DNA of 64,000 nucleotides from Actinomycetes bacterium (GCA_024641635.1 JAHECS010000003.1:1-64000); one strand, 5' to 3'. Shown: positions 1 through 64,000, counted from the stretch's first letter. Notes: generated by a model from the sequence alone, not told the origin. Numbers and translations: made by a program.

Positions 1-182
1 CGCAGCGCGTCGGAGTCCGCCAGGTCGCACTCGATCACCTGGGTGGCCGGCGCATACCTCAGGAGGGTGGTCACGTCCGTGCCGGGCTTCACCACCCCGG
101 AGACCTCAAGCCCCTGCCGGGCCAGCATCGTGCACAGGATCGTGCCGTCCTGGCCGGCGGCTCCGGTGACGAGGGCGCGCAT
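1..182 (-). CDS. NAD-dependent epimerase/dehydratase, GDP-mannose 4,6-dehydratase-like (partial, C-terminus off window)
   Basis: Reverse strand reads MRALVTGAAGQDGTILCTMLARQGLEVSGVVKPGTD..., a Rossmann GxxGQDG motif as in Gmd-type SDRs; open to the window edge. Confidence 0.75.
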   Translation of the reverse strand, partial: MRALVTGAAGQDGTILCTMLARQGLEVSGVVKPGTDVTTLLRYAPATQVIECDLADSDAL

Positions 183-191
183 GACCGGTGG

Positions 192-1196
192 CTAGAACTT
201 GCCTTCGGGTGCACCCTCGAGACGGGCGATGTCCGCGTCGACCATGATCTTCGCGAGCTCCGGCGGAAGCACCGTCGCCTCCCAGCCGAGCTTCGCCTTC
301 GCCTTGCCTGCGTCTCCGATGAGCTCGTCGACCTCCGTCGGGCGCAGGAACTTCGGGTCGAACTTGACGTAGTCCTCCCACTTCAGGCCGGCATGCTCGA
401 AGGCGAAGCCCAGGAAGTCACGGATCGTGTAGGCCGTGCCTGTCGCGAGCACGAAGTCCTCCGGCTCGTCCACCTGCAGCATGCGATACATGCCGTCCGT
501 GTACTCCGGCGCATAGCCCCAGTCGCGGATGGAGTCGAGGTTGCCCATCCACAGCTCGGACTGGTTGCCCTTCACGATGTTCGCGACCGCGATGGTGATC
601 TTGCGGGTCACGAAGGTCTCGCCGCGGCGCGGCGACTCGTGGTTGAACAGCTGCCCGTTCACCGCGAACATGTCATATGCCTCGCGGTAGTTCTTGGTGA
701 TCCAGTAGGAGTAGACCTTCGCCGCCCCGTAGGGCGACCGCGGGTAGAACGGGGTGTCCTCGTTCTGGGGCGGCGGGCTGGCACCGAACATCTCACTCGT
801 GGACGCCTGGTAGAAGCGGATCGAGGTGTCCACGCTGCGGATCGCCTCGAGCAGGTTCAGGGTGCTGACGCCGGTCGCCTCAGCCGTGTAGAGCGGCTCG
901 TCGAAGGACACACGCACGTGCGACTGGGCCGCGAGGTTGTAGACCTCGTGCGGGCGGACGTCGGTCATCAGCTGGTGCATCCGCGCCGCGTCGGTGACGT
1001 CGCCGTAGTGCAGGTGGAGGTTCTTGCCCGGGATGTGCTCGTCGTGATGCAGGTGGTCGATCCGCGATCGGTTGAACGTCGATGAGCGACGCACCACACC
1101 ATGCACCTCGTAGCCCTTGTCCAACAGCTGCTGGGCCATGTAGGAGCCGTCCTGCCCCGTCACACCCGTGATGAGGGCGCGCTTCGCCTCTGACAC
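192..1196 (-). CDS. gmd: GDP-mannose 4,6-dehydratase
   Basis: ALITGVTGQDGSYMAQQLLDKGYEVHGVVRRSSTFNRSRIDH, YxxxK region SPYGAAKVYSYW, NHESPRRGETFVTRKI; GTG start. Confidence 0.95.
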   Translation of the reverse strand: MSEAKRALITGVTGQDGSYMAQQLLDKGYEVHGVVRRSSTFNRSRIDHLHHDEHIPGKNLHLHYGDVTDAARMHQLMTDVRPHEVYNLAAQSHVRVSFDEPLYTAEATGVSTLNLLEAIRSVDTSIRFYQASTSEMFGASPPPQNEDTPFYPRSPYGAAKVYSYWITKNYREAYDMFAVNGQLFNHESPRRGETFVTRKITIAVANIVKGNQSELWMGNLDSIRDWGYAPEYTDGMYRMLQVDEPEDFVLATGTAYTIRDFLGFAFEHAGLKWEDYVKFDPKFLRPTEVDELIGDAGKAKAKLGWEATVLPPELAKIMVDADIARLEGAPEGKF

Positions 1197-1253
1197 CGTT
1201 CCTCCGACCTGTGGATAACCTGCGCAAGCCTACCGCCTGCCTACACTGTCACC

Positions 1254-2111
1254 GTGAGTCCGACGGTCGCGGCGGCGATCCCCACGTACCGTCCCGACCC
1301 CTCGACCCTCGTCCCCCTCATCGAGCAGATCGTCGGCTGGGACGTCCCCCTCGTGGTCGCGGACGACGGCAGCCCCTGCACGTCCGACCGCGCCCTCCAG
1401 CACGCGGCGGACCTGGGAGCCCACCTGGTCCGGCACCGTCGAAACGCGGGCGTCGCCAGGAGCCTGAACGACGGCCTCCGGTTCGCCGACTCCGTCGGAG
1501 CGACGTGGCTGCTCACCGTCGACCAGGACTCGTCGCTCAAAGCTGAGCACGTGTCCCGCCTGCTCGCCTCCGCCGCGGCCGCCGCGAGCGCTCTCGGACC
1601 GGTGGGAGCGGTCGGCGCGGGCTCGATCGCCGACGCCAGCGGCCCACTCGACTACCCGCTCACCGTCGTCGACGGCATCGCGACGACCGAAGAGCTGATC
1701 CAGACCGGAACGATGTGGGCGGTCGGACCACTGCTGGCCCATGGCGGCTTCGACGAGCATCTCGGCATCGACGCCGTGGATGCGGCAGCGTGCCTGGCCC
1801 TGCGTCAGGCCGGGTATCGCATCGTCGTCGCTCCCGACGTCGAGATAGGCCACCAGATCGGCGCGGGCAGGCAGGTGCGGGTGCTCGGCCGGGACGTTCT
1901 GGCATCCGGGCACTCACCTGAGCGACGGACCACCATCGTGCGCAACCGACTGAGCCTGTTCCCCGGGGAGTTCGCCCAGTCCCCCCGGCACGCGCTGCGC
2001 ACCCTTCGAAGGGTGACGATGGGCACCGCGCTGGCGGTCACCGTCGAGGAGGACCGGTGGCAGAAGGCCAAAGCCAGCCTTCGCGGCCTGCTGCCCCGAC
2101 CGAGCCGGTAG
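1254..2111 (+). CDS. glycosyltransferase family 2 (rhamnosyltransferase-like)
   Basis: [22 protein letters not shown]...VVADDGS...TVDQDSS: GT-A fold with DxD-like motif. Confidence 0.85.
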
Positions 2112-2121
2112 CGTCAGCGGG

Positions 2122-2988
2122 ATGAAAGGCATCATCCTCGCGGGCGGCACGGGCAGTCGCCTCTGGCCGATCACCAAGGGCGTGAGCAAGCAGCTGCTCC
2201 CTGTCTACGACAAGCCGATGATCCACTACCCGCTGGCCACGCTCATGGGCGCCGGCCTCCGCGAGGTTCTCGTCATCACCACCCCGGAGGACTCGGAGTC
2301 CTTCTCCCGGCTCCTGGGTGACGGCTCCCCGTGGGGGATGAATATCCAGTACGCCGTGCAGCCTCGGCCCGAGGGGCTTGCCCAGGCATTCCTCATCGCC
2401 GAGGAGTTCCTCGCCGGTGACCAGGCCGCGCTGATCCTCGGCGACAACCTCTTCTACGGCCCGAGCCTGGGCCGCAAGCTCGCGGCCCTCACGGACCAGC
2501 AGGGCGCACACGTCTTCGCCTACGAGGTGGCGAACCCGAGCGAGTACGGCGTCGTGGAGTTCGACGACGCCGGTCGGGTGCTGTCCGTGGAGGAGAAGCC
2601 GGAGAAGCCGAGGAGCAACTACGCCATCCCCGGCCTGTACTTCTACGACGAGACCGTCGTGGACGTCGCGAAATCGATCACTCCGAGCGCACGCGGCGAG
2701 CTCGAGATCACGTCGGTGAACGACCACTACCTGAAGGCCGGCACCCTCACGGTCACCGTTCTCGAGCGTGGGACCGCGTGGCTCGACACAGGCACCTTCC
2801 GATCCCTGCAGGACGCCGGCGAGTTCGTTCGGGTCATGGAGGACCGGACAGGCACCAAGGTCGGCTGCCTCGAGGAGATTGCCTGGCGCAACGGCTGGAT
2901 CACCTCAGACGAGCTTGCCGCCCTCGCCGAGCCCCTGCTCAAGAGCGGCTACGGCGACTACCTGCAGCGACTGGCCGCTCCGAGCTAG
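2122..2988 (+). CDS. rfbA: glucose-1-phosphate thymidylyltransferase
   Basis: [42 protein letters not shown] signature; full length. Confidence 0.96.
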
Positions 2989-2995
2989 CGGGTCG

Positions 2996-4144
2996 ATGTC
3001 CGCGCTCGACGGGGGAGCTCAGGGCGGGGGAGGTGCTCGGTCGGACCTGGCCGCAGCGGGGATCTGGCTGGCGTCCCGCGTGTCCGTCTTCATCGCGGCG
3101 TTCTACGCATCGTGGGTGGTCACGGGGCAGGTCGGTGCCTTCTTCGGGGGACCCGGGGAACTCGAGCCTGATCGAAGCCCTGTGGGCATCTGGGACCGTT
3201 GGGATGTCGAGTGGTACCGCAGCATCGCGGAGGACGGCTATGTCTCCGCAGGTCACGAGAACAGCATCGCCTTCCTGCCCGGCCTCCCCATGCTCATGCG
3301 CGCCTTCCACGCGGTCGGCGTGGACGTCAGCGTCACCGGACTCCTCGTCTCTCTCGTGGCCGGCCTCGCTGCCGCAGTCGCCCTCGCGCGACTGACCCGA
3401 GCTGAGGGCGGCATCGGTGAGCTCGGCGTGCTGGCCTGGGTGTGCGCCCCGATGGCCGTCTTCCTCGCCGCGCCGTACACCGAGTCGCTCTTCGCAGCCT
3501 TCGCGTTCTGGGCCTGGTACCTCGCCCGACGGGGTGCCTGGGTCTGGGCCGGGGTCCTCGCCACGGTTGCATCGCTCGTCCGGGTGAACGGGCTTTTCCT
3601 CACCGCCGCACTGGTCGTCCTTCTCCTGACCCGCTCGCGGCAGTCCTGGCGCAGGGGTCTGGCGCTCCTCCTTCCCTTCGCTGCGGTCGCAGGCTTCGTC
3701 GCCTACCTGCACACCATCACGGGCAGTTGGTCGTCGTGGCTCGACGCCCAGCAGTCTGGCTGGGGGAGGGAGTTCGGCTCCCCGTTCGACGCGATGGTGA
3801 CGACGTACGAGATGGCGTTCTCGAACGGCGTGGCAGCAAGCTTCGCCGTGCAGTACCGGTTCGAGCTGGCCGCCGTCGCCCTGTTGGTCGCCTTCACGAT
3901 CGTGCTCGCGGCGACGAGGAGGTGGGCGGAGGCCACCTACGTCCTCCTGACACTCGTCGCCTTGGCGACAAGCACGCTCTTCTACTCCGCGCCACGCTCA
4001 CTGCTGACCCTGTTCCCGATCTGGGTGCTCCTCGGGATCTGGATGAGCCGACGCAGGTGGATCCTCGTCGGCTACCTCGCCGTGAGCACGCCCCTGATGT
4101 TCGTCGGGGTCGTAGCCTTCACCACCGGCCGCTGGGTGGCCTAG
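2996..4144 (+). CDS. polytopic membrane mannosyltransferase-like protein (PIG-V-type)
   Basis: ORF 2768..4144 re-started at ATG 2996 just after rfbA; many TM segments, WDxxWYxxIAxxGY motif (RWDVEWYRSIAEDGY). Confidence 0.75.
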   Translation: MSALDGGAQGGGGARSDLAAAGIWLASRVSVFIAAFYASWVVTGQVGAFFGGPGELEPDRSPVGIWDRWDVEWYRSIAEDGYVSAGHENSIAFLPGLPMLMRAFHAVGVDVSVTGLLVSLVAGLAAAVALARLTRAEGGIGELGVLAWVCAPMAVFLAAPYTESLFAAFAFWAWYLARRGAWVWAGVLATVASLVRVNGLFLTAALVVLLLTRSRQSWRRGLALLLPFAAVAGFVAYLHTITGSWSSWLDAQQSGWGREFGSPFDAMVTTYEMAFSNGVAASFAVQYRFELAAVALLVAFTIVLAATRRWAEATYVLLTLVALATSTLFYSAPRSLLTLFPIWVLLGIWMSRRRWILVGYLAVSTPLMFVGVVAFTTGRWVA

Positions 4145-5838
4145 CCACGCCTCATCCGACGGCCCATCCTCCGCAGCGGCGCTGTCGCCCGCCACGTGCG
4201 GCTGGACAGGACCGCCGAGAGCGCAGCGGCATCAGCCGCGGCCGCATCGGCGCCCACTGCACTCGTCGGCACCTCGGGCATGTGGGTGACCTGCTCGAAG
4301 AAGCCGATCAAGCCGGTCGCGAAGCCCGCCCAGGAGTGCCGGGAGATCGCATCACGCAGGCCCGCCACACGCGCGCGGCCGGCCTCGGGATCCGCGAGCA
4401 GTTCGGCGAGGTCCGCAGCGTGCCCTGCCACCGACCAGCCCGATGGAAGCCCGCCGACGCCGGAGACCTCGCGAAGCGGCCCGAAGTCCGTGAACACGGT
4501 CGGCGTGCCAAAGGCGGCGGCCTCGTAAGGCACGAAGCCGAACCCCTCGGCACTGGTCGGGTAGAGGACGGCCGCGGCGTTCGCCAGAAGCCAGGCCCGG
4601 CTTTGCGAGGACACGTGCCCCACCGAGTGGACGCGGCCCCGCAGGTCCAGATGCCGCCCGATGAGGTCGTCCTCCGCCTCCTTCGACGAGCTGCTCTTGA
4701 CGTGGAGCCCGGCAAGGACGAGGTCGCACGGCTGCCCGGCCTGCAGGGTCGCCTCCCACACCCTGATCGCGAAGTCCCGGTTCTTGTGCTGGAAGTCGTT
4801 GCCGAGGACGGTCACGAATCGCTTGCCGCCCAACGACTTCACGACATCCGCCAGATCCTCGCCCGGCTCATCCGGAGCATTGGCGACAGACACGTGGTCG
4901 AGGCCGAGGGGCAGTGCCATCACCCGTTCAGGATCGAGGCGAGGCACCTCCTCGAGCAGGCGAGAGGCGACGTCCGCGCTGATCGTCGTGATCCCGTCGA
5001 CGCTGAGCGCGATGCGGCGCTGCAGGGCGCGGTAGGCCCGCCAGGCCTCCGGCGAGCCGTGGTAGCGCGGGATGTCGTAGGCGATGAGGTCGAGGTAGGT
5101 CGTGACCACCCGCGCGCCCAATCGGCGCGCGGCCGAGATGTTGCTGCGTCCGTCGATCTGGTTCGGGTACCACACGACATCAGACCGCGGCGGGGTCGCG
5201 TCCGGCGGCACGATCTGTATGCGATCCTCGTCGGCGAGGTGTGCTGCGTAACTCGGCAGCTCCGTCAGGCCGACCAGCCTGATCGACGTGACGCCGTCCT
5301 GCTGCGCCAGCGCACCCAGTGCCGCCGTCGTCAGCACCTGCGCGCCCGTCTCGTGCGGCCCCAGCCACGTGGCGTCGACGGTGATCGTGAGCCGGTCGGA
5401 TCGAGGCGTATAGGCGCGCAGGGACGAGTAGCGCGAGGAGCTCGGGTCGTCGGCCTCCAGGATGTCGACCGCGACGGGTGAACGCGGCTCCGTCGCCCTC
5501 GACACGTCGGCATCCGACGTCATCCACCAGTCATGCCACAGGCCTCGCTCCGAAGCCCGCTGGACCCACGCGGCCACCGATTCCGGATCGTCGCCGTCGA
5601 CAGCGCCGACGAGGTCGACCAGGTCGGTGGCGATGGCGGTCAGCGGCCCCGCCGGACCCGCGGCGCGCATCCAGGCTCCGTGGGCCGAGGGAACCGCCAC
5701 GAGGGACAGGGACGCGATCCTCGGGTCGGCATCGATCCGGAGCGTGAACTCGCCGAGGCGGTCCATGGTGAGCAGCGTCGGGTCGCCAAGGACCAGGAGC
5801 GTGCGTCCACCGCGCGAGCGGATCGTCTCGGTGCTCAC
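4141..5838 (-). CDS. glycosyltransferase family 4 (GT-B)
   Basis: GT-B C-terminal motif YPTSAEGFGFVPYEAAAFGTPTVFTDFGPLREV; GTG start overlaps upstream stop (GTGA). Confidence 0.85.
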   Translation of the reverse strand: MSTETIRSRGGRTLLVLGDPTLLTMDRLGEFTLRIDADPRIASLSLVAVPSAHGAWMRAAGPAGPLTAIATDLVDLVGAVDGDDPESVAAWVQRASERGLWHDWWMTSDADVSRATEPRSPVAVDILEADDPSSSRYSSLRAYTPRSDRLTITVDATWLGPHETGAQVLTTAALGALAQQDGVTSIRLVGLTELPSYAAHLADEDRIQIVPPDATPPRSDVVWYPNQIDGRSNISAARRLGARVVTTYLDLIAYDIPRYHGSPEAWRAYRALQRRIALSVDGITTISADVASRLLEEVPRLDPERVMALPLGLDHVSVANAPDEPGEDLADVVKSLGGKRFVTVLGNDFQHKNRDFAIRVWEATLQAGQPCDLVLAGLHVKSSSSKEAEDDLIGRHLDLRGRVHSVGHVSSQSRAWLLANAAAVLYPTSAEGFGFVPYEAAAFGTPTVFTDFGPLREVSGVGGLPSGWSVAGHAADLAELLADPEAGRARVAGLRDAISRHSWAGFATGLIGFFEQVTHMPEVPTSAVGADAAAADAAALSAVLSSRTWRATAPLRRMGRRMRRG

Positions 5839-7574
5839 AGTGCCTCGTAGATCCGGGCCAGGTCCTGGTTGAGCGAGGTCGAGTAGTACGGGTCCGTCGG
5901 GTAGGTGCCCGCCCAGCGGTCGTGGAACAGGTGCGCCTCGACGGAGTCGGACTTCTTCCTGGACATCGTTGCGCCTTCGTAGTGCGTGAAGTGTGCGTAC
6001 GGCGTCCACGCTACGCGACGTCCCTCCTCGCGCACCCGCAGGCAGAAGTCCACGTCATTGAAGTCGCGGGCAAACGCGGTGTCGAAGCCGTGGACCCGAT
6101 CGAAGACCTCGGTACGGACGAGCATGGCCGCCGCCGTGACGGCCAGGTAGTTGCGCGGAGTCAGCGTTGAGCCGAAGTAGCCGGGCTCCTTCGCCGGGCG
6201 CGAGATCCAGCAGTGCGTCGGTCCGCTGGGCAGCAGGACCATCCCGACATGCTGCAGCCGGGTGTCCGGGTAGGAGAGCTTGCAGCCCACGACGCCCACC
6301 TCGGGGATCTGTCCGAGCTCGAGCATCCGGGTGACCGGGTTGGGCTCGGCCACAGTCGTGTCGTCGTTGAGCAGCAGGAGGTAGTCACCGGTGGCCGCCG
6401 CCCGACCGGTGTTGATGGCCTCGGAGAAGTTGAACCGCTCACTGGAGTACACGACGTGCTTGACGGTGTGCCGTCCGTGCAGGTCGACCACGACGTCGGG
6501 CAGCACGCCCGTGGTCACGACGACGATCTCCAGTGCGGCGCTCGTCTCGTTGGCCATCAGCGAGTGGACCGCGTCGTCGACGAAGCGCGCCGTGCCCGCA
6601 AGATTCGGCGTCCCGATCGTCGGGATGATCACCGACACCAGCGGTTCGTCGGCGACCCTCGGATGAACCTCGTTGAGGCCAGGAACGGAACTGGCCGTGA
6701 CCGTTCCGCCACCGAAGGTCCGTGCCAGGTGGTCCTCCTGCACGCGGGCCGCGGCGCTCTGGGCCCACGGCTTCGCGTCGATGGTCAGCGCGGTGGACTC
6801 CGCCCACGCCCGCCAGTGGTAGTACGGCCGCGACAGGTGCACGACCCGCTCCAGACTAGGGAGCAGCCGCAGGGCGAGGTCGAAGTCCTGCGCCCCGTCC
6901 ATCTCCGAGCGCAAGCCGCCCGCTGTCCGGACCTCCTCGGCGCGGAAGATCGTGAAGTGGCACAGGTACATCTGCGTCAGCAGCAGCTCAGGGGAGAAGT
7001 CCGGCTTGCAGTAGAGCTCGAAGTGCTCCCCGCGGGCGTCCACCTTGTCCTCGTCGGAGTACACGGCGTGCGGGGCGTCGTACTCCTCGATCGCGAGCGA
7101 AAAGGCCTCGACGCAGCGGCGGTCGAGAACGTCGTCGTGGTCGAGCATCCCGACGTACTCTCCTGTTGCCCGCTCCAGAGCCGCGTTCAGCGCGGACGAG
7201 ATGCCGCCGTTCTCCTTGCGGACGATGATGATTCGGTCGTCGTCCTCGTGCTGGCTGGCGAAGGCGTCCAGCGCCTCGACGACCTCCGCCTTGGTCGAAC
7301 CGTCGTCGCAGACCACCAGCTGCCAGTTTCGGGCCTGCTGCTCGATGACCGACTGCAGGCACTCGCGGAGGAAACGCGCCGGAGGGTTGTAGACCGGGAC
7401 GATGATCGAGATCGTTGTGACGTGGCTGGTGCTCCCAGCGAGCACCTGCTCCGCCTCGGTCAGCCACAGCTTGTACTGCTTGCCGATGTTGCGCTCGTAG
7501 ACCTTGCGCTTGATCCAGCGCTTGATGCGCCCGGCGCGACGCTTCGCCTTGATGAGCGGGTTGGACTCCTGCAT
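5835..7574 (-). CDS. glycosyltransferase family 2, two-domain
   Basis: Two GT2 modules: ISIIVPVYNPPARFLRECLQSV...VCDDGS and VSVIIPTIG...LLLNDDTTV. Confidence 0.9.
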   Translation of the reverse strand: MQESNPLIKAKRRAGRIKRWIKRKVYERNIGKQYKLWLTEAEQVLAGSTSHVTTISIIVPVYNPPARFLRECLQSVIEQQARNWQLVVCDDGSTKAEVVEALDAFASQHEDDDRIIIVRKENGGISSALNAALERATGEYVGMLDHDDVLDRRCVEAFSLAIEEYDAPHAVYSDEDKVDARGEHFELYCKPDFSPELLLTQMYLCHFTIFRAEEVRTAGGLRSEMDGAQDFDLALRLLPSLERVVHLSRPYYHWRAWAESTALTIDAKPWAQSAAARVQEDHLARTFGGGTVTASSVPGLNEVHPRVADEPLVSVIIPTIGTPNLAGTARFVDDAVHSLMANETSAALEIVVVTTGVLPDVVVDLHGRHTVKHVVYSSERFNFSEAINTGRAAATGDYLLLLNDDTTVAEPNPVTRMLELGQIPEVGVVGCKLSYPDTRLQHVGMVLLPSGPTHCWISRPAKEPGYFGSTLTPRNYLAVTAAAMLVRTEVFDRVHGFDTAFARDFNDVDFCLRVREEGRRVAWTPYAHFTHYEGATMSRKKSDSVEAHLFHDRWAGTYPTDPYYSTSLNQDLARIYEAL

Positions 7575-7577
7575 GGC

Positions 7578-8798
7578 CTACTCGAACGTGATCTCGACCG
7601 GCAGTTCGACCAGTCCCTGGCCGATCTCGCCGCGCGGACTGCGGATCGCGAACTCGACGGCGTCGTTCCAGGAGTCCAGCAGGCGGGAGCCCGTGTAGTC
7701 GAAGACGTCCACGTGGACCCGGTAGCGGCCAGGCAGCAGGGGGTTGTCGACGAAGGCGAATCGCACGGTGTGCTCACCCTGGATCGTCCCGAAGTCGATA
7801 CCCCAGCGGTGGTTGTTCGGCATCGACACGAGCGTGCCCGAGTCGTGCTGCAGTGCGACTCGGACGTTCGGGCCGAGGATCGCTTCGGGAACGGTGATCC
7901 CGAGGCTGATGGTGAACGTCGTGCCCGTCTCCGCGTGGGTGATGGGCGTGCCGTTGCCGTCAACCACATCGGCGCGGGTCACCTGGACGGACTGGTCTCC
8001 CGCCCGAGCGCCGTCGTCGTCGATCCCCCGCACGGCCGACACCATCGGGTTCCTGGCCGCCTCATCAGCGTTGACCTTGCGCAGGTAGGCCGCGATGGTC
8101 TCCACCGCCGGTCCGTGCTCCTGCATCTCCCCGCGCTCGAGCCAGGCGATCTCGTCGCACAGGCCCTCGAGCTGCCCGAGACCGTGGCTCACGACGATGA
8201 TCGTCTTCCCGGCGCGCCGCAGCGAGTACAGGTGGTCGAAGCACTTGCGCTGGAACTCCTCGTCGCCCACCGCCAGCACCTCGTCGACCAGGAGCACGTC
8301 AGGCTTCATGTGCACTGCCACCGAGAAGCCGAGGCGCACGTACATGCCGCTGGAGTAGTGCTTCACCGGGTCGTTGATGAAGTCCCCGAGACCGCTGAAG
8401 TCGATGATCTCGTCGGTGACCGCCAGGATCTCCTTGCGGGGCAGGCCGAGGATGGAACCGTTGAGTGCGATGTTCTCGCGGCCGGTCATGTCCGGATGGA
8501 AGCCCGCACCGAGCTCGATGAGGGCGGCCACCCGTCCGTCGGTGGCGATCGTGCCCTCCGTGGCGCGGTAGATGCCGCCGATCATCTTGAGCAGGGTCGA
8601 CTTGCCCGACCCGTTGTGACCGATGAGGCCGTAGACGCTGCCCTTCGGGATCTGCAGAGTGACGTCGCGCACCGCCCAGAAGTCCTCGGGGTTTCGGGCG
8701 CGTCCTCGGACGATGCGCTCCTTGAGGGAGTTGCGGCGGTCGGTGTGGCGGCGGAAGCGCTTGCCCACACCCTGGACGTCGACGGCGAACTCGGACAT
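7578..8798 (-). CDS. polysaccharide ABC transporter ATP-binding protein with C-terminal Wzt-type domain (Wzt/TagH-like)
   Basis: Walker A GHNGSGKSTLLKMIGG, Walker B PDVLLVDEVLAVGD, plus ~150 aa beta-rich C-terminal extension; start set at 8798. Confidence 0.9.
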   Translation of the reverse strand: MSEFAVDVQGVGKRFRRHTDRRNSLKERIVRGRARNPEDFWAVRDVTLQIPKGSVYGLIGHNGSGKSTLLKMIGGIYRATEGTIATDGRVAALIELGAGFHPDMTGRENIALNGSILGLPRKEILAVTDEIIDFSGLGDFINDPVKHYSSGMYVRLGFSVAVHMKPDVLLVDEVLAVGDEEFQRKCFDHLYSLRRAGKTIIVVSHGLGQLEGLCDEIAWLERGEMQEHGPAVETIAAYLRKVNADEAARNPMVSAVRGIDDDGARAGDQSVQVTRADVVDGNGTPITHAETGTTFTISLGITVPEAILGPNVRVALQHDSGTLVSMPNNHRWGIDFGTIQGEHTVRFAFVDNPLLPGRYRVHVDVFDYTGSRLLDSWNDAVEFAIRSPRGEIGQGLVELPVEITFE

Positions 8799-9595
8799 CA
8801 GAGCAGCTCCCCGATGTCCTCGGAGCCGCGATCGAACACTGCCAGGCCGATCCAGAAGACGGCGAAGCCGCCAACGAGCAGCGACGCGACCGCCCACAGT
8901 GGTGGCGCGACGAGCGAGTACATGGACTCGTGCATTCCTTCGACATACCAGGTCATGGGGTTCAGCCGGATCACCCAGGCCAGCAGCTCGTTCTGCCCCT
9001 CAATCATGCTCACGGGGTAGAGGACGGGCGTGAGGAAGTACAGCGCGCCGAGCACCACCGCCACGATGTACATCACGTCGCCGAACCTCGCGTTGAGGAT
9101 GGACAGCATGAGGCCGACGCCCTGGGCGAACAGCATCGTGCCCAGCAGGATCGGGATGGCCAGGATCCACGTCCAGCCGACGTTCCGCAGGAACAGGAGC
9201 ATGAGGACGAGGACGAGCAGCTCGAGGAGGACCTGGACGAGCTGCACGATGGAAGCGCCCAGGATCGGGGCCCACGCGGGGAACTGCACCTTCTTGAGCA
9301 GCTCTCCGTTCGACTTCAGCTGCGTCATCGACAGGTTCAGCAGGCCGGCGAAGAGGTTCCACGTGACGAGGCCGGTGAACAGGAACGCCGCGTACGAGGA
9401 TCCCTCGCCGTTGCCGAGCGGGGGGGCCTGGATCCGGAACACGACGCTGAACACCGCAGCGAACACGATGAGCGTGGCCAGGGGCTGGATGAGGGACCAT
9501 GCCCAGCCGAGGATGCTGGACCGGTACCGCGTGGCGAAGTCGCGGTTGGCGAACGCCCAGATCAGGGCCCGCTGGGAGTAGAGGTCGGTCAGCAC
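8798..9595 (-). CDS. polysaccharide ABC transporter permease (Wzm/TagG-like, ABC-2 family)
   Basis: LIWAFANRDFATRYRSSILGWAWSLIQPLATLIVFAAVFSVVF; directly upstream of the ATPase. Confidence 0.92.
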   Translation of the reverse strand: MLTDLYSQRALIWAFANRDFATRYRSSILGWAWSLIQPLATLIVFAAVFSVVFRIQAPPLGNGEGSSYAAFLFTGLVTWNLFAGLLNLSMTQLKSNGELLKKVQFPAWAPILGASIVQLVQVLLELLVLVLMLLFLRNVGWTWILAIPILLGTMLFAQGVGLMLSILNARFGDVMYIVAVVLGALYFLTPVLYPVSMIEGQNELLAWVIRLNPMTWYVEGMHESMYSLVAPPLWAVASLLVGGFAVFWIGLAVFDRGSEDIGELL

Positions 9596-9714
9596 GCGTG
9601 CCCGCCCCTCCTCGTCATGACAGCCGCGATCCTACCTGCCGCCCACGCGGTCGACGTGCGCGGAAATCCGCGGGCTCGTCGGTAGTGTCGGCACCAACCG
9701 ATCGAGGAGGTCGC

Positions 9715-10977
9715 ATGTCGCTGTCCACCCGCCGCAGGCGCGGAGCGAGGATCGTCGCCGCAGTCGCACTGGCCCTAGGTGTCACTGTCGCGTCAGCAGG
9801 AGGTCAGCCGGCCAGCGCGGCATCGAGCGGCTTCATCGCCGCACCGAACGGAATGGTCGGCGTGTCCGAGACCATCACGATCAACGCGCCCAAGGCCGTT
9901 GGCCAGGTGGTGACGATCGGACTGCAGCTGGGCGCAGCGGCGCAGACCCTCCAGACGACGATCGGCTCGGGTGGGTTCGGCGCGGTGACCTGGACTCCGA
10001 CCGGCGCCGGAACGTGGACGATCAACGGTCTTGGCTCGATCGCCAGCCTCGGCTCCACGACGGCCGCCATTGCACCGATGCCGACCTACACGGTCCTGCT
10101 GGCGCAGAGCGCACTTCAGCAGAACGCCAGCAATAGCCTCCTGGCCGGAGTGGTCGCCCCGATCGGCAGCCTGGCGCCGACCGGCAGCGTCACTCTGCAG
10201 ACCGGCGGCAGCGGCAACGCCCTCGTCTCGGCGCAGCTCACTGGCGCCTTCGGTGGGACAACGGCCACTGCAACGATCCCGTGGACGCCGACGGCCGGCG
10301 GCCCGTTCGCACTGCAGGCGAGCTACAACCCGGCGTCCGGCGGGCAGGTCGCCTCCACCAGCCCGATCTCTCAGCCCGTCATCTCCACCGGCGTGACCAC
10401 GGTGTCGGTCCGTTGGCCGACGAACCTGTACGTCGGAACGCCCACAGTGCTTCAGGCGGTGCTCGGCTCTGGCATCCCAGACGGCAGCGCATCGTTCTAC
10501 TTCGACAACGTCGGCGTGAGTGGGTCGGTCCGCACTGTCAACGGCGTGGCCACCTTCCAGTGGACCCCGCCGACCAGCGGCGTTCACACCATCGCGGTGA
10601 ACTACTCCGGCGGCACGCCCAACTCCGCGGGGACATTCCCCTTCAGCGGCTCGGCATCGCAGGTGGTCCAGATCCAGGGTGCCCGGCCGATGGACAACCT
10701 CACGGTCGATCCGCCGACCCAGCCCGTCTGGAGCATCGCTCAGCCGATCGTCATGACCGCTGGCACGACGGTGACGCTCGTCGGCGCCAGCCAGTCGGGG
10801 ACGCCTGTGGTCTTCAGCGAGCAGGGGCCGTGCGTCATCGCTGGAGCGGTGCTGACCGCGCTCAGCCCGGGCCAGTGCCAGGTCACGGCCATCTCGCCCG
10901 GCAACGCCACCCTGACCCCGGGCAGCGAGACCTACACGATCACGGTGAACAAGGCGCCCAAGAAGAAGAAGAAGTAG
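9715..10977 (+). CDS. secreted Ig-like-domain repeat protein with C-terminal poly-lysine
   Basis: Signal peptide MSLSTRRRRGARIVAAVALALGVTVASA; repeated SVTLQTGGSG / ATIPWTPTAGG / ATFQWTPPTSGVHTIAVNYSG; ends KAPKKKKK*. Confidence 0.75.
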   Translation: MSLSTRRRRGARIVAAVALALGVTVASAGGQPASAASSGFIAAPNGMVGVSETITINAPKAVGQVVTIGLQLGAAAQTLQTTIGSGGFGAVTWTPTGAGTWTINGLGSIASLGSTTAAIAPMPTYTVLLAQSALQQNASNSLLAGVVAPIGSLAPTGSVTLQTGGSGNALVSAQLTGAFGGTTATATIPWTPTAGGPFALQASYNPASGGQVASTSPISQPVISTGVTTVSVRWPTNLYVGTPTVLQAVLGSGIPDGSASFYFDNVGVSGSVRTVNGVATFQWTPPTSGVHTIAVNYSGGTPNSAGTFPFSGSASQVVQIQGARPMDNLTVDPPTQPVWSIAQPIVMTAGTTVTLVGASQSGTPVVFSEQGPCVIAGAVLTALSPGQCQVTAISPGNATLTPGSETYTITVNKAPKKKKK

Positions 10978-10990
10978 CACTCGTCTAGCG

Positions 10991-11023
10991 AAGGAGGCCC
11001 CCGGCCACGTCGGGGGCCTCCTT
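10991..11023 (+). terminator. intrinsic-type terminator hairpin
   Basis: aaggaggcccccg-gccacgt-cgggggcctcctt: 13-bp perfect stem right after stop 10977; also lies 3' of minus-strand gene 11034..12338. Confidence 0.85.
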
Positions 11024-11033
11024 CGTGTTCAGG

Positions 11034-12338
11034 TCAGGTGAGTCGGGCGAACCCCGACTGGGCCGTCCCGTCGGGCAGCGCAGCGCGCATCCCCTCGTCG
11101 CCCAAGTCGGCGATCTCCCCGAAGATGGGCGAGAGCGCGTCGAAGTAGCGATCCAGCAGGTCGGGGGTGTGCGCGATCGAGGCGTAGAGGACCGGCCCGC
11201 CCAGGAAGCCCTCCTCCAGCAGGCGGCTCGTGAGGTAGGTCTTCACGAGAAGGGGGTCATGGCCGTCGACGGTGTACGTGGCCAGAGCGGGAAGCTCGCC
11301 CAGGGACAGGGTCAGCCCGGCCCCGCCAGCCGACTCCTGCCAGCGCTCGAGAACCGCTTCGCCGAGAGCATGCACGCGCGCAGGGGCGTCCTCCTCTGCC
11401 ATGGCATCGAGTGCGGCCAGGGCGGCTGTCGGGCCGATGCGCTCGGTCCAGAAGGTGCTGGAGATGAAGGTCGACTGCGCGGCCTGCATGACCTCCTCGC
11501 GGCCGACGACGGCCGTGATCGCGTAGCCGTTGCCCAACGTCTTGCCGAAGGTGGCCAGGTCCGGCTCGACGCCGTAGTGCAGGTGCAGCCCGCCCAGCGT
11601 CCGGCGAAAGCCCGAGGTGCACTCGTCGAAGATCAGGACGGCGTCGTGCTGCGTCGCGAGTTCGCGCACCCCCTCGAGGAAGCCCGGTGCCGGAGGGGTA
11701 CTCCGCTGCACCTCCATGAAGATCACGCCCACGTCGGGGTCATTGGCGAGGATCGTGCGCAGGCCGTCGAGATCGTTGAAGCGGAAGGGGATCGACGTCC
11801 CGGCGAGCTCACGCGGCACGCCACGCGGCTCCAGGCCGGGCAGCAGGTGGCCGTCGAGTGAGTCATCGGTACCGAGGTTCGCCGCGAGGTACCAGTCATG
11901 CCAGCCGTGGTAGCCGCAGAAGGCCACCTTGGAACGGCCGGAGGCCGCGCGTGCGATCCGAACGGCGATGGCGCACACCTCCCCTCCGCTGCGGGCATAG
12001 CGCACCATGTCGGCCCACGGATGCAGCTCGACCAGCCGGTCCGCCAGCCACACCTCCTCCGGAGCGTTCAGGGTCGAGAGGTTCCCCTTGTCGATCGTCC
12101 GGCGGACGGCCTCGTCCACCTTGGGGTGCGAGTAGCCCAGGATGTTCGTCCCGATCCCCATGAACCCGAAGTCCAGGTACTCGACGCCGTCGAGATCCCA
12201 GACGCGGCACCCCTCGGTACGGTCGAAGTACGCGGGCCAGCCCGCGGGAAGCATGAGTTCGGCGCGCTTGCTCAACAGCATCGAGCCACCGGGAATGCGC
12301 TGCTTCGCATGACCCCAGAGTTCCGATCCCTTGCTCAT
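11034..12338 (-). CDS. class III PLP aminotransferase (glutamate-1-semialdehyde 2,1-aminomutase-like)
   Basis: VRYARSGGEVCAIAVRIARAASGRSKVAFCGYHGWHDW, LIFDECTSGFR, TFGKTLGNGYAITAVVG (PLP Lys); ATGA overlap with upstream gene. Confidence 0.88.
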   Translation of the reverse strand: MSKGSELWGHAKQRIPGGSMLLSKRAELMLPAGWPAYFDRTEGCRVWDLDGVEYLDFGFMGIGTNILGYSHPKVDEAVRRTIDKGNLSTLNAPEEVWLADRLVELHPWADMVRYARSGGEVCAIAVRIARAASGRSKVAFCGYHGWHDWYLAANLGTDDSLDGHLLPGLEPRGVPRELAGTSIPFRFNDLDGLRTILANDPDVGVIFMEVQRSTPPAPGFLEGVRELATQHDAVLIFDECTSGFRRTLGGLHLHYGVEPDLATFGKTLGNGYAITAVVGREEVMQAAQSTFISSTFWTERIGPTAALAALDAMAEEDAPARVHALGEAVLERWQESAGGAGLTLSLGELPALATYTVDGHDPLLVKTYLTSRLLEEGFLGGPVLYASIAHTPDLLDRYFDALSPIFGEIADLGDEGMRAALPDGTAQSGFARLT

Positions 12339-14194
12339 GCGCCGCGCCCTTTCATCCGGCGCAAGGGCGCGGTCACCTTCCACGACCGGGTGTTCGTCAT
12401 GAAGTCCATCTCCTGCCGGAGCGCCTCTGCGGCCGCCTTGTGCGCGATCACCTGGGCCTGCAGATCGTCGGCGTGCAGGACGACGAAGGATCTGATGCCG
12501 AGGAACCCTTCGATGGAGTCGTGAGCGTCCACGACGGTGAACGACACCTGCGCCGGCTCTCCTGCCACCCCGTCACCCAGCGGCAGGCTGACCACCGATC
12601 CGAGATAGACGTCCTCGCGCACCGGACCACCGGGGCCGGTGGCCTCGATGGTGGCCACCCCTGGCATCGAACGCGTTGACAGGAGCATAAGAAGCGGGCC
12701 GTCGACAGGCCGGGTGACGCGCACGTCGACGCGGCGGCCGGGCCGGACCTCGTTGCCCCAGGTCTGCGGTGCCCCGAAGGTGCCCACCACAGCGGCGTCG
12801 ACGACCTCGAAGTCACGCTCCCCTCGGGGCTGGCCGAGCATCGGAGTGGTGCCCTCCGACTGAAGATGCGCGTAGTAGCGGTCGGCGTAGCCGCCATCCG
12901 GACCCGGCTGACCGACCGCCAGCATGTACTCGCGCCCGAGCTCGATCGTGGGGATCACGGACGGTCTCGCCTCCTCCTCGTCGGCAGCTCGCACCTCGTC
13001 GAGAAGTGTCGCAGCAACGTCGTGCCAGCTGATGGGTTCGCGCGCATCGGCCGCGATGCGGCCCTCGGCCGTGGTCCGCGCCGCTTCGTCGAGGGCAGAC
13101 TCTTCCAGCACGCGGACGAAGTCGTCGAGGTCGTCACTTGCGAAGTAGGCGGCGAGATCACGGCCGGCCTCAGGAATCGAGGAGTTGCGTGCGGCCACCG
13201 GGAGCCGTCCGAAGGCCAGGCTCTCCGAGACCGGTAGGCCCCATCCCTCGTAGCGAGACGGGTAGACCGTGAAGAGGGCATGGGCGTAGAAGCGGGCAAG
13301 GTCGTGGTCAGAGACGCTGGTGGACAGCACGCTGACCTTGCCGGCAAGGCCCTTCGTGCGCACGTATGCGTCGAGGAACTCGTCGGCGTGCCAGCCCAGG
13401 CGCCCGATGCACACCAGGTCGGGCACGTTCTGCGAACCGTGGCGTTGGACCAGCCGGTCCCAGGCCTGCAGGGCGAGGACGTGGTTCTTGCGGGACTCGA
13501 CCGTTCCCACGAACAGGGCATAGGGGCGAGGCCAAGGATCGTCGCTGGTGTCGAAAGCGCCGGGGGTCAGGCCGCACGGCAGCCCGGTCGCTTGACCGGG
13601 GGGAGCGGTCCAGCCCCGAGCCGAGCAGTAGTCCTCGTAGTCGTGGCGGCTGGATTCGGAGATGGCGGGAACACGCGACCCGGTCTGGGTGATGAGGGTG
13701 AGGTAGCGGTCGAAGAGCTTGTTGACCGCGGCGGTGTGACCTGCCTCCATCACGGGCGTCAGGTCGTACAGGAGGTAGACGCACCTGGCGCCCTGGGCAT
13801 GGACGTCCCTGGCCGCCAGCATCAGCGCGTCATTGATCCAGACCGCTCCGAGGAAGAGCACCGTGCTTCCTTCGCCCACTGAGACATGCTCCGCGGACTT
13901 CGCCCGCACGAGGCAGGCGCCGGCTGCCTCGGCCACCTCCGACCCGCCCACATCCGAGCCGGCGGACGCCCCACGCCGTACAAGCACGTCCGTCTCCGAA
14001 CCGGTCAGTTCGACGAAGACGCCCCGTCGACGGTCGAGGACCACTGCCCTGGCCGACGGATCGGAAGCGAGCAAGAGGGGCACGGTCTCGGCGATGACCC
14101 GTTGGACACCTGAGACCGACTCCTGCCGCTGGAGGAACTCGACGAGGTCGCTGACATCGAGCAGGAGCCGTCCGCCACCGATGATCGCGCCCAC
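12335..14194 (-). CDS. glycosyltransferase family 4 (GT-B), long form
   Basis: PYALFVGTVESRKNH, VYPSRYEGWGLPVSESLAFGRLPVAARNSSIPE. Confidence 0.88.
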   Translation of the reverse strand: MGAIIGGGRLLLDVSDLVEFLQRQESVSGVQRVIAETVPLLLASDPSARAVVLDRRRGVFVELTGSETDVLVRRGASAGSDVGGSEVAEAAGACLVRAKSAEHVSVGEGSTVLFLGAVWINDALMLAARDVHAQGARCVYLLYDLTPVMEAGHTAAVNKLFDRYLTLITQTGSRVPAISESSRHDYEDYCSARGWTAPPGQATGLPCGLTPGAFDTSDDPWPRPYALFVGTVESRKNHVLALQAWDRLVQRHGSQNVPDLVCIGRLGWHADEFLDAYVRTKGLAGKVSVLSTSVSDHDLARFYAHALFTVYPSRYEGWGLPVSESLAFGRLPVAARNSSIPEAGRDLAAYFASDDLDDFVRVLEESALDEAARTTAEGRIAADAREPISWHDVAATLLDEVRAADEEEARPSVIPTIELGREYMLAVGQPGPDGGYADRYYAHLQSEGTTPMLGQPRGERDFEVVDAAVVGTFGAPQTWGNEVRPGRRVDVRVTRPVDGPLLMLLSTRSMPGVATIEATGPGGPVREDVYLGSVVSLPLGDGVAGEPAQVSFTVVDAHDSIEGFLGIRSFVVLHADDLQAQVIAHKAAAEALRQEMDFMTNTRSWKVTAPLRRMKGRGA

Positions 14195-14310
14195 GGGGGC
14201 AGCCTATGACGGTGCCGCGGATCGGGACGCCGGCGCGACGCAGCGAAGGTGCCGAGGGCAAGGCGTGTAGCCTCAACCACTCACTTCGATACGCGTGGGA
14301 GGTTTGTTCG

Positions 14311-15129
14311 GTGAGGTCCGGCGGCGTCGCGCTCCTTTGGGGCCCACCACGGTCCGGCACGACGTGGCTGTTCAACGTGGTCCGGCACATGCTGGAGCAC
14401 GGGGACATGGGGTACCAGACGTGGGTGTTCGGGCACCGTGCTCCTCGACCCATCAAGGGACTGCCACTTCTGGTCAAGTCCCACCAGGCCCATTCCCTCG
14501 ATGAGCTCGTCGGCCTGTCCGAGACCGGCAACGTGAACCTCGCCACGATCTTCAGGGATCCGCACGTCACATTCCAGTCGCTGCTTCGCACCCAGTCCGT
14601 GCACGGCGACGAGCTCGTCTCGTGGCTCAGTCGAGACATCGAGAGTCTCCGTGAGGCTTTGGATGTCCTTCCGGTCGGGGTCGTGATCAGGGAGGAATGG
14701 ATCGAGGAGAGAGCTCCTGAGGTGATCGCTGCTCTTGGGGCTCTCCTGGACATCCCGCTCAGCGACACTGCGGCACAGGCCACTGCTGATCGATACTCGC
14801 GCGAGAACGTCCGACGATCAATCTCCGACCTTGCGCGAAGTAGGGGTTGGGCCCACTCCTTCGACCACTACGACCGGGAATCCCACTGGCACGCCAATCA
14901 CATCGCCCCGCCAGACCACCCAGTCGAGGACATCACGGACGACCAGCGTGCCGAACTGGATCGCCTCTCCCTGATCGTCGACGAACTCACCGAGAACCAC
15001 GGAATCCTGAACACCGAACCGCTTCCCGTCACGAAACGGAACCGCCCCGTCGCCCACGACCTGCTGCGTTCCCAGCGTTGGGCGTCTCGGCCTCGATGGA
15101 GGTCGACGTTGCTACTCGGCCGCAAGTAG
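14311..15129 (+). CDS. sulfotransferase-family protein
   Basis: LLWGPPRSGTTWLFNVVRHML (PRSGTTWL 5'-phosphosulfate-binding-like loop), FRDPHVTFQSLLRT; GTG 14311 preceded by GGAGG. Confidence 0.7.
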   Translation: MRSGGVALLWGPPRSGTTWLFNVVRHMLEHGDMGYQTWVFGHRAPRPIKGLPLLVKSHQAHSLDELVGLSETGNVNLATIFRDPHVTFQSLLRTQSVHGDELVSWLSRDIESLREALDVLPVGVVIREEWIEERAPEVIAALGALLDIPLSDTAAQATADRYSRENVRRSISDLARSRGWAHSFDHYDRESHWHANHIAPPDHPVEDITDDQRAELDRLSLIVDELTENHGILNTEPLPVTKRNRPVAHDLLRSQRWASRPRWRSTLLLGRK

Positions 15130-15138
15130 CCTGACCGC

Positions 15139-16869
15139 GTGACGGGACGACTGCGTCCGGGGACCCAGGCGCAGGCGTGGACCGATGTCCTGATCGTCAC
15201 GTGCATCGGCGCCCTAACGACCTTCCTCTCCGGAGCGCAGCGGTGGACCGGCTTCAACTCGCCGGATTCAGAGTTCTACGCGTCGCTCGCGCTCTTCGGT
15301 GACGACGTCGCGGGTCGCGCCATCGATCCGGCCTACACGACCACGCGCCTGGGCTACATCGCGCCCGTGCGCGTCCTCGTGACGACGCTGGACCCGTGGA
15401 TCGGCTTCGCGATCTGGCGCCTCGTTCTCATCACCCTCATCGTCGGGTCGCTCTACGCCTTGGTGCGGATGGTCAGTACCCGGCAACTGGCTGTGCTCGT
15501 GTCCGCTGCGGGGGCGCTGAACACCGTCGTCCTGAGCTACGTCGGGAACACCTACCTGACCGGGACGGTCATGGCCGGAGTCCTGCTGCTGCTCGCCCTG
15601 GGGGCCTGGCCCGGGCTGGGCTCGCCGTCGCGCGCGTGGCTCCCCGCGTTGCTGTCGGGCGCCACGGCGGCGTGGCTGGTCATGACGAACCCCTATGGGT
15701 TCCTGCTGGGCCTGTCCATGTGGTTCGGACTCAGGACCCTCGTGCTTGTCTCCGCGAAGGATGGTCGCTGGCGAGCCCTGGCTCGCGACACGGTTCTTGC
15801 GGCAGTCGGTTTCGGCGTCGTGTTCAGCGCCTTCCTCCTGGCGGGCCGGGTCATCTTCCCCGGACGGTCGTGGCTCGGGACCTACCTGGACTGGAACGCC
15901 CGACTCGACTACTCGGTCTTCGTTGGCGACCCGGACGTGTGGCAGCGGGACGTCGCGCTGCTCGTGCCCGCCGCCGCCGTCGTCGTAGCCCTCATCGCCC
16001 TCGCCCTGGGGGGCAGCCGCCGAGCAGCCATCGTCGCCGTAGCGGTCGCTGTCCTGAACTGGGTCTTCACGTTCGGCTACCTCTGGCTGGTCCCGGGTCC
16101 GTGGCTGGAAGCACCCACCTACGTCGCCCTGCTGTGGCCCGGAGCCCTGGCGGCCGTCGCCTTGTCATTCGCCTCCATCGTCGGCCGGCGCAGCCTGGGG
16201 CCCGCAGGGTGGATCACCGGTCTTCTGGCGCTGCCCTTCGTGCTCTGGGCGGGTCGGTGGGAGCTCGATCTCACCGGGGTACAGGGGCTGGCCATCGCGC
16301 TTGTCATGCTCGTGCTGGTCGCCGCGGCGGCTCTCCTTGTGCGCCGCAGCGAAAGCCCGAGCGGGCGGGTCACTGCTGTGTCCGTCGTCCTCGCCCTGGC
16401 CGCGATGACCGTTGGGGCCCAGGTGCTCCAGAACGGCCGGGGTCTGCTGGGCATCTACGGGCAGTTCCCGTTCCGGGCCGCCTACGTTGACTTCCAGGCC
16501 GAGCACCTCATGCGCGCAAAGGCGGCAGCCGAGGAGTTCGTGCTGGCGCAGACGGCGCCCGACGACGTGGTCGGGGTGTGGACCGACGCCGATCGCCTGA
16601 CATCGGGAATCGCCGCCATGCAGCTGTGGAGCAACTACAACGCCGTCGGCTATTCGGCGACGTTGACCCCGGAGGAGACCGAGAGGCTGGAGCAGGTCAA
16701 GCCCTCCGCACTTGCGATGTACGCACCCAGCCGCGATCAGATCTATGCGTTCTGGCAGAGCCTCCCAGCCCGGGCCGGTGCGTCGGTGCCGGAGTGCACC
16801 ACAGTGCCCTTCCTCGGCATCGGGTCGCCGGAGGCGCACGTCTGCGTCACCCACCTCGCCTGGCCCTAG
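15139..16869 (+). CDS. polytopic membrane protein (putative GT-C-like)
   Basis: Many predicted TM helices by eye, conserved-looking soluble C-terminus; GTG start. Confidence 0.55.
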   Translation: MTGRLRPGTQAQAWTDVLIVTCIGALTTFLSGAQRWTGFNSPDSEFYASLALFGDDVAGRAIDPAYTTTRLGYIAPVRVLVTTLDPWIGFAIWRLVLITLIVGSLYALVRMVSTRQLAVLVSAAGALNTVVLSYVGNTYLTGTVMAGVLLLLALGAWPGLGSPSRAWLPALLSGATAAWLVMTNPYGFLLGLSMWFGLRTLVLVSAKDGRWRALARDTVLAAVGFGVVFSAFLLAGRVIFPGRSWLGTYLDWNARLDYSVFVGDPDVWQRDVALLVPAAAVVVALIALALGGSRRAAIVAVAVAVLNWVFTFGYLWLVPGPWLEAPTYVALLWPGALAAVALSFASIVGRRSLGPAGWITGLLALPFVLWAGRWELDLTGVQGLAIALVMLVLVAAAALLVRRSESPSGRVTAVSVVLALAAMTVGAQVLQNGRGLLGIYGQFPFRAAYVDFQAEHLMRAKAAAEEFVLAQTAPDDVVGVWTDADRLTSGIAAMQLWSNYNAVGYSATLTPEETERLEQVKPSALAMYAPSRDQIYAFWQSLPARAGASVPECTTVPFLGIGSPEAHVCVTHLAWP

Positions 16870-16874
16870 CCGAC

Positions 16875-16923
16875 CTTGAGGTTGCGGGCGCGCAATCCAC
16901 GGATTCCTGCCCGGAACCTCAAG
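16875..16923. terminator. imperfect nested hairpin between convergent genes
   Basis: cttgaggttgcgggc ... gcccggaacctcaag (15 bp, one mismatch) with inner aatc/gatt; between 16869(+) and 16951(-). Confidence 0.6.
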
Positions 16924-16950
16924 CTCGACGGGGTGGCGGGGCGGGCAGTG

Positions 16951-17787
16951 TCAGAGCAGGGTGCGCAGGAGGCGCGGGATGGCCAGTTCTGGCGCTGTGT
17001 TCGACGTCGCAACGGATGTCAGGCTGCGCACCTCGCCCAGCCTGCCCACGGTTCGCGGCAACCGCGCGACTCCGGCGGCCAGGCGACCGGCCGTCGAACG
17101 CGCCTGATCCCCAGGGTCCAGACCGACCTCCTGGCCTGCCGAGACCCGGTAGTCGATGACGATCTCGTCGTCGACCCGCAACTCCTCACGAGCGACGGCA
17201 ACGAGACTCCACCAGCGGTCATGAAGCCAACCGGATGGGATCTCGACGTCCGCGAAGGCCGCGGGACGGACGGCACTGGCCCCACCAGTGGCCACGGAGT
17301 GCCGCAGGACGGTGCGCATGCGCTCAGCCGGCGAGGCCATCGACCACACCACGGGCGTGGGGAAGGCGGAACGAAGCGTCCCCTCGATCGGCAGGCCATC
17401 CGCGCCGACCAGCCGCCCATTCGACGCGAGCATGGTGTCCTGCTGCCACAGCTCAAGGACGCCGACCTGGTGCCCGATCCGATTCGGATGCCAGATGTCA
17501 TCGTGGTCGCCGAGCACGGCAACGTCGCAGTCCCGGACCTGCTGAAGGCCCAGCCGGAAGTTGTGCGCGATCCTCGTGGCGCGATCTGGTGTTGCCGCAG
17601 TTGACGGGACGACACGCACTCGATCGCCAAGCGCCCTCATCACCAGCTCAACGGTGCGATCAGTAGAGCCGTCATCGACGACCACGACATCGTCGGGTCG
17701 TCGCGACTGGGCGAGCACGCTCGCCAGCGTCGCCTCGATCCAGCGTTCGGAGTTGCTCGTGACCAGGACGACGGCCACTCGAGTCAT
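16951..17787 (-). CDS. glycosyltransferase family 2
   Basis: MTRVAVVLVTSNSERWIEATLASVLAQSRRPDDVVVVDDGSTDRT; ATGA overlap with upstream gene. Confidence 0.9.
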   Translation of the reverse strand: MTRVAVVLVTSNSERWIEATLASVLAQSRRPDDVVVVDDGSTDRTVELVMRALGDRVRVVPSTAATPDRATRIAHNFRLGLQQVRDCDVAVLGDHDDIWHPNRIGHQVGVLELWQQDTMLASNGRLVGADGLPIEGTLRSAFPTPVVWSMASPAERMRTVLRHSVATGGASAVRPAAFADVEIPSGWLHDRWWSLVAVAREELRVDDEIVIDYRVSAGQEVGLDPGDQARSTAGRLAAGVARLPRTVGRLGEVRSLTSVATSNTAPELAIPRLLRTLL

Positions 17788-18914
17788 CGCCGTCGCCTTT
17801 GTGCATCGAGGCGTCGGATGAGCTTCTCGTAGTCGTCCGTCACCGCGTCCCACTGGTACGCGTCGAGCACGCGCTGTCGTCCGAGCGCTCGTAGTTCATC
17901 GAGACGAGCGGTCTCCGATCCCGACGCGATCGCGTTGAAGAGGTCTTCGAGCGCATCGGCATCTGCCCAGAAGTAGGCGGCTCCTGCGGTCACCTCCCGA
18001 TTGAACTCCACGTCATACGCCAGCACGGCCGCACCGGCCCCCATGGCGCGAAGCAGCGACGGATTCGTCCCGCCTACCGAGTGCCCGTGAATGTAGGTGG
18101 TCGCGTTGGCGTACAGCTGGTCGAGGAGCGCCTGGTCGTAGATCCCTCCGGTGAAACGGATGCGCGGGTCGGCCTTGGCGGCGGCATGCACCTTCTCCAC
18201 GTACCAGTCTGAGTAGGGCGCGCTGCCGACCACGACCAGCGGCTGGGTCTGGGCGCTGACTCGATACGCGTGAACGGCGTCGAGCACGTGGTTCTCGGGC
18301 TCGAATCGGGCCACGATCAGGTGGTACGCGCGGCTTTCGAGGCCTAGTTCGGGCAGCCGGTCACTACCGGGCTCGATGACTTCGGCCCCGTAGGGGATGA
18401 CCACGCAGTCACGCCCGTACTGGGCGCGCACGTGGTCGGCGATGGCCTGGGCGTCGGCGATCACCTCCGTCCCCCACTTCACGGCGGCCCTCTCTGCCCA
18501 GCGGTAGTACTTCGCCCCCGCACCGCGCCACTTCTCCCGTTTCGACTCAAGGCCGTCGAGGTGGATGGCCGTCGGAATCCCTGCCAGCGCAAGCGGCTTC
18601 AGGAGGGGAGCGTTACCGGCGTTGAGCAGCAGCACGACGTCCGGACGATCCGCGACGATCGCGTGAGCGGTGCTCAGGGCCGTGTGCGAGAGGGTCTCGG
18701 TCATCCGGTGCCTCAGCGCAGGCACGTTGACAAGATGCATTCCCTCGTAGGAGGTGATGTGCTGACCGGGGTTGCGGCAGTAGACGGTGACCTCGTAGCC
18801 GCGCGCGACGAGTCGCCGGCCGATCTCCTCCACCGCCGTCTCGAAGCCCCCGTAGAGCGCGGGGACTCCCCGCGTGCCCATCAGGGTGACCTTCACGTGG
18901 CTCACCGTACCCAT
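17784..18914 (-). CDS. glycosyltransferase (DUF1972/GT4, rhamnosyltransferase-like)
   Basis: VTLMGTRGVPALYGGFETAVEEIGRRL and YIHGHSVGGTNPSLLRAMGAGAAVLAYDVEFNREV. Confidence 0.9.
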   Translation of the reverse strand: MGTVSHVKVTLMGTRGVPALYGGFETAVEEIGRRLVARGYEVTVYCRNPGQHITSYEGMHLVNVPALRHRMTETLSHTALSTAHAIVADRPDVVLLLNAGNAPLLKPLALAGIPTAIHLDGLESKREKWRGAGAKYYRWAERAAVKWGTEVIADAQAIADHVRAQYGRDCVVIPYGAEVIEPGSDRLPELGLESRAYHLIVARFEPENHVLDAVHAYRVSAQTQPLVVVGSAPYSDWYVEKVHAAAKADPRIRFTGGIYDQALLDQLYANATTYIHGHSVGGTNPSLLRAMGAGAAVLAYDVEFNREVTAGAAYFWADADALEDLFNAIASGSETARLDELRALGRQRVLDAYQWDAVTDDYEKLIRRLDAQRRRR

Positions 18915-18937
18915 CGCCGGCTGATAGCCTCCCGGCC

Positions 18938-19540
18938 GTGGAGGTGACAGCGCGCGGCATCGACGGCGTCTGGGAGTTCACCCCCGTCCTCCGACCCGAT
19001 GACCGAGGCGTATTCCTCGAGTCCTTCAAGGCGTCGTCCTTCGAGGAGGCTGTCGGCCACGCCCTTGACCTCCAGCAGATGAACATCTCGGTGTCGAAGG
19101 CCGGCACCGTGCGCGGCGTGCACTTCGCCGACGTGCCTCCCGGGCAGGCCAAGTACGTGCAGTGCTTCCACGGACGCATCCTCGACGTCGTCGTCGACAT
19201 CCGCGTCGGGTCGCCCACCTTCGGCCAGTGGGATGCCATCGAGCTCACCGCAGACCTTCGCAACGGGCTGTACATCGCCGAGGGACTCGGCCATGCGTTC
19301 TGCGCCCTCACCGATTCCGCGACGGTCGGCTACCTGTGCTCGGAGCCGTTCGCCCCGGCCCGGGAGCACGGCATCACCCCGGTCGACCCGGCACTGGGCC
19401 TGCCGTGGCCGGACATGGAACTGCTCCTGTCGCCCAAGGACATCGCCGCTCCGACCCTGGCCGAAGCGGTCGAGCAATGCCTGCTTCCGCAGTACGACGA
19501 GTGCACGGACTTCATCGCGGAGCTCCGCTCCGTTCGTTGA
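18938..19540 (+). CDS. rfbC: dTDP-4-dehydrorhamnose 3,5-epimerase family protein
   Basis: DDRGVFLESFKASSFEE...QMNISVSKAGTVRGVHF...YVQCFHGRILDVVVDIRVGSPTFGQW...EGLGHAFCAL. Confidence 0.92.
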   Translation: MEVTARGIDGVWEFTPVLRPDDRGVFLESFKASSFEEAVGHALDLQQMNISVSKAGTVRGVHFADVPPGQAKYVQCFHGRILDVVVDIRVGSPTFGQWDAIELTADLRNGLYIAEGLGHAFCALTDSATVGYLCSEPFAPAREHGITPVDPALGLPWPDMELLLSPKDIAAPTLAEAVEQCLLPQYDECTDFIAELRSVR

Positions 19541-19598
19541 GTGCGGAGTTGTTGGGGCCTCAGCGCGTGAGAAACCCCCAACAAGTCAGCACTCAACG
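19535..19598. terminator. long intergenic hairpin (hairpin family member 1)
   Basis: cgttgagtgcggagttgttgggg / ccccaacaagtcagcactcaacg: 23-nt arms with 2 mismatches, between convergent genes. Confidence 0.75.
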
Positions 19599-19603
19599 GT
19601 CTG

Positions 19604-21922
19604 TTAGGGCAGGGGGGTGCCGACGCCCAGGCTGATCCCGGGGTACGCCGTCCGGTCCACCGTCATCCGCAGCTTCTCCTTCACCGCACCGGCCCACCAG
19701 GCCAGTGCCATCTGCTGCAGTGCGTACTCCTCCTTGCCGAGCCGGTAGGACTCCTCGGTCGGGCCATCGGCGTACATGTGGCCGTCCTTCCAGCGCAGCT
19801 GGAGGGCACGCGCGTCACGGGCGTGGGCGGCCAGGAAATCGCCTGCGTTGGTGTCGGGTGCCGCGTAGGCGCTGGCGAATCCGTCGACGCCCACGAACGT
19901 GGCCGGCCTGCGCACTCCCCAGCTCACTCCCATCGGGTAGTAGATCTGGCCGCCCGGCTGGTAGACCGTGCCTCCGGGAGCGGCGTAGGGCGGCGCCGGA
20001 TACTCCACCACGGACAGCGCCCGATAGACGATGTCGGCGTTCATGAAGAGCGCCTCGGGCACCGGCTGGCCACCGGAACGCAGGAGGCTGGCCGCCCACC
20101 ACAGGTGCTGCACGTTCTGGATGTAGTCGGGGTTGACGATGCCGTGGTTGGTGACCGTGCCGTCCTCGTTCGCGTTCGTGCCGGGCAGGCGGATGTCCGG
20201 TCGGACGCCGTTGAACTCCTGCGCGTTGTGCAGATCACCCGGGCGAGCGAACGCCGCGATGGACATGCCGATGAGCGAGTCGCGCCACTTCGGGGCACTG
20301 GGATGTCCGGGCATCATCGCCAGGCCGAGGGCGGGGGCCAGCAGGTCCCATGACACGGTGTCGGACTGCGTGTTCCCGGGAGTGATCTCCTGGCCCAGTC
20401 GGTTCCGGTAGTACTGAGGGCCCCGAGCCGACGCGTATTCGGCCTCACTGACGACCATGGCGGCCACGAGGGCGCGCTCGTTGTCCGTGAGCTTCGGCCA
20501 CAGCATCCACGCCGCCTGCCCCACGGTGACCGCCCACAGTGCCGACTGCCAGGTGTTCCCCCAGCCACCGGGAGTCACGGCGCCGTGCTGGCAGGCCAGC
20601 GAGCGGATGTGCCACCGCGCATAGTCCAGAAGCTCGGACCGCGTGATCCCGTTGATCTTCTTCCAGCGTGACGTCGTCAGGGCGATGGCCGCCGCGAGTG
20701 AGGAGTTGGCCGAGCGGCGCACGGATTCCTCGATCGTGCCGTGGGTGCTGAGCGGGTCGTAGAACGCCAAACTCGTGCGCGAGGCGAGCCGGTCGGTGAG
20801 GTCGTTCGTCACGACGTAGCGCAGGCCGTCCTGCACCGTGCCGAGGATCTCCTGGCTGCCGTCGACGGTCCGCCTGCCCTGCGGGGTGCGAGGCTTGCTC
20901 ACCAGGGCCGCCATCGCCTTGCCGTACTTCTCGCCGTCGCGGGTGGCCGTTGGGCAGTGGCCGTCCGCCGTGCGTTGGGTGCCGACGAGGGCGACCTCGT
21001 CCACCATCAGTGGATGGACCTGCTTCCTCGTCGGACGCAGGCCGTCCAGCCCGCGGCTCAGCACCCACGTCGTGCGGTCCTGCACGACGCCCGGTTCGTC
21101 ACGGCCGTCACGATCCCAGTCCCCGACCACGGGCAGGTCGCCGAAGGAGCCGAAGCCGAACTCGAGCACCGCCGTGCCGGCTGAACGGTTGCGCGTGACG
21201 GAAATGGACCCGTCGAGACGTGGGATCTTCCCCTGGACGTTCGTCAGGCGCAGGAACCAAACCCCCTGACGTACGACGCCGATGTCGTCCCGGTTGTCGC
21301 CGTCCCAGTCGCCCACCACGGGGATATCTCCAGGGCGGCCGAAGTTCTCCGGTGCGGACGGCTTGCCGTTAGCGCGCTGCCAGAGCCACTGGCCGTCGCG
21401 GAACACGCCGATGTCGGCCAGCTTGTCCTTGTCGTAGCGACCCACGACGGGGATGTCCCGCGGGTCCCCGCCGAAGGTTCCGTGCGGCTCCCAGGTGGGT
21501 GAGTTCGCCGCCGCGTTGGTGATGAACCACTGGCCGGCGTCGTAGCGACCGGGGGTGGCGACACCGTCGCCGTTCCAGTCGCCGAGCAGGGGGGTGCCGG
21601 CGGCCGGCGGCATCGAGACCTGCTGGCCGGCGCGCCGACCTGACCCCTCATCCCAGACCGTCCACACGCCGCGCGCCGCGGACGCAGCCGCCGGCACGCC
21701 CAGGGGGGTCACCTTGCCCGTCGGCCACGCGGAGGGAACATCGGGGAGCGCCGGCAGTGCGGGAGCCCGGGCCACGCGGGGCTGCCCATCCGGGCCGAGC
21801 AGCGGGCTCGCGGGGGCCGCCGCCTGACCAGGAACTGCGGTCAGCAGCGTCGTGGCCACGACCGCGACTGCCGTCACCATTGCCGTCAGGCCGTACCGAT
21901 CGACTCCCGTCACGGGGCGCAT
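19604..21922 (-). CDS. secreted FG-GAP/VCBS-repeat protein with large C-terminal domain of unknown function
   Basis: Signal-like N-terminus; four repeats (GDWNGDGVATPGRY, GRYDKDKLADIGVF, GDWDGDNRDDIGVV, GDWDRDGRDEPGVV); remainder mostly helical by eye. Confidence 0.75.
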   Translation of the reverse strand: MRPVTGVDRYGLTAMVTAVAVVATTLLTAVPGQAAAPASPLLGPDGQPRVARAPALPALPDVPSAWPTGKVTPLGVPAAASAARGVWTVWDEGSGRRAGQQVSMPPAAGTPLLGDWNGDGVATPGRYDAGQWFITNAAANSPTWEPHGTFGGDPRDIPVVGRYDKDKLADIGVFRDGQWLWQRANGKPSAPENFGRPGDIPVVGDWDGDNRDDIGVVRQGVWFLRLTNVQGKIPRLDGSISVTRNRSAGTAVLEFGFGSFGDLPVVGDWDRDGRDEPGVVQDRTTWVLSRGLDGLRPTRKQVHPLMVDEVALVGTQRTADGHCPTATRDGEKYGKAMAALVSKPRTPQGRRTVDGSQEILGTVQDGLRYVVTNDLTDRLASRTSLAFYDPLSTHGTIEESVRRSANSSLAAAIALTTSRWKKINGITRSELLDYARWHIRSLACQHGAVTPGGWGNTWQSALWAVTVGQAAWMLWPKLTDNERALVAAMVVSEAEYASARGPQYYRNRLGQEITPGNTQSDTVSWDLLAPALGLAMMPGHPSAPKWRDSLIGMSIAAFARPGDLHNAQEFNGVRPDIRLPGTNANEDGTVTNHGIVNPDYIQNVQHLWWAASLLRSGGQPVPEALFMNADIVYRALSVVEYPAPPYAAPGGTVYQPGGQIYYPMGVSWGVRRPATFVGVDGFASAYAAPDTNAGDFLAAHARDARALQLRWKDGHMYADGPTEESYRLGKEEYALQQMALAWWAGAVKEKLRMTVDRTAYPGISLGVGTPLP

Positions 21923-23871
21923 TCAGGGCACAGGTCGTTGGGCGGCATCGGGACTTGGACGGGGAGGACGCGGTCATCGTTCCGGCTGACCGCATAGGCC
22001 TCGAGGAGCTCGCCGGACGTGGGCCTGAACCACAATGCCGCCAGCGTCATGTCCGGGTTCACCTGGAGGGAGACATCGACGTAGCCGAGGGCCTTCGAGT
22101 CGTAGGGGAAGGCGGGCAGGCCCCGGTAGAACCGCTGCTCCGTCTTCGACAGCACCCCATGAAGGGACATCACCCAGAGGTTCGGCAGCGTCCCCGCGCC
22201 GTCCCACAGGAGCGTGGCGCGGTCCGGGTACGGCTGCGCGGCCTGCTGCCCGCGGATGATGGCCTCGCCGACCAGCGAGTCCTCGATCCCGCGGGTCCGA
22301 TCGGCTCCGGCCTGTACTCCGGGTGCGGCGTTCACACCCGGTGACAACGACGTCAGCACGCCGACGTAGCCGAAGAGCCCCACCACGATCACGCCGGCCG
22401 TGGCGACAGCCAGGGTCGCCGTCGCCCGAGACATGCCGTCGAGCGCCCGCGTCACGACGATGGCCACCAGGGCCGCGACCACCGGCGCCACCGCCAGCAG
22501 CATGGCGTCGAGGGGCTTGAGGACGTAGTACGCCTGGAGTCGGCTCAACCCTGCGGTGTCGACGCCGCTCACGAAGACGAGTGCGACGATGCCCGGTCCG
22601 GCGATCGGTCCCGCAATGGCCACGGCCAGCGGCCACCGGCCGGAGCGGACCAGGATGACGGCGAGGAGCGCCGCGATCAGCGGGGCCGCCAGCGCCATCC
22701 CGACGTTGAACGGCACCATGCCGGTCCCGACCGCACCGAGATCCGAGGTGAGGTCTCCGCTGGTCTGGCCCGGCTCGACGCCGAGGATCGCGGACGTCTG
22801 CGTCACCGCGAGGATTGATCCGGCGACCGCCGCCGCGACGAGCCAGGTCGCCCCGACCCACCAGCGGTGCTTCACCAGGGCGATCGCCACGACGACCCCG
22901 GACGGGACGAGTCCGAGCACGAGCGGCGTCCACAGGCCGATGACGGCGATCGCCGCCAGCGGGACGAGGAACCAGCCCAGGACCCGGGCGGACCGCAGGC
23001 TTCGGGCCCCTAGGTAGGCGGCGACCACCACGACGGTGACGCCCATCATGAAGTTCGTGAAGCCCGCGTTGTAGAGGTAGGCGGGACTGCCCAGCAGCGC
23101 GAAGAGGGCGAAGGCCGCCACGGCGAGGGGACGCGTCCAGCGCTCACGCCCACGGCCGCCGATCCGGGCGGCCACGTCCCCGGCGACCCATGCGAGCGCC
23201 ACAAGGCAGGCTGCGAACGACAGGGCGTTCCACTGGACATAGGGCCACAGAAGTCCTGGCCGGTCGAGCAAGGGGGACACCGGGCGGAACGCAAGCTCGA
23301 GCAGGGACCACAGTGTCGTGTGGAGGGACGGGTACCACTGGTTCCAGGCGATGGAGCCGTCGATGGTCGGCCACGTCGTGCTCGCGGCCTCGTACGTGTT
23401 GGCGAACGTCGTGTAGTGCGCGTGGTTGTCCCAACCGCTGAAGAACAGGCCGCTGACGATCTCCGTCGTCGACCGCCCGACGTAGGCGGCCATGAGCCAC
23501 GCGGCGCTGGCCACGCCCAGGGCGGCCACGATCGCGTCGCTGAGGGTCGCTCGGGGGATCCGCACATCGCGCAGACGGGGCACCAGTCGCAACGCCAGGA
23601 GGCCGATGAGCAGCACGCTCAGGGCGACGCGCGAGCTCGCGACGGTCACCGGCATGCTCCCGGCGCGGGGGAAGGCCAGCGCCACCAAGCCGAGCACGAC
23701 GAGGCCTGACACAACGGCCCGCTCGGTCAGGCTGGATCCCCACGGCGGCAGCAGCACGAGCATCACGCCGACGGCAACGAGGCCGACCGGAGGGACGAGC
23801 CACAGGGCGAGGATCGTCGCCGCCGTGGCCACGCCGAGTGCTCCGACATAGCGGGCGGTCGTCCCGCTCAT
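21910..23871 (-). CDS. polytopic membrane protein, polysaccharide-locus type
   Basis: About a dozen hydrophobic stretches; start reassigned to MSGTTARYVGALG at 23871 (ATGA overlap). Confidence 0.7.
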   Translation of the reverse strand: MSGTTARYVGALGVATAATILALWLVPPVGLVAVGVMLVLLPPWGSSLTERAVVSGLVVLGLVALAFPRAGSMPVTVASSRVALSVLLIGLLALRLVPRLRDVRIPRATLSDAIVAALGVASAAWLMAAYVGRSTTEIVSGLFFSGWDNHAHYTTFANTYEAASTTWPTIDGSIAWNQWYPSLHTTLWSLLELAFRPVSPLLDRPGLLWPYVQWNALSFAACLVALAWVAGDVAARIGGRGRERWTRPLAVAAFALFALLGSPAYLYNAGFTNFMMGVTVVVVAAYLGARSLRSARVLGWFLVPLAAIAVIGLWTPLVLGLVPSGVVVAIALVKHRWWVGATWLVAAAVAGSILAVTQTSAILGVEPGQTSGDLTSDLGAVGTGMVPFNVGMALAAPLIAALLAVILVRSGRWPLAVAIAGPIAGPGIVALVFVSGVDTAGLSRLQAYYVLKPLDAMLLAVAPVVAALVAIVVTRALDGMSRATATLAVATAGVIVVGLFGYVGVLTSLSPGVNAAPGVQAGADRTRGIEDSLVGEAIIRGQQAAQPYPDRATLLWDGAGTLPNLWVMSLHGVLSKTEQRFYRGLPAFPYDSKALGYVDVSLQVNPDMTLAALWFRPTSGELLEAYAVSRNDDRVLPVQVPMPPNDLCPECAP

Positions 23872-25799
23872 CGCCGGAACCCGATGGTCACGCCGACGGG
23901 GGCGTTCTGCACAGCGCTCACCGTCGCGGTCGAGCCGTTCACCTGCTGGCCGTCCTGCGGAAGCGGAGTCCAGCCGGGCGGCCCGGATACCTGAACCGTC
24001 AGCGTCGACGGGGACCACAGGGACTGCGGCTCGGCCTGCAGGAGGTAGGTGAGCCTGCCGGTGGCACCGTCTCCGAACGTGCCGGCCGGCAGGTCATAGG
24101 TGACGGAGACGGCGTTCTGACCGCCCGGAGCGGTCCAGCCCACGATCCGGATCATCCGATGCCCGAAGCCGTCATCGACCCATCCTCGCCCGAGCTGGGG
24201 ATGGTTCTTGAACGGCCGAACGGCGTAGCCCGTGGGATACGACGCTCGGTAGTTCCTGGCGGCGTCCGGCACGTACATGATGTACGCGGCCTTCAGCCAG
24301 GAGGTCTCGTAGCCGACACGCTCGGGCGGGCCCTCGGGACGGTCGGGCGGAGTCCCGTTGGTGACCGTCATCTGCTGGGACACCCGTGCTGATCCGTCCT
24401 CGGCCACCTGGGCGGTGACGAGCACGTTCCGCTGCTGGAAGACGTCGACCTTGCTCTGGTTGCCGTTCTGCGTGTACATCGCCGACCAGTCACCGACGTC
24501 GGGGTCCGACACCACACCGGCCGCGCCCGCCTCCAGCGACAGGCGCTCGAGCTCGGGACTGCGCATCCACACCTGGAAGTGCCGCCCCGGGGCGGTGCTC
24601 GCGATGGCCCGGGCGGCCGAGACCAGGTCGTCCCCCGACAGCAGTCGGGTCAGCAGTCCGTCGAGCAGCTCCTGGTTGGCCTGCTGCCGTTCCGTCGCGC
24701 CCTCCTGGCCGAACTCCTGGTAGGCATCGATGAGCAGGATCTGCCCGAGCCGGGCTCCGTCGACAGTGCCGTACGCCGGTGATTCCACCGGGCCGGTCGA
24801 GTCCAGCACCGAGGCGACGGCGGTCAGGTCCATCGTGATGACGCCGTCCACCGGCGGGTAGTTGCCGCCCACCCAGGCCTCAGCCATCTCCCGGGCGGAG
24901 AACAGGAGGTTCGGGTGCGTGTTGGTGACCACGAACGGCGCCGTGCGCGGATTGCCGGGGAAGAACGGGTTGGCTGCCGGGCCCCACCACGTGACCGGTG
25001 CGTTGAGCGGCGGGAAGAGCTGGGTGCTGGTCGGCCCCTTGATCGGTATGGAGATCCGACCCTCGTTGAACTCGACGAGCACGAGGGTCAGCGGGGCTCC
25101 CCCGGAAGCCCGCATCTCAGCCTGGTTGCCGATCGCGATGAGGTAGCGGCGCACGCCATTGGCCCCGAGGGCATCGGGCAGGACCGGAGCTATCCCCTCG
25201 AGGGACGCCACCGCCTGCTGCACCGTCTCCATCTCCTCGAGGGCCTTGTCCCGGATGCGGTCGAGCGGACGCGACGGCGCCGTCTCGGCGCGGATGGCCA
25301 CCAGGGCCGACTCGGCCGCGTCCAGCTGACCGCTGGCCATGGACACCCGGCTGGGCAGGTCCTCGAGCCGGGCCAGGTCGATGGCCCCGTCGCTGAAGAT
25401 CTTCGGACCGCCGCCCTGGCCGGACAGGTCGCCGTACAGCGAGAGGAGGCTCCCGGTCGCGTCCGTGATGTCCCCCGCCGCCGAGACCACCTCGCGCCAG
25501 TTCGCGATGGCGACATCGACCCCCGCCACGTGCTCGAGCAGATCGAGGGGCATGACGTCGACCGAGCGGACCAGTTGCTGCGTTGAGGCCTGCGCGGCCT
25601 CGTACTCCTCCTGCGCCGCCGCGTACTCGCCTGCCTGCAGTCCGTCGGCCGCCGCGGTGAGGTGGCTCTGCAGTCCGAAGCCGCCGTAGCCCAGACTCGC
25701 CACCGCGTAGAGCAGGCCGATCTGCATCCAGACGACGAAACCGCCCACCACGAGGATGAGAAGGCCGCCCAGCACGAGGCGTGGGCGGCTCACAGTCAC
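23868..25799 (-). CDS. DUF4012 domain-containing protein
   Basis: N-terminal TM; YLIAIGNQAEMRASGGAPLTLVLVEFNEGRISI...FPGNPRTAPFVVTNTHPNLLFSAREMAEAW...GVITMDLTAVASVLDSTGPV, DUF4012-like. Confidence 0.85.
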   Translation of the reverse strand: MTVSRPRLVLGGLLILVVGGFVVWMQIGLLYAVASLGYGGFGLQSHLTAAADGLQAGEYAAAQEEYEAAQASTQQLVRSVDVMPLDLLEHVAGVDVAIANWREVVSAAGDITDATGSLLSLYGDLSGQGGGPKIFSDGAIDLARLEDLPSRVSMASGQLDAAESALVAIRAETAPSRPLDRIRDKALEEMETVQQAVASLEGIAPVLPDALGANGVRRYLIAIGNQAEMRASGGAPLTLVLVEFNEGRISIPIKGPTSTQLFPPLNAPVTWWGPAANPFFPGNPRTAPFVVTNTHPNLLFSAREMAEAWVGGNYPPVDGVITMDLTAVASVLDSTGPVESPAYGTVDGARLGQILLIDAYQEFGQEGATERQQANQELLDGLLTRLLSGDDLVSAARAIASTAPGRHFQVWMRSPELERLSLEAGAAGVVSDPDVGDWSAMYTQNGNQSKVDVFQQRNVLVTAQVAEDGSARVSQQMTVTNGTPPDRPEGPPERVGYETSWLKAAYIMYVPDAARNYRASYPTGYAVRPFKNHPQLGRGWVDDGFGHRMIRIVGWTAPGGQNAVSVTYDLPAGTFGDGATGRLTYLLQAEPQSLWSPSTLTVQVSGPPGWTPLPQDGQQVNGSTATVSAVQNAPVGVTIGFRR

Positions 25800-25838
25800 C
25801 TAGCGAGTATAGGTTCGGCGCCCTCCCCTACCTCGTAC

Positions 25839-25882
25839 CGCCGAGTGGTCACTGCGCGCATGCGCGCAGTGACCACTCGGCG
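25839..25882. terminator. 44-bp perfect palindrome (hairpin family member 2)
   Basis: cgccgagtggtcactgcgcgca|tgcgcgcagtgaccactcggcg, directly 3' of minus-strand stop at 25901. Confidence 0.8.
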
Positions 25883-25900
25883 AGGAGGGGGAGGGTACGG

Positions 25901-27421
25901 CTAGTAGGCGCCGTCGCCCATGAGGACGGCCTTGACGGTCTTGGCCACGATCACCAGGTCCAGCGCAGGAGACCAGTTCTCCACATAGTCCAGGTCCAGG
26001 CGCATGCGCTCGTCCCAGTCGACGTCCTTGCGCCCGGACACCTGCCACAGTCCGGTGAGTCCCGGCTTGGTGAGGTGCCTGCGATGGTCGGCGTCGCCCA
26101 GCAGGGGCATCTCCTCGACCAGGACGGGTCGGGGGCCGACGAGGGACATGCTGCCGGAGATGACCGCCACGACCTGCGGCATCTCGTCGATCGACCACCT
26201 GCGGAGGACCCGGCCGACGGGGGTGATCCGGGGGTCCCCCTTGTAACGATCGAGGATGGCGGCGTCCGGGGCACCGATGACCTGCTCGCGCGCGGCGTCC
26301 GCTCCGACGTACATCGTCCGGATCTTGGCGACCCTGATGATCTGGCCACCGCGACCCACGCGCTGCTGGAAGTACAGGACCGGGCCTCTGCTGGTGAGCT
26401 TGACGGCGGCCGCGGCCACCAGCATGAACGGCAGGAACACCAGGAACAGGAGCGACCCGATGACGATGTCGAGGGTTCGCTTGATCGCCCGCTTGGGTCC
26501 GGTGAGGTGCGGCTCGTCGAGGTGGAGCAGCGGGAGGTCGGCGGCCATCCGCATGGTCACCCGCGGGCCGGCGATGTCGCCTACCGTCGGCGCGACGAGC
26601 AGGTCGATACGAGGGCCCTCGAGTCGCCAGGCAAGTCGCTGGACGACGGAATGCCCCAACGCTTGCGATCCGGCGACGGCAACGGTGTCGGCGTCCTCGA
26701 GCGTGATGCGCGTCATGACCTCGTCGAGCCAGTGATCGAGCCCCTCCTCGGACACATCGGCTGGGGGTTCGTCGATCACATCGACGACGGTGAACCCGGC
26801 AACCGGATCGCGGTCGAGCATGTCGACGATCTCGGACATCGACGGGCCGCCGCCGATCACGGCCGTCCGGTGGAGGAAGTGGCCGTAGCGACGCTCGTGC
26901 CTGAGCCACGCTCTCAGCGCCCATCGCACGACGAGGAGGAGGACGAAGCCGACGGCGAAGGTGATGAGCACGAAGCCGCGCGACAGGTCCAGCTTCAGCC
27001 CGAAGGCCATGATCGCGATGGCGCCGAAGACCACGGCCGTCGCACCGACGACTCGCTTGAACTCCTCGGAGCCGACGCCGAGGATCCGGGTGTCATAGGC
27101 GCCACGGAGGACCAGCACGACCATCCACGCCACGACGATGATGACGACGAAGGAGAGGTACGCGGGATCGTTGATCTCCACGGAGTAGGGGATCGACCAG
27201 CGGAGGATGAATCCGGTCACGCCAGCCACGACGATGACGAGCAGGTCCAGCATGAACGCCCGGGTCGCGTACACCCGAAGAGGGTCGCGTCGCAGGTGCG
27301 GGCGGTCGCGATGCGAATGGATCTCCGCCCAGCCGATGCGGGACGGCATGCGCAGGGGGATGGTGTGATGCTCGCCCTGGTGCGCGGCGTCAGCGGAGGG
27401 TTTGCCCTCGTCCAGCGACAC
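25901..27421 (-). CDS. exopolysaccharide polyprenyl-phosphate sugar phosphotransferase (polytopic phosphoglycosyl transferase)
   Basis: C-terminal KRTLDIVIGSLLFLVFLPFMLVAAAAVKLTSRGPVLYFQQRVGRGG...RWSIDEMPQVVAVISGSMSLVGPRP...KPGLTGLWQVSGR. Confidence 0.95.
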   Translation of the reverse strand: MSLDEGKPSADAAHQGEHHTIPLRMPSRIGWAEIHSHRDRPHLRRDPLRVYATRAFMLDLLVIVVAGVTGFILRWSIPYSVEINDPAYLSFVVIIVVAWMVVLVLRGAYDTRILGVGSEEFKRVVGATAVVFGAIAIMAFGLKLDLSRGFVLITFAVGFVLLLVVRWALRAWLRHERRYGHFLHRTAVIGGGPSMSEIVDMLDRDPVAGFTVVDVIDEPPADVSEEGLDHWLDEVMTRITLEDADTVAVAGSQALGHSVVQRLAWRLEGPRIDLLVAPTVGDIAGPRVTMRMAADLPLLHLDEPHLTGPKRAIKRTLDIVIGSLLFLVFLPFMLVAAAAVKLTSRGPVLYFQQRVGRGGQIIRVAKIRTMYVGADAAREQVIGAPDAAILDRYKGDPRITPVGRVLRRWSIDEMPQVVAVISGSMSLVGPRPVLVEEMPLLGDADHRRHLTKPGLTGLWQVSGRKDVDWDERMRLDLDYVENWSPALDLVIVAKTVKAVLMGDGAY

Positions 27422-27523
27422 GCGTCACCTCCCGGTGCTCGACCAGCCCACCCACGGTAGCAGCGCCCTCGCCAGGCACCGTGCTCGTGAGGGCCGCTTT
27501 GTCCGGATCTTTACCCCGGTTCC

Positions 27524-27585
27524 GCGAGTGGTCACTGCGCGCACGGGGGCGCGCAGCGCCACCGATGCGCGCAGTGACCACTCGC
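27524..27585. terminator. long intergenic hairpin (hairpin family member 3)
   Basis: gcgagtggtcactgcgcgca - 22 nt - tgcgcgcagtgaccactcgc: 20-bp perfect arms, directly 3' of minus-strand stop at 27593. Confidence 0.8.
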
Positions 27586-27592
27586 CGGGGGG

Positions 27593-28954
27593 CTACTGGA
27601 AGTAGAAGCGGACGGGGACGTCCGTGAGGGTGACCGGCGCCCCGGACTCGACCTCCTGGCAGTTCGCCAGGGGGTCGCAGACCAGGCGGGCCCCTTCAGG
27701 CACCGTGTAGGCGGTCTCGCCCTTCTCGGACCAGGCCACGATCCAGGGCGTGCCTGCCTTGGAGAAGTTGCACGCGACCGCGCCCGAGTCCTCGGCGGTG
27801 CAGCCGTCGAACGACGCCCCCACCACCCAGTTGTCGAGGGCGAAGAACCCCTGCTCGGCATCCGAGCCGGGGAAGGCCTGGATCCCTCGGACGACGCCGG
27901 TGTTGCCGCCCTCCTTCTGTGTCCAGATGTACCAGTAGGACCGGTCGACCCCGTAGCGCAGATCGTCGATGTAGGTGCGGACGATGAAGCCGGCGGCCTT
28001 CGCCCCCGTGATCTCCTGGCCCGCGATGTCGCCGGGGCCGGCGAGGCCGTAGTTGAGCTCGGTGTCCCACAGCGGCAGGTCGGGGGCGCCAGCGGCGGTG
28101 AGGTAGTCCTGAACCTTGGTGATCGCCACGCCCCGGGCGATCGGGTCGCCGTCACCGGCCGGGTACGTGTGCACCGCGACGACGTCCACCGGCCAGTCCT
28201 TCGCGGCCAGCGCCGTGAGGTAGGCCGGGAAGAACTTGTCGAATGCCGCCGTGAGTCGGGTTGTCGGCGAGGCCGACACCACGAGCGCGTCGGGATCGAT
28301 CGCCTTGATGATGTCGTAGGCGCGCTTGGTCAGCTCGGCCATCTCCTCCGGCGTCCCGTTCCAGAAGTTCTTCAGGTTCGCCTCGTTCCAGATCTGGTAC
28401 GCCGCGATCCGTCCCTTGTAGCGGGTGGCCACCTCGGTCACCCAGGAGTCCCAGGCGTCGAGATCCTTGGGCGCGCTCGCGGCACCCGGCTGGGGGTAGT
28501 CGGTGTCGGTGACCTTCTTGGCGTTCCACTCCGGCGTGGTGCCCAGCACCATGAGCACGTCCGACATGCCCTTCGACTGGGCGTTCTCGAGGGCACCCTC
28601 GAGGTTGTCCCACTTGTAGACGCCCGGCTCGAGCTCGATCTGCGACCACGCCGTGCCGTTGTCCCACAGCCGCAGGGCCCCGAACGGCGCGGATGCCCAG
28701 TTGCCGGCCTCCTCGCCCTCGATGTGCATGCCCACGAGGGAGGCGGGCACTCCGCCGGCCTCCGGCGCCGACGACCCCGAGGGGGCGGCCGAGGCGCTCG
28801 GCGTCGAATCGGAGCTGCCCGACGAGCATCCTGCCGCGAGCAGGGTGACCGCCGCCGCGACAGCCGTGAAGGCTACGAGGCCGGAGGCGCGGCGGGATCC
28901 ACCGGCGCGGCGGGATCGACCGGCGGGGCCGGCACTGCGGGCGTTCCGAACCAT
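27593..28954 (-). CDS. secreted/lipoprotein-like glycoside hydrolase (TIM-barrel, GH39/GH5-like)
   Basis: Hydrophobic N-terminus with LLAAGCSSGSS lipobox; RLWDNGTAWSQIE, YQIWNEANLKNFWNG, PLWDTELNYG; paralog of next gene. Start MVRNARSAG at 28954 is inferred. Confidence 0.8.
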   Translation of the reverse strand: MVRNARSAGPAGRSRRAGGSRRASGLVAFTAVAAAVTLLAAGCSSGSSDSTPSASAAPSGSSAPEAGGVPASLVGMHIEGEEAGNWASAPFGALRLWDNGTAWSQIELEPGVYKWDNLEGALENAQSKGMSDVLMVLGTTPEWNAKKVTDTDYPQPGAASAPKDLDAWDSWVTEVATRYKGRIAAYQIWNEANLKNFWNGTPEEMAELTKRAYDIIKAIDPDALVVSASPTTRLTAAFDKFFPAYLTALAAKDWPVDVVAVHTYPAGDGDPIARGVAITKVQDYLTAAGAPDLPLWDTELNYGLAGPGDIAGQEITGAKAAGFIVRTYIDDLRYGVDRSYWYIWTQKEGGNTGVVRGIQAFPGSDAEQGFFALDNWVVGASFDGCTAEDSGAVACNFSKAGTPWIVAWSEKGETAYTVPEGARLVCDPLANCQEVESGAPVTLTDVPVRFYFQ

Positions 28955-30165
28955 TGCGGGGTTCCAATCGTGACTTGCGACCCCGGGATCACCGGCGTGC
29001 ACTGATTGAGCGCGTTGCAGGTGATGGTCGCATTCGCGGGCACCGTAAAGGTACCTGAGCCCGACGAGGCCCACGCGACCACCTTCGGCGTGACGTTGTC
29101 ACCGAGGTTGCAGACGTTGACCGCGCCGGCCTGGCAGTCGAAGAAGGCGCCGCTCAGCCAGTTGCGGACGGTCTCATATCCCACAGCTCCCCCGGTGCCC
29201 GAGTACATCTGGATCCCGACGAGGCTGGAGTTGTTGTACCAGTAGTACCAGTACGCGCGCCCGACCCCGTAGAGCATGTCGTCGAGGTACGTCTGGGCCA
29301 CCCAGGCCGCCGACGTGCCCGAGTCGAGCACGCGACGCGGATTGTTCTTCTGCGGCCCGGCGATGCCGTAGTTGATCTCGGTGTCCCACAGTCCCATGCG
29401 GGCAGGAACCTTGGCCTTCTTCATGTCCTTCTGCGCCTGCTTGATGAAGGCGACACGGTCCGCCGGGGTGCCGTTGGCGGCCGGGTAGAGGTGGACCGAC
29501 ACGACGTCGATCGGCCACTTGAGCTTCTTGAGCTCCTTGAGGTAGGCGGGGAAGAACTTCTTGTAGGCGCTCTGCAGCCGCATCGTCGTGCTCGCCGCCA
29601 CGACCTTCGCCGACGGGTCGTACTTTCGGATGATCTTGTACGCCTCCTTGGTCAGCTGCGCCATCTGCTTCGGCGTGCCCTGCCAGAAGGTCGTGAGGTT
29701 GGCCTCGTTCCAGATCTGGTAGGCGTCGATGGACGCGCCGTAGCGCTTCACGATCGCCGTCACCCAGCTCTTCCAGTCCTTCATGCTCTTGGGCATCGAG
29801 GCCGCGCCCTTGTTGGGGTAGGTGCCCTGCTTGGCGTTCTTCGCTGCCCACTTCGGCGTCGAGCCGAGCACGTACAGGCTGCGGAGGTTCTGGGCGTTCG
29901 CGTTGGCGATCGCGGCGTCGAGGCCGTTCCACCAGTACTTGCCGTTCTTCTGCTCGACCTGGCCCCAGGTGACCCCGGAGTCCCACAGGCGGATCGCCCC
30001 GTCGTTGACGGTCGTGGTCTCGCCCTGCGAGATCTGCGGGACATGCATGCCGAACGCCAGATCGTCGATCGGGCCGCCGGTCACCGCCTGAGCGGGTGCA
30101 GAGGTCAGCAGTCCGCCGACGGCGAGGGCCGTGGCGAGGGCGGTGGCCATGAGGGTGCGGCGCAT
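28873..30165 (-). CDS. secreted glycoside hydrolase (paralog of 27593..28954)
   Basis: Signal peptide MRRTLMATALATALAVGGLLTSAPAQA; RLWDSGVTWGQVEQ, YQIWNEANLTTFWQG, GLWDTEINYGIAGP. Confidence 0.82.
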   Translation of the reverse strand: MRRTLMATALATALAVGGLLTSAPAQAVTGGPIDDLAFGMHVPQISQGETTTVNDGAIRLWDSGVTWGQVEQKNGKYWWNGLDAAIANANAQNLRSLYVLGSTPKWAAKNAKQGTYPNKGAASMPKSMKDWKSWVTAIVKRYGASIDAYQIWNEANLTTFWQGTPKQMAQLTKEAYKIIRKYDPSAKVVAASTTMRLQSAYKKFFPAYLKELKKLKWPIDVVSVHLYPAANGTPADRVAFIKQAQKDMKKAKVPARMGLWDTEINYGIAGPQKNNPRRVLDSGTSAAWVAQTYLDDMLYGVGRAYWYYWYNNSSLVGIQMYSGTGGAVGYETVRNWLSGAFFDCQAGAVNVCNLGDNVTPKVVAWASSGSGTFTVPANATITCNALNQCTPVIPGSQVTIGTPQWFGTPAVPAPPVDPAAPVDPAAPPAS

Positions 30166-30252
30166 GGGGAACCTTCCGAGGGGAAACGCGGTCGGCCACG
30201 ACCATAACCCACCGGCTCCTCGATGCAGGGGAGCGACAGACCCGCCTGAGCC

Positions 30253-30948
30253 CTAGCGCTTCCTCAGCACGTACAGGCTCTGGCCGTCCGTTTCGCGGCC
30301 GTACTCGAACCGGTCAACCGCCAGACGGGCAGCGTTCACGTGATCCTCGAAGTGCCAGCGGGCGAACCGGGTGCAGTGCAGGCGCCCCTTCCACTCCAGT
30401 GGGCCGTACCCCTCCGGGTTCTCCTCCCAGCCGGGCACATCCTCCTCGACGAAGCAGGTGACGAACGCCCGTCCCTCCGGGGCCAACGCCTCACCGATGA
30501 GCTGCAGGTACGCGGGGGTGTCCTCGTCGTTCATGTGCGAGAAGACCGAGTACGCGTAGAACACGTCGACACTGCCGGGCTCGGCGGACAGCGTCCGCTC
30601 GGGGGTGCCGTCAGGGTTGTAGCGCTCGTTGCTGACGTCGACGCACGTGAACCGGAAGCCCGGCCCTGCGAGGTTCTCCTCCGCCCATTCGACGAGCTCA
30701 GGCTGGACGTCGACCCCGTGGTAGTCGGCGATCCGGCCGAAGTGCTCGCGGACGCCGACGGCGAGGCGGCCGGCCCCGCATCCCCAGTCGAGCAGCCTCG
30801 AATCCGTGCCGAGCGCGCAGTACCGCTCCAGGCGCTTGACGTCGCGGACCGCCGTCTTGACGAACGCCGCGTCGTTCTTGAAGTGCTTGCCGCCCATGCG
30901 GTACTTGCTCGGCGGGAGCGCGCCGTCCTGCGTCTTCTTCGAGAACAT
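30253..30948 (-). CDS. class I SAM-dependent methyltransferase
   Basis: RLLDWGCGAGRLAVGV motif I, DVFYAYSVFSHM. Confidence 0.85.
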   Translation of the reverse strand: MFSKKTQDGALPPSKYRMGGKHFKNDAAFVKTAVRDVKRLERYCALGTDSRLLDWGCGAGRLAVGVREHFGRIADYHGVDVQPELVEWAEENLAGPGFRFTCVDVSNERYNPDGTPERTLSAEPGSVDVFYAYSVFSHMNDEDTPAYLQLIGEALAPEGRAFVTCFVEEDVPGWEENPEGYGPLEWKGRLHCTRFARWHFEDHVNAARLAVDRFEYGRETDGQSLYVLRKR

Positions 30949-31044
30949 GGGGGCAGCCTACGGCTCAGCCGCCCACACCCGGAGGGTCGTCAGTGCGGCG
31001 GGCGTCGACCGCGGGTGGCCGCCACAAGGGACGAGGCAACGGCA

Positions 31045-31926
31045 CTACTTGAGGAGGCGGCTCATGCGTCGATCAGCGAGGAGCTTGCCGTCGGTCTGGC
31101 AGGTCGGGCAGTACTGGAGAGCCGAACTGGCGAACGACACCTCTCGGACGACGTCGCCACAGGCGGGACACGGCTGCCCGGCACGGCCGTGGACGGCGAG
31201 GTTCGCCTTCTTCTCCGCCTTGAGCGTCCCGGTGCCGTGACCGACGCTGTTCTCGATGGCCACGGTCAGCTCCCTGCGCATGCACTCGTACAGGCCCGCC
31301 ACTTCGCTCGGCGTGAGGGAGGTACAGGGATGGAAGGGGGACAGTCGGGCGGCATGAAGGATCTCGTCGCTGTAGGCGTTGCCGATGCCGGCGATGATCG
31401 ACTGGTCGCGCAGGACGCCCTTGAGCTGTGACCGGCCCGCTGACGCGAGGATCCCGGCGAACGCCTCCTCGGTGAGCTCGTCGGAGAGCGCGTCCGGGCC
31501 GAGTCGCGCGACCCCGGGCACCTGCGACGGGTCGGTCACCACGTAGAGCGCCAGCCGCTTCTGCGTCCCCGCCTCGGTGATGTCGAAGCCGCCCGTCGGC
31601 TCGCCATCGTCGGAGACGAACGCCACCCGGAGCGCGAGGGGGCCCTTTCCCGGCTTGACCGGCGTCGAGGGCACGTCCTCACGCCACTGGACCCACCCAG
31701 CGCGGGACAGGTGCCACAGCAGGTGCAGCCCGTCGTCGGTTCCCAGGTCGAGGAACTTCCCGTGTCGCGCCACGCCCGAAACCCGTTGCCCCGCAAGCTC
31801 GGTCAAGGACGGGCTGAACGTCTTGAGCGCGCTCAGGCTGGCCAAGGTGATCGACGCGATCCGCGTGCCGGCCGTGCGCTCGGACAGGAACCGCGCGAGC
31901 GCCTCGACCTCGGGCAGCTCGGGCAC
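31045..31926 (-). CDS. Fpg/Nei family DNA glycosylase
   Basis: MPELPEVEALARFL; RHGKFLDLG; IGNAYSDEILH; C-terminal zinc finger CPAC-x16-CPTC; GTG start. Confidence 0.93.
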   Translation of the reverse strand: MPELPEVEALARFLSERTAGTRIASITLASLSALKTFSPSLTELAGQRVSGVARHGKFLDLGTDDGLHLLWHLSRAGWVQWREDVPSTPVKPGKGPLALRVAFVSDDGEPTGGFDITEAGTQKRLALYVVTDPSQVPGVARLGPDALSDELTEEAFAGILASAGRSQLKGVLRDQSIIAGIGNAYSDEILHAARLSPFHPCTSLTPSEVAGLYECMRRELTVAIENSVGHGTGTLKAEKKANLAVHGRAGQPCPACGDVVREVSFASSALQYCPTCQTDGKLLADRRMSRLLK

Positions 31927-33153
31927 CTACAGGAGCCCCATGTCCGCAGCCGCCTCGCGCAGCTCGTCGCGCACGTCCGGGTGAGCGGCGTGCTCGATGA
32001 TGTTGAGGGCCTGAGAGCGCTGGCTGCGGCCGAAGCACTGCGCGAGTCCGTGCTCGGTCGCGACGTAGCTGTGCTGGAAGCTCGTCACCGGCTCGGTGAG
32101 GTGCGGGACGATCGTCGACACGTTCGCCTTGGGGTGCCATGAGTGGAGGGCCATGAAGGACTGCCCGCCCCGCGAGTGGAGGGCGCCGACGATGAAGTCC
32201 GTCGATCCTCCGAAGCCGGAGTAGATGCAGCCCTTGACGCGGCTCGCGTTGGCCTGGTCGAAGAGGTCCACCTGCAGCGCCCCGTTGACACTGGTCATGC
32301 GCGCCTGCCGGGAGATCTGGCCCGGGGCGTTCGTGTTCTCCGTGCGGAGCATGCGCACCCGCTTGTTCAGGTGGACCCAGTCGTACAGCTCCTGGGACCC
32401 GAAGAGGAACGACGCGGTGAGCGGGATGTCCTCGTCGAGGCAGCCCTGCTTGTGCAGCTCGAGGACGCCGTCACTGAACATCTCCGTCCAGATCCGCATG
32501 TCCCGGTGGCCGGTGAGCGAGGCAAGCACGGCGTCCGGGACGGCGCCGATGCCGAGCTGCAGGGTCGACGCATCCTGGACGCGCGCCGCGATCCGCCCGC
32601 CGATCTCCCGGGAGACGTCGTCCAGCGGCTTGGGGGTGTGAGTGACCAGGGGCTCGTCGACCTCGACGAGGTAGTCGATCTCGTGCTCGTAGATCTGCGC
32701 GTCACCGTAGGTGTAGGGCATCTTCGGGTTCGCCTGAACGATGACGAGACCACCGCGTTCCCGGGTCGCCTCGATCGCAGCGGGCAGGACGTTCACCTCG
32801 GTGCCCAGGCTGACCGTGTCGTGCCTCCTCGCGGAGGAATGCAGGAGGACGACGTCCGGGCGATAGTGATCGCGGTACAGGACGGGAACCAGACTGAGCC
32901 GACAGGGGATGTAGTCCAGGTGCGGGGACGACCGCATCCCGGGGCCGACGAACGTCGTCTCATAGGTGACGCCCTTGCGGTCCGGCAGGCCCTTCTGCGC
33001 GTTCAGCATGTGCAGGCGGTACTCGGGAACGATGGCGTCGAGGGCACCGAGGAGCACGGCCGGGGTCGCGAAGTTCCCGGACGCGACCACCCGGGGGTTC
33101 TCCGGCAGGCTGGCGAAGACACTCTGGAGCTGCTCGACCGTCACTACTCTCAT
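31927..33153 (-). CDS. acetyl-CoA hydrolase/transferase family (4-hydroxybutyrate CoA-transferase-like)
   Basis: LQLGIGAVPDAVLASLTGHRDMRIWTEMFSDGVLEL; GFGGSTDFIVGALHSRGG. Confidence 0.9.
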   Translation of the reverse strand: MRVVTVEQLQSVFASLPENPRVVASGNFATPAVLLGALDAIVPEYRLHMLNAQKGLPDRKGVTYETTFVGPGMRSSPHLDYIPCRLSLVPVLYRDHYRPDVVLLHSSARRHDTVSLGTEVNVLPAAIEATRERGGLVIVQANPKMPYTYGDAQIYEHEIDYLVEVDEPLVTHTPKPLDDVSREIGGRIAARVQDASTLQLGIGAVPDAVLASLTGHRDMRIWTEMFSDGVLELHKQGCLDEDIPLTASFLFGSQELYDWVHLNKRVRMLRTENTNAPGQISRQARMTSVNGALQVDLFDQANASRVKGCIYSGFGGSTDFIVGALHSRGGQSFMALHSWHPKANVSTIVPHLTEPVTSFQHSYVATEHGLAQCFGRSQRSQALNIIEHAAHPDVRDELREAAADMGLL

Positions 33154-33224
33154 GGCGCCATCCTTCCACCCGTCCGCGTTCGCGGACGGCTTGAGCGGGT
33201 GAGCCCTGTGCCACAATTGCGCGC

Positions 33225-34169
33225 ATGGTGCAGCCGATCAACTGGCCGGACGTCAAGGTGTACGTGGCCGGCCACAACGGCCTCGTCGGCTCCGCGATCG
33301 TGAGGGCCCTCGAGTCGGCCGGCGTCGGCGAGGTTGTCGGCTGGCGTTCGAGCGAGCTGGACCTCACGGATCGCGACGCGACGATGGACGCCATCACCGA
33401 GGCCCGTCCTGACGTCGTGATCGACGCGGCCGCGAAGGTCGGCGGCATCATGGCGAACTCCACCTACCCCGTGGAGTTCCTCAAGGACAACGTCCTCATC
33501 CAGACCAACGTCATGGACGCGGCGCACGCCATCGACATCGACCGGCTGCTGTTCCTCGGGTCGTCCTGCATCTACCCCCGTCACGCCACTCAGCCGATCC
33601 GCGAGTCCTCGCTCATGACCGGGCCCCTCGAGCCCACCAACCAGGCCTACGCGATGGCGAAGATCTCCGGGATCTTCTACATCGAGGCTCATCGCACCGA
33701 GTACGGCCGCCACTGGATCTCGGCCATGCCCACGAATCTCTACGGGCCGAAGGACAACTTCGACCTCGAGACCTCGCACGTGCTCCCGGCCTTCATCCGC
33801 CGCTTCCACGAGGCCAAGACGAGCGGCGCCGCGACGGTCACGGTGTGGGGCACGGGTGCACCTCGTCGCGAGTTCCTGCACGTGGACGATCTCGCACAGG
33901 CCTGCCTCATGCTCCTGCAGACGTATGACTCCCCCGAGACGATCAACGTCGGCTGGGGCGACGACCTGCCCATCCGGGAGCTCGCCGAGACGGTGGCCAG
34001 TGTCGTCGGGTACGCAGGGGACATCGAGTGGGACACCTCGAAGCCTGACGGGATGCCGCGCAAGCTCCTCGACACCAGCCGCATCAACGCGCTCGGATGG
34101 CAGCCGACGATCAAGCTGCGCGACGGACTGACGTCCACCTACGAGTGGTTCGTGGAGAACGTGGCCTGA
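33225..34169 (+). CDS. fcl: GDP-L-fucose synthase
   Basis: KVYVAGHNGLVGSAIVRAL; DAAAKVGGIMANSTYPVEFLKDNVLIQTNVMDAAH; FLGSSCIYPRHATQPIRESSLMTGPLEPTNQAYAMAKISG. Confidence 0.96.
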   Translation: MVQPINWPDVKVYVAGHNGLVGSAIVRALESAGVGEVVGWRSSELDLTDRDATMDAITEARPDVVIDAAAKVGGIMANSTYPVEFLKDNVLIQTNVMDAAHAIDIDRLLFLGSSCIYPRHATQPIRESSLMTGPLEPTNQAYAMAKISGIFYIEAHRTEYGRHWISAMPTNLYGPKDNFDLETSHVLPAFIRRFHEAKTSGAATVTVWGTGAPRREFLHVDDLAQACLMLLQTYDSPETINVGWGDDLPIRELAETVASVVGYAGDIEWDTSKPDGMPRKLLDTSRINALGWQPTIKLRDGLTSTYEWFVENVA

Positions 34170-34170
34170 C

Positions 34171-34551
34171 GTGGACGAGGAGGACGTGCGCGACGAGCCG
34201 CTTCAGGTCCTCCTGCCCGGACGACGGTCGCTCCTGGTCCGCCTCACCTGCCAGGAGGGGATGCGGCCGGCGATGCTCGAGGTCCTCAACACCTATGCGG
34301 ACGGCCTCGAGGAGGAACCGGGAACCGAGATGTTCGTCGTCTCCCTCGACCCGGACGACGCGACCATCGTGTGGCTGTACGAGGTCTTCAAGGACGAGGA
34401 TGCCGAGGAGGCCCACCGGGCGTCCGGGGGGTTCGCGCGGATGATGGGGACGATGCCGGAGTTCCTCAGCGCCCCGCCCGCCGTCCTGCGCATGGAGCCG
34501 CTGCGCATGGTGATGCACGAGACGGTCCTTGCCGAGGACTGGGCGTTCTGA
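34171..34551 (+). CDS. antibiotic biosynthesis monooxygenase (ABM) domain protein
   Basis: Small ferredoxin-like domain: LLVRLTCQEGMRPAMLEVLNTYADGLEEEPGTEMFVVSLDPDDATIVWLYEVFKDEDAEEAH. Confidence 0.75.
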   Translation: MDEEDVRDEPLQVLLPGRRSLLVRLTCQEGMRPAMLEVLNTYADGLEEEPGTEMFVVSLDPDDATIVWLYEVFKDEDAEEAHRASGGFARMMGTMPEFLSAPPAVLRMEPLRMVMHETVLAEDWAF

Positions 34552-34838
34552 TGGTGCTCGAGGTCGCGTACGTGCCGATCCTGCCCGGGCACGAGGACGA
34601 GTTCGAGGCGGCGCTCCTGGACGCAGCCTCGACCGTGCTGCCCGAGGCCCGTGGCTTCCTGGAGTTCACCGGGCACGGCTGGTGCGTGGAACGTCCCAAC
34701 GTCTACCTGTTCACGATCCGATGGGAGACCCTGGAGGACCACACCGAGGGATTCCGCGGCTCGGAGCTCTTCGCCCGGTGGCGCGGACTCATCGGTCCGC
34801 ACTTCGACGGAGCGCCGTCCGTCGAGCACTTCGCCTGA
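34551..34838 (+). CDS. antibiotic biosynthesis monooxygenase (ABM) family protein
   Basis: VLEVAYVPILPGHEDEFEAALLDAASTVLPEARGFLEFTGHGWCVERPNVYLFTIRWETLEDHTEGFRGSELF; TGATG overlap. Confidence 0.8.
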   Translation: MVLEVAYVPILPGHEDEFEAALLDAASTVLPEARGFLEFTGHGWCVERPNVYLFTIRWETLEDHTEGFRGSELFARWRGLIGPHFDGAPSVEHFA

Positions 34839-34859
34839 CCGTTCCGAGGGCTGCCGGGC

Positions 34860-36131
34860 TCAGGTGAACGGCGGGCGATCGTCGAAGCGAAGGCTGAGTC
34901 GGCCGGAGGCCCGCCACAGCCGCGCGACGACATCCGCATCCTCCGGCGTGACCAGGTTGCCCATGACCCGCAGGGCAACCGTCATGAGTCCCCGCGATCT
35001 CATCCCCACGGGCCCAAGGGTCGGCAGCAACCCCGGCACGGTGAGGAAGCCGGCCAGCCGGCGGGCGATGGAGAACGCCGTCCCATACCGCTGCCGGAGG
35101 ATCGGCGCCCACTGGCGGGTGTAGTCGAGGCTGGGATTCGGCACCGAGTCGGCGAGCAGGTGCGCGGCCAGATGCCCCGTCTCAAGTCCGTAGTCGATGC
35201 CCTCGCCATTCAGCGGGTTGACGCACCCGGCCGCATCACCGACAAGCAGCCAGTTGGGACCCGAGACCCCGCTGACCGCACCGCCCATCGGCAGGAGAGC
35301 CGACCAGGCCGCGCGGACATCGCCCTCGAACTGCCAGGTGTCACGCTGCGTCTCGGCGTAGTGGGCGAGGAGGGAGCGAAGGTTCACGTCTGCCGGGTGG
35401 CGATCGGTGGCCAGGGTGCCGACACCCACGTTCACCTCGCCGTCACCGAGCGGGAACACCCACCCGTAGCCCGACAGCAGCTCGCCCTGCTCTCCGCGCA
35501 GTTCGAGGTGCGAGGAGATCCAGGGATCATCGCTGCGGTGCGACTTGATGTACGCGCGGGCGGCGACCCCGTATGCCGTGCTCCGGTGCCACGTCCGACC
35601 GAGTCGTCGGCCCAGCTGGGAGCGGGCCCCGTCCGCGACGACGAGCCGCCGGCAGGTGATCTCCCGGCGCTCGGCCCGACGGCCGGATCCCGTCGTGAAC
35701 GTGACCCCCCGCACGCGGCCCTGCTCCAGGCGAACGTCGACGGCGCGGTGACCCTCCACGGCGGACACGCCTGCGTCCAGGGCCACCTGGCGGATCGCGG
35801 CGTCGAGCTCCAGCCGCGGTGCCGCGCCGCCGTACCTTGGCAGCGATCCGCCCGGCCATGGCAGGTACAGCTCCTGGCCGAAGCCGGCAGCCCGCAACCC
35901 CCAGTTCCGCGCCCGTCCGTCCAGCCACGGGGACAGTCCGAGCTGATCGAGCTCGGCGATGGCGCGAGGCGTGAGCCCGTCCCCGCAGGGCTTGTCACGC
36001 GGGAAGGTCTCCGCATCGACCAGCAGGACGTCGAGTCCCTGCCGCGCCGCCCACGCGGCTGTTGCCGACCCGGCAGGGCCGGCGCCGACGACGAGGACGT
36101 CGGTGTCCGTGGGGGGGGAGGTCGCGGTCAT
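34860..36131 (-). CDS. geranylgeranyl reductase family FAD-dependent oxidoreductase
   Basis: DVLVVGAGPAGSATAAWAARQGLDVLLVDAETFPRDKPCGDGLTPRAI; NWLLVGDAAGCVNPLNGEGIDYGLETG. Confidence 0.92.
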   Translation of the reverse strand: MTATSPPTDTDVLVVGAGPAGSATAAWAARQGLDVLLVDAETFPRDKPCGDGLTPRAIAELDQLGLSPWLDGRARNWGLRAAGFGQELYLPWPGGSLPRYGGAAPRLELDAAIRQVALDAGVSAVEGHRAVDVRLEQGRVRGVTFTTGSGRRAERREITCRRLVVADGARSQLGRRLGRTWHRSTAYGVAARAYIKSHRSDDPWISSHLELRGEQGELLSGYGWVFPLGDGEVNVGVGTLATDRHPADVNLRSLLAHYAETQRDTWQFEGDVRAAWSALLPMGGAVSGVSGPNWLLVGDAAGCVNPLNGEGIDYGLETGHLAAHLLADSVPNPSLDYTRQWAPILRQRYGTAFSIARRLAGFLTVPGLLPTLGPVGMRSRGLMTVALRVMGNLVTPEDADVVARLWRASGRLSLRFDDRPPFT

Positions 36132-36155
36132 GGCCCGCATATTGTCCCCGAACGG

Positions 36156-37061
36156 TCAGGTCCGGGCGAATCGCGGCAGTCGCACCAGGCCCTGAGCCGT
36201 TGCGGCCCCCAGCACGACGAGGGCTCCGCCGACCGGCTGGTTCCAGGTGATGTGCTCGCCGAGGACGACCGCCCCGGACACCACGGCCACCAGGGTGATC
36301 ACGTACGTGACCGTGCTCGCCGTGGTCGCGTCCGACCGGTGGATCACGAGGTAGTTCAGGATGTATGCGATGCCGCTGCCGAGGATCCCGAGGGCCAGCA
36401 TCGCGAGGAACACGGAGCCCGTCACCGGCGCGTGCGCGAATCCCGTCAGGGCCGCCACCGGGGCGATCTGGATCGTCCCCATGATCATGAGGCCCGTGGC
36501 GAAGGTCATCGGCCCCAGGGCGTTCTCGCCGGTCGCGATGTGCCGGCGCACGTAGGGGTAGGAGATTCCGTATCCGATCGTGGCGAGCACGGCGGCACCG
36601 ATGCCGAGGAGGGTCGTCGCACCCAGGCCCTGCCACACGCCGACCACGACGAGCACGCCGGTGAAGCCGATCACCAGGCCGACGATGCGCTGCCGGGTCG
36701 GCTTCTCCTCCGGGAAGGCGGCCAGGATCACCAGCAGGGTCATCAGCGGCGTGGCTCCGTTGATGATGCCCGCGAGCGCCGACGAGATGTACTGCTCACT
36801 GAACGCGAACAGCACCCACCCGCCGCTGGTCATCAGCACGGCCGCCACGAACAGCGGTCCCCACAGCCGTCTCGGAGGCAGCGGGGACCGCATGACGACG
36901 CTGATGACGAGCATCGTGATCATGCCGAGGGCGAGCCGGCTGAGCACGACTCCGGCAGGGGTCAGGGAGCCGAGGCCGATCTTGATGAAGACGAACGAGT
37001 TTCCCCAGATGAGGGAGAGGAGCAGGTAGGCCGGGAGCCACGCGCGGGGGGACGACCTCAC
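36156..37061 (-). CDS. DMT/EamA family transporter
   Basis: Ten hydrophobic helices in two EamA repeats; ends near VVLGEHITWNQPVGGALVVLG; GTG start in GTGA overlap. Confidence 0.88.
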   Translation of the reverse strand: MRSSPRAWLPAYLLLSLIWGNSFVFIKIGLGSLTPAGVVLSRLALGMITMLVISVVMRSPLPPRRLWGPLFVAAVLMTSGGWVLFAFSEQYISSALAGIINGATPLMTLLVILAAFPEEKPTRQRIVGLVIGFTGVLVVVGVWQGLGATTLLGIGAAVLATIGYGISYPYVRRHIATGENALGPMTFATGLMIMGTIQIAPVAALTGFAHAPVTGSVFLAMLALGILGSGIAYILNYLVIHRSDATTASTVTYVITLVAVVSGAVVLGEHITWNQPVGGALVVLGAATAQGLVRLPRFART

Positions 37062-37903
37062 GCGCTCTCGCTCGCGAGCAACGACCTCTTCACGGCGAGC
37101 CCCCACCGATAGCCGGCCAGGCTGCCGTCGGACCGGATGACGCGGTGGCAGGGGATGGCGAGCGCGACACGGTTCGTGGCGCAGGCGCGCGCCACCGCAC
37201 GCACCGAGGTTGGACGCCCGATCGTCGCTGCGACCTCCGCATACGTTCGCGTCTCGCCGGCGGGTATCTCGCGCAGTGCCCCCCAGACGCGTGCCTGGAA
37301 GGCCGTCCCATGGACGTCCACGGGCAGCTCCGCCGCACGACCGCCGCTAGCCAGTGCACTGAGGGCGGTCATGACGTCTGCCATGGCGGCATCGTCCCGC
37401 TCGAGGACCGCGTGCGGGAACTCCGCCCTCATGTCGTCCTCGAGCTCAGCCGCCCGGCCGATGCGTACGGCCGCCAGCCCACGGGGGGTGGCCACCGCAA
37501 TGACGTCACCGACGGGGGTCTGCGTGACGGACCACAACAGGAGGTGCTCGGGAGCTCCGGCGATGTAGTCCGTCGGCGTCATCCCCAGCCGACGCGCGGC
37601 CTCCTCGTAGAAGCCGCGAACCGATCCGTACCCCGCGTCGAAGACCGCGTCCAGCACGGACTCTGCCGACCGCAGCGCTCCCCGCGTCCGCTCGGTTCGC
37701 ACGGCCTGACCGAAGGCCCGCGGCGTGATCCCCAGGACCTCGGCGAAGTCACGCTGGAGCTGGCGAGCACTGCAGTGCAGTGTCCCGGCGAGGGAGGCGA
37801 CCGACAACGGCCCACCGGCGGCCGTCATGGCCTCGCACGCCTGGGCGACCCGGACGGAGGGGCTGCTGGGCACACGCTGTTCGACTACGGACCTCACGCT
37901 CAT
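37058..37903 (-). CDS. AraC-domain / methylated-DNA-[protein]-cysteine S-methyltransferase fusion, lacking the Ada N-terminal Cys domain
   Basis: HTH LTHCSARQLQRDF-like segment (LHCSARQLQRDFAEVLGITPRAF) plus IPCHRVIRSDGSLAGYRWG active site. Confidence 0.92.
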   Translation of the reverse strand: MSVRSVVEQRVPSSPSVRVAQACEAMTAAGGPLSVASLAGTLHCSARQLQRDFAEVLGITPRAFGQAVRTERTRGALRSAESVLDAVFDAGYGSVRGFYEEAARRLGMTPTDYIAGAPEHLLLWSVTQTPVGDVIAVATPRGLAAVRIGRAAELEDDMRAEFPHAVLERDDAAMADVMTALSALASGGRAAELPVDVHGTAFQARVWGALREIPAGETRTYAEVAATIGRPTSVRAVARACATNRVALAIPCHRVIRSDGSLAGYRWGLAVKRSLLASESA

Positions 37904-37955
37904 GCACCGAACCTAGGCGGGGTCGATGTGGTCCGGCACTCCGGTTCGCGACACG

Positions 37956-38804
37956 CTAGATCGGCGGACTGGACATGACCCGGTTGCGCCCGGCGTCCTT
38001 GGCCATCGCCATCGCCCCCTCCGCGCGCTCGAGCACCGAGTCGACGCTCTCGCCGCGGCTGATGAGGGTCACGCCGATGCTCACCGTCTGCACGATGTCG
38101 CCGAACGGCATGGGGATGGGGTCCTCGACCGCCGTGCGGATCTTGTTGGCCACCCGGATGGCGCCACGCAGGTGATGCACGCCGCGCAGCACGACCAGGA
38201 GCTGGTCGTCGTCGAGTCGGGCAACGAGGTCACCGGACCGGAGTGCGTCGGAGATGCGCCCGGTCACGATCCGCAGGACCTCATCGCCGGCCTCCCGCCC
38301 GTACTCCTCGTTGACGAACGCGAAGTCGTCGAAGTCGCAACTGGCGACGGCGATCTCCTTGCCGGTGCGCGGCGTCGCCGACAGGAGCCAGGCGACCTCG
38401 TTCAGCACCTGCTCGCGGTCCGCTACGCCCGTGACGGGATCCAGGCCGGCCGCCGGCGTCGCACCGTGCACTGTCGGGTCGAGCTGGTGGGAGTCGCGCA
38501 GCTGCAGGAGCCAGCCCCCTCCGGCGCGTGGCATCGACAGCGCGCAGACCCACCGGGCGGCGTCATCGGCACCCCTCAGCCGCACCCACTTCGGGCCTGC
38601 GGCCGATGTGGCGAGGAGGGCGTTCACCGCGTCGGCGTCATCAGCGACGAAGGCGTCCAGCAGGGCAGCTCCCGCCCGCAGCTGCGGGTCTGAGGCCCAC
38701 AGGCACAGCGCATCGGGGCTCACGACCACGTTGACGTCACCCGCGAACCGTGACAGCTCGCCGATCTCCTCCGTGATCGCAGGCTCACTGGCACCGCCTG
38801 CCAT
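37956..38804 (-). CDS. degenerate GGDEF-domain protein
   Basis: DPVTGVADREQVLNE...ASCDFDDFAFVNEEYGREAGDEVLRIVTGRI...VARLDDDQLLVVLRG...VSIGVTLISRGESVDSVLERAEGAMAMAKDAGRNRV. Confidence 0.82.
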   Translation of the reverse strand: MAGGASEPAITEEIGELSRFAGDVNVVVSPDALCLWASDPQLRAGAALLDAFVADDADAVNALLATSAAGPKWVRLRGADDAARWVCALSMPRAGGGWLLQLRDSHQLDPTVHGATPAAGLDPVTGVADREQVLNEVAWLLSATPRTGKEIAVASCDFDDFAFVNEEYGREAGDEVLRIVTGRISDALRSGDLVARLDDDQLLVVLRGVHHLRGAIRVANKIRTAVEDPIPMPFGDIVQTVSIGVTLISRGESVDSVLERAEGAMAMAKDAGRNRVMSSPPI

Positions 38805-38944
38805 GCTCACCGCCCACCTCCCGGACCGACCCTGGGTCGCGCCGACCATGCTAGGGGGAAAACCGCCCGATCCGGGGACCGCCTGACGTACGCTCCGCTG
38901 CACGGGTGTCCAGCGGGCCGCCCGGGACTAAGGAGACGGGTGAC

Positions 38945-39349
38945 ATGACACGCACGGGACGCGGCCTGATGGTCGGCGCCATGGTCGCGGGGATGCTCCT
39001 CACAACAGCGGTTCCGGCCATGGCGGGCGATGTCGCCCCTCCGAACGGCAGCGTCGTGGGCGATTGGCGCACCTCGACCGACGGCGTTCGCCAGACGCTG
39101 ACCTTCGACTCCGACGGGAGCGTCTACGGCGACTCCGGGTGCAACCGATTCACCGGCGGATACACGATCAAGGGCGACCGCATCAAGATCGGGCCCCTCG
39201 CATCGACTCTCAAGGCCTGCCCGGAGCCGATCATGGGCGCCGAGATGGCCTTCCTGACCACGCTGCAGTCCGCCAAGACGTTCGCAGCCACGGACACCCG
39301 GCTCAAGCTCTACGGCCCCAGCGACGTCCTGAAGCTCCGAGCCGTCTAG
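38945..39349 (+). CDS. secreted META-domain protein (HslJ-like)
   Basis: Signal peptide; GDWRTSTDGVRQTLTFDSDGSVYGDSGCNRFTGGYTIKGDRIKIGPLASTLKACPEPIMGAEMAFLTTL. Confidence 0.85.
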   Translation: MTRTGRGLMVGAMVAGMLLTTAVPAMAGDVAPPNGSVVGDWRTSTDGVRQTLTFDSDGSVYGDSGCNRFTGGYTIKGDRIKIGPLASTLKACPEPIMGAEMAFLTTLQSAKTFAATDTRLKLYGPSDVLKLRAV

Positions 39350-39355
39350 GACGAC

Positions 39356-39904
39356 TCAACCGCTGCCGAGGTCAGCGCTCATCGACGAGACCCGGCCTCC
39401 CTCGTCGAACTCGAAGTACGTCACCCCTCGGTCATTGACTGGGAGCCGGTCGGCGCCGTCGGTGCCGAGGGCCACATGGATCTTCTGGGTGCTCCACTTC
39501 GTGATGTCCACGAGGAGCTCCGACAGTTCTGCTCGGGTGAAGTGCCTGTGTGCCTCGGCGACCATGGCGTCGTCGATGTCGGCCGGCCGCCAGATGACTG
39601 CGTCGACGATGCGCAGCGCCACCTTGTGGCGATCGCTCAGCGAGCTGTCCTCGTAGTGGTCGATCTGCGCGGTCAGCTCATCGTCCGCACCCTCGCGGGC
39701 GGCGTCCCCCAGCCGCAGCGTCTGGCAGATGCGACAGTCGTGCTGCCGTGCGCAGCGGAGTCGGACGAGCTCAGTCGTCACAGGATCGAGGTGCCGCGAG
39801 CGCATGACGGCGTCCTGGTAGGCGGCCAGGAGCCGGACCAGCGCAGCGTCCCGACCGACGGGGCGGCCGTCGGCCCCGACCGGCACCCGGACGTCCCTGC
39901 TCAT
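39356..39904 (-). CDS. carboxymuconolactone decarboxylase/AhpD-like protein
   Basis: CRICQTLRLGDAAREGADDEL...LSDRHKVALRIVDAVIW; CxxC motif. Confidence 0.75.
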   Translation of the reverse strand: MSRDVRVPVGADGRPVGRDAALVRLLAAYQDAVMRSRHLDPVTTELVRLRCARQHDCRICQTLRLGDAAREGADDELTAQIDHYEDSSLSDRHKVALRIVDAVIWRPADIDDAMVAEAHRHFTRAELSELLVDITKWSTQKIHVALGTDGADRLPVNDRGVTYFEFDEGGRVSSMSADLGSG

Positions 39905-40254
39905 GCCGGGTCTCCCAGCAGGCGCGCGGCCGCGACGTCGAGCCGGGCACGCGCCTCGATGAGGTAGGAGGCCATGACAAGGTCGGAGAGCCCCCCGTCC
40001 GGGAAGTAGGCCGCCGCCGTTCGAACAGTCTCGTCGTCCAGACCGGAGACGTCGACCAGCATCTGGTCGAGCACGGCGCACGCCGCCGACTCGCGCGCGT
40101 CCCGCGGCTCACGTGACGGCACGCCGGCGGCCACCACCTCGGTGATCCGCTGCTGGGCGAGATCCAGCAGTTCGGGCTCCACGACCTCGCGCGCCCTCGC
40201 GATGGCTGCGTCGAGCGCCGTCATCGCTTCCGGCTGCTCGTCCCGAAGGGTCAT
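39901..40254 (-). CDS. small alkylhydroperoxidase/CMD-related conserved protein
   Basis: Translationally coupled (ATGA) to 39356..39904; helical, LDDETVRTAAAYFPDGGLSDLVMASYLIEARARLDVA. Confidence 0.55.
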   Translation of the reverse strand: MTLRDEQPEAMTALDAAIARAREVVEPELLDLAQQRITEVVAAGVPSREPRDARESAACAVLDQMLVDVSGLDDETVRTAAAYFPDGGLSDLVMASYLIEARARLDVAAARLLGDPA

Positions 40255-40290
40255 CGCGTCATCGTAGAAGCGGACTGCGAGGATGCGCGA

Positions 40291-40947
40291 GTGCCCTCAC
40301 CCGACGTCATCCTGATGGATCTGGACGGCACGATCACGGACTCCATCCCGGGCATCCTGCGCTGCCTGCGCCTCGCCCTGCCCGTGATCGGCATGGAGGA
40401 CGTCGGCGATGAGGAGCTGCAGACGTGGCTCGGACCGCCACTGCGTCACACCGTGCTGGAGCGCTACGGAAAGTCCGAGCGAGAGCTCGACGAGTTCGTC
40501 ACGGTCTATCGCGCGCACTACTTCGGCGGCGGCGAGTTCGAGTTCGCCGTCTTCCCAGGGATGGCGGACCTCGTCAGCGACATCGCCGCGAGCGACTCCA
40601 GCCTGGTCCTTGCGACCGCGAAGCCGATCGAGTCGGCACAGCGAGTTCTCGATCGAGCCGGGCTCCTCGACTTCTTCGACTTCGTCAGCGGCACCGAGCT
40701 CGACCTGATGCGGCAGGACAAGCCGAGCATCATCGCTCACGGCATCGAGGGGATCGGCAGGGATCCGGCCGTCGTCGACGCCATCGTGGTCGGCGACCGC
40801 CGGGAGGACATCGCGGGCGCCAGGCACCACGGCTACCCGTCGGTGGGCGTGCGCTGGGGCTATGCGGAGGTCGGCGAGCTCGAGGGGGCGGGGGCCACGC
40901 ACCTCGTCGACGACGCAGGCCAGCTCCGCGACCTCCTGGGCCTGTGA
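40291..40947 (+). CDS. HAD-family hydrolase (phosphoglycolate phosphatase-like)
   Basis: DVILMDLDGTITDSIPGILRCL; VLATAKPIESAQRVLDRAGL; VGDRREDIAGARHHGYPSVGVRWGYA; GTG start. Confidence 0.9.
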   Translation: MPSPDVILMDLDGTITDSIPGILRCLRLALPVIGMEDVGDEELQTWLGPPLRHTVLERYGKSERELDEFVTVYRAHYFGGGEFEFAVFPGMADLVSDIAASDSSLVLATAKPIESAQRVLDRAGLLDFFDFVSGTELDLMRQDKPSIIAHGIEGIGRDPAVVDAIVVGDRREDIAGARHHGYPSVGVRWGYAEVGELEGAGATHLVDDAGQLRDLLGL

Positions 40948-40984
40948 CGCCAACCGGCCTGGGCGCCTGCCTGGCACGCCACGA

Positions 40985-42169
40985 TCAGTGCGGCAGCACG
41001 CCCCCTCCGGCCGCCTGAGCCTGCGGAAGGGGCAGGTCCAGCGTCACGTCCTTCTCGTAGGAGGGCCGGCAGGGGTACTGGGCATACCAGTGGATGTACG
41101 GGATGACGATGTGGGACTCGACGCGCTCCTGCGACCAGCCCGCCTTCACATACGCCCGAGCATCCGGCCGGCCGTGCCCGTCCAGTCCCCAGCTGTACCA
41201 GGTCCGTCCACCACGTGACAGCTGGCGGGAGACCCGCGCGTTGTAGCGCTTGGTCAGCAGGAGGTCGCGATCGAACCACTCCTCGTCCTGCCAGGTCTCG
41301 GTGTTGATCTGGAACAGGCCGAGGTCGTCTGTCGCCGAGACAGCGTCCGCCCGTCCGCCGCTCTCCCGCATGACGACGGCCCAGGCCTCACGCAGGTTCT
41401 CCCCCTCGAAGCCGGAGCGCGCCAACAGCCGGGTCAGCCAGTCCCCGCACCGCTTGATGCGGCCGTAGTCGGCGCTGCGGTCGGCGCGGGTGACGCGCAT
41501 CAGGTCGCGGTACCGGCCGCGCGCGCGGTCAGCAGCCCGCTGAGTCGCTGCCACGTCCCTTGCCGTCCGCGCTGCCTCGGACCGCGCAGCCTCGGCCAGC
41601 GCGGCCGCCTCATCACGACCGATCGCAGCGGCAGCGGCAGCCGACGCGGCCAGGGCGCGAGCGTGCTCAGCCCTGGACTTCGTCAGCACCGAGTCCCGGC
41701 TCACGGCGGCGAGGTACTGCCGGGTGAGCAGGCTGCGGGTGAAACCCACGCTGCTGTCCGCCGTGAGCAGGACCTCGGCGAGCGTGGGAGCCGTGCCGCC
41801 GGAGACGTACATCGTCCGCGCGGCATCGTCGATGGCGTCCTGGCCGCGTATCGCCGCACGGTCGGCGAGGGCCAGGGCCAGCCCCGTCTCACGCACCGTG
41901 CCATGCGCCGCGCCGAGGGAGGCGTCCGCCGCATGTCTGGCCGCCAGCGCCAGCACCTGTCGAGCCCGTGCGTCCTGGTACTGGGTTCGCGTCGTGGTGA
42001 CCGCACGCGTGGCAGCGGGTATCGCAGCCAGCGCCTCGATGAACGTGAGCGCCTGGATGCTTGCGGTCGGGCGGTCGGACGACGTCGCGAACGCCGGGGC
42101 GTTGGGCACGAGGGTGACGGCCGCGGCACAACCGGCCACGATGATCCTCGCGCCGCGTCCCATGTCCAT
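40985..42169 (-). CDS. secreted lytic transglycosylase-like protein
   Basis: Signal-like N-terminus, Ala-rich coiled region, C-terminal AWAVVMRESGGRADAVSATDDLGLFQINTETW (SLT-like catalytic E). Confidence 0.8.
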   Translation of the reverse strand: MDMGRGARIIVAGCAAAVTLVPNAPAFATSSDRPTASIQALTFIEALAAIPAATRAVTTTRTQYQDARARQVLALAARHAADASLGAAHGTVRETGLALALADRAAIRGQDAIDDAARTMYVSGGTAPTLAEVLLTADSSVGFTRSLLTRQYLAAVSRDSVLTKSRAEHARALAASAAAAAAIGRDEAAALAEAARSEAARTARDVAATQRAADRARGRYRDLMRVTRADRSADYGRIKRCGDWLTRLLARSGFEGENLREAWAVVMRESGGRADAVSATDDLGLFQINTETWQDEEWFDRDLLLTKRYNARVSRQLSRGGRTWYSWGLDGHGRPDARAYVKAGWSQERVESHIVIPYIHWYAQYPCRPSYEKDVTLDLPLPQAQAAGGGVLPH

Positions 42170-42192
42170 AGTGTCGGCCCGCCGAGAGAGAG

Positions 42193-42216
42193 CCGGGGCC
42201 CCAACCGGGGCCTCGG
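42193..42216 (-). terminator. terminator-like hairpin downstream of tRNA-Leu
   Basis: ccggggcccc-aacc-ggggcctcgg, 10-bp stem (one G-U), just 3' of tRNA on the minus strand. Confidence 0.65.
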
Positions 42217-42224
42217 GACACTGC

Positions 42225-42311
42225 TGGTGCGCGAGGGGGGAGTTGAACCCCCACACCCTTTCGGGCACACGGACCTGAACCGTGCGCGTCTGCCTATTCC
42301 GCCACTCGCGC
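42225..42311 (-). tRNA. tRNA-Leu(CAG), CCA encoded
   Basis: Reverse strand GCGCGAGTGGCGGAATAGGCAGACGCGCACGGTTCAGGTCCGTG...GGGTTCAACTCCCCCCTCGCGCACCA; class II variable arm. Confidence 0.97.
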
Positions 42312-42426
42312 GTGTAGCGGGTGAAGCGTACAGGGGACGCGTGAGGGCCATCCAGTTCGGGGTGAGCCGCCCGGTGCGGGTCCCCGGCCATCCCCACACG
42401 GGGGGTTAGCATCGACCAACGCCGGC

Positions 42427-43155
42427 ATGGCCGGTGCTGCTACTGCTGTCCGCGAAGCGGAGGACCTGGTGGGACTGCTGGAACGGTTCGAGGATTCCCT
42501 CGACCGCCTCGTCAACGGCGCGTTCGCGCGCGCCTTCAAGGCCGAGGTGCAGCCCGTCGAGATCGCATCGGCCCTCCAACGCGAGGTGAACGATCGGGCC
42601 GCCGTCATCGACCGCGAGCGCACGGTGATCCCGAACGTGTTCCACGTCGAGCTGTCCGAGCACGACTACCGGCGCCTGGCGGTGTTCAAGGATGCGCTGC
42701 AGACCGAGCTGTCCACCCTGGTCCGGGACTACGGCGCCGAGCAGCGCTACACGCTGCTGGGTCCCGTGCAGGTCAATCTCGGCCAGGACGACGAGCTCGA
42801 GACGGGCATCTTCCGCGTCCGCAGCGAGGCGCGGGCCGAGGTTCGATCGGTCGGGGGCCAGCAGGTGGCCAGCGTGGACGCTCGTCAGCCGCGCCTCGAG
42901 GTCGGCGGCACCGCCTACCCTCTCGTCCGCGCCGTGAGCCGACTCGGACGCGGCAGCGACACGGACATCCGCGTCGAGGACCCGGGAGCCTCACGCAACC
43001 ACTGCGAGATCGTCCTCGGCCAGCCACCGCTCGTCCGCGACCTGGACTCCACCAACGGGACCTACGTCAACGGCCAGCGCATCTCGCAGGTGGAGCTCGC
43101 CGACGGCACAGCCATCACGATCGGGTCCACGCAACTGGTGTTCCGGAGCGGCTGA
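42427..43155 (+). CDS. fhaA: FHA domain protein with N-terminal DUF3662
   Basis: LLERFEDSLDRLVNGAFARAFKAEVQPVEIASALQREVND; C-terminal FHA LGRGSDTDIRVEDPGASRNHCEIV...DLDSTNGTYVNG. Confidence 0.95.
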   Translation: MAGAATAVREAEDLVGLLERFEDSLDRLVNGAFARAFKAEVQPVEIASALQREVNDRAAVIDRERTVIPNVFHVELSEHDYRRLAVFKDALQTELSTLVRDYGAEQRYTLLGPVQVNLGQDDELETGIFRVRSEARAEVRSVGGQQVASVDARQPRLEVGGTAYPLVRAVSRLGRGSDTDIRVEDPGASRNHCEIVLGQPPLVRDLDSTNGTYVNGQRISQVELADGTAITIGSTQLVFRSG

Positions 43156-43158
43156 CCC

Positions 43159-43644
43159 GTGTCCGAGCTCGCGCTGACCCTCGTGCGGCTGGGGTTCCTC
43201 ACTCTCCTGTGGACCTTCGTGCTCATCACGGTCCTCGCCCTGCGACGCGATCTCAAGCAGCCGGCCGAGGCACGCCCCGTCGGGCGCGAACGGAAGGCCG
43301 CCCGAGCGCCCAAGCCGCCCAAGCCCCCGAAGGTCGCCAAGCAGCAGAAGGTCAAGGGCAGCAAGCTCGTCGTGATCGAAGGCCCCCTCGAAGGGACCAT
43401 CGTGCCCCTCGGCGACGTCCAGATCACCATCGGTCGCGCACCCGACTCGACCCTGATCGTCGACGACGACTACGCATCGAGCCGTCACGCCCGCATCTAC
43501 CCGTCCGAGGGAGCCTGGGTCGTCGAGGACCTGGGCTCGACCAACGGCACGTGGATCGACCGCACCCGCATCACCTCTCCGACGGTCCTTCCTGTCGGCG
43601 CCCCGCTGCGGGTGGGCCGGACAACGCTGCAGATCCAGAAGTAG
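43159..43644 (+). CDS. fhaB: FHA domain protein FhaB/FipA
   Basis: N-terminal TM; ITIGRAPDSTLIVDDDYASSRHARIY...DLGSTNGTWIDRTRI. Confidence 0.94.
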   Translation: MSELALTLVRLGFLTLLWTFVLITVLALRRDLKQPAEARPVGRERKAARAPKPPKPPKVAKQQKVKGSKLVVIEGPLEGTIVPLGDVQITIGRAPDSTLIVDDDYASSRHARIYPSEGAWVVEDLGSTNGTWIDRTRITSPTVLPVGAPLRVGRTTLQIQK

Positions 43645-43649
43645 ATGCC

Positions 43650-45023
43650 ATGAGCCTCAACCTGCGCTACGCGGCCCGATCGGACGTCGGCCTGATCCGG
43701 GAGGGCAACGAGGACTCCGGCTACGCAGGACCTGCTCTCCTCATGGTCGCCGACGGCATGGGCGGTCATGCGGCAGGGGAGCTGGCCAGCGCCATCGCCG
43801 TCGCGACCGTCGCGGACCTCGACGTGCACCCTCCGGACGAGGGGACCGTGCTCAGCGCACTGGGGGAGTCCATCGCGGACGTCGGCGACGGGATCGCCGA
43901 CGTGATCGACACCGAGCCCGACCTCACGGGAATGGGAACGACGGTCACGGGGCTGTACTGGCTCGGCACGAGGATCGCCATCGTCCACGTCGGGGACTCG
44001 CGCGCCTACCTGCTCCGCGACGACGAGCTGCAGCAGCTCACCCACGATCACACCTACGTGCAGACCCTCGTCGACGCGGGACGGATCACCGAGGAGGAGG
44101 CCACGATCCATCCGCGGCGGTCCCTGCTCATGCGCGCGCTCGACGGCATGAACCCTGTGGAGGCCGACCTGTCCCTGCGGGAGGCACGCGCGGGGGACCG
44201 CTACATGCTGTGCACCGACGGTCTCTCCGGAGTCGTCACAGCTGACGAGATCGCCGCCCACCTTCGTCAGGGCGACCCCACCGGCGCCGTGACCCGCCTC
44301 GTCGACCTGGCCTTGGAGCGCGGCGCCCCCGACAACGTCACGGTCGTCGTGGCCGATGTCGTCGACGTGCCGCAGGCGGCACAGGGCGTGGCCGAGGTCG
44401 ACCGGACCTACGCCCCGGTGGTCGTGGGCGCAGCTGGGGAACCCCGGGTGCGGCTCCGGCTCCCCTCGGTTCGCTTCCCGGACGACGCGCAGCCCGACCC
44501 GGACCGGCCGGACCGCCCGCTCCCCGTCGACAGCGGCCCTCCGACGGCCCCCCAACCCCTCATCGATGCCGAGATCGTGGTGCCGGCGGCTGAGGCAGCG
44601 CGTCGCAGGGCTCGCGAGGAAGCGGAGGAGGAGGAGCAGCAGGGACGGCGCAGGAAGCTGTGGTGGTCCGTCGGGGGGATCGCCGCGGCCGTCGTCGCCC
44701 TCCTCGTCGCGGGCACTCTCGTCGCGTCCTCATGGCTGTCGACCCAGTGGTACGTCGCGGTCAACGGCAGCGCGGGGACCGGAACGGTGGCGGTCTACCA
44801 GGGCATCCAGGGCAGTCTCCTGAACTACCCGCTCTCGAGCCTGCAGTACGACTCCGGGCTGCAGGTCGGCACACTGCCGTTCTTCGACCAGGAGCTCGTG
44901 AGCAAGGGGATCCCGGCCGCCGACGAGGCCGACGCCCAGCGCATCGTCACCGAGCTGCAGGGCCGCGCGGACGACTGCGCCACCTTGATGCCTCCCTCCG
45001 GATGCCCAGGCGAGCCGACGTGA
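43650..45023 (+). CDS. pstP: PP2C-family Ser/Thr phosphatase
   Basis: RYAARSDVGLIREGNEDSGYAGPALLMVADGMGGHAAGELAS; VHVGDSRAYLL; LCTDGLSGVV; C-terminal TM. ORF re-started at ATG 43650. Confidence 0.95.
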   Translation: MSLNLRYAARSDVGLIREGNEDSGYAGPALLMVADGMGGHAAGELASAIAVATVADLDVHPPDEGTVLSALGESIADVGDGIADVIDTEPDLTGMGTTVTGLYWLGTRIAIVHVGDSRAYLLRDDELQQLTHDHTYVQTLVDAGRITEEEATIHPRRSLLMRALDGMNPVEADLSLREARAGDRYMLCTDGLSGVVTADEIAAHLRQGDPTGAVTRLVDLALERGAPDNVTVVVADVVDVPQAAQGVAEVDRTYAPVVVGAAGEPRVRLRLPSVRFPDDAQPDPDRPDRPLPVDSGPPTAPQPLIDAEIVVPAAEAARRRAREEAEEEEQQGRRRKLWWSVGGIAAAVVALLVAGTLVASSWLSTQWYVAVNGSAGTGTVAVYQGIQGSLLNYPLSSLQYDSGLQVGTLPFFDQELVSKGIPAADEADAQRIVTELQGRADDCATLMPPSGCPGEPT

Positions 45024-46438
45024 CGATCCCTGCCGATGTCATGCAGTCCGTAGCACCACCTGCGCGGCGGCAGCCGAGTCGCCGCAACCTGGAACTGGTG
45101 CTGCTCGTCTTCGCGTGGGCGATCGGCCTGCTCGGCACCCTGCAGATCGGCTGGGCCATCGGCCGGGACCCGGACGCCGGCCTGTGGGTCACTTCCGGCG
45201 TCATCGGCCTGCTCGCCCTTCTCATGCACGTCATCGTCCGCTGGAAGGCCCGATACGCCGATCCCTTCCTGCTCCCTGTGGCGACCCTGCTCACCATCCT
45301 CGGCCTCGTGATGATCTACCGACTCGACGTCGCCGAGGCACGGCGGGCCGAGCTGAACGGCAATCCCGTTCCCACTCCGGACGTGTACTCCCAGCTCACC
45401 TGGTTCACCGTCGCGGTGATCCTGTTCGTGTCGGTGCTGGTGCTCCTGCGCGACCACCGCATCCTCCAGCGCTACACGTACACCCTCGGCCTCGCCGGCC
45501 TCGTGCTGCTGATCCTTCCGCTGGCCCCGGTCGTCGGCACCACCGTCAATGGCGCGACCCTGTGGATCCGGGTCGGCGGCTTCTCGTTCCAGCCTGCGGA
45601 GCTGGCCAAGATCCTGCTGACCGTGTTCTTCGCCGGCTACCTCGTCGAGAAGCGCGACTCCCTGGCCCTGGTGCGTAAGAAGTTCCTCGGCATCGGACTG
45701 CCCCGTCCCAAGGATCTCGGCCCGATCGTGGTCGCCTGGCTGGTCTCCCTCGCCGTCCTCATCTTCGAACGGGACCTCGGCACGTCGCTGCTGTTCTTCG
45801 GCCTGTTCGTGACGATGCTCTACATCGCCACGCAGCGGCGTTCGTGGCTCGTCCTGGGGTCCGTCCTCTTCGTCGCCGGCGCGGTCGCGGCGTACTACAT
45901 GTTCGGCCACGTCCGGCTCCGGGTGACCGTCTGGCTGGACCCCTGGACCTACGCCAATGACGACGGGTACCAGATCGTCCAGTCACTGTTCGGGCTCGCC
46001 AACGGCGGCATCCTCGGCGCGGGGCTGGGGCAGGGATTCCCGAACCTCGTCCCGTTCGCGAACACCGACTTCATCGTGGCCGCGCTCGGCGAGGAGCTCG
46101 GCGTCACCGGCCTCATCGCGATCCTGCTCCTCTACGCGATCCTCGTGGAACGCGGCCTGCGCGCTGCCCTGTCGGTACGGGACTCCTTCGGCCAGCTCGT
46201 CGCCGCAGGTCTCTCGATCACCCTGGCACTGCAGGTCTTCGTCATCATCGGTGGCGTGACCCGGTTGATCCCACTCACCGGCCTCACCACTCCCTTCCTG
46301 TCGTACGGCGGCTCGTCGCTCATCGCCAACTGGATCATCGTGGCGCTGCTGCTGCGCATCTCGGACAGGGCCAGGCGTCCTGAGGTGCACGCACCGTCGC
46401 AGGACGACGCCGTCACGCAGGTGGTGCGTCGCGTATGA
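45020..46438 (+). CDS. rodA: FtsW/RodA/SpoVE family SEDS protein
   Basis: SFQPAELAKILLTVFFAGYLVEKRD...FERDLGTSLLFFGLF...NTDFIVAALGEELG...LTGLTTPFLSYGGSSLIANW. Confidence 0.96.
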   Translation: MTIPADVMQSVAPPARRQPSRRNLELVLLVFAWAIGLLGTLQIGWAIGRDPDAGLWVTSGVIGLLALLMHVIVRWKARYADPFLLPVATLLTILGLVMIYRLDVAEARRAELNGNPVPTPDVYSQLTWFTVAVILFVSVLVLLRDHRILQRYTYTLGLAGLVLLILPLAPVVGTTVNGATLWIRVGGFSFQPAELAKILLTVFFAGYLVEKRDSLALVRKKFLGIGLPRPKDLGPIVVAWLVSLAVLIFERDLGTSLLFFGLFVTMLYIATQRRSWLVLGSVLFVAGAVAAYYMFGHVRLRVTVWLDPWTYANDDGYQIVQSLFGLANGGILGAGLGQGFPNLVPFANTDFIVAALGEELGVTGLIAILLLYAILVERGLRAALSVRDSFGQLVAAGLSITLALQVFVIIGGVTRLIPLTGLTTPFLSYGGSSLIANWIIVALLLRISDRARRPEVHAPSQDDAVTQVVRRV

Positions 46439-47877
46439 GTCGCCCCATCCGCGGCATCGCCATCGTGCTGGGCGTCCTGCTCCTCGCCCTTCTCGTCAAC
46501 GTCACGATCATCCAGGTGGTGCTCGCGGGCGACTACCGCGATCGTCCGGGGAACCAGCGGATCCTCCTCGAGGAGTACGACCGGGAGCGCGGGCCCATCC
46601 TCGTGGGATCGGACCCGGTCGCGCGGTCCAAGGAGACCGGCGACACCCTGCGCTACCTGCGCGTCTACCCCAACGGCCCGATGTACGCGCCGGTCACCGG
46701 CTTCTACTCGCTCATCTACGGGGCCACCGGGCTCGAGCGCACCGAGAACCGCATCCTCACGGGAAAGTCCGCCCTCTTCGTCGTGGACCGGGCCGAGCAG
46801 CTCTTCGCCGGCCTGGAGCCGCGCGGCGGAGCGGTGACGACGACCGTCAACGCCAGGGCCCAGCGGGCCGCCTTCGCCGGGCTGCGCGGGAAGAAGGGCG
46901 CCGTCGTCGCCATCGAGCCGGCGACGGGACGGATCCTGGCGAGCGTCCAGTCCCCGTCCTTCGACCCGAACATCCTCTCCAGCCACGACCCGGCCAGGAT
47001 CCGCACCTACTACACGTCGCTGGAGGCGGATCCGGCCAAGCCGCTGCTGAACCGGCCCATCGTCTCGCTCAACCCGCCGGGCTCCACCTTCAAGATCGTG
47101 ACTGCCGCGGCCGCCCTGGCGTCGGGCCGCTTCACGCCGGATTCGGTCATTCCGGGTCCGCGGGCCTACAACCTGCCGGACTCCAGCCGGAAGATCAGGA
47201 ACTGGAACGGCCAGGCGTGCGGCGTCAACAACCTGGTGAGCCTTCGGGAAGCGCTCGCCGTCTCCTGCAACACGGCGTTCGCCTGGCTCGGCAATGAGCT
47301 CGGCGACGAGGCGCTCCGCACGCAGGCGGAGCTGATGGGCTTCGACGAGTCCTTCGCCATCCCCTTGCGCGCCGCCACCTCACGCTTCCCCGAGGATCCC
47401 GATGCGCCACAGACGGCGATGTCGGCGATCGGCCAGTTCGACGTCCGGGCCACGGCCCTTCAGATGGCCATGGTGGCGGCTGCTGTCGGCAACAGCGGCA
47501 CGACGATGACTCCCTACCTCGTGCAGGAGGTGCGAGGGCCGGACCTCTCGATCCTGCAGACGACGGAGCCGGTCACGTACGCCCAGTCCATGACTCCGCT
47601 CAACGCCGCACAGCTCACCGAGATGATGGTGAACGTCGTGGACAACGGCACCGGGAGCAACGCCAAGATCTCCGGGGTGCGAGTGGCGGGCAAGACCGGC
47701 ACGGCACAGACGGGGAACGACAATCCGGCGGTGGCGTGGTTCGTGGCGTTCGCACCCGCGCAGTCGCCCGAGGTGGCGGTCGCCGTCATGGTGGAGGATG
47801 CGGGAGCACCCGAGGTCAGCGGCAACCAGCTTGCCGCGCCGATCGCCAGGGACGTCATCGAGGCTGTGCTGCGCTGA
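46435..47877 (+). CDS. pbpA: class B penicillin-binding protein
   Basis: PGSTFKIVTAAAAL (STFK), SCNTAFAW, RVAGKTGTAQTG; ATGA overlap with rodA. Confidence 0.96.
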   Translation: MSRPIRGIAIVLGVLLLALLVNVTIIQVVLAGDYRDRPGNQRILLEEYDRERGPILVGSDPVARSKETGDTLRYLRVYPNGPMYAPVTGFYSLIYGATGLERTENRILTGKSALFVVDRAEQLFAGLEPRGGAVTTTVNARAQRAAFAGLRGKKGAVVAIEPATGRILASVQSPSFDPNILSSHDPARIRTYYTSLEADPAKPLLNRPIVSLNPPGSTFKIVTAAAALASGRFTPDSVIPGPRAYNLPDSSRKIRNWNGQACGVNNLVSLREALAVSCNTAFAWLGNELGDEALRTQAELMGFDESFAIPLRAATSRFPEDPDAPQTAMSAIGQFDVRATALQMAMVAAAVGNSGTTMTPYLVQEVRGPDLSILQTTEPVTYAQSMTPLNAAQLTEMMVNVVDNGTGSNAKISGVRVAGKTGTAQTGNDNPAVAWFVAFAPAQSPEVAVAVMVEDAGAPEVSGNQLAAPIARDVIEAVLR

Positions 47878-47907
47878 GATGATCACCCCAACTGAGAGTA
47901 TGGAGCC

Positions 47908-49704
47908 ATGACGACCGATCCCGGCGCCGCCCGCATGCTCGGTGACCGATACGAGATCGGTGAGGTGATCGGCCGAGGTGGGATGGCCGAGGTGCACGAG
48001 GGGCGCGATCTGCGCCTCGGTCGTCGCGTGGCCGTGAAGATCCTTCGCCCCGACCTGGCGAAGGACCCCACCTTCCAGGCCCGGTTCCGTCGAGAGGCGC
48101 AGTCCGCGGCGGCACTCAACCACCCCAACATCGTCGCCGTGTACGACACCGGCGAGGACGCACTCACGTCACCGAACGGCGACCGGATCGTCGTGCCGTA
48201 CATCGTCATGGAGTTCGTCGACGGCATGACCCTGCGCCAGCTGCTGGCCAGTGGGCGCCGACTGCTTCCCGAGCGGGCCCTGGAGATCACCGCCGGCATC
48301 CTGGCGGCACTCGACTACGCACACCGGCACGGGATCGTCCACCGTGACATCAAGCCAGCCAACGTCATGCTGACCCGCACGGGTGACGTGAAGGTCATGG
48401 ACTTCGGCATCGCGCGCGCGATGAACGACGCCGGCACGACGATGACGTCGGCGTCCGCGGTCATGGGCACGGCGCAGTACCTGTCCCCCGAGCAGGCACG
48501 CGGCGAGGTCGTCGACGCGCGCAGCGACCTCTACTCCTGCGGTGTCCTCCTGTACGAGCTGCTGACCGGTCGCCCGCCCTTCACGGGCGACTCCCCCGTC
48601 TCCATCGCGTACCAGCACGTGAGCGAGATGCCGGTCCCGCCGTCACAGGTCGATCCGGGCGTGACGGCCGAGGTGGACGCGGTGGTGCTGCACGCCCTCG
48701 CGAAGCGCGCCGACGACCGCTACCAGACGGCAGCCGACTTCCGGGCCGACGTGGAGCGCGCCATCGCCGGCTCCCCGGTCACGGCCGCGGTCCCCATGGT
48801 CACCAGCGACAAGACACAGATGATGCCGCCCGTGCAGGCGGCCGCGTCTCCGGCGGAGGCGATGTACGACCTGGATCGACGTCCGCACCGACGCCGAGGA
48901 TTCGCCTTCTGGGCGCTGAGCATCGTGGGAATCGTCGCGGCCATCATCGGGGCGCTGCTCATCGGCCGCTTCGTGTTCGGTGGGACGTCGGCGACGCAGG
49001 TGCAGGTGCCCAACCTGGACGGGCTCACCATCCAGCAGGCGACCGACACGCTCGTGTCGTATGAGCTCCGCCTCGGCGCGCAGACCCCGGAGATCTCCGA
49101 CCGCCCGATCGACACGATCATCGCGCAGCAGCCCGCTGCGGGAGAGAGCATCGAGCAGGGGCAGTCCGTCAACGTGACGGTGTCGAGCGGGCTCGAGCAG
49201 GTCACCGTCCCACAGCTCATCGCCCTGACGTCGGTGGAAGCCGCCCGCATCGCCCTCGAGGACGCGAACCTCGTCCTGGGCGCCATCAAGGAGAAGAACT
49301 CCGCCCAGCCAGCAGGCTATGTCCTCGCCCAGGACCCGGAGGAGGGCACGCAGATCGATGCCGGAACGGCGGTCGACATCACCGTCTCGTCCGGCCTGAT
49401 CAAGGTCCCCAAGGTGGTCGGGAGCAGCGAGGCACAGGCCCGTAGCGATCTGGCGCAGGCTGGCTTCGACGTCCAGGTCGTCGAGATCCAGGACGGCACG
49501 GTGTCGTCGGGCACCGTTCTCGCGCAGTCACCGCAGGGCGGGGAACTCCTGCCGCGGGGCTCGGTCGTGACGATCACGGTGTCGACGTCCCCACCCCTGC
49601 CCCCGACTCCGACGGCGGAGCCCACACCGACGGAGCAGCCCACGCCGACGGAGGCGCCACCCAGCCCCGCGCCGGTGCCCAGCGAGTTCGCGCCGGCCGG
49701 CTGA
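47908..49704 (+). CDS. pknB: Ser/Thr protein kinase with three PASTA domains
   Basis: YEIGEVIGRGGMAEVHEGRDLRLGRRVAVKILR; IVHRDIKPANVML; DFGIARA; TM; three PASTA repeats (VQVPNLDGLT, VTVPQLIALT, IKVPKVVGSS). Confidence 0.96.
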   Translation: MTTDPGAARMLGDRYEIGEVIGRGGMAEVHEGRDLRLGRRVAVKILRPDLAKDPTFQARFRREAQSAAALNHPNIVAVYDTGEDALTSPNGDRIVVPYIVMEFVDGMTLRQLLASGRRLLPERALEITAGILAALDYAHRHGIVHRDIKPANVMLTRTGDVKVMDFGIARAMNDAGTTMTSASAVMGTAQYLSPEQARGEVVDARSDLYSCGVLLYELLTGRPPFTGDSPVSIAYQHVSEMPVPPSQVDPGVTAEVDAVVLHALAKRADDRYQTAADFRADVERAIAGSPVTAAVPMVTSDKTQMMPPVQAAASPAEAMYDLDRRPHRRRGFAFWALSIVGIVAAIIGALLIGRFVFGGTSATQVQVPNLDGLTIQQATDTLVSYELRLGAQTPEISDRPIDTIIAQQPAAGESIEQGQSVNVTVSSGLEQVTVPQLIALTSVEAARIALEDANLVLGAIKEKNSAQPAGYVLAQDPEEGTQIDAGTAVDITVSSGLIKVPKVVGSSEAQARSDLAQAGFDVQVVEIQDGTVSSGTVLAQSPQGGELLPRGSVVTITVSTSPPLPPTPTAEPTPTEQPTPTEAPPSPAPVPSEFAPAG

Positions 49705-49708
49705 CCGG

Positions 49709-50335
49709 CTATCCGACGACCGCTGCCAGGTGGGTCGCGCGGTCGCGTGCGGCAGGGTCGCCGCATTCGGCAAGCCAGTTGGCCAGCATCGCGTGACCGC
49801 CTTCGGTGAGGACGGACTCGGGGTGGAACTGAACCCCCTCGACAGGGAGATCACGGTGCCGAAGCGCCATGATGACTCCGCCCTGCGTCCTGGCGGTCAC
49901 CACGAGCTCGTCTGGCACGGTCTCGGGGTCGACGGCCAGGGAGTGGTAGCGGGTCGCCGTGAACGGTGACGGCAGGCCGGCGAGCACGCCGACGCCCTCG
50001 TGAACGACTTCCGAGGTCTTGCCGTGCAGCAGCTCCGGAGCGCGTGACACGGTTGCGCCGTACGCCGCTGCAATGGCCTGATGCCCGAGGCAGACCCCGA
50101 GGATCGGCACCTTCCCCGAGCACTCGGACACGATGTCCATGCACACCCCGGCGTGCTCCGGGATGCCAGGCCCGGGGCTCAGGAGGATGCCGTCGTATCC
50201 GAGGGCTTCACTGGGCGTGACCTCGTCGTTCCGCCGAACGTCGACGTCCGCGCCGAGCTGGGCGAGGTACTGAACGAGGTTGAAGACGAACGAGTCGTAG
50301 TTGTCGACGACGAGGATGCGGGCCACGAGAGTCAT
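49709..50335 (-). CDS. trpG: anthranilate/aminodeoxychorismate synthase glutamine amidotransferase subunit
   Basis: ILVVDNYDSFVFNLVQYLAQLGADVDVRRND; VPILGVCLGHQAIAAAYG; VEGVQFHPESVLTEGG. Confidence 0.93.
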   Translation of the reverse strand: MTLVARILVVDNYDSFVFNLVQYLAQLGADVDVRRNDEVTPSEALGYDGILLSPGPGIPEHAGVCMDIVSECSGKVPILGVCLGHQAIAAAYGATVSRAPELLHGKTSEVVHEGVGVLAGLPSPFTATRYHSLAVDPETVPDELVVTARTQGGVIMALRHRDLPVEGVQFHPESVLTEGGHAMLANWLAECGDPAARDRATHLAAVVG

Positions 50336-51141
50336 TGTTGCGCCTGCGACGCCGACGCGGACGCGGCAGGGTCGGCGCCGGGCGTCAGGGGAATCGGCAC
50401 GCGCGCGTACTCCGTGGTGATCGAGCCCTCGTAGCCCGGAATCGTGGTCTCCGCGGACCGTGACAGCTCGTATCCGAGTCCCACGGCACCAGCCCAGTCT
50501 CGGTAGGCGGAGACCATCGGGTCTTCACGCAGGCTGGCACGCATCTTCTTGACCGGCCCGACCGCCGTGATGACGAAGGGCGGCGAGTACACCCGCCCGT
50601 GCAGGAGCAGGGTGTTGCCCACGCACTGGATCGAGCTGGTGTTGATGATGCGCTGGTCCATCACCTGGATGCCGGTGGCACCGCCTCGCCACAGGGCGTT
50701 GACGACGGCCTGGACGTCGGCCTGGTGGACGATGACATCGTCCGGAGTGAGGGTCTGCCACAGCGGATCATCCGGCTCGCGCAGGGGCGCGTCGTCCAGG
50801 GACACGGTCAGGGACCGGCCGGTGACGGGAGTGAGCCCCACATCATCCTTCAGCCCTTCGATGGCGTTGCGGGCGACGACGGCCTCGGGATCGCCGACGC
50901 GCCCCGCGGCAAGGTCATCCACGATGCGCTGGCTGGCGGCGACCGAGTCCTCCAGGCGGACCACACGCTCGGACTTCTGGCGGACGAGGTCACGGAGCTC
51001 GAGTGCCCGCTGCGCCCTGAGGTCGGTGCCCTGGGACGTGGTGGCAGCGGCGGCGAACATGATCCCCGCGAGGGCGAACACCAGCCCGCTCACCAGCACC
51101 GCGGGATGCAGGCGGGAGAGCGGGAGCGATGGTCGCTGCAT
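50332..51141 (-). CDS. DUF881 domain-containing protein
   Basis: N-terminal TM, coiled coil, VQAVVNALWRGGATGIQVMDQRIINTSSIQCVGNTLLLHGRVYSPPFVITAVG. Confidence 0.9.
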   Translation of the reverse strand: MQRPSLPLSRLHPAVLVSGLVFALAGIMFAAAATTSQGTDLRAQRALELRDLVRQKSERVVRLEDSVAASQRIVDDLAAGRVGDPEAVVARNAIEGLKDDVGLTPVTGRSLTVSLDDAPLREPDDPLWQTLTPDDVIVHQADVQAVVNALWRGGATGIQVMDQRIINTSSIQCVGNTLLLHGRVYSPPFVITAVGPVKKMRASLREDPMVSAYRDWAGAVGLGYELSRSAETTIPGYEGSITTEYARVPIPLTPGADPAASASASQAQQ

Positions 51142-51218
51142 TCGCCCACGGTAACTCCAGCCCGCCCGGATGCGTATGGCAGGCTTGGGGGCCACACCGT
51201 GCCACTGGGAGGACCAAG

Positions 51219-51485
51219 GTGCCTGAGTCCAAGGGCCGCAAGAAGGCCGCGTACACGCCCCCGCCCACGACCAAGGGTGAGCGGAAGGTCGCGCGCCTCG
51301 GCTCGCCGTCGTGGCTGGCGCCGACCATGGTCGCGCTCTTCGTCATCGGGCTGACCTACATCGTGATCTTCTACATCGCGGGATCGCAGATCCCCGGGAT
51401 GCGAGACCTCAGCCCGCTGATCAACGTCGGCATCGGCTTCGCCTTCATCGCCGGCGGCTTCGTCCTGGCCACCCGCTGGCGCTAG
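51219..51485 (+). CDS. crgA: cell division protein CrgA
   Basis: VPESKGRKKAAYTPP...SPSWLAPTMVALFVIGLTYIVIFYIAG...LINVGIGFAFIAGGFVLATRWR: two TMs; GTG start. Confidence 0.94.
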   Translation: MPESKGRKKAAYTPPPTTKGERKVARLGSPSWLAPTMVALFVIGLTYIVIFYIAGSQIPGMRDLSPLINVGIGFAFIAGGFVLATRWR

Positions 51486-51546
51486 CGCGCATACGGCTCA
51501 GCCTCGCTGACTTACACCCCTGTCATTCATCCCCAACTGGGGAAAG

Positions 51547-51578
51547 CCTGTGGACAACCTCGTGCGCTTGTGCACAGG
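51547..51578. promoter_or_regulatory. inverted pair of DnaA-box-like 9-mers downstream of crgA
   Basis: cctgTGGACAA-cctcgtgcgc-TTGTGCAcagg: 51549-51557 matches rc of TTGTCCACA exactly; 51568-51576 TTGTGCACA has one mismatch. Confidence 0.5.
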
Positions 51579-51580
51579 AG

Positions 51581-52738
51581 TCACAGCAGTTCAAGAATTG
51601 TGGCGTTGGCCATGCCGCCGCCTTCGCACATCGTCTGCAGCCCATAGCGGATGCCGTCCTGCCGCATGCGGTGCACGAGCGTCGTCATGAGACGGGCTCC
51701 CGAGGCCCCGAGCGGGTGTCCGAGCGCGATGGCTCCACCACGGGCGTTCGTCAGCGCCGGATCGGCGCCCAGGTCGGCGTACCAGGCACCCAGCACCGAC
51801 GCGAAGGCCTCGTTCACCTCGAAGGCGCCGATATCCGAGAGCTGGAGACCGGCACGCTTGAGGACCCGCTCCGTGGCCGGGATAGGGCCGGTGAGCATGA
51901 TGACCGGATCCACCCCGGCCATCGCGACCGTGTGCACCCGCGCCAGCGGCGCCAGGCCGAGCTCCCTGGCCTTCTCGCCGCTCATGATGAGAAGGGCCGC
52001 CGAGCCATCCGAGATCTGCGAGGCATTGCCTGCCGTCACGACGCCATCCGCCTGGAACGGCGTCTTGAGCCCGGCCAGTGACTCCATCGACGTACCCGGA
52101 CGAACGCCCTGATCCTGGGACACCGTCCCGCTGGGAGTCTCGACTGTGACGATCTCGTCGTCGAACAGCCCGTCCTGCTGGGCCTGCGCAGCGCGCGCGT
52201 GCGACGCCAAGGCGATCTCGTCGAGGTACTCGCGCGACAGGTTCCAGCGATCGGCGATCATCTCGGCGCTGATGCCCTGGTTCACCAGCCCGTTGTCGTA
52301 GCGCGCATGCATGCTCGCGGGGAAGGGACCGTCACCTCCCACCATGTTCGAGAACATCGGCACCCGGGACATCGACTCGACTCCGCCGGCGATCACCACG
52401 TCGTAGTGCCCTGCCACGACCCCGGCCGCCGCGAAGTGGACCGCCTGCTGGCTCGAGCCGCACTGCCGGTCGATGGTCACCCCGGTGACGTCCTCGGGGA
52501 ATCCGGCCGACAGGACGGCGTTGCGTGCGGCGTTGCCACTCTGCTCGCCCACCTGGGACACCGCCCCCCAGATGACGTCGTCGACGAGCTCCGGGTCGAC
52601 CCCGGCACGGGCGGTGACCTCCTGGAGCACCCGCGCGGAGAGGTCGATCGGGTGGACCCCGCTCAAGGCCCCCTTCTCGGGCTTGCCAATGCCTACGGGC
52701 GTACGGACTGCAGAGACGATGACGGCGTCGGTGGTCAT
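51581..52738 (-). CDS. thiolase family protein (acetyl-CoA C-acyltransferase)
   Basis: VIVSAVRTPVGIGKPEKGALSGVHPIDL; DRQCGSSQQAVHFAAAGV; NARGGAIALGHPLGASGARLMTTLVH. Confidence 0.95.
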   Translation of the reverse strand: MTTDAVIVSAVRTPVGIGKPEKGALSGVHPIDLSARVLQEVTARAGVDPELVDDVIWGAVSQVGEQSGNAARNAVLSAGFPEDVTGVTIDRQCGSSQQAVHFAAAGVVAGHYDVVIAGGVESMSRVPMFSNMVGGDGPFPASMHARYDNGLVNQGISAEMIADRWNLSREYLDEIALASHARAAQAQQDGLFDDEIVTVETPSGTVSQDQGVRPGTSMESLAGLKTPFQADGVVTAGNASQISDGSAALLIMSGEKARELGLAPLARVHTVAMAGVDPVIMLTGPIPATERVLKRAGLQLSDIGAFEVNEAFASVLGAWYADLGADPALTNARGGAIALGHPLGASGARLMTTLVHRMRQDGIRYGLQTMCEGGGMANATILELL

Positions 52739-52755
52739 GCCCACATCATGCGCCG

Positions 52756-53628
52756 TCAGGCGTTGATCTGTCCCAACGGGGCCAGCAGCTCGTTGATCTG
52801 GGCGGTCTGCCACGCGGCCATCGCCGCCAGCGCGAACACCACTGCGAGAAGGCCGCTCACCTGCACCGCGGTCCGATGCCGACGGGCCGGGAACACCATG
52901 ATCGCGGCGACCACGGCGCCGGTCACGAGGCCACCGAGATGGGCCCTCCAGTCGACTCCCGGTGCGAGGAAGCCGATGACCACGTTGATGCCCAGCAGGA
53001 TGAGTACCTGGGTCACGTCGTAGCGCAGCCGACGCCCGGCCACGACCAGGGCGCCCATGAGTCCGAAGATCGCGCCACTCGCTCCGACGGAGACCGTGCG
53101 GATGTCAGAGAAGACGTACGACGCCACGCCTCCGCCCAACGCGGCGAGCAGGTACAGGGTCAGGTACCGGCCGTGGCCGAGGATCCGTTCGAGGGTCGGC
53201 CCGAGGGCGAAGAGCACGTACATGTTGAAGGCGATGTGGAGGAACGAGCCGTGCAGGAAGGCGGCTGTCAGCAGCCGCCACCACTCGCCGCCGATGGCGA
53301 CGCCGACCGGCCACATCCCCCAGTCCGCTGCGACCGCGTTGATCCCGACCGCGAACTGGACGAGGAAGATCGCGACATTGATGCCGATCAACGAGTACGT
53401 GACCGTCGGACGAGAGATCGGCGTACCCCCCGCCGGTGTCGTCGCCCGGCGCGTGCTGGTCGCCGCTGCGTTCACGCACTCGGGGCACTGGAACCCGACG
53501 GGAGCAGCCACCATGCACTCGGTGCAGATGGGTCGATCACAGCGGGTGCAGCGGATCCCCGTCGGACGATCCTGATGCCGGTAGCAGCCGGGAAGTGCAA
53601 CGGGTTGCTGCGGAACGGGATCCGTCAC
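52756..53628 (-). CDS. rhomboid family intramembrane serine protease with N-terminal B-box-type zinc finger
   Basis: CYRHQDRPTGIRCTRCDRPICTECMVAAPVGFQCPEC; HIAFNMYVLFALGP; VGASGAIFGLMGA; RAHLGGLVTGAVVA. Confidence 0.93.
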   Translation of the reverse strand: MTDPVPQQPVALPGCYRHQDRPTGIRCTRCDRPICTECMVAAPVGFQCPECVNAAATSTRRATTPAGGTPISRPTVTYSLIGINVAIFLVQFAVGINAVAADWGMWPVGVAIGGEWWRLLTAAFLHGSFLHIAFNMYVLFALGPTLERILGHGRYLTLYLLAALGGGVASYVFSDIRTVSVGASGAIFGLMGALVVAGRRLRYDVTQVLILLGINVVIGFLAPGVDWRAHLGGLVTGAVVAAIMVFPARRHRTAVQVSGLLAVVFALAAMAAWQTAQINELLAPLGQINA

Positions 53629-53636
53629 CAGGGTGC

Positions 53637-54155
53637 TTAGTCGCGAACGATGTCGATCGAGGAGATGACGACATCCTCGCGAGGACGGTCGCCGGGACCG
53701 GTGGGGACGGCAGCGATGGCATCGACGACGTCGCGCGACTCCTGGTCCGCCACCTCTCCGAAGATGCTGTGCTTGAAGTTCAGCCAGGTGGTCGGCTTGA
53801 CGGTGATGAAGAACTGCGACCCGTTCGTGTTCGGTCCGGCGTTGGCCATCGCGAGCAGGTAGGGACGGTCGAAGGACAGCTCGGGGTGGAACTCGTCCGC
53901 CTCCCGGAACCCCGGACCGCCCGTCCCCGTCCCCAGCGGGTCGCCGCCCTGGATCATGAAGTCGGGGATGATGCGATGGAAGATCGTCCCGTCGTAGAGC
54001 GGGGCTGTCGACTTGGCCCGTACCCGCGGGTCCGTCCACTCCTTCGTGCCCTCGGCCAGCCCGGTGAAGTTGCGCACGGTCTTCGGTGCCTGGTCGGCGA
54101 ACAGGGTGACCCTGATGTCACCGAGGTTCGTGTGGATGGTCGCTGTTGTCGTCAT
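53637..54155 (-). CDS. peptidylprolyl isomerase, cyclophilin type
   Basis: ATIHTNLGDIRVTLFADQAPKTVRNFTGLAEG; FHRIIPDFMIQGGDPLGTGTGGPGF; MANAGPNTNGSQFFIT. Confidence 0.95.
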   Translation of the reverse strand: MTTTATIHTNLGDIRVTLFADQAPKTVRNFTGLAEGTKEWTDPRVRAKSTAPLYDGTIFHRIIPDFMIQGGDPLGTGTGGPGFREADEFHPELSFDRPYLLAMANAGPNTNGSQFFITVKPTTWLNFKHSIFGEVADQESRDVVDAIAAVPTGPGDRPREDVVISSIDIVRD

Positions 54156-54244
54156 GCCGGCAATCCTGCCGCATGTGCGTGTGCCCGCACCGCCGGGGGC
54201 GGTGCGGGCACATGGCCGACCAGGTCGCGCACTCGCGCGAGCGG

Positions 54245-54943
54245 CTACTCGGCCAGCAGCGCGTAGATGCGCTTGCGGGCGTCCGTCAGGATTGCGGTGA
54301 CCGCCCGCACCTGATCGGGATCGTTCAGCTGGCTGACCTGCCGCACGGCGGCGCCAAGCTGCCGGCCCTCGGCCCACATGGTCATGGCCTCCTCCTCACC
54401 GGGCGCCGCGGACTGCGTCCACGGTTCCCCCCATGTCGTGCCCTCGGCATCGACGAGGGCACGTCCGGATGGCGTGAGGGAGAAGATCCTCTTGCCGTCG
54501 GTGTGCGCCGCCTCGACCAGTCCCTCGCGGGCCAGCCTCTTGAGCACCGGATAGATCGATCCGGGTGAGGGCTGCCACTGCCCCTCGCTGCGGTCGGCGA
54601 CCTCGGTGATGATCTCGTAGCCATGCCGCGGCTGCTCCGCGAGGAGCAGCAGGATGGCGGCCCGGACGTCGCCGCGTTCGCGACGTCGCCCACGTGGCGG
54701 GCCCCAGGGACCTCGCCCCCATGGGCCCGGTCCCGGCCCTCCGGGTCGATGGTGAGGCCCGCCACGGCGCCGGCGGCCGGCGTCTGGCGTGGTGTCGTCT
54801 TCTGCGGACTCCCGGGGATCGCCCGACGCCTCGGACATCGCGGCGATCCACCGCGCATGGCGGCGGTGACGGCGGTGCCCCATGCCGGGGCCTTCACGCC
54901 AGGCCCACGGCCCTGGTCCGCTCATTGGTTCTGCGTAGCTCAC
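54245..54943 (-). CDS. PadR family transcriptional regulator
   Basis: DVRAAILLLLAEQPRHGYEIITEVADRSEGQWQPSPGSIYPVLKRLAREGLVEAAHTDGKRIFSLTPSGRAL; C-terminal helix. Confidence 0.92.
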   Translation of the reverse strand: MSYAEPMSGPGPWAWREGPGMGHRRHRRHARWIAAMSEASGDPRESAEDDTTPDAGRRRRGGPHHRPGGPGPGPWGRGPWGPPRGRRRERGDVRAAILLLLAEQPRHGYEIITEVADRSEGQWQPSPGSIYPVLKRLAREGLVEAAHTDGKRIFSLTPSGRALVDAEGTTWGEPWTQSAAPGEEEAMTMWAEGRQLGAAVRQVSQLNDPDQVRAVTAILTDARKRIYALLAE

Positions 54944-54960
54944 GTATGTTCCTACTTCCT

Positions 54961-54995
54961 ATCGCAACTGTTTGCGATGTAGTCACGATATATCG
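54961..54995. promoter_or_regulatory. putative PadR autoregulatory operator (two palindromes)
   Basis: ATCGCAA-ctgt-TTGCGAT (54961-54978) and CGATATATCG (54986-54995), directly upstream of the PadR gene in an AT-rich patch. Confidence 0.55.
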
Positions 54996-55049
54996 CGTCA
55001 ATACCGCTGTCAAGTGATGGGGTGATCTCTGGGAAATGGGGGGTGAGGG

Positions 55050-55122
55050 TGGAGGCTAGGGGACTCGAACCCCTGACTTCTGCCTTGCAAAGGCAGCGCT
55101 CTACCAGCTGAGCTAAGCCCCC
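55050..55122 (-). tRNA. tRNA-Ala(TGC), CCA not encoded
   Basis: Reverse strand GGGGGCTTAGCTCAGCTGGTAGAGCGCTGCCTTTGCAAGGCAGAAGTCAGGGGTTCGAGTCCCCTAGCCTCCA. Confidence 0.97.
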
Positions 55123-55168
55123 GTGGTACCTCGTGTCAGGTCACCGGGAACGAGTTGTACGACGAGGG

Positions 55169-55294
55169 TCAGCGGAGGTCGGGCTCCATGGTGGCCTCGG
55201 ACCAGAGGTCCTGCTCGGCCTTCTTGGCCATGACCTGTCGGTACACGACGTAGCCGACGCCAGCGAGGATGACGAGGAGGAGGAGCTTCTTCAT
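55169..55294 (-). CDS. DLW-39-like small membrane protein, 41 aa
   Basis: Reverse strand MKKLLLLVILAGVGYVVYRQVMAKKAEQDLWSEATMEPDLR*; absent from the ORF track; DLW motif and location between tRNA-Ile and tRNA-Ala. Confidence 0.8.
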   Translation of the reverse strand: MKKLLLLVILAGVGYVVYRQVMAKKAEQDLWSEATMEPDLR

Positions 55295-55324
55295 GTGACG
55301 AGCCTACCTTCGGACGAATGCGGG

Positions 55325-55402
55325 TGGTGGGCCTAGGTGGACTTGAACCACCGACCTCTTCCTTATCAGGGAAGCGCTCTAACCAAACTGAGCTATAGGC
55401 CC
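55325..55402 (-). tRNA. tRNA-Ile(GAT), CCA encoded
   Basis: Reverse strand GGGCCTATAGCTCAGTTTGGTTAGAGCGCTTCCCTGATAAGGAAGAGGTCGGTGGTTCAAGTCCACCTAGGCCCACCA. Confidence 0.97.
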
Positions 55403-55454
55403 GAACGTCGGCAGAGACTACCCGACTCCTCCGGGCTGCCGGAAACCGGTCAGA

Positions 55455-55847
55455 TCACGGCTCGTCCGACAGGACGACCTCGATCCCGCCGGTCAGTCCG
55501 ACCATGAGGTTGTACATGATCGCGAACAGGGTCGCCAGCAACGAGACCAGGATGATCTCGACCGACGCGACGATGATCGCGACGCCCATGACGCGCGAGA
55601 GCTCGAGGTAGCTGAGCAGGTCGAAGCCGGTGGTAGCCGTGCCGATGACCTCGTCGAACGTCCGCGAGATGGTGACGAAGAACCCCGTGACATCGAGGAC
55701 CCACCACAGGGCGGCGACCGCGACGACGATGACGATGCCGAGGGCGAGGGCGAGCAGGAAGGCCGCCTTCGTCACCGACCAGGGGTCCACCCGGGTGACG
55801 TAGAGCCGCGCTCTCCTGGGCGCGCGGGTCCCGTCACCGGAGGTCAC
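55455..55847 (-). CDS. DUF3566 domain-containing membrane protein
   Basis: [46 protein letters not shown]; immediately downstream of gyrA. Confidence 0.93.
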
Positions 55848-58426
55848 TCGACCGCCTCACCGTCGGCCGTGCTCCCGACAGCGTCGCCGCCGTCGGGCAC
55901 GTCCGTGACCGCCTGCTCGGCACCGGACTCGTCGCCCTCCTCGTCCACATCGGACTCACCACCACGGGCAACGGCAACGACGGCGTCGTCCCCCGTGAGG
56001 TTCATCAGCGTGACGCCCATGGTGTCACGCCCGGACGGCCGGACCTCCCCGACACGAGTGCGGATGACCACGCCGTTGGATGCGATGGCGAACAGCTGGT
56101 CGTCCTCGTCGCACACCATGGCGCCCACGAGGGAACCACGGCCCTCGACCAGCTTCATGGCACGCACACCGAGGATTCCTCGGCCCTTGGCTGCCCATTC
56201 CTCCACCCTCGTGCGCTTGGCGAAGCCGCCGTCGGTCACGGTCACGACGTAGGTGCCCGGCCGCACGACGTCCATGGCCAGCAGGTCGTCGTCGCCTCGG
56301 AAACGCATGCCGATGACCCCGCTGGTCGCCCGACCCATCGGCCTCAGCGTCTCGTCGTCGGCAGTGAACCGGGCCGACATCCCCTTGCGCGACACCAGGA
56401 GCAGGTCGTCGGACTCCGACACCAGCTGCGCCGAGATGAGCTCGTCGTCGTCGGAGAGGTTGATGGCGATGATGCCGCCCTGGCGGTTGGAGTCGTACTC
56501 ACTGAGCCGGGTCTTCTTGACCAGTCCCTTGCGGGTCGCGAGGACGAGGTAGTCGGCTGTTCCGTAGTCCGGCATCGCCAGCACCTGTGCGATCGCCTCG
56601 TCGCCCTGGAAGGCGAGCAGGTTCGCCACGTGCTGACCCCGCGCGTCACGACCTGAGTCCGGCAGCTGGTAGGCCTTCGCGCGGTAGACCCTGCCCTTGT
56701 TGGTGAAGAACAGGATCCAGTGGTGCGTCGTGCTGACGAACAGGTGCTCGACGACGTCGTCCTGGCGCAGGGAGGCCCCGCGGACGCCCTTGCCGCCGCG
56801 GCGCTGGGACCGGTACAGCTCGGACTTCGTGCGCTTCGCGTACCCACCCGACGTGATGGTGACGACGACGTCCTCCTCGGCGATGAGGTCCTCGTCGGCC
56901 ACGTCGCCGTCCCACGGGGCGAAGGCCGTACGGCGTTCATCCCCGTACTTCTCCGTGATCTCGGTGAGCTCGGCGGCCACGATCGAGCGCTGGCGCGCCT
57001 CGCTGGAGAGGATGTCGTTGTAGTCCGCGATCCGGGTCATCAACTCCTCGTACTCGTCGATGATCTTCTGCCGCTCGAGCGCCGCAAGGCGGCGAAGCTG
57101 CATGTCCAGGATGGCGGTCGACTGGATCTCGTCGATGTCGAGGAGCTCCATGAGACCCGCCCGAGCATCCTCCACCGTGGCGGAGGCGCGGATGAGGGCG
57201 ATCACGTCGTCGAGCGCATCCAGGGCCTTCAGGTACCCGCGCAGGATGTGCGCGCGCTCCTCGGCCTTGCGCAACCGGTAGCGGGTCCGGCGCTGGATGA
57301 CCTCGATCTGGTGGGCGACCCAGTACCGGACGAACTGCTCGAGGGTCAGCGTGCGGGGCACGCCGTCCACCAGTGCGAGCATGTTGGCGCCGAAGTTGTC
57401 CTGGAGCTGCGTGTGGCGGTACAGCTGGTTGAGGACCACCTGGGCGACGGCATCGCGCTTGAGCTCGATGATCAGCCGCATGCCCGTGCGCGAGGACGAG
57501 TCGTCGCGCACGTCGGAGATACCGGTGATCTTGCCCTCGCCGACGAGCTCCGCGATCCGCAGCAGCAGGTTGTCGGGGTTGACCTGGTACGGCAGCTGCG
57601 TGACCACGAGGATCTGCCGCCCGCGCGCGTCCTCGTCGACCTCGACGACCGCCCGCATCGTGATCGAGCCGCGACCGGTGCGGTAGGCGTCGTCGATGCC
57701 GCGACGGCCCACGATCATCGCGCCGGTGGGGAAGTCTGGCCCGGAGATGCGCTCCATGAGCGCGGCGAGCCGCTCCTCGCGATCGGCCTCGGGGTTCTCC
57801 AGCAGCCACAGGGCACCGGAGGCCACCTCGCGGAGGTTGTGCGGAGGGATGTTCGTCGCCATGCCGACGGCGATGCCGGAGCTGCCGTTGACCAGCAGGT
57901 TCGGGAACCTGGCGGGCAGGACCAGCGGCTCGAGCGTGCGGCCGTCGTAGTTCGGTCCGAAGTCGACCGTCTCCTCGTCGATGTCCCGGACCATCTCCAT
58001 GGCCAGCGGAGCCATCCGGCACTCCGTGTAGCGCTGGGCGGCCGGCGGGTCGTTCCCCGGCGAGCCGAAGTTGCCCTGGCCCTGCACGAGCGGATACCGC
58101 AGCGACCATGGCTGTGCCAGGCGGACGAGGGCGTCGTAGATGGCACTGTCGCCGTGCGGGTGGTAGCTGCCCATGACGTCGCCGACGACCCGGGCGCTCT
58201 TGGAGAAGTTGCGGTCGGGGCGGTAGCCGCCGTCGTACATCGCGTAGATCACGCGGCGGTGTACCGGCTTCAGTCCGTCGCGGACGTCCGGGAGTGCACG
58301 CGACACGATGACGGACATCGAGTAGTCCAGGTACGACCGCTGCATCTCGGTCTGGAGGTCGACCGGATCGATGCGTCCGTGCGGGCCGTGGTCCACCACG
58401 TCCTCGGTGTCGATGTCGTCAGCCAC
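55844..58426 (-). CDS. gyrA: DNA gyrase subunit A
   Basis: [87 protein letters not shown] (QRDR, Tyr), C-terminal beta-pinwheel. Confidence 0.98.
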
Positions 58427-58474
58427 GAGGGGCCTCCATCTGTCGTTGGTGCATTGGTCGGTGGCCGGTCGTGG

Positions 58475-60439
58475 CTAGATGTCGAGGAAGCGCACGTCGC
58501 GGGCGTTCTGCTGGATGAAGTTGCGTCGGGACTCGACGTCCTCACCCATGAGGACGCTGAACATCTCGTCGGCCTGGGCGGCGTCGTCGATGGTGACCCG
58601 CTGCAGGATGCGTCGCGCCGGGTCCATCGTGGTCTCCCAGAGCTCGTCGGCATTCATCTCGCCGAGGCCCTTGTACCGCTGGATGGCCTCCTCCTTCGGC
58701 AGGCGGCGGCCGGCTGCGAGACCAGCCTCCATCAGCGCCTCGCGTTCGCGCTCGGTGTAGGCGAAGTCGGCCACCTCACGCGACCACTTGATCTTGTACA
58801 GCGGCGGCTGGGCGAGGTAGACGTAGCCCTGCTCCACCAACGGCTTCATGAAGCGGAACAGCAGGGTCAGCAGCAGCGTGCGGATGTGCTGGCCGTCGAC
58901 ATCGGCGTCGGCCATGAGCACGACCTTGTGGTAGCGCAGCCGGTTGATGTCGAACTCGTCCTGGATGCCGGTACCGAAGGCAGAGATGAGGGCCTGCACC
59001 TCGTTGTTCTGCAGGACCTTGTCGATGCGCGCCTTCTCGACATTGATGATCTTTCCGCGGATGGGCAGGATCGCCTGGGTTCGCGGATCGCGGCCCTGAC
59101 GGGCCGACCCCCCCGCCGAGTCGCCCTCGACGATGAAGACCTCGCACTCCTCCGGCTCGCGACTGGAGCAGTCGATCAGCTTGCCGGGCATCCCCGCGCC
59201 ACCGAGCAGGCCCTTGCGGTTGCGGGCGAGGTCGCGAGCCTTGCGGGCGGCGATGCGCGCCGTGGCAGCGTTGACCGACTTGCGGGCGATCTCCTTGCCC
59301 TCTGCCGGGTTCTTCTCGAGCCACTCGCCGAGCTGGTCGTTGACGACCTTCTGGACGAAGGTCTTCATCTCCGTGTTGCCCAGCTTGGCCTTGGTCTGCC
59401 CCTCGAACTGGGGCTCGGCCATCTTGACGCTCACGATCGCCGTGAGTCCCTCGCGGATGTCGTCACCGCTGAGGTTCGGGTCCTTCTCCTTGAGGATGTT
59501 CCACTCGCGCGCGAACTTGTTCATCAGCGACGTCAGCGCCGCACGGAAGCCCTCCTCATGGGTGCCCCCCTCGGTGGTGTTGATCGTGTTCGCGAACGTG
59601 TACACCGACTCTGCGTAGGTGTTGTTCCACTGCATCGCGATCTCAGCGCTCATCCGCTTGTCGTCGGACTCGCTCTCGATGTCGATGACGCTGGGGTTCG
59701 CCACCCCCTTGCTGGCATTGATGTGGGCGACGAAGTCCGCGATGCCGCCGTCGTAGTGATACATCACCCGGCGCACCTGCTCGACCTCGTCGGCGTCCTC
59801 GAGGACCGTCTCGCTGACGTGAACGCGCTCGTCGATGAGTTCCAGGGAAAGGCCCTTGTTGAGGAAGGCCATCTCCTGGAAGCGCCGGGCGAGGGTCGTG
59901 AAGTCGTAGTGCGTGGTCTCGAAGATGACGTCGTCGGCCCAGAACGTGACGACCGTGCCGGTGTGGTCGGTGGGCTCCTCCTTGGCGAGCGGGGCCTGGG
60001 GGACCCCGTGCACGTAGGACTGCCGGAAGACGTGCCCCTCGCGGCGCACCTCCACGTTGAGCCGGGTGGAGAGGGCATTCACGACGGAGACGCCCACGCC
60101 GTGCAGGCCGCCGGACACCGAGTAGCCACTGCCGCCGAACTTGCCACCGGCGTGGAGGACGGTCAGCACCACCTCGACGGCCGGCTTGCCCTCGCTCTCC
60201 ACGATGTCGACCGGGATCCCGCGCCCGTCGTCCACGACGCGAACGCCACCGTCGGACAGAAGGGTCACCGTGATGGTCGAGGCGTAGCCCGCCATGGCCT
60301 CGTCGACCGAGTTGTCGACCACCTCGTACACGAGGTGGTGCAGACCCCGCTCGCCGGTGGATCCGATGTACATGCCGGGGCGCTTGCGGACCGCGTCCAG
60401 GCCTTCCAGAACCGTGATCGCGCTGGCGTCATAGGACAC
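58475..60439 (-). CDS. gyrB: DNA gyrase subunit B
   Basis: [85 protein letters not shown]; start set at GTG 60439. Confidence 0.98.
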
Positions 60440-60635
60440 GGCTGGCGGGCCTCCTCGGGGGAACGGAACACCGCCGGCTGCGGGTTCGGTCGATTCCGTC
60501 AGTCTACCTGTTCGCCCGGACATCGAATGCCACGCCACGGGGCATGGGGGCCGATTTCAGCCAACGACCCCCCCACCCATGACCAGCCATACGGAATTAC
60601 GGCACTAGCGTGGCCCAGATGCCTTCACGGGCCTT

Positions 60636-61112
60636 CTAGCCATACGTATCGCGTGGTCCGCGACCCTTGACGCGACGTGGCCCGGCCCCCCACGAGGGTG
60701 CCTGCGGTCCCCTGATCCTGATCGCCCGGACCACCCCCGCGCCGATGCGGTCATCGACCGCCCGGTGGACCTGGGGAAGCAGCAGCCGCACCTGGGTCGC
60801 CCAGGTCGTCGACTCGGCCTGGAGCACGAGCTCACCCTCGGCGAAGGACACCGGAACGACGTGCTCGGCGAGATCCTCGCCGACGATCTGCGACCACTGC
60901 CCCATGAGCGTGGCCACTGCCGACTGGTCCTGCCACCCCTGATCGCGAACGAGCCCGTCGAGGGCCTCGGCAAGCGGCTGCGGATCCCGGGAGCCGGACG
61001 AAGGAGCGCCCGACCGGCGACCCTGCCCCTTCTTCGCGCGGGGCGTGGAACGGGTCGCACGCCTGAGTGCGGCCGAGGCCGCCTCGGCCGCGGGATCGAC
61101 CGGCTCAGCCAT
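60636..61112 (-). CDS. DUF721 domain-containing protein
   Basis: LVRDQGWQDQSAVATLMGQWSQIVGEDLAEHVVPVSFAEGELVLQAESTTWATQVRLLLPQV; between recF and gyrB. Confidence 0.93.
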   Translation of the reverse strand: MAEPVDPAAEAASAALRRATRSTPRAKKGQGRRSGAPSSGSRDPQPLAEALDGLVRDQGWQDQSAVATLMGQWSQIVGEDLAEHVVPVSFAEGELVLQAESTTWATQVRLLLPQVHRAVDDRIGAGVVRAIRIRGPQAPSWGAGPRRVKGRGPRDTYG

Positions 61113-62247
61113 CCGACACCGTCCCCCGGCTGACGACGAGGCGTCGTCCGTCCAGCTCAGCAGGGACATCCTCGACGACAGCCGCAGTCAGCAGGACCTG
61201 GGTGCCCTGGGCCACTCGCTCGCTGAGACGTCTCCGCCGCACGGTGTCGAGCTCCGCGAAGACGTCGTCGAGGATGAGCACCGGATCCTCTCCATCCGAC
61301 CTGAGGACCTCGAGACTGGCGAGGCGCAGCCCGAGCGCGATGGACCACGACTCCCCGTGCGACGCGAACCCCCGCGCCGGCAGATCACCGAGGCTCAGGA
61401 GCATGTCATCGCGGTGCGGGCCGACGAGTGTCACTCCACGGTCCAGCTCGTCCTTCCGCCGTCGCTCGATGCCGACAAGCAGGGCGTCCTGCCACACCTG
61501 CCGATCGGTGGACGGCTCGACCTCGGGACCAAGCGCGGACACGTACGTGGCACCCACATCGGATGAGCTCACCGCCTCGGCTCCGCCGGCGATGAGCGCG
61601 TAGGCATCGACCAGGTGCGGACGAAGGAGGTTCAGGAGGGCGACGCGTGCCGCCACGATCTCTCCGCCCGCCTGGGCAAGCTGCTCGTCCCAGACCTGAA
61701 GCGTTCTGGTGATCTCGTCGATTCCCGCCCGCCGGGCCGCGCCCGACGACTTCAGAAGTGCGTTGCGCTGCTTGAGGATTCGCTCGTAGTCAGTCTTGAC
61801 GCCCTGCATCCGCGGGTTGCGCTGCACGAGCAGTTCGTCGAGGTAGCGGCGACGATCCGACGGGTCGCCCTTGACCAGTGCCAGGTCCTCCGGAGCGAAC
61901 ACCACCGTATGCAGGATCCCCAGGACGTCGCGGGCCCTCGTCACGGTCGACCGGTTGACGCGTGCCCGGTTGGCGCGACCCGGGTTGATCTCCAGCTCGA
62001 TGACCATGGTGCGGGTGTCGCGCGTGACGTCGACGCCGATGATCGCGCGCTCGGCTCCCGATCGGACCAACGGCGCATCCGACGCAACCCGATGGCTACC
62101 GAGCATCGAGGCGTAGGCGACCGCCTCGACCAGATTCGTCTTGCCCTGGCCGTTCTGCCCGACGAACGTCGTGACGCCTGGCGTCAGGCTGATATCCGCG
62201 GACTCATACGACCGGAAGTCGGTGAGTCGCAGCCCCGCCACCCACAC
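61105..62247 (-). CDS. recF: DNA replication/repair protein RecF
   Basis: LRLTDFRSYESADISLTPGVTTFVGQNGQGKTNLVEAVAYAS; PVLILDDVFAELDTVRRRRLSE; GTG start inferred. Confidence 0.97.
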   Translation of the reverse strand: MWVAGLRLTDFRSYESADISLTPGVTTFVGQNGQGKTNLVEAVAYASMLGSHRVASDAPLVRSGAERAIIGVDVTRDTRTMVIELEINPGRANRARVNRSTVTRARDVLGILHTVVFAPEDLALVKGDPSDRRRYLDELLVQRNPRMQGVKTDYERILKQRNALLKSSGAARRAGIDEITRTLQVWDEQLAQAGGEIVAARVALLNLLRPHLVDAYALIAGGAEAVSSSDVGATYVSALGPEVEPSTDRQVWQDALLVGIERRRKDELDRGVTLVGPHRDDMLLSLGDLPARGFASHGESWSIALGLRLASLEVLRSDGEDPVLILDDVFAELDTVRRRRLSERVAQGTQVLLTAAVVEDVPAELDGRRLVVSRGTVSDG

Positions 62248-62252
62248 GCGAC

Positions 62253-63383
62253 TCAGCCGGTGAGCCGGACGGGCATCAGGAGGTACTTGTAGTCGTCGAT
62301 GGACTGCTGCTCCTTGTCGACCGCCGTGAGAACGGCAGGTCGGGTCGCCTGAGTGAAGGAGAACCGGGTCGACTCCGATCCGGTGGCGGCAAGGCCGTCG
62401 AGCAGGTAGGCGGGGTTGAAGGCGATGTCGATCGCGTCGCCCTCGAGACCGCACTCGATGGCCTCGACGGCCTGGGCGTCGTCTCCGGCCCCGGCACGCA
62501 GGGTCAGCTCCGAGCCCTCGAATGCCAGGCGCACGGGGGTGTTGCGCTCCGCGACGAGGGCGACACGCTTCACGGCGTCCATCAGCATGGCCGTCTCGAC
62601 AGTGGCGATCGCAGCCGACTCGGTCGGGAGCAGCGATCGGTACTTGGGGAACTCGCCGTCGAGCAGCCGGGTCGTCGTCCGGCGACCGTGACCCTCGAAG
62701 CCGATGAGGCCCTCACCCGCGCCACCCGACGAGAGTGCGATGACGACGTCATCCACGTCTGCGAGCGACTTGGCGGTGTCCGCGAGCGTTCGTGCCGGGA
62801 CCAGGGCATGCGCCGAGATCGCCGGACTCTGCGGGCTCCAGGCGAACTCGCGTACGGCCAGGCGGTAGCGATCCGTGGCTGCAAGCACGATGCCGGCACC
62901 CTCGATCTCCATGCGTATGCCCGTGAGCGTCGGCAGGGTGTCGTCACGCCCCGCTGCGATGGCGACCTGGGCGACGGCGGCCGCGAAGGCAGGTCCGGAC
63001 ACCTCACCGGAAGCGGTCGGCATGACAGGCAGTTGCGGGTAGTCCTCGACAGGCAGGGTCGGCAGGGTGAACGACGACCGCCCACAGGTGATCGAGATCC
63101 TCGTGCCCTCGCTCTCGATGGTGACCGGAGCCGGCGGCAGGGAACGGGCGATATCAGCGAGGAGGCGACCAGACACCAGGGCGACACCCTCGGTGGCGAC
63201 ATCCGCGTCGATCTCGACGCGTCCGGAAACCTCGTAGTCGAAGCTGCTCAGGGTCAGGCCGTCGTCGCTCGCCGACAGGACGAGTCCGGCGAGGACCGGA
63301 AGGGAAGGTCGGGAGGGCAAAGTCCGTGCCGCCCATGCAACCGAGTCCGCGAGCACGTCGCGCTCGACCCGTAGCTTCACCAT
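62253..63383 (-). CDS. dnaN: DNA polymerase III beta sliding clamp
   Basis: VKLRVERDVLADSVAWAARTLPSRPSLPVLAGLVL; C-terminal YKYLLMPVRLTG. Confidence 0.98.
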   Translation of the reverse strand: MVKLRVERDVLADSVAWAARTLPSRPSLPVLAGLVLSASDDGLTLSSFDYEVSGRVEIDADVATEGVALVSGRLLADIARSLPPAPVTIESEGTRISITCGRSSFTLPTLPVEDYPQLPVMPTASGEVSGPAFAAAVAQVAIAAGRDDTLPTLTGIRMEIEGAGIVLAATDRYRLAVREFAWSPQSPAISAHALVPARTLADTAKSLADVDDVVIALSSGGAGEGLIGFEGHGRRTTTRLLDGEFPKYRSLLPTESAAIATVETAMLMDAVKRVALVAERNTPVRLAFEGSELTLRAGAGDDAQAVEAIECGLEGDAIDIAFNPAYLLDGLAATGSESTRFSFTQATRPAVLTAVDKEQQSIDDYKYLLMPVRLTG

Positions 63384-63880
63384 GTCCTCCAGTTCACCAG
63401 ATGAGGCGTCAGTCTTACAGGAAACAACGCGCTTGGCCTAGCAGGGTCCGAACCCGGGTGTTGGAGGAGGCGTCGGACTATCCACTGAAGGCAGGCTGGT
63501 TGTGGTTCGTCATCGATCATGCAGGTAGGTGTAGTCATCGTCATAGGTCCTGTGGACACGGTGGATAACTGAGCTTTCCGCTGGGTGACAGGCGTGTCGC
63601 CACCAGCAGGGGCTGGGGACAGACGGGGGCGGTCCTGTGGGCGTCTGTGGACGACCGACGCACGTCGATGATGCCTGCCGCCCGAGTCGGTCGTCTGTCC
63701 CCAGTCGCGGTGGATGGAGGGGTACGTATGAGCACGTTTATCCACAGGATGTACACGTCATGGGGAAAGCACCCGCCCTGGACGGTGGGACCAGCCCGAA
63801 CCGAGAAGTTATCCACAAGTGTGGACAGTGTGGGGACAGACTGATCAACCGAGATAAGTGTGACAGGAGAGTCACACGGG
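63384..63880. other. oriC-type dnaA-dnaN intergenic region with DnaA boxes
   Basis: Perfect TTATCCACA at 63738-63746 and 63809-63817; TTATCCACC (rc) at 63560-63568; one-mismatch TGTGGACAA at 63551-63559, 63646-63654, 63820-63828; flanked by dnaA and dnaN. Confidence 0.85.
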
Positions 63881-64000
63881 TCACATGGTTCGGGGTTGAG
63901 ACTTGATCCGGCTGGTGAGATCGGTGACCTGGTTGAACAGGCTGCGGCGCTCGGCCATGAGCTGCCGGATCTTCCGGTCGGCGTGCATCACGGTGGTGTG
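63881..64000 (-). CDS. dnaA: chromosomal replication initiator DnaA (C-terminal fragment, runs off window)
   Basis: Reverse strand [39 protein letters not shown]: DnaA domain IV (DHTTVxHA signature). Confidence 0.96.

Follow-up and report, generated by a model that had tools for sequence, protein, structure and literature searches.

Exopolysaccharide systems of Gram-negative bacteria carry built-in trimming enzymes, among them AlgL and PslG. In Pseudomonas, AlgL, a PL5 enzyme with an (alpha/alpha)5 toroid fold encoded in the alginate operon, clears mislocalised polymer during alginate synthesis (PMC8829089). PslG, a membrane-associated, GH39-related endoglycosidase encoded in the Psl operon, has a hydrolase activity which contributes to Psl production (PMC6813494). 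The alpha/alpha toroid has also been recognised as a rare fold of phage depolymerases (11/984; PMC11326577). For Bifidobacterium longum 105-A, an EPS cluster was described in which a priming glycosyltransferase is located directly beside a DUF4012 gene, followed by wzz; the part of that description considered here shows neither a toroid protein nor a GH39 pair (PMC5412050).

The locus described here is part of an ABC-exported, dTDP-sugar/GDP-fucose polysaccharide cluster, which is conserved in freshwater actinobacteria. As in B. longum, its priming enzyme is encoded directly beside a DUF4012 protein, while AlgL and PslG would be the nearest functional parallels for the trimming scheme proposed below. 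Clusters of this kind are already known; the new element is an uncharacterised, widespread family of toroid domains. If a similar arrangement operates in these freshwater actinobacteria, which are abundant and uncultured, the trimming principle would be extended to a Gram-positive ABC-dependent pathway.

Composition and conservation of the cluster

The window, i.e., the whole stretch of DNA that was analysed, comprises 64,000 nt from an Actinomycetes bacterium (GCA_024641635.1 JAHECS010000003.1:1-64000). The genes for a Wzm-type permease and a Wzt-type ATPase with a Wzt_C domain are present together with those for a priming phosphoglycosyl transferase (PGT) and glycosyltransferases, as is characteristic of ABC-dependent polysaccharide clusters (Table 1). 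A reading of the sequence alone had proposed an undescribed system of polymer export, attachment or trimming at this locus. A new export system was rejected as unneeded, since the cluster itself encodes Wzm/Wzt, an ABC transporter of the ordinary type.

Table 1. Features of the cluster, in the coordinates of the window
Feature	Position	Strand	Basis and remarks
SAM-dependent methyltransferase (MT)	30253..30948	-	Methyltransf_25 E 9e-13; first gene of the conserved run; syntenic in relatives
GHa, secreted GH39-like glycosidase	28873..30165	-	PF01229 E 3e-8; PDB matches; motifs
GHb, lipoprotein paralogue of GHa	27593..29074	-	PF01229; 45% identity; motifs
PGT, polyprenyl-phosphate phosphoglycosyl transferase, priming enzyme	25901..27421	-	PF02397 E 3e-58, TIGR03025, WbaP structures
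DUF4012 protein	23868..25799	-	PF13196; AF2 model
Polytopic membrane protein, putative GT-C-like protein distantly related to DUF6541	21910..23871	-	hhalign, motifs, conserved start ATG 23871
Secreted FG-GAP protein, predicted C-terminal (alpha/alpha) toroid domain ~325-760	19604..21922	-	Pfam, AF2, Foldseek
RfbC-type dTDP-4-dehydrorhamnose 3,5-epimerase	18938..19540	+	PF00908 E 4e-57
GT4/DUF1972 glycosyltransferase, syntenic	17784..18914	-	profile match, neighbourhoods
GT2 glycosyltransferase, syntenic	16951..17853	-	profile match, neighbourhoods
Polytopic membrane protein, syntenic	15139..16869	+	no Pfam match
GT4 glycosyltransferase, syntenic	12335..14194	-	profile match, neighbourhoods
Wzm-type ABC polysaccharide exporter permease	8798..9595	-	PF01061 E 1e-25
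Wzt-type ATPase with Wzt_C domain	7578..8897	-	ABC_tran + PF14524
GMD / fucose synthase (GDP-fucose-type)	192-1196 / 33225-34169		names from reading translations, not profile search
Inverted pair of 18-nt REP-like repeat	27526..27583	.	between GHb and PGT
Palindrome of same 18-nt REP-like repeat	25843..25878	.	between PGT and DUF4012

Transcription on the minus strand proceeds from the methyltransferase gene through GHa, GHb, PGT, DUF4012 and the membrane protein to the FG-GAP protein. The last six of these genes had been called from the sequence alone, and all were found where they had been placed, on this strand and with coding-type GC3. Both overlaps on which a translational coupling of the last three genes had been based also exist: 4 bp at 23868-23871 (ATGA), with the membrane-protein ATG at 23871 lying over the DUF4012 stop, and 13 bp at 21910-21922 between the FG-GAP and membrane-protein genes. 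The PGT and the glycosidase pair had been described as lying beside these three genes; they are indeed close, but co-directional and upstream, in one run with them. The proposed module of glycan assembly and remodelling is supported, but is larger than had been claimed, the conserved unit extending over ~5.8-31 kb.

In the neighbourhoods compared, the syntenic run was identified as MT-GHa-GHb-PGT-DUF4012-membrane protein-FG-GAP-RfbC (opposite strand)-GT4-GT2-GT4-(Big-domain gene)-Wzm-Wzt. Its order is kept in many genera (at least 8) of one freshwater family represented by Nanopelagicales MAGs, at 38-75% identity, so that co-conservation reaches far beyond close relatives. Among the records of named relatives, MAGs of Candidatus Nanopelagicales and of other actinobacteria predominate; those titled Bifidobacterium breve and Rubrivirga look mislabelled and were left out as evidence. 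The Big-domain gene (9499-10977, opposite strand) adjoins wzm and codes for a secreted protein with a Big_3_5 Ig-like domain, possibly a surface protein of the same polysaccharide cluster. The polytopic protein at 15139-16869 is likewise syntenic in the family and is possibly another GT-C-type enzyme.

Of 148 genomes in the order, 41 encode the FG-GAP protein, and almost all of these belong to the one family. Among the sampled family genomes, 35 contain both the FG-GAP and the membrane protein, 3 the former alone and 5 the latter alone, while at least 20 contain neither (Fisher 5e-9, for draft, mutually related genomes in which "neither" is a lower bound). The unit of DUF4012, membrane-protein and FG-GAP genes is not fixed: in one genus (g8), the run is kept without the FG-GAP gene in its slot (L263) and the gene is found on another contig, and the three genes lose their linkage outside the family. 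DUF4012 proteins are common in the class (138/297 genomes). In three further families of the same order (L252, L253, L254), a GHa-like gene is the direct neighbour of a DUF4012 relative of 35% identity. Because of this recurrence, the combination of DUF4012 and a GH39-like enzyme probably came first, the other two genes being lineage additions. A linkage of PGT and DUF4012 is not universal: when 20 loci from across the class were searched with the PGT of the window, 4 to 5 of them had a PGT at a distance of up to ~8 kb from DUF4012.

Priming enzyme, GH39-like pair and membrane proteins

The identification of the PGT was borne out by profile searches. The protein consists of Bac_transf and CoA_binding_3 domains and matches TIGR03025 (EPS_sugtrans, E 1e-116) as well as the WbaP structures (E 2e-47).

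The two glycosidase-like paralogues that had been noted next to it are GH39-like, share 45% identity and both score above the PF01229 cut-off. In comparison to the PDB, both proteins match GH39 xylosidases and PslG by sequence (for GHa, E 6e-9 and E 2e-6, respectively). GHa carries a Sec signal and is secreted, while GHb has a lipobox (LAAGC) and is a lipoprotein, a parallel to the membrane association of PslG. The true start of GHb probably lies downstream of 29074. Both proteins contain the two glutamates of clan GH-A, in WNEA and DTE[IL]NYG, and by these motifs the candidate catalytic residues are Glu154 (WNEA) and Glu263 (DTEINYG) in GHa and Glu231 and Glu339 in GHb. The spacing of ~108-109 residues may be compared with E165/E276 of PslG (PMC6813494). 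In contrast to the Psl operon, two tandem paralogues are present here, and host and polymer differ.

For the membrane protein, no match to Pfam was obtained even at E 10. Its start is the ATG at 23871, which is conserved, whereas the N-terminal extension given by a longer GTG open reading frame, reaching to 24018, is not conserved in the relatives. An hhalign comparison to DUF6541 (PF20176) gave E 8e-4, with a co-linear alignment over the D..H motif of the first loop and the YP..H motif; in the membrane protein these are conserved as GWDN..H and WNQWYPSLH. The D-N..H loop and YP..H motifs are thus the same in both, although the Pfam model itself is not reached. Judged from these motifs, the protein appears to be a distant, GT-C-like relative of DUF6541 and may act as a GT-C glycosyltransferase. 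The GT-C label derives from the resemblance of DUF6541 to GT-C proteins.

The DUF4012 assignment was confirmed by PF13196 (E 4e-21, residues 214-360, 76 bits against a cut-off of 28). In the AF2 model (pLDDT 68.5), an N-terminal TM helix is followed by a helical part, an alpha/beta core (214-425) and a C-terminal beta-sandwich. It has to be considered whether this protein is an LCP-like transferase which ligates the exported glycan to peptidoglycan, so that the module would serve wall anchoring. The alpha/beta core can be aligned co-linearly with that of LCP proteins, over a segment VDGVITxD..A..L...GPV and the helix after it, and the B. longum EPS cluster, in the part of its description considered here, has DUF4012 between a priming glycosyltransferase and wzz (PMC5412050). 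However, the hhalign P value was 0.015-0.13 with 3 of 60 shuffled profiles scoring higher, Pfam and PDB profile searches identified no LCP protein and left PF03816 unmatched, and the top Foldseek matches of the model cover only the beta-sandwich. An LCP-like function is regarded as possible but less likely than not; it would be a compatible extension of a cluster which assembles and trims its polymer.

The toroid domain and a proposed trimming scheme

The FG-GAP protein carries a signal peptide and, within residues 114-290, about four FG-GAP repeats, of which Pfam recognises one stretch (FG-GAP_3). Its C-terminal part had been described as belonging to no recognised family, and no match was found in Pfam, NCBIfam or the PDB sequences. 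An AF2 model built from 42 sequences predicts an all-helical barrel (pLDDT 91.3, pTM 0.91), and together with its Foldseek neighbours (probability 0.9-0.99, E 0.003 or worse, TM 0.3-0.45) this indicates an (alpha/alpha) toroid fold. The best PDB neighbours are mostly carbohydrate enzymes: PL17, PL8 (xanthan, chondroitin and hyaluronate lyases), beta-glucuronate dehydratase, dermatan sulfate epimerase, GH88, GH154 and GH76. No PDB match fell below E 0.001. The predicted fold, of lyase/GH type and outside the known families, makes the earlier suggestion of a polysaccharide lyase a good guess. The attachment factor suggested alongside it has only the FG-GAP repeats in its favour.

In the divergent homologues spanning these positions, His446, Gln459, Glu493, Tyr504, Asn583, Asn592, His593 and Tyr600 (protein numbering) are conserved, although His593 and Tyr600 have one exception each. 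A segment of the form N-x8-N-H-x6-Y is reminiscent of the DGSxxQH motif of PL8. With the PL8 lyases for xanthan, hyaluronate and chondroitin AC, the domain has in common the predicted toroid fold and a resembling DG[ST]..[NQ]H....Y motif. In contrast, the profile comparison by hhalign was not significant (P 0.67), the position of the catalytic Asn of PL8 is not conserved by eye, and the PL8 beta-sandwich domains are absent. Because of the profile result, membership in PL8 is not supported and the domain was not filed there. AlgL is also an extracytoplasmic enzyme with a toroid fold, and its gene is part of an operon for polysaccharide biosynthesis, but the actinobacterial protein, a putative enzyme, shows no sequence match to it and carries FG-GAP repeats. 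On present evidence it would be a parallel to AlgL in its working and not a member of the PL5 family.

Homologues of the toroid domain were identified in other actinobacterial families, some fused to NPCBM-associated domains, and also in degradative contexts. In Paenibacillus whitsoniae, the homologue is fused to a 3-keto-disaccharide-hydrolase/lectin-like domain and adjoins a solute-binding protein and two permeases of an ABC sugar importer. The homologue on a Halocatena marina plasmid (L269:7052-8860) lies among sulfatases, a gene of the oligogalacturonate lyase family and an endo-xylanase, and one further homologue adjoins GH116. In families such as f14 and f34, the immediate neighbours of the FG-GAP gene are not obviously glycan genes; like the vacant slot in genus g8, this speaks against the trimming scheme proposed below.

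A homologue in a plasmid-borne prophage of Klebsiella (L270:5954-7906; pairwise E 9e-18) follows directly after a tail-tip gene. Its first ~115 residues are an anchor common to many phage tail proteins. Since the matches of these other tail proteins stop there, the toroid-homologous domain occupies the modular position of a tail-spike, which is the usual site of capsule depolymerases. The protein may be a capsule depolymerase of rare fold, and this occurrence predicts a surface polysaccharide as the target of the toroid. Phage depolymerases with this fold use a tail anchor, while the FG-GAP protein is secreted and carries FG-GAP repeats. A tail-spike with a toroid-homologous C-terminal part and the shared N-terminal ~115 residues was recorded for the prophage protein and the viral contigs L271-L273. 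A viral structure library gave nothing useful. A tblastn search of phage GenBank records with the toroid gave no match, and none was found by the actinobacterial toroid profile in viral contigs; the phage homologue was reached by way of the prophage alone.

The Paenibacillus sugar-transport, archaeal degradation and Klebsiella tail-spike contexts point to a polysaccharide-cleaving domain, which may trim the polymer of its own cluster. The FG-GAP protein might instead be a non-enzymatic lectin or adhesin, with toroid and repeats only binding the polymer and keeping it on the cell. This would agree with the occurrence of FG-GAP repeats in adhesive proteins and with the weak fold match of the toroid, but bacterial, archaeal and phage homologues alike retain polar residues of catalytic type, and homologues are found in degradative contexts and in a tail-spike slot, where cleavage and not binding is usual. 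We consider a purely binding role improbable. Even more doubtful is a nutritional role, in which the GH pair and the toroid would degrade foreign, for example algal, polysaccharide as chance neighbours of an export cluster. The hosts are freshwater plankton and the Paenibacillus and Halocatena loci are of degradation type, as such a role would have it; in the family, however, these enzymes are encoded among PGT, DUF4012 and glycosyltransferase genes whose order is fixed, and no importer was seen in the syntenic run.

We are evenly divided on the more specific proposal that the FG-GAP C-terminus founds an undescribed family of toroid polysaccharide-cleaving domains, which occurs in actinobacterial glycan clusters, Paenibacillus, haloarchaeal loci and a Klebsiella tail-spike and which here trims a self-made polymer together with the PslG-like pair. 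For a new CAZy family, these toroid domains provide a concrete candidate.

For the locus as a whole, a glycan assembly and maturation cluster with built-in trimming enzymes appears reasonably probable, in the full sequence from PGT over glycosyltransferases and Wzm/Wzt to modification outside and cleavage. The PGT would load the first sugar phosphate onto undecaprenyl phosphate, and the cytoplasmic GT2 and GT4 enzymes would extend the chain with dTDP- and GDP-deoxysugars before it is flipped out by Wzm/Wzt. Outside, the DUF6541-like membrane protein may add or branch sugars from a lipid-linked donor, and the membrane-anchored DUF4012 protein may hold or transfer the chain. The secreted GHa, the lipoprotein GHb and the FG-GAP/toroid protein would then cut the polymer in order to control its length, clear it or release it; in this scheme the toroid would be catalytic and its substrate the cluster's own polymer.

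A dispersed repeat in the gaps of the operon

The palindrome between PGT and DUF4012 had been considered as an operon-specific signal, which was rejected because it is made of a dispersed 18-nt repeat (GAGTGGTCACTGCGCGCA). In the genome, 47 exact copies were identified, or 67 with up to 2 mismatches, while the pattern read backwards gave 0. The copies are arranged in inverted pairs or as short tandems, in many cases immediately behind a gene, and the repeat looks like a REP-type element. All four copies in the window are located in gaps of the operon, occupying both larger gaps, and the core was present in 0 of 348 other loci. As RNA, the palindrome is predicted to form a hairpin of -68.8 kcal/mol (z -8.7).
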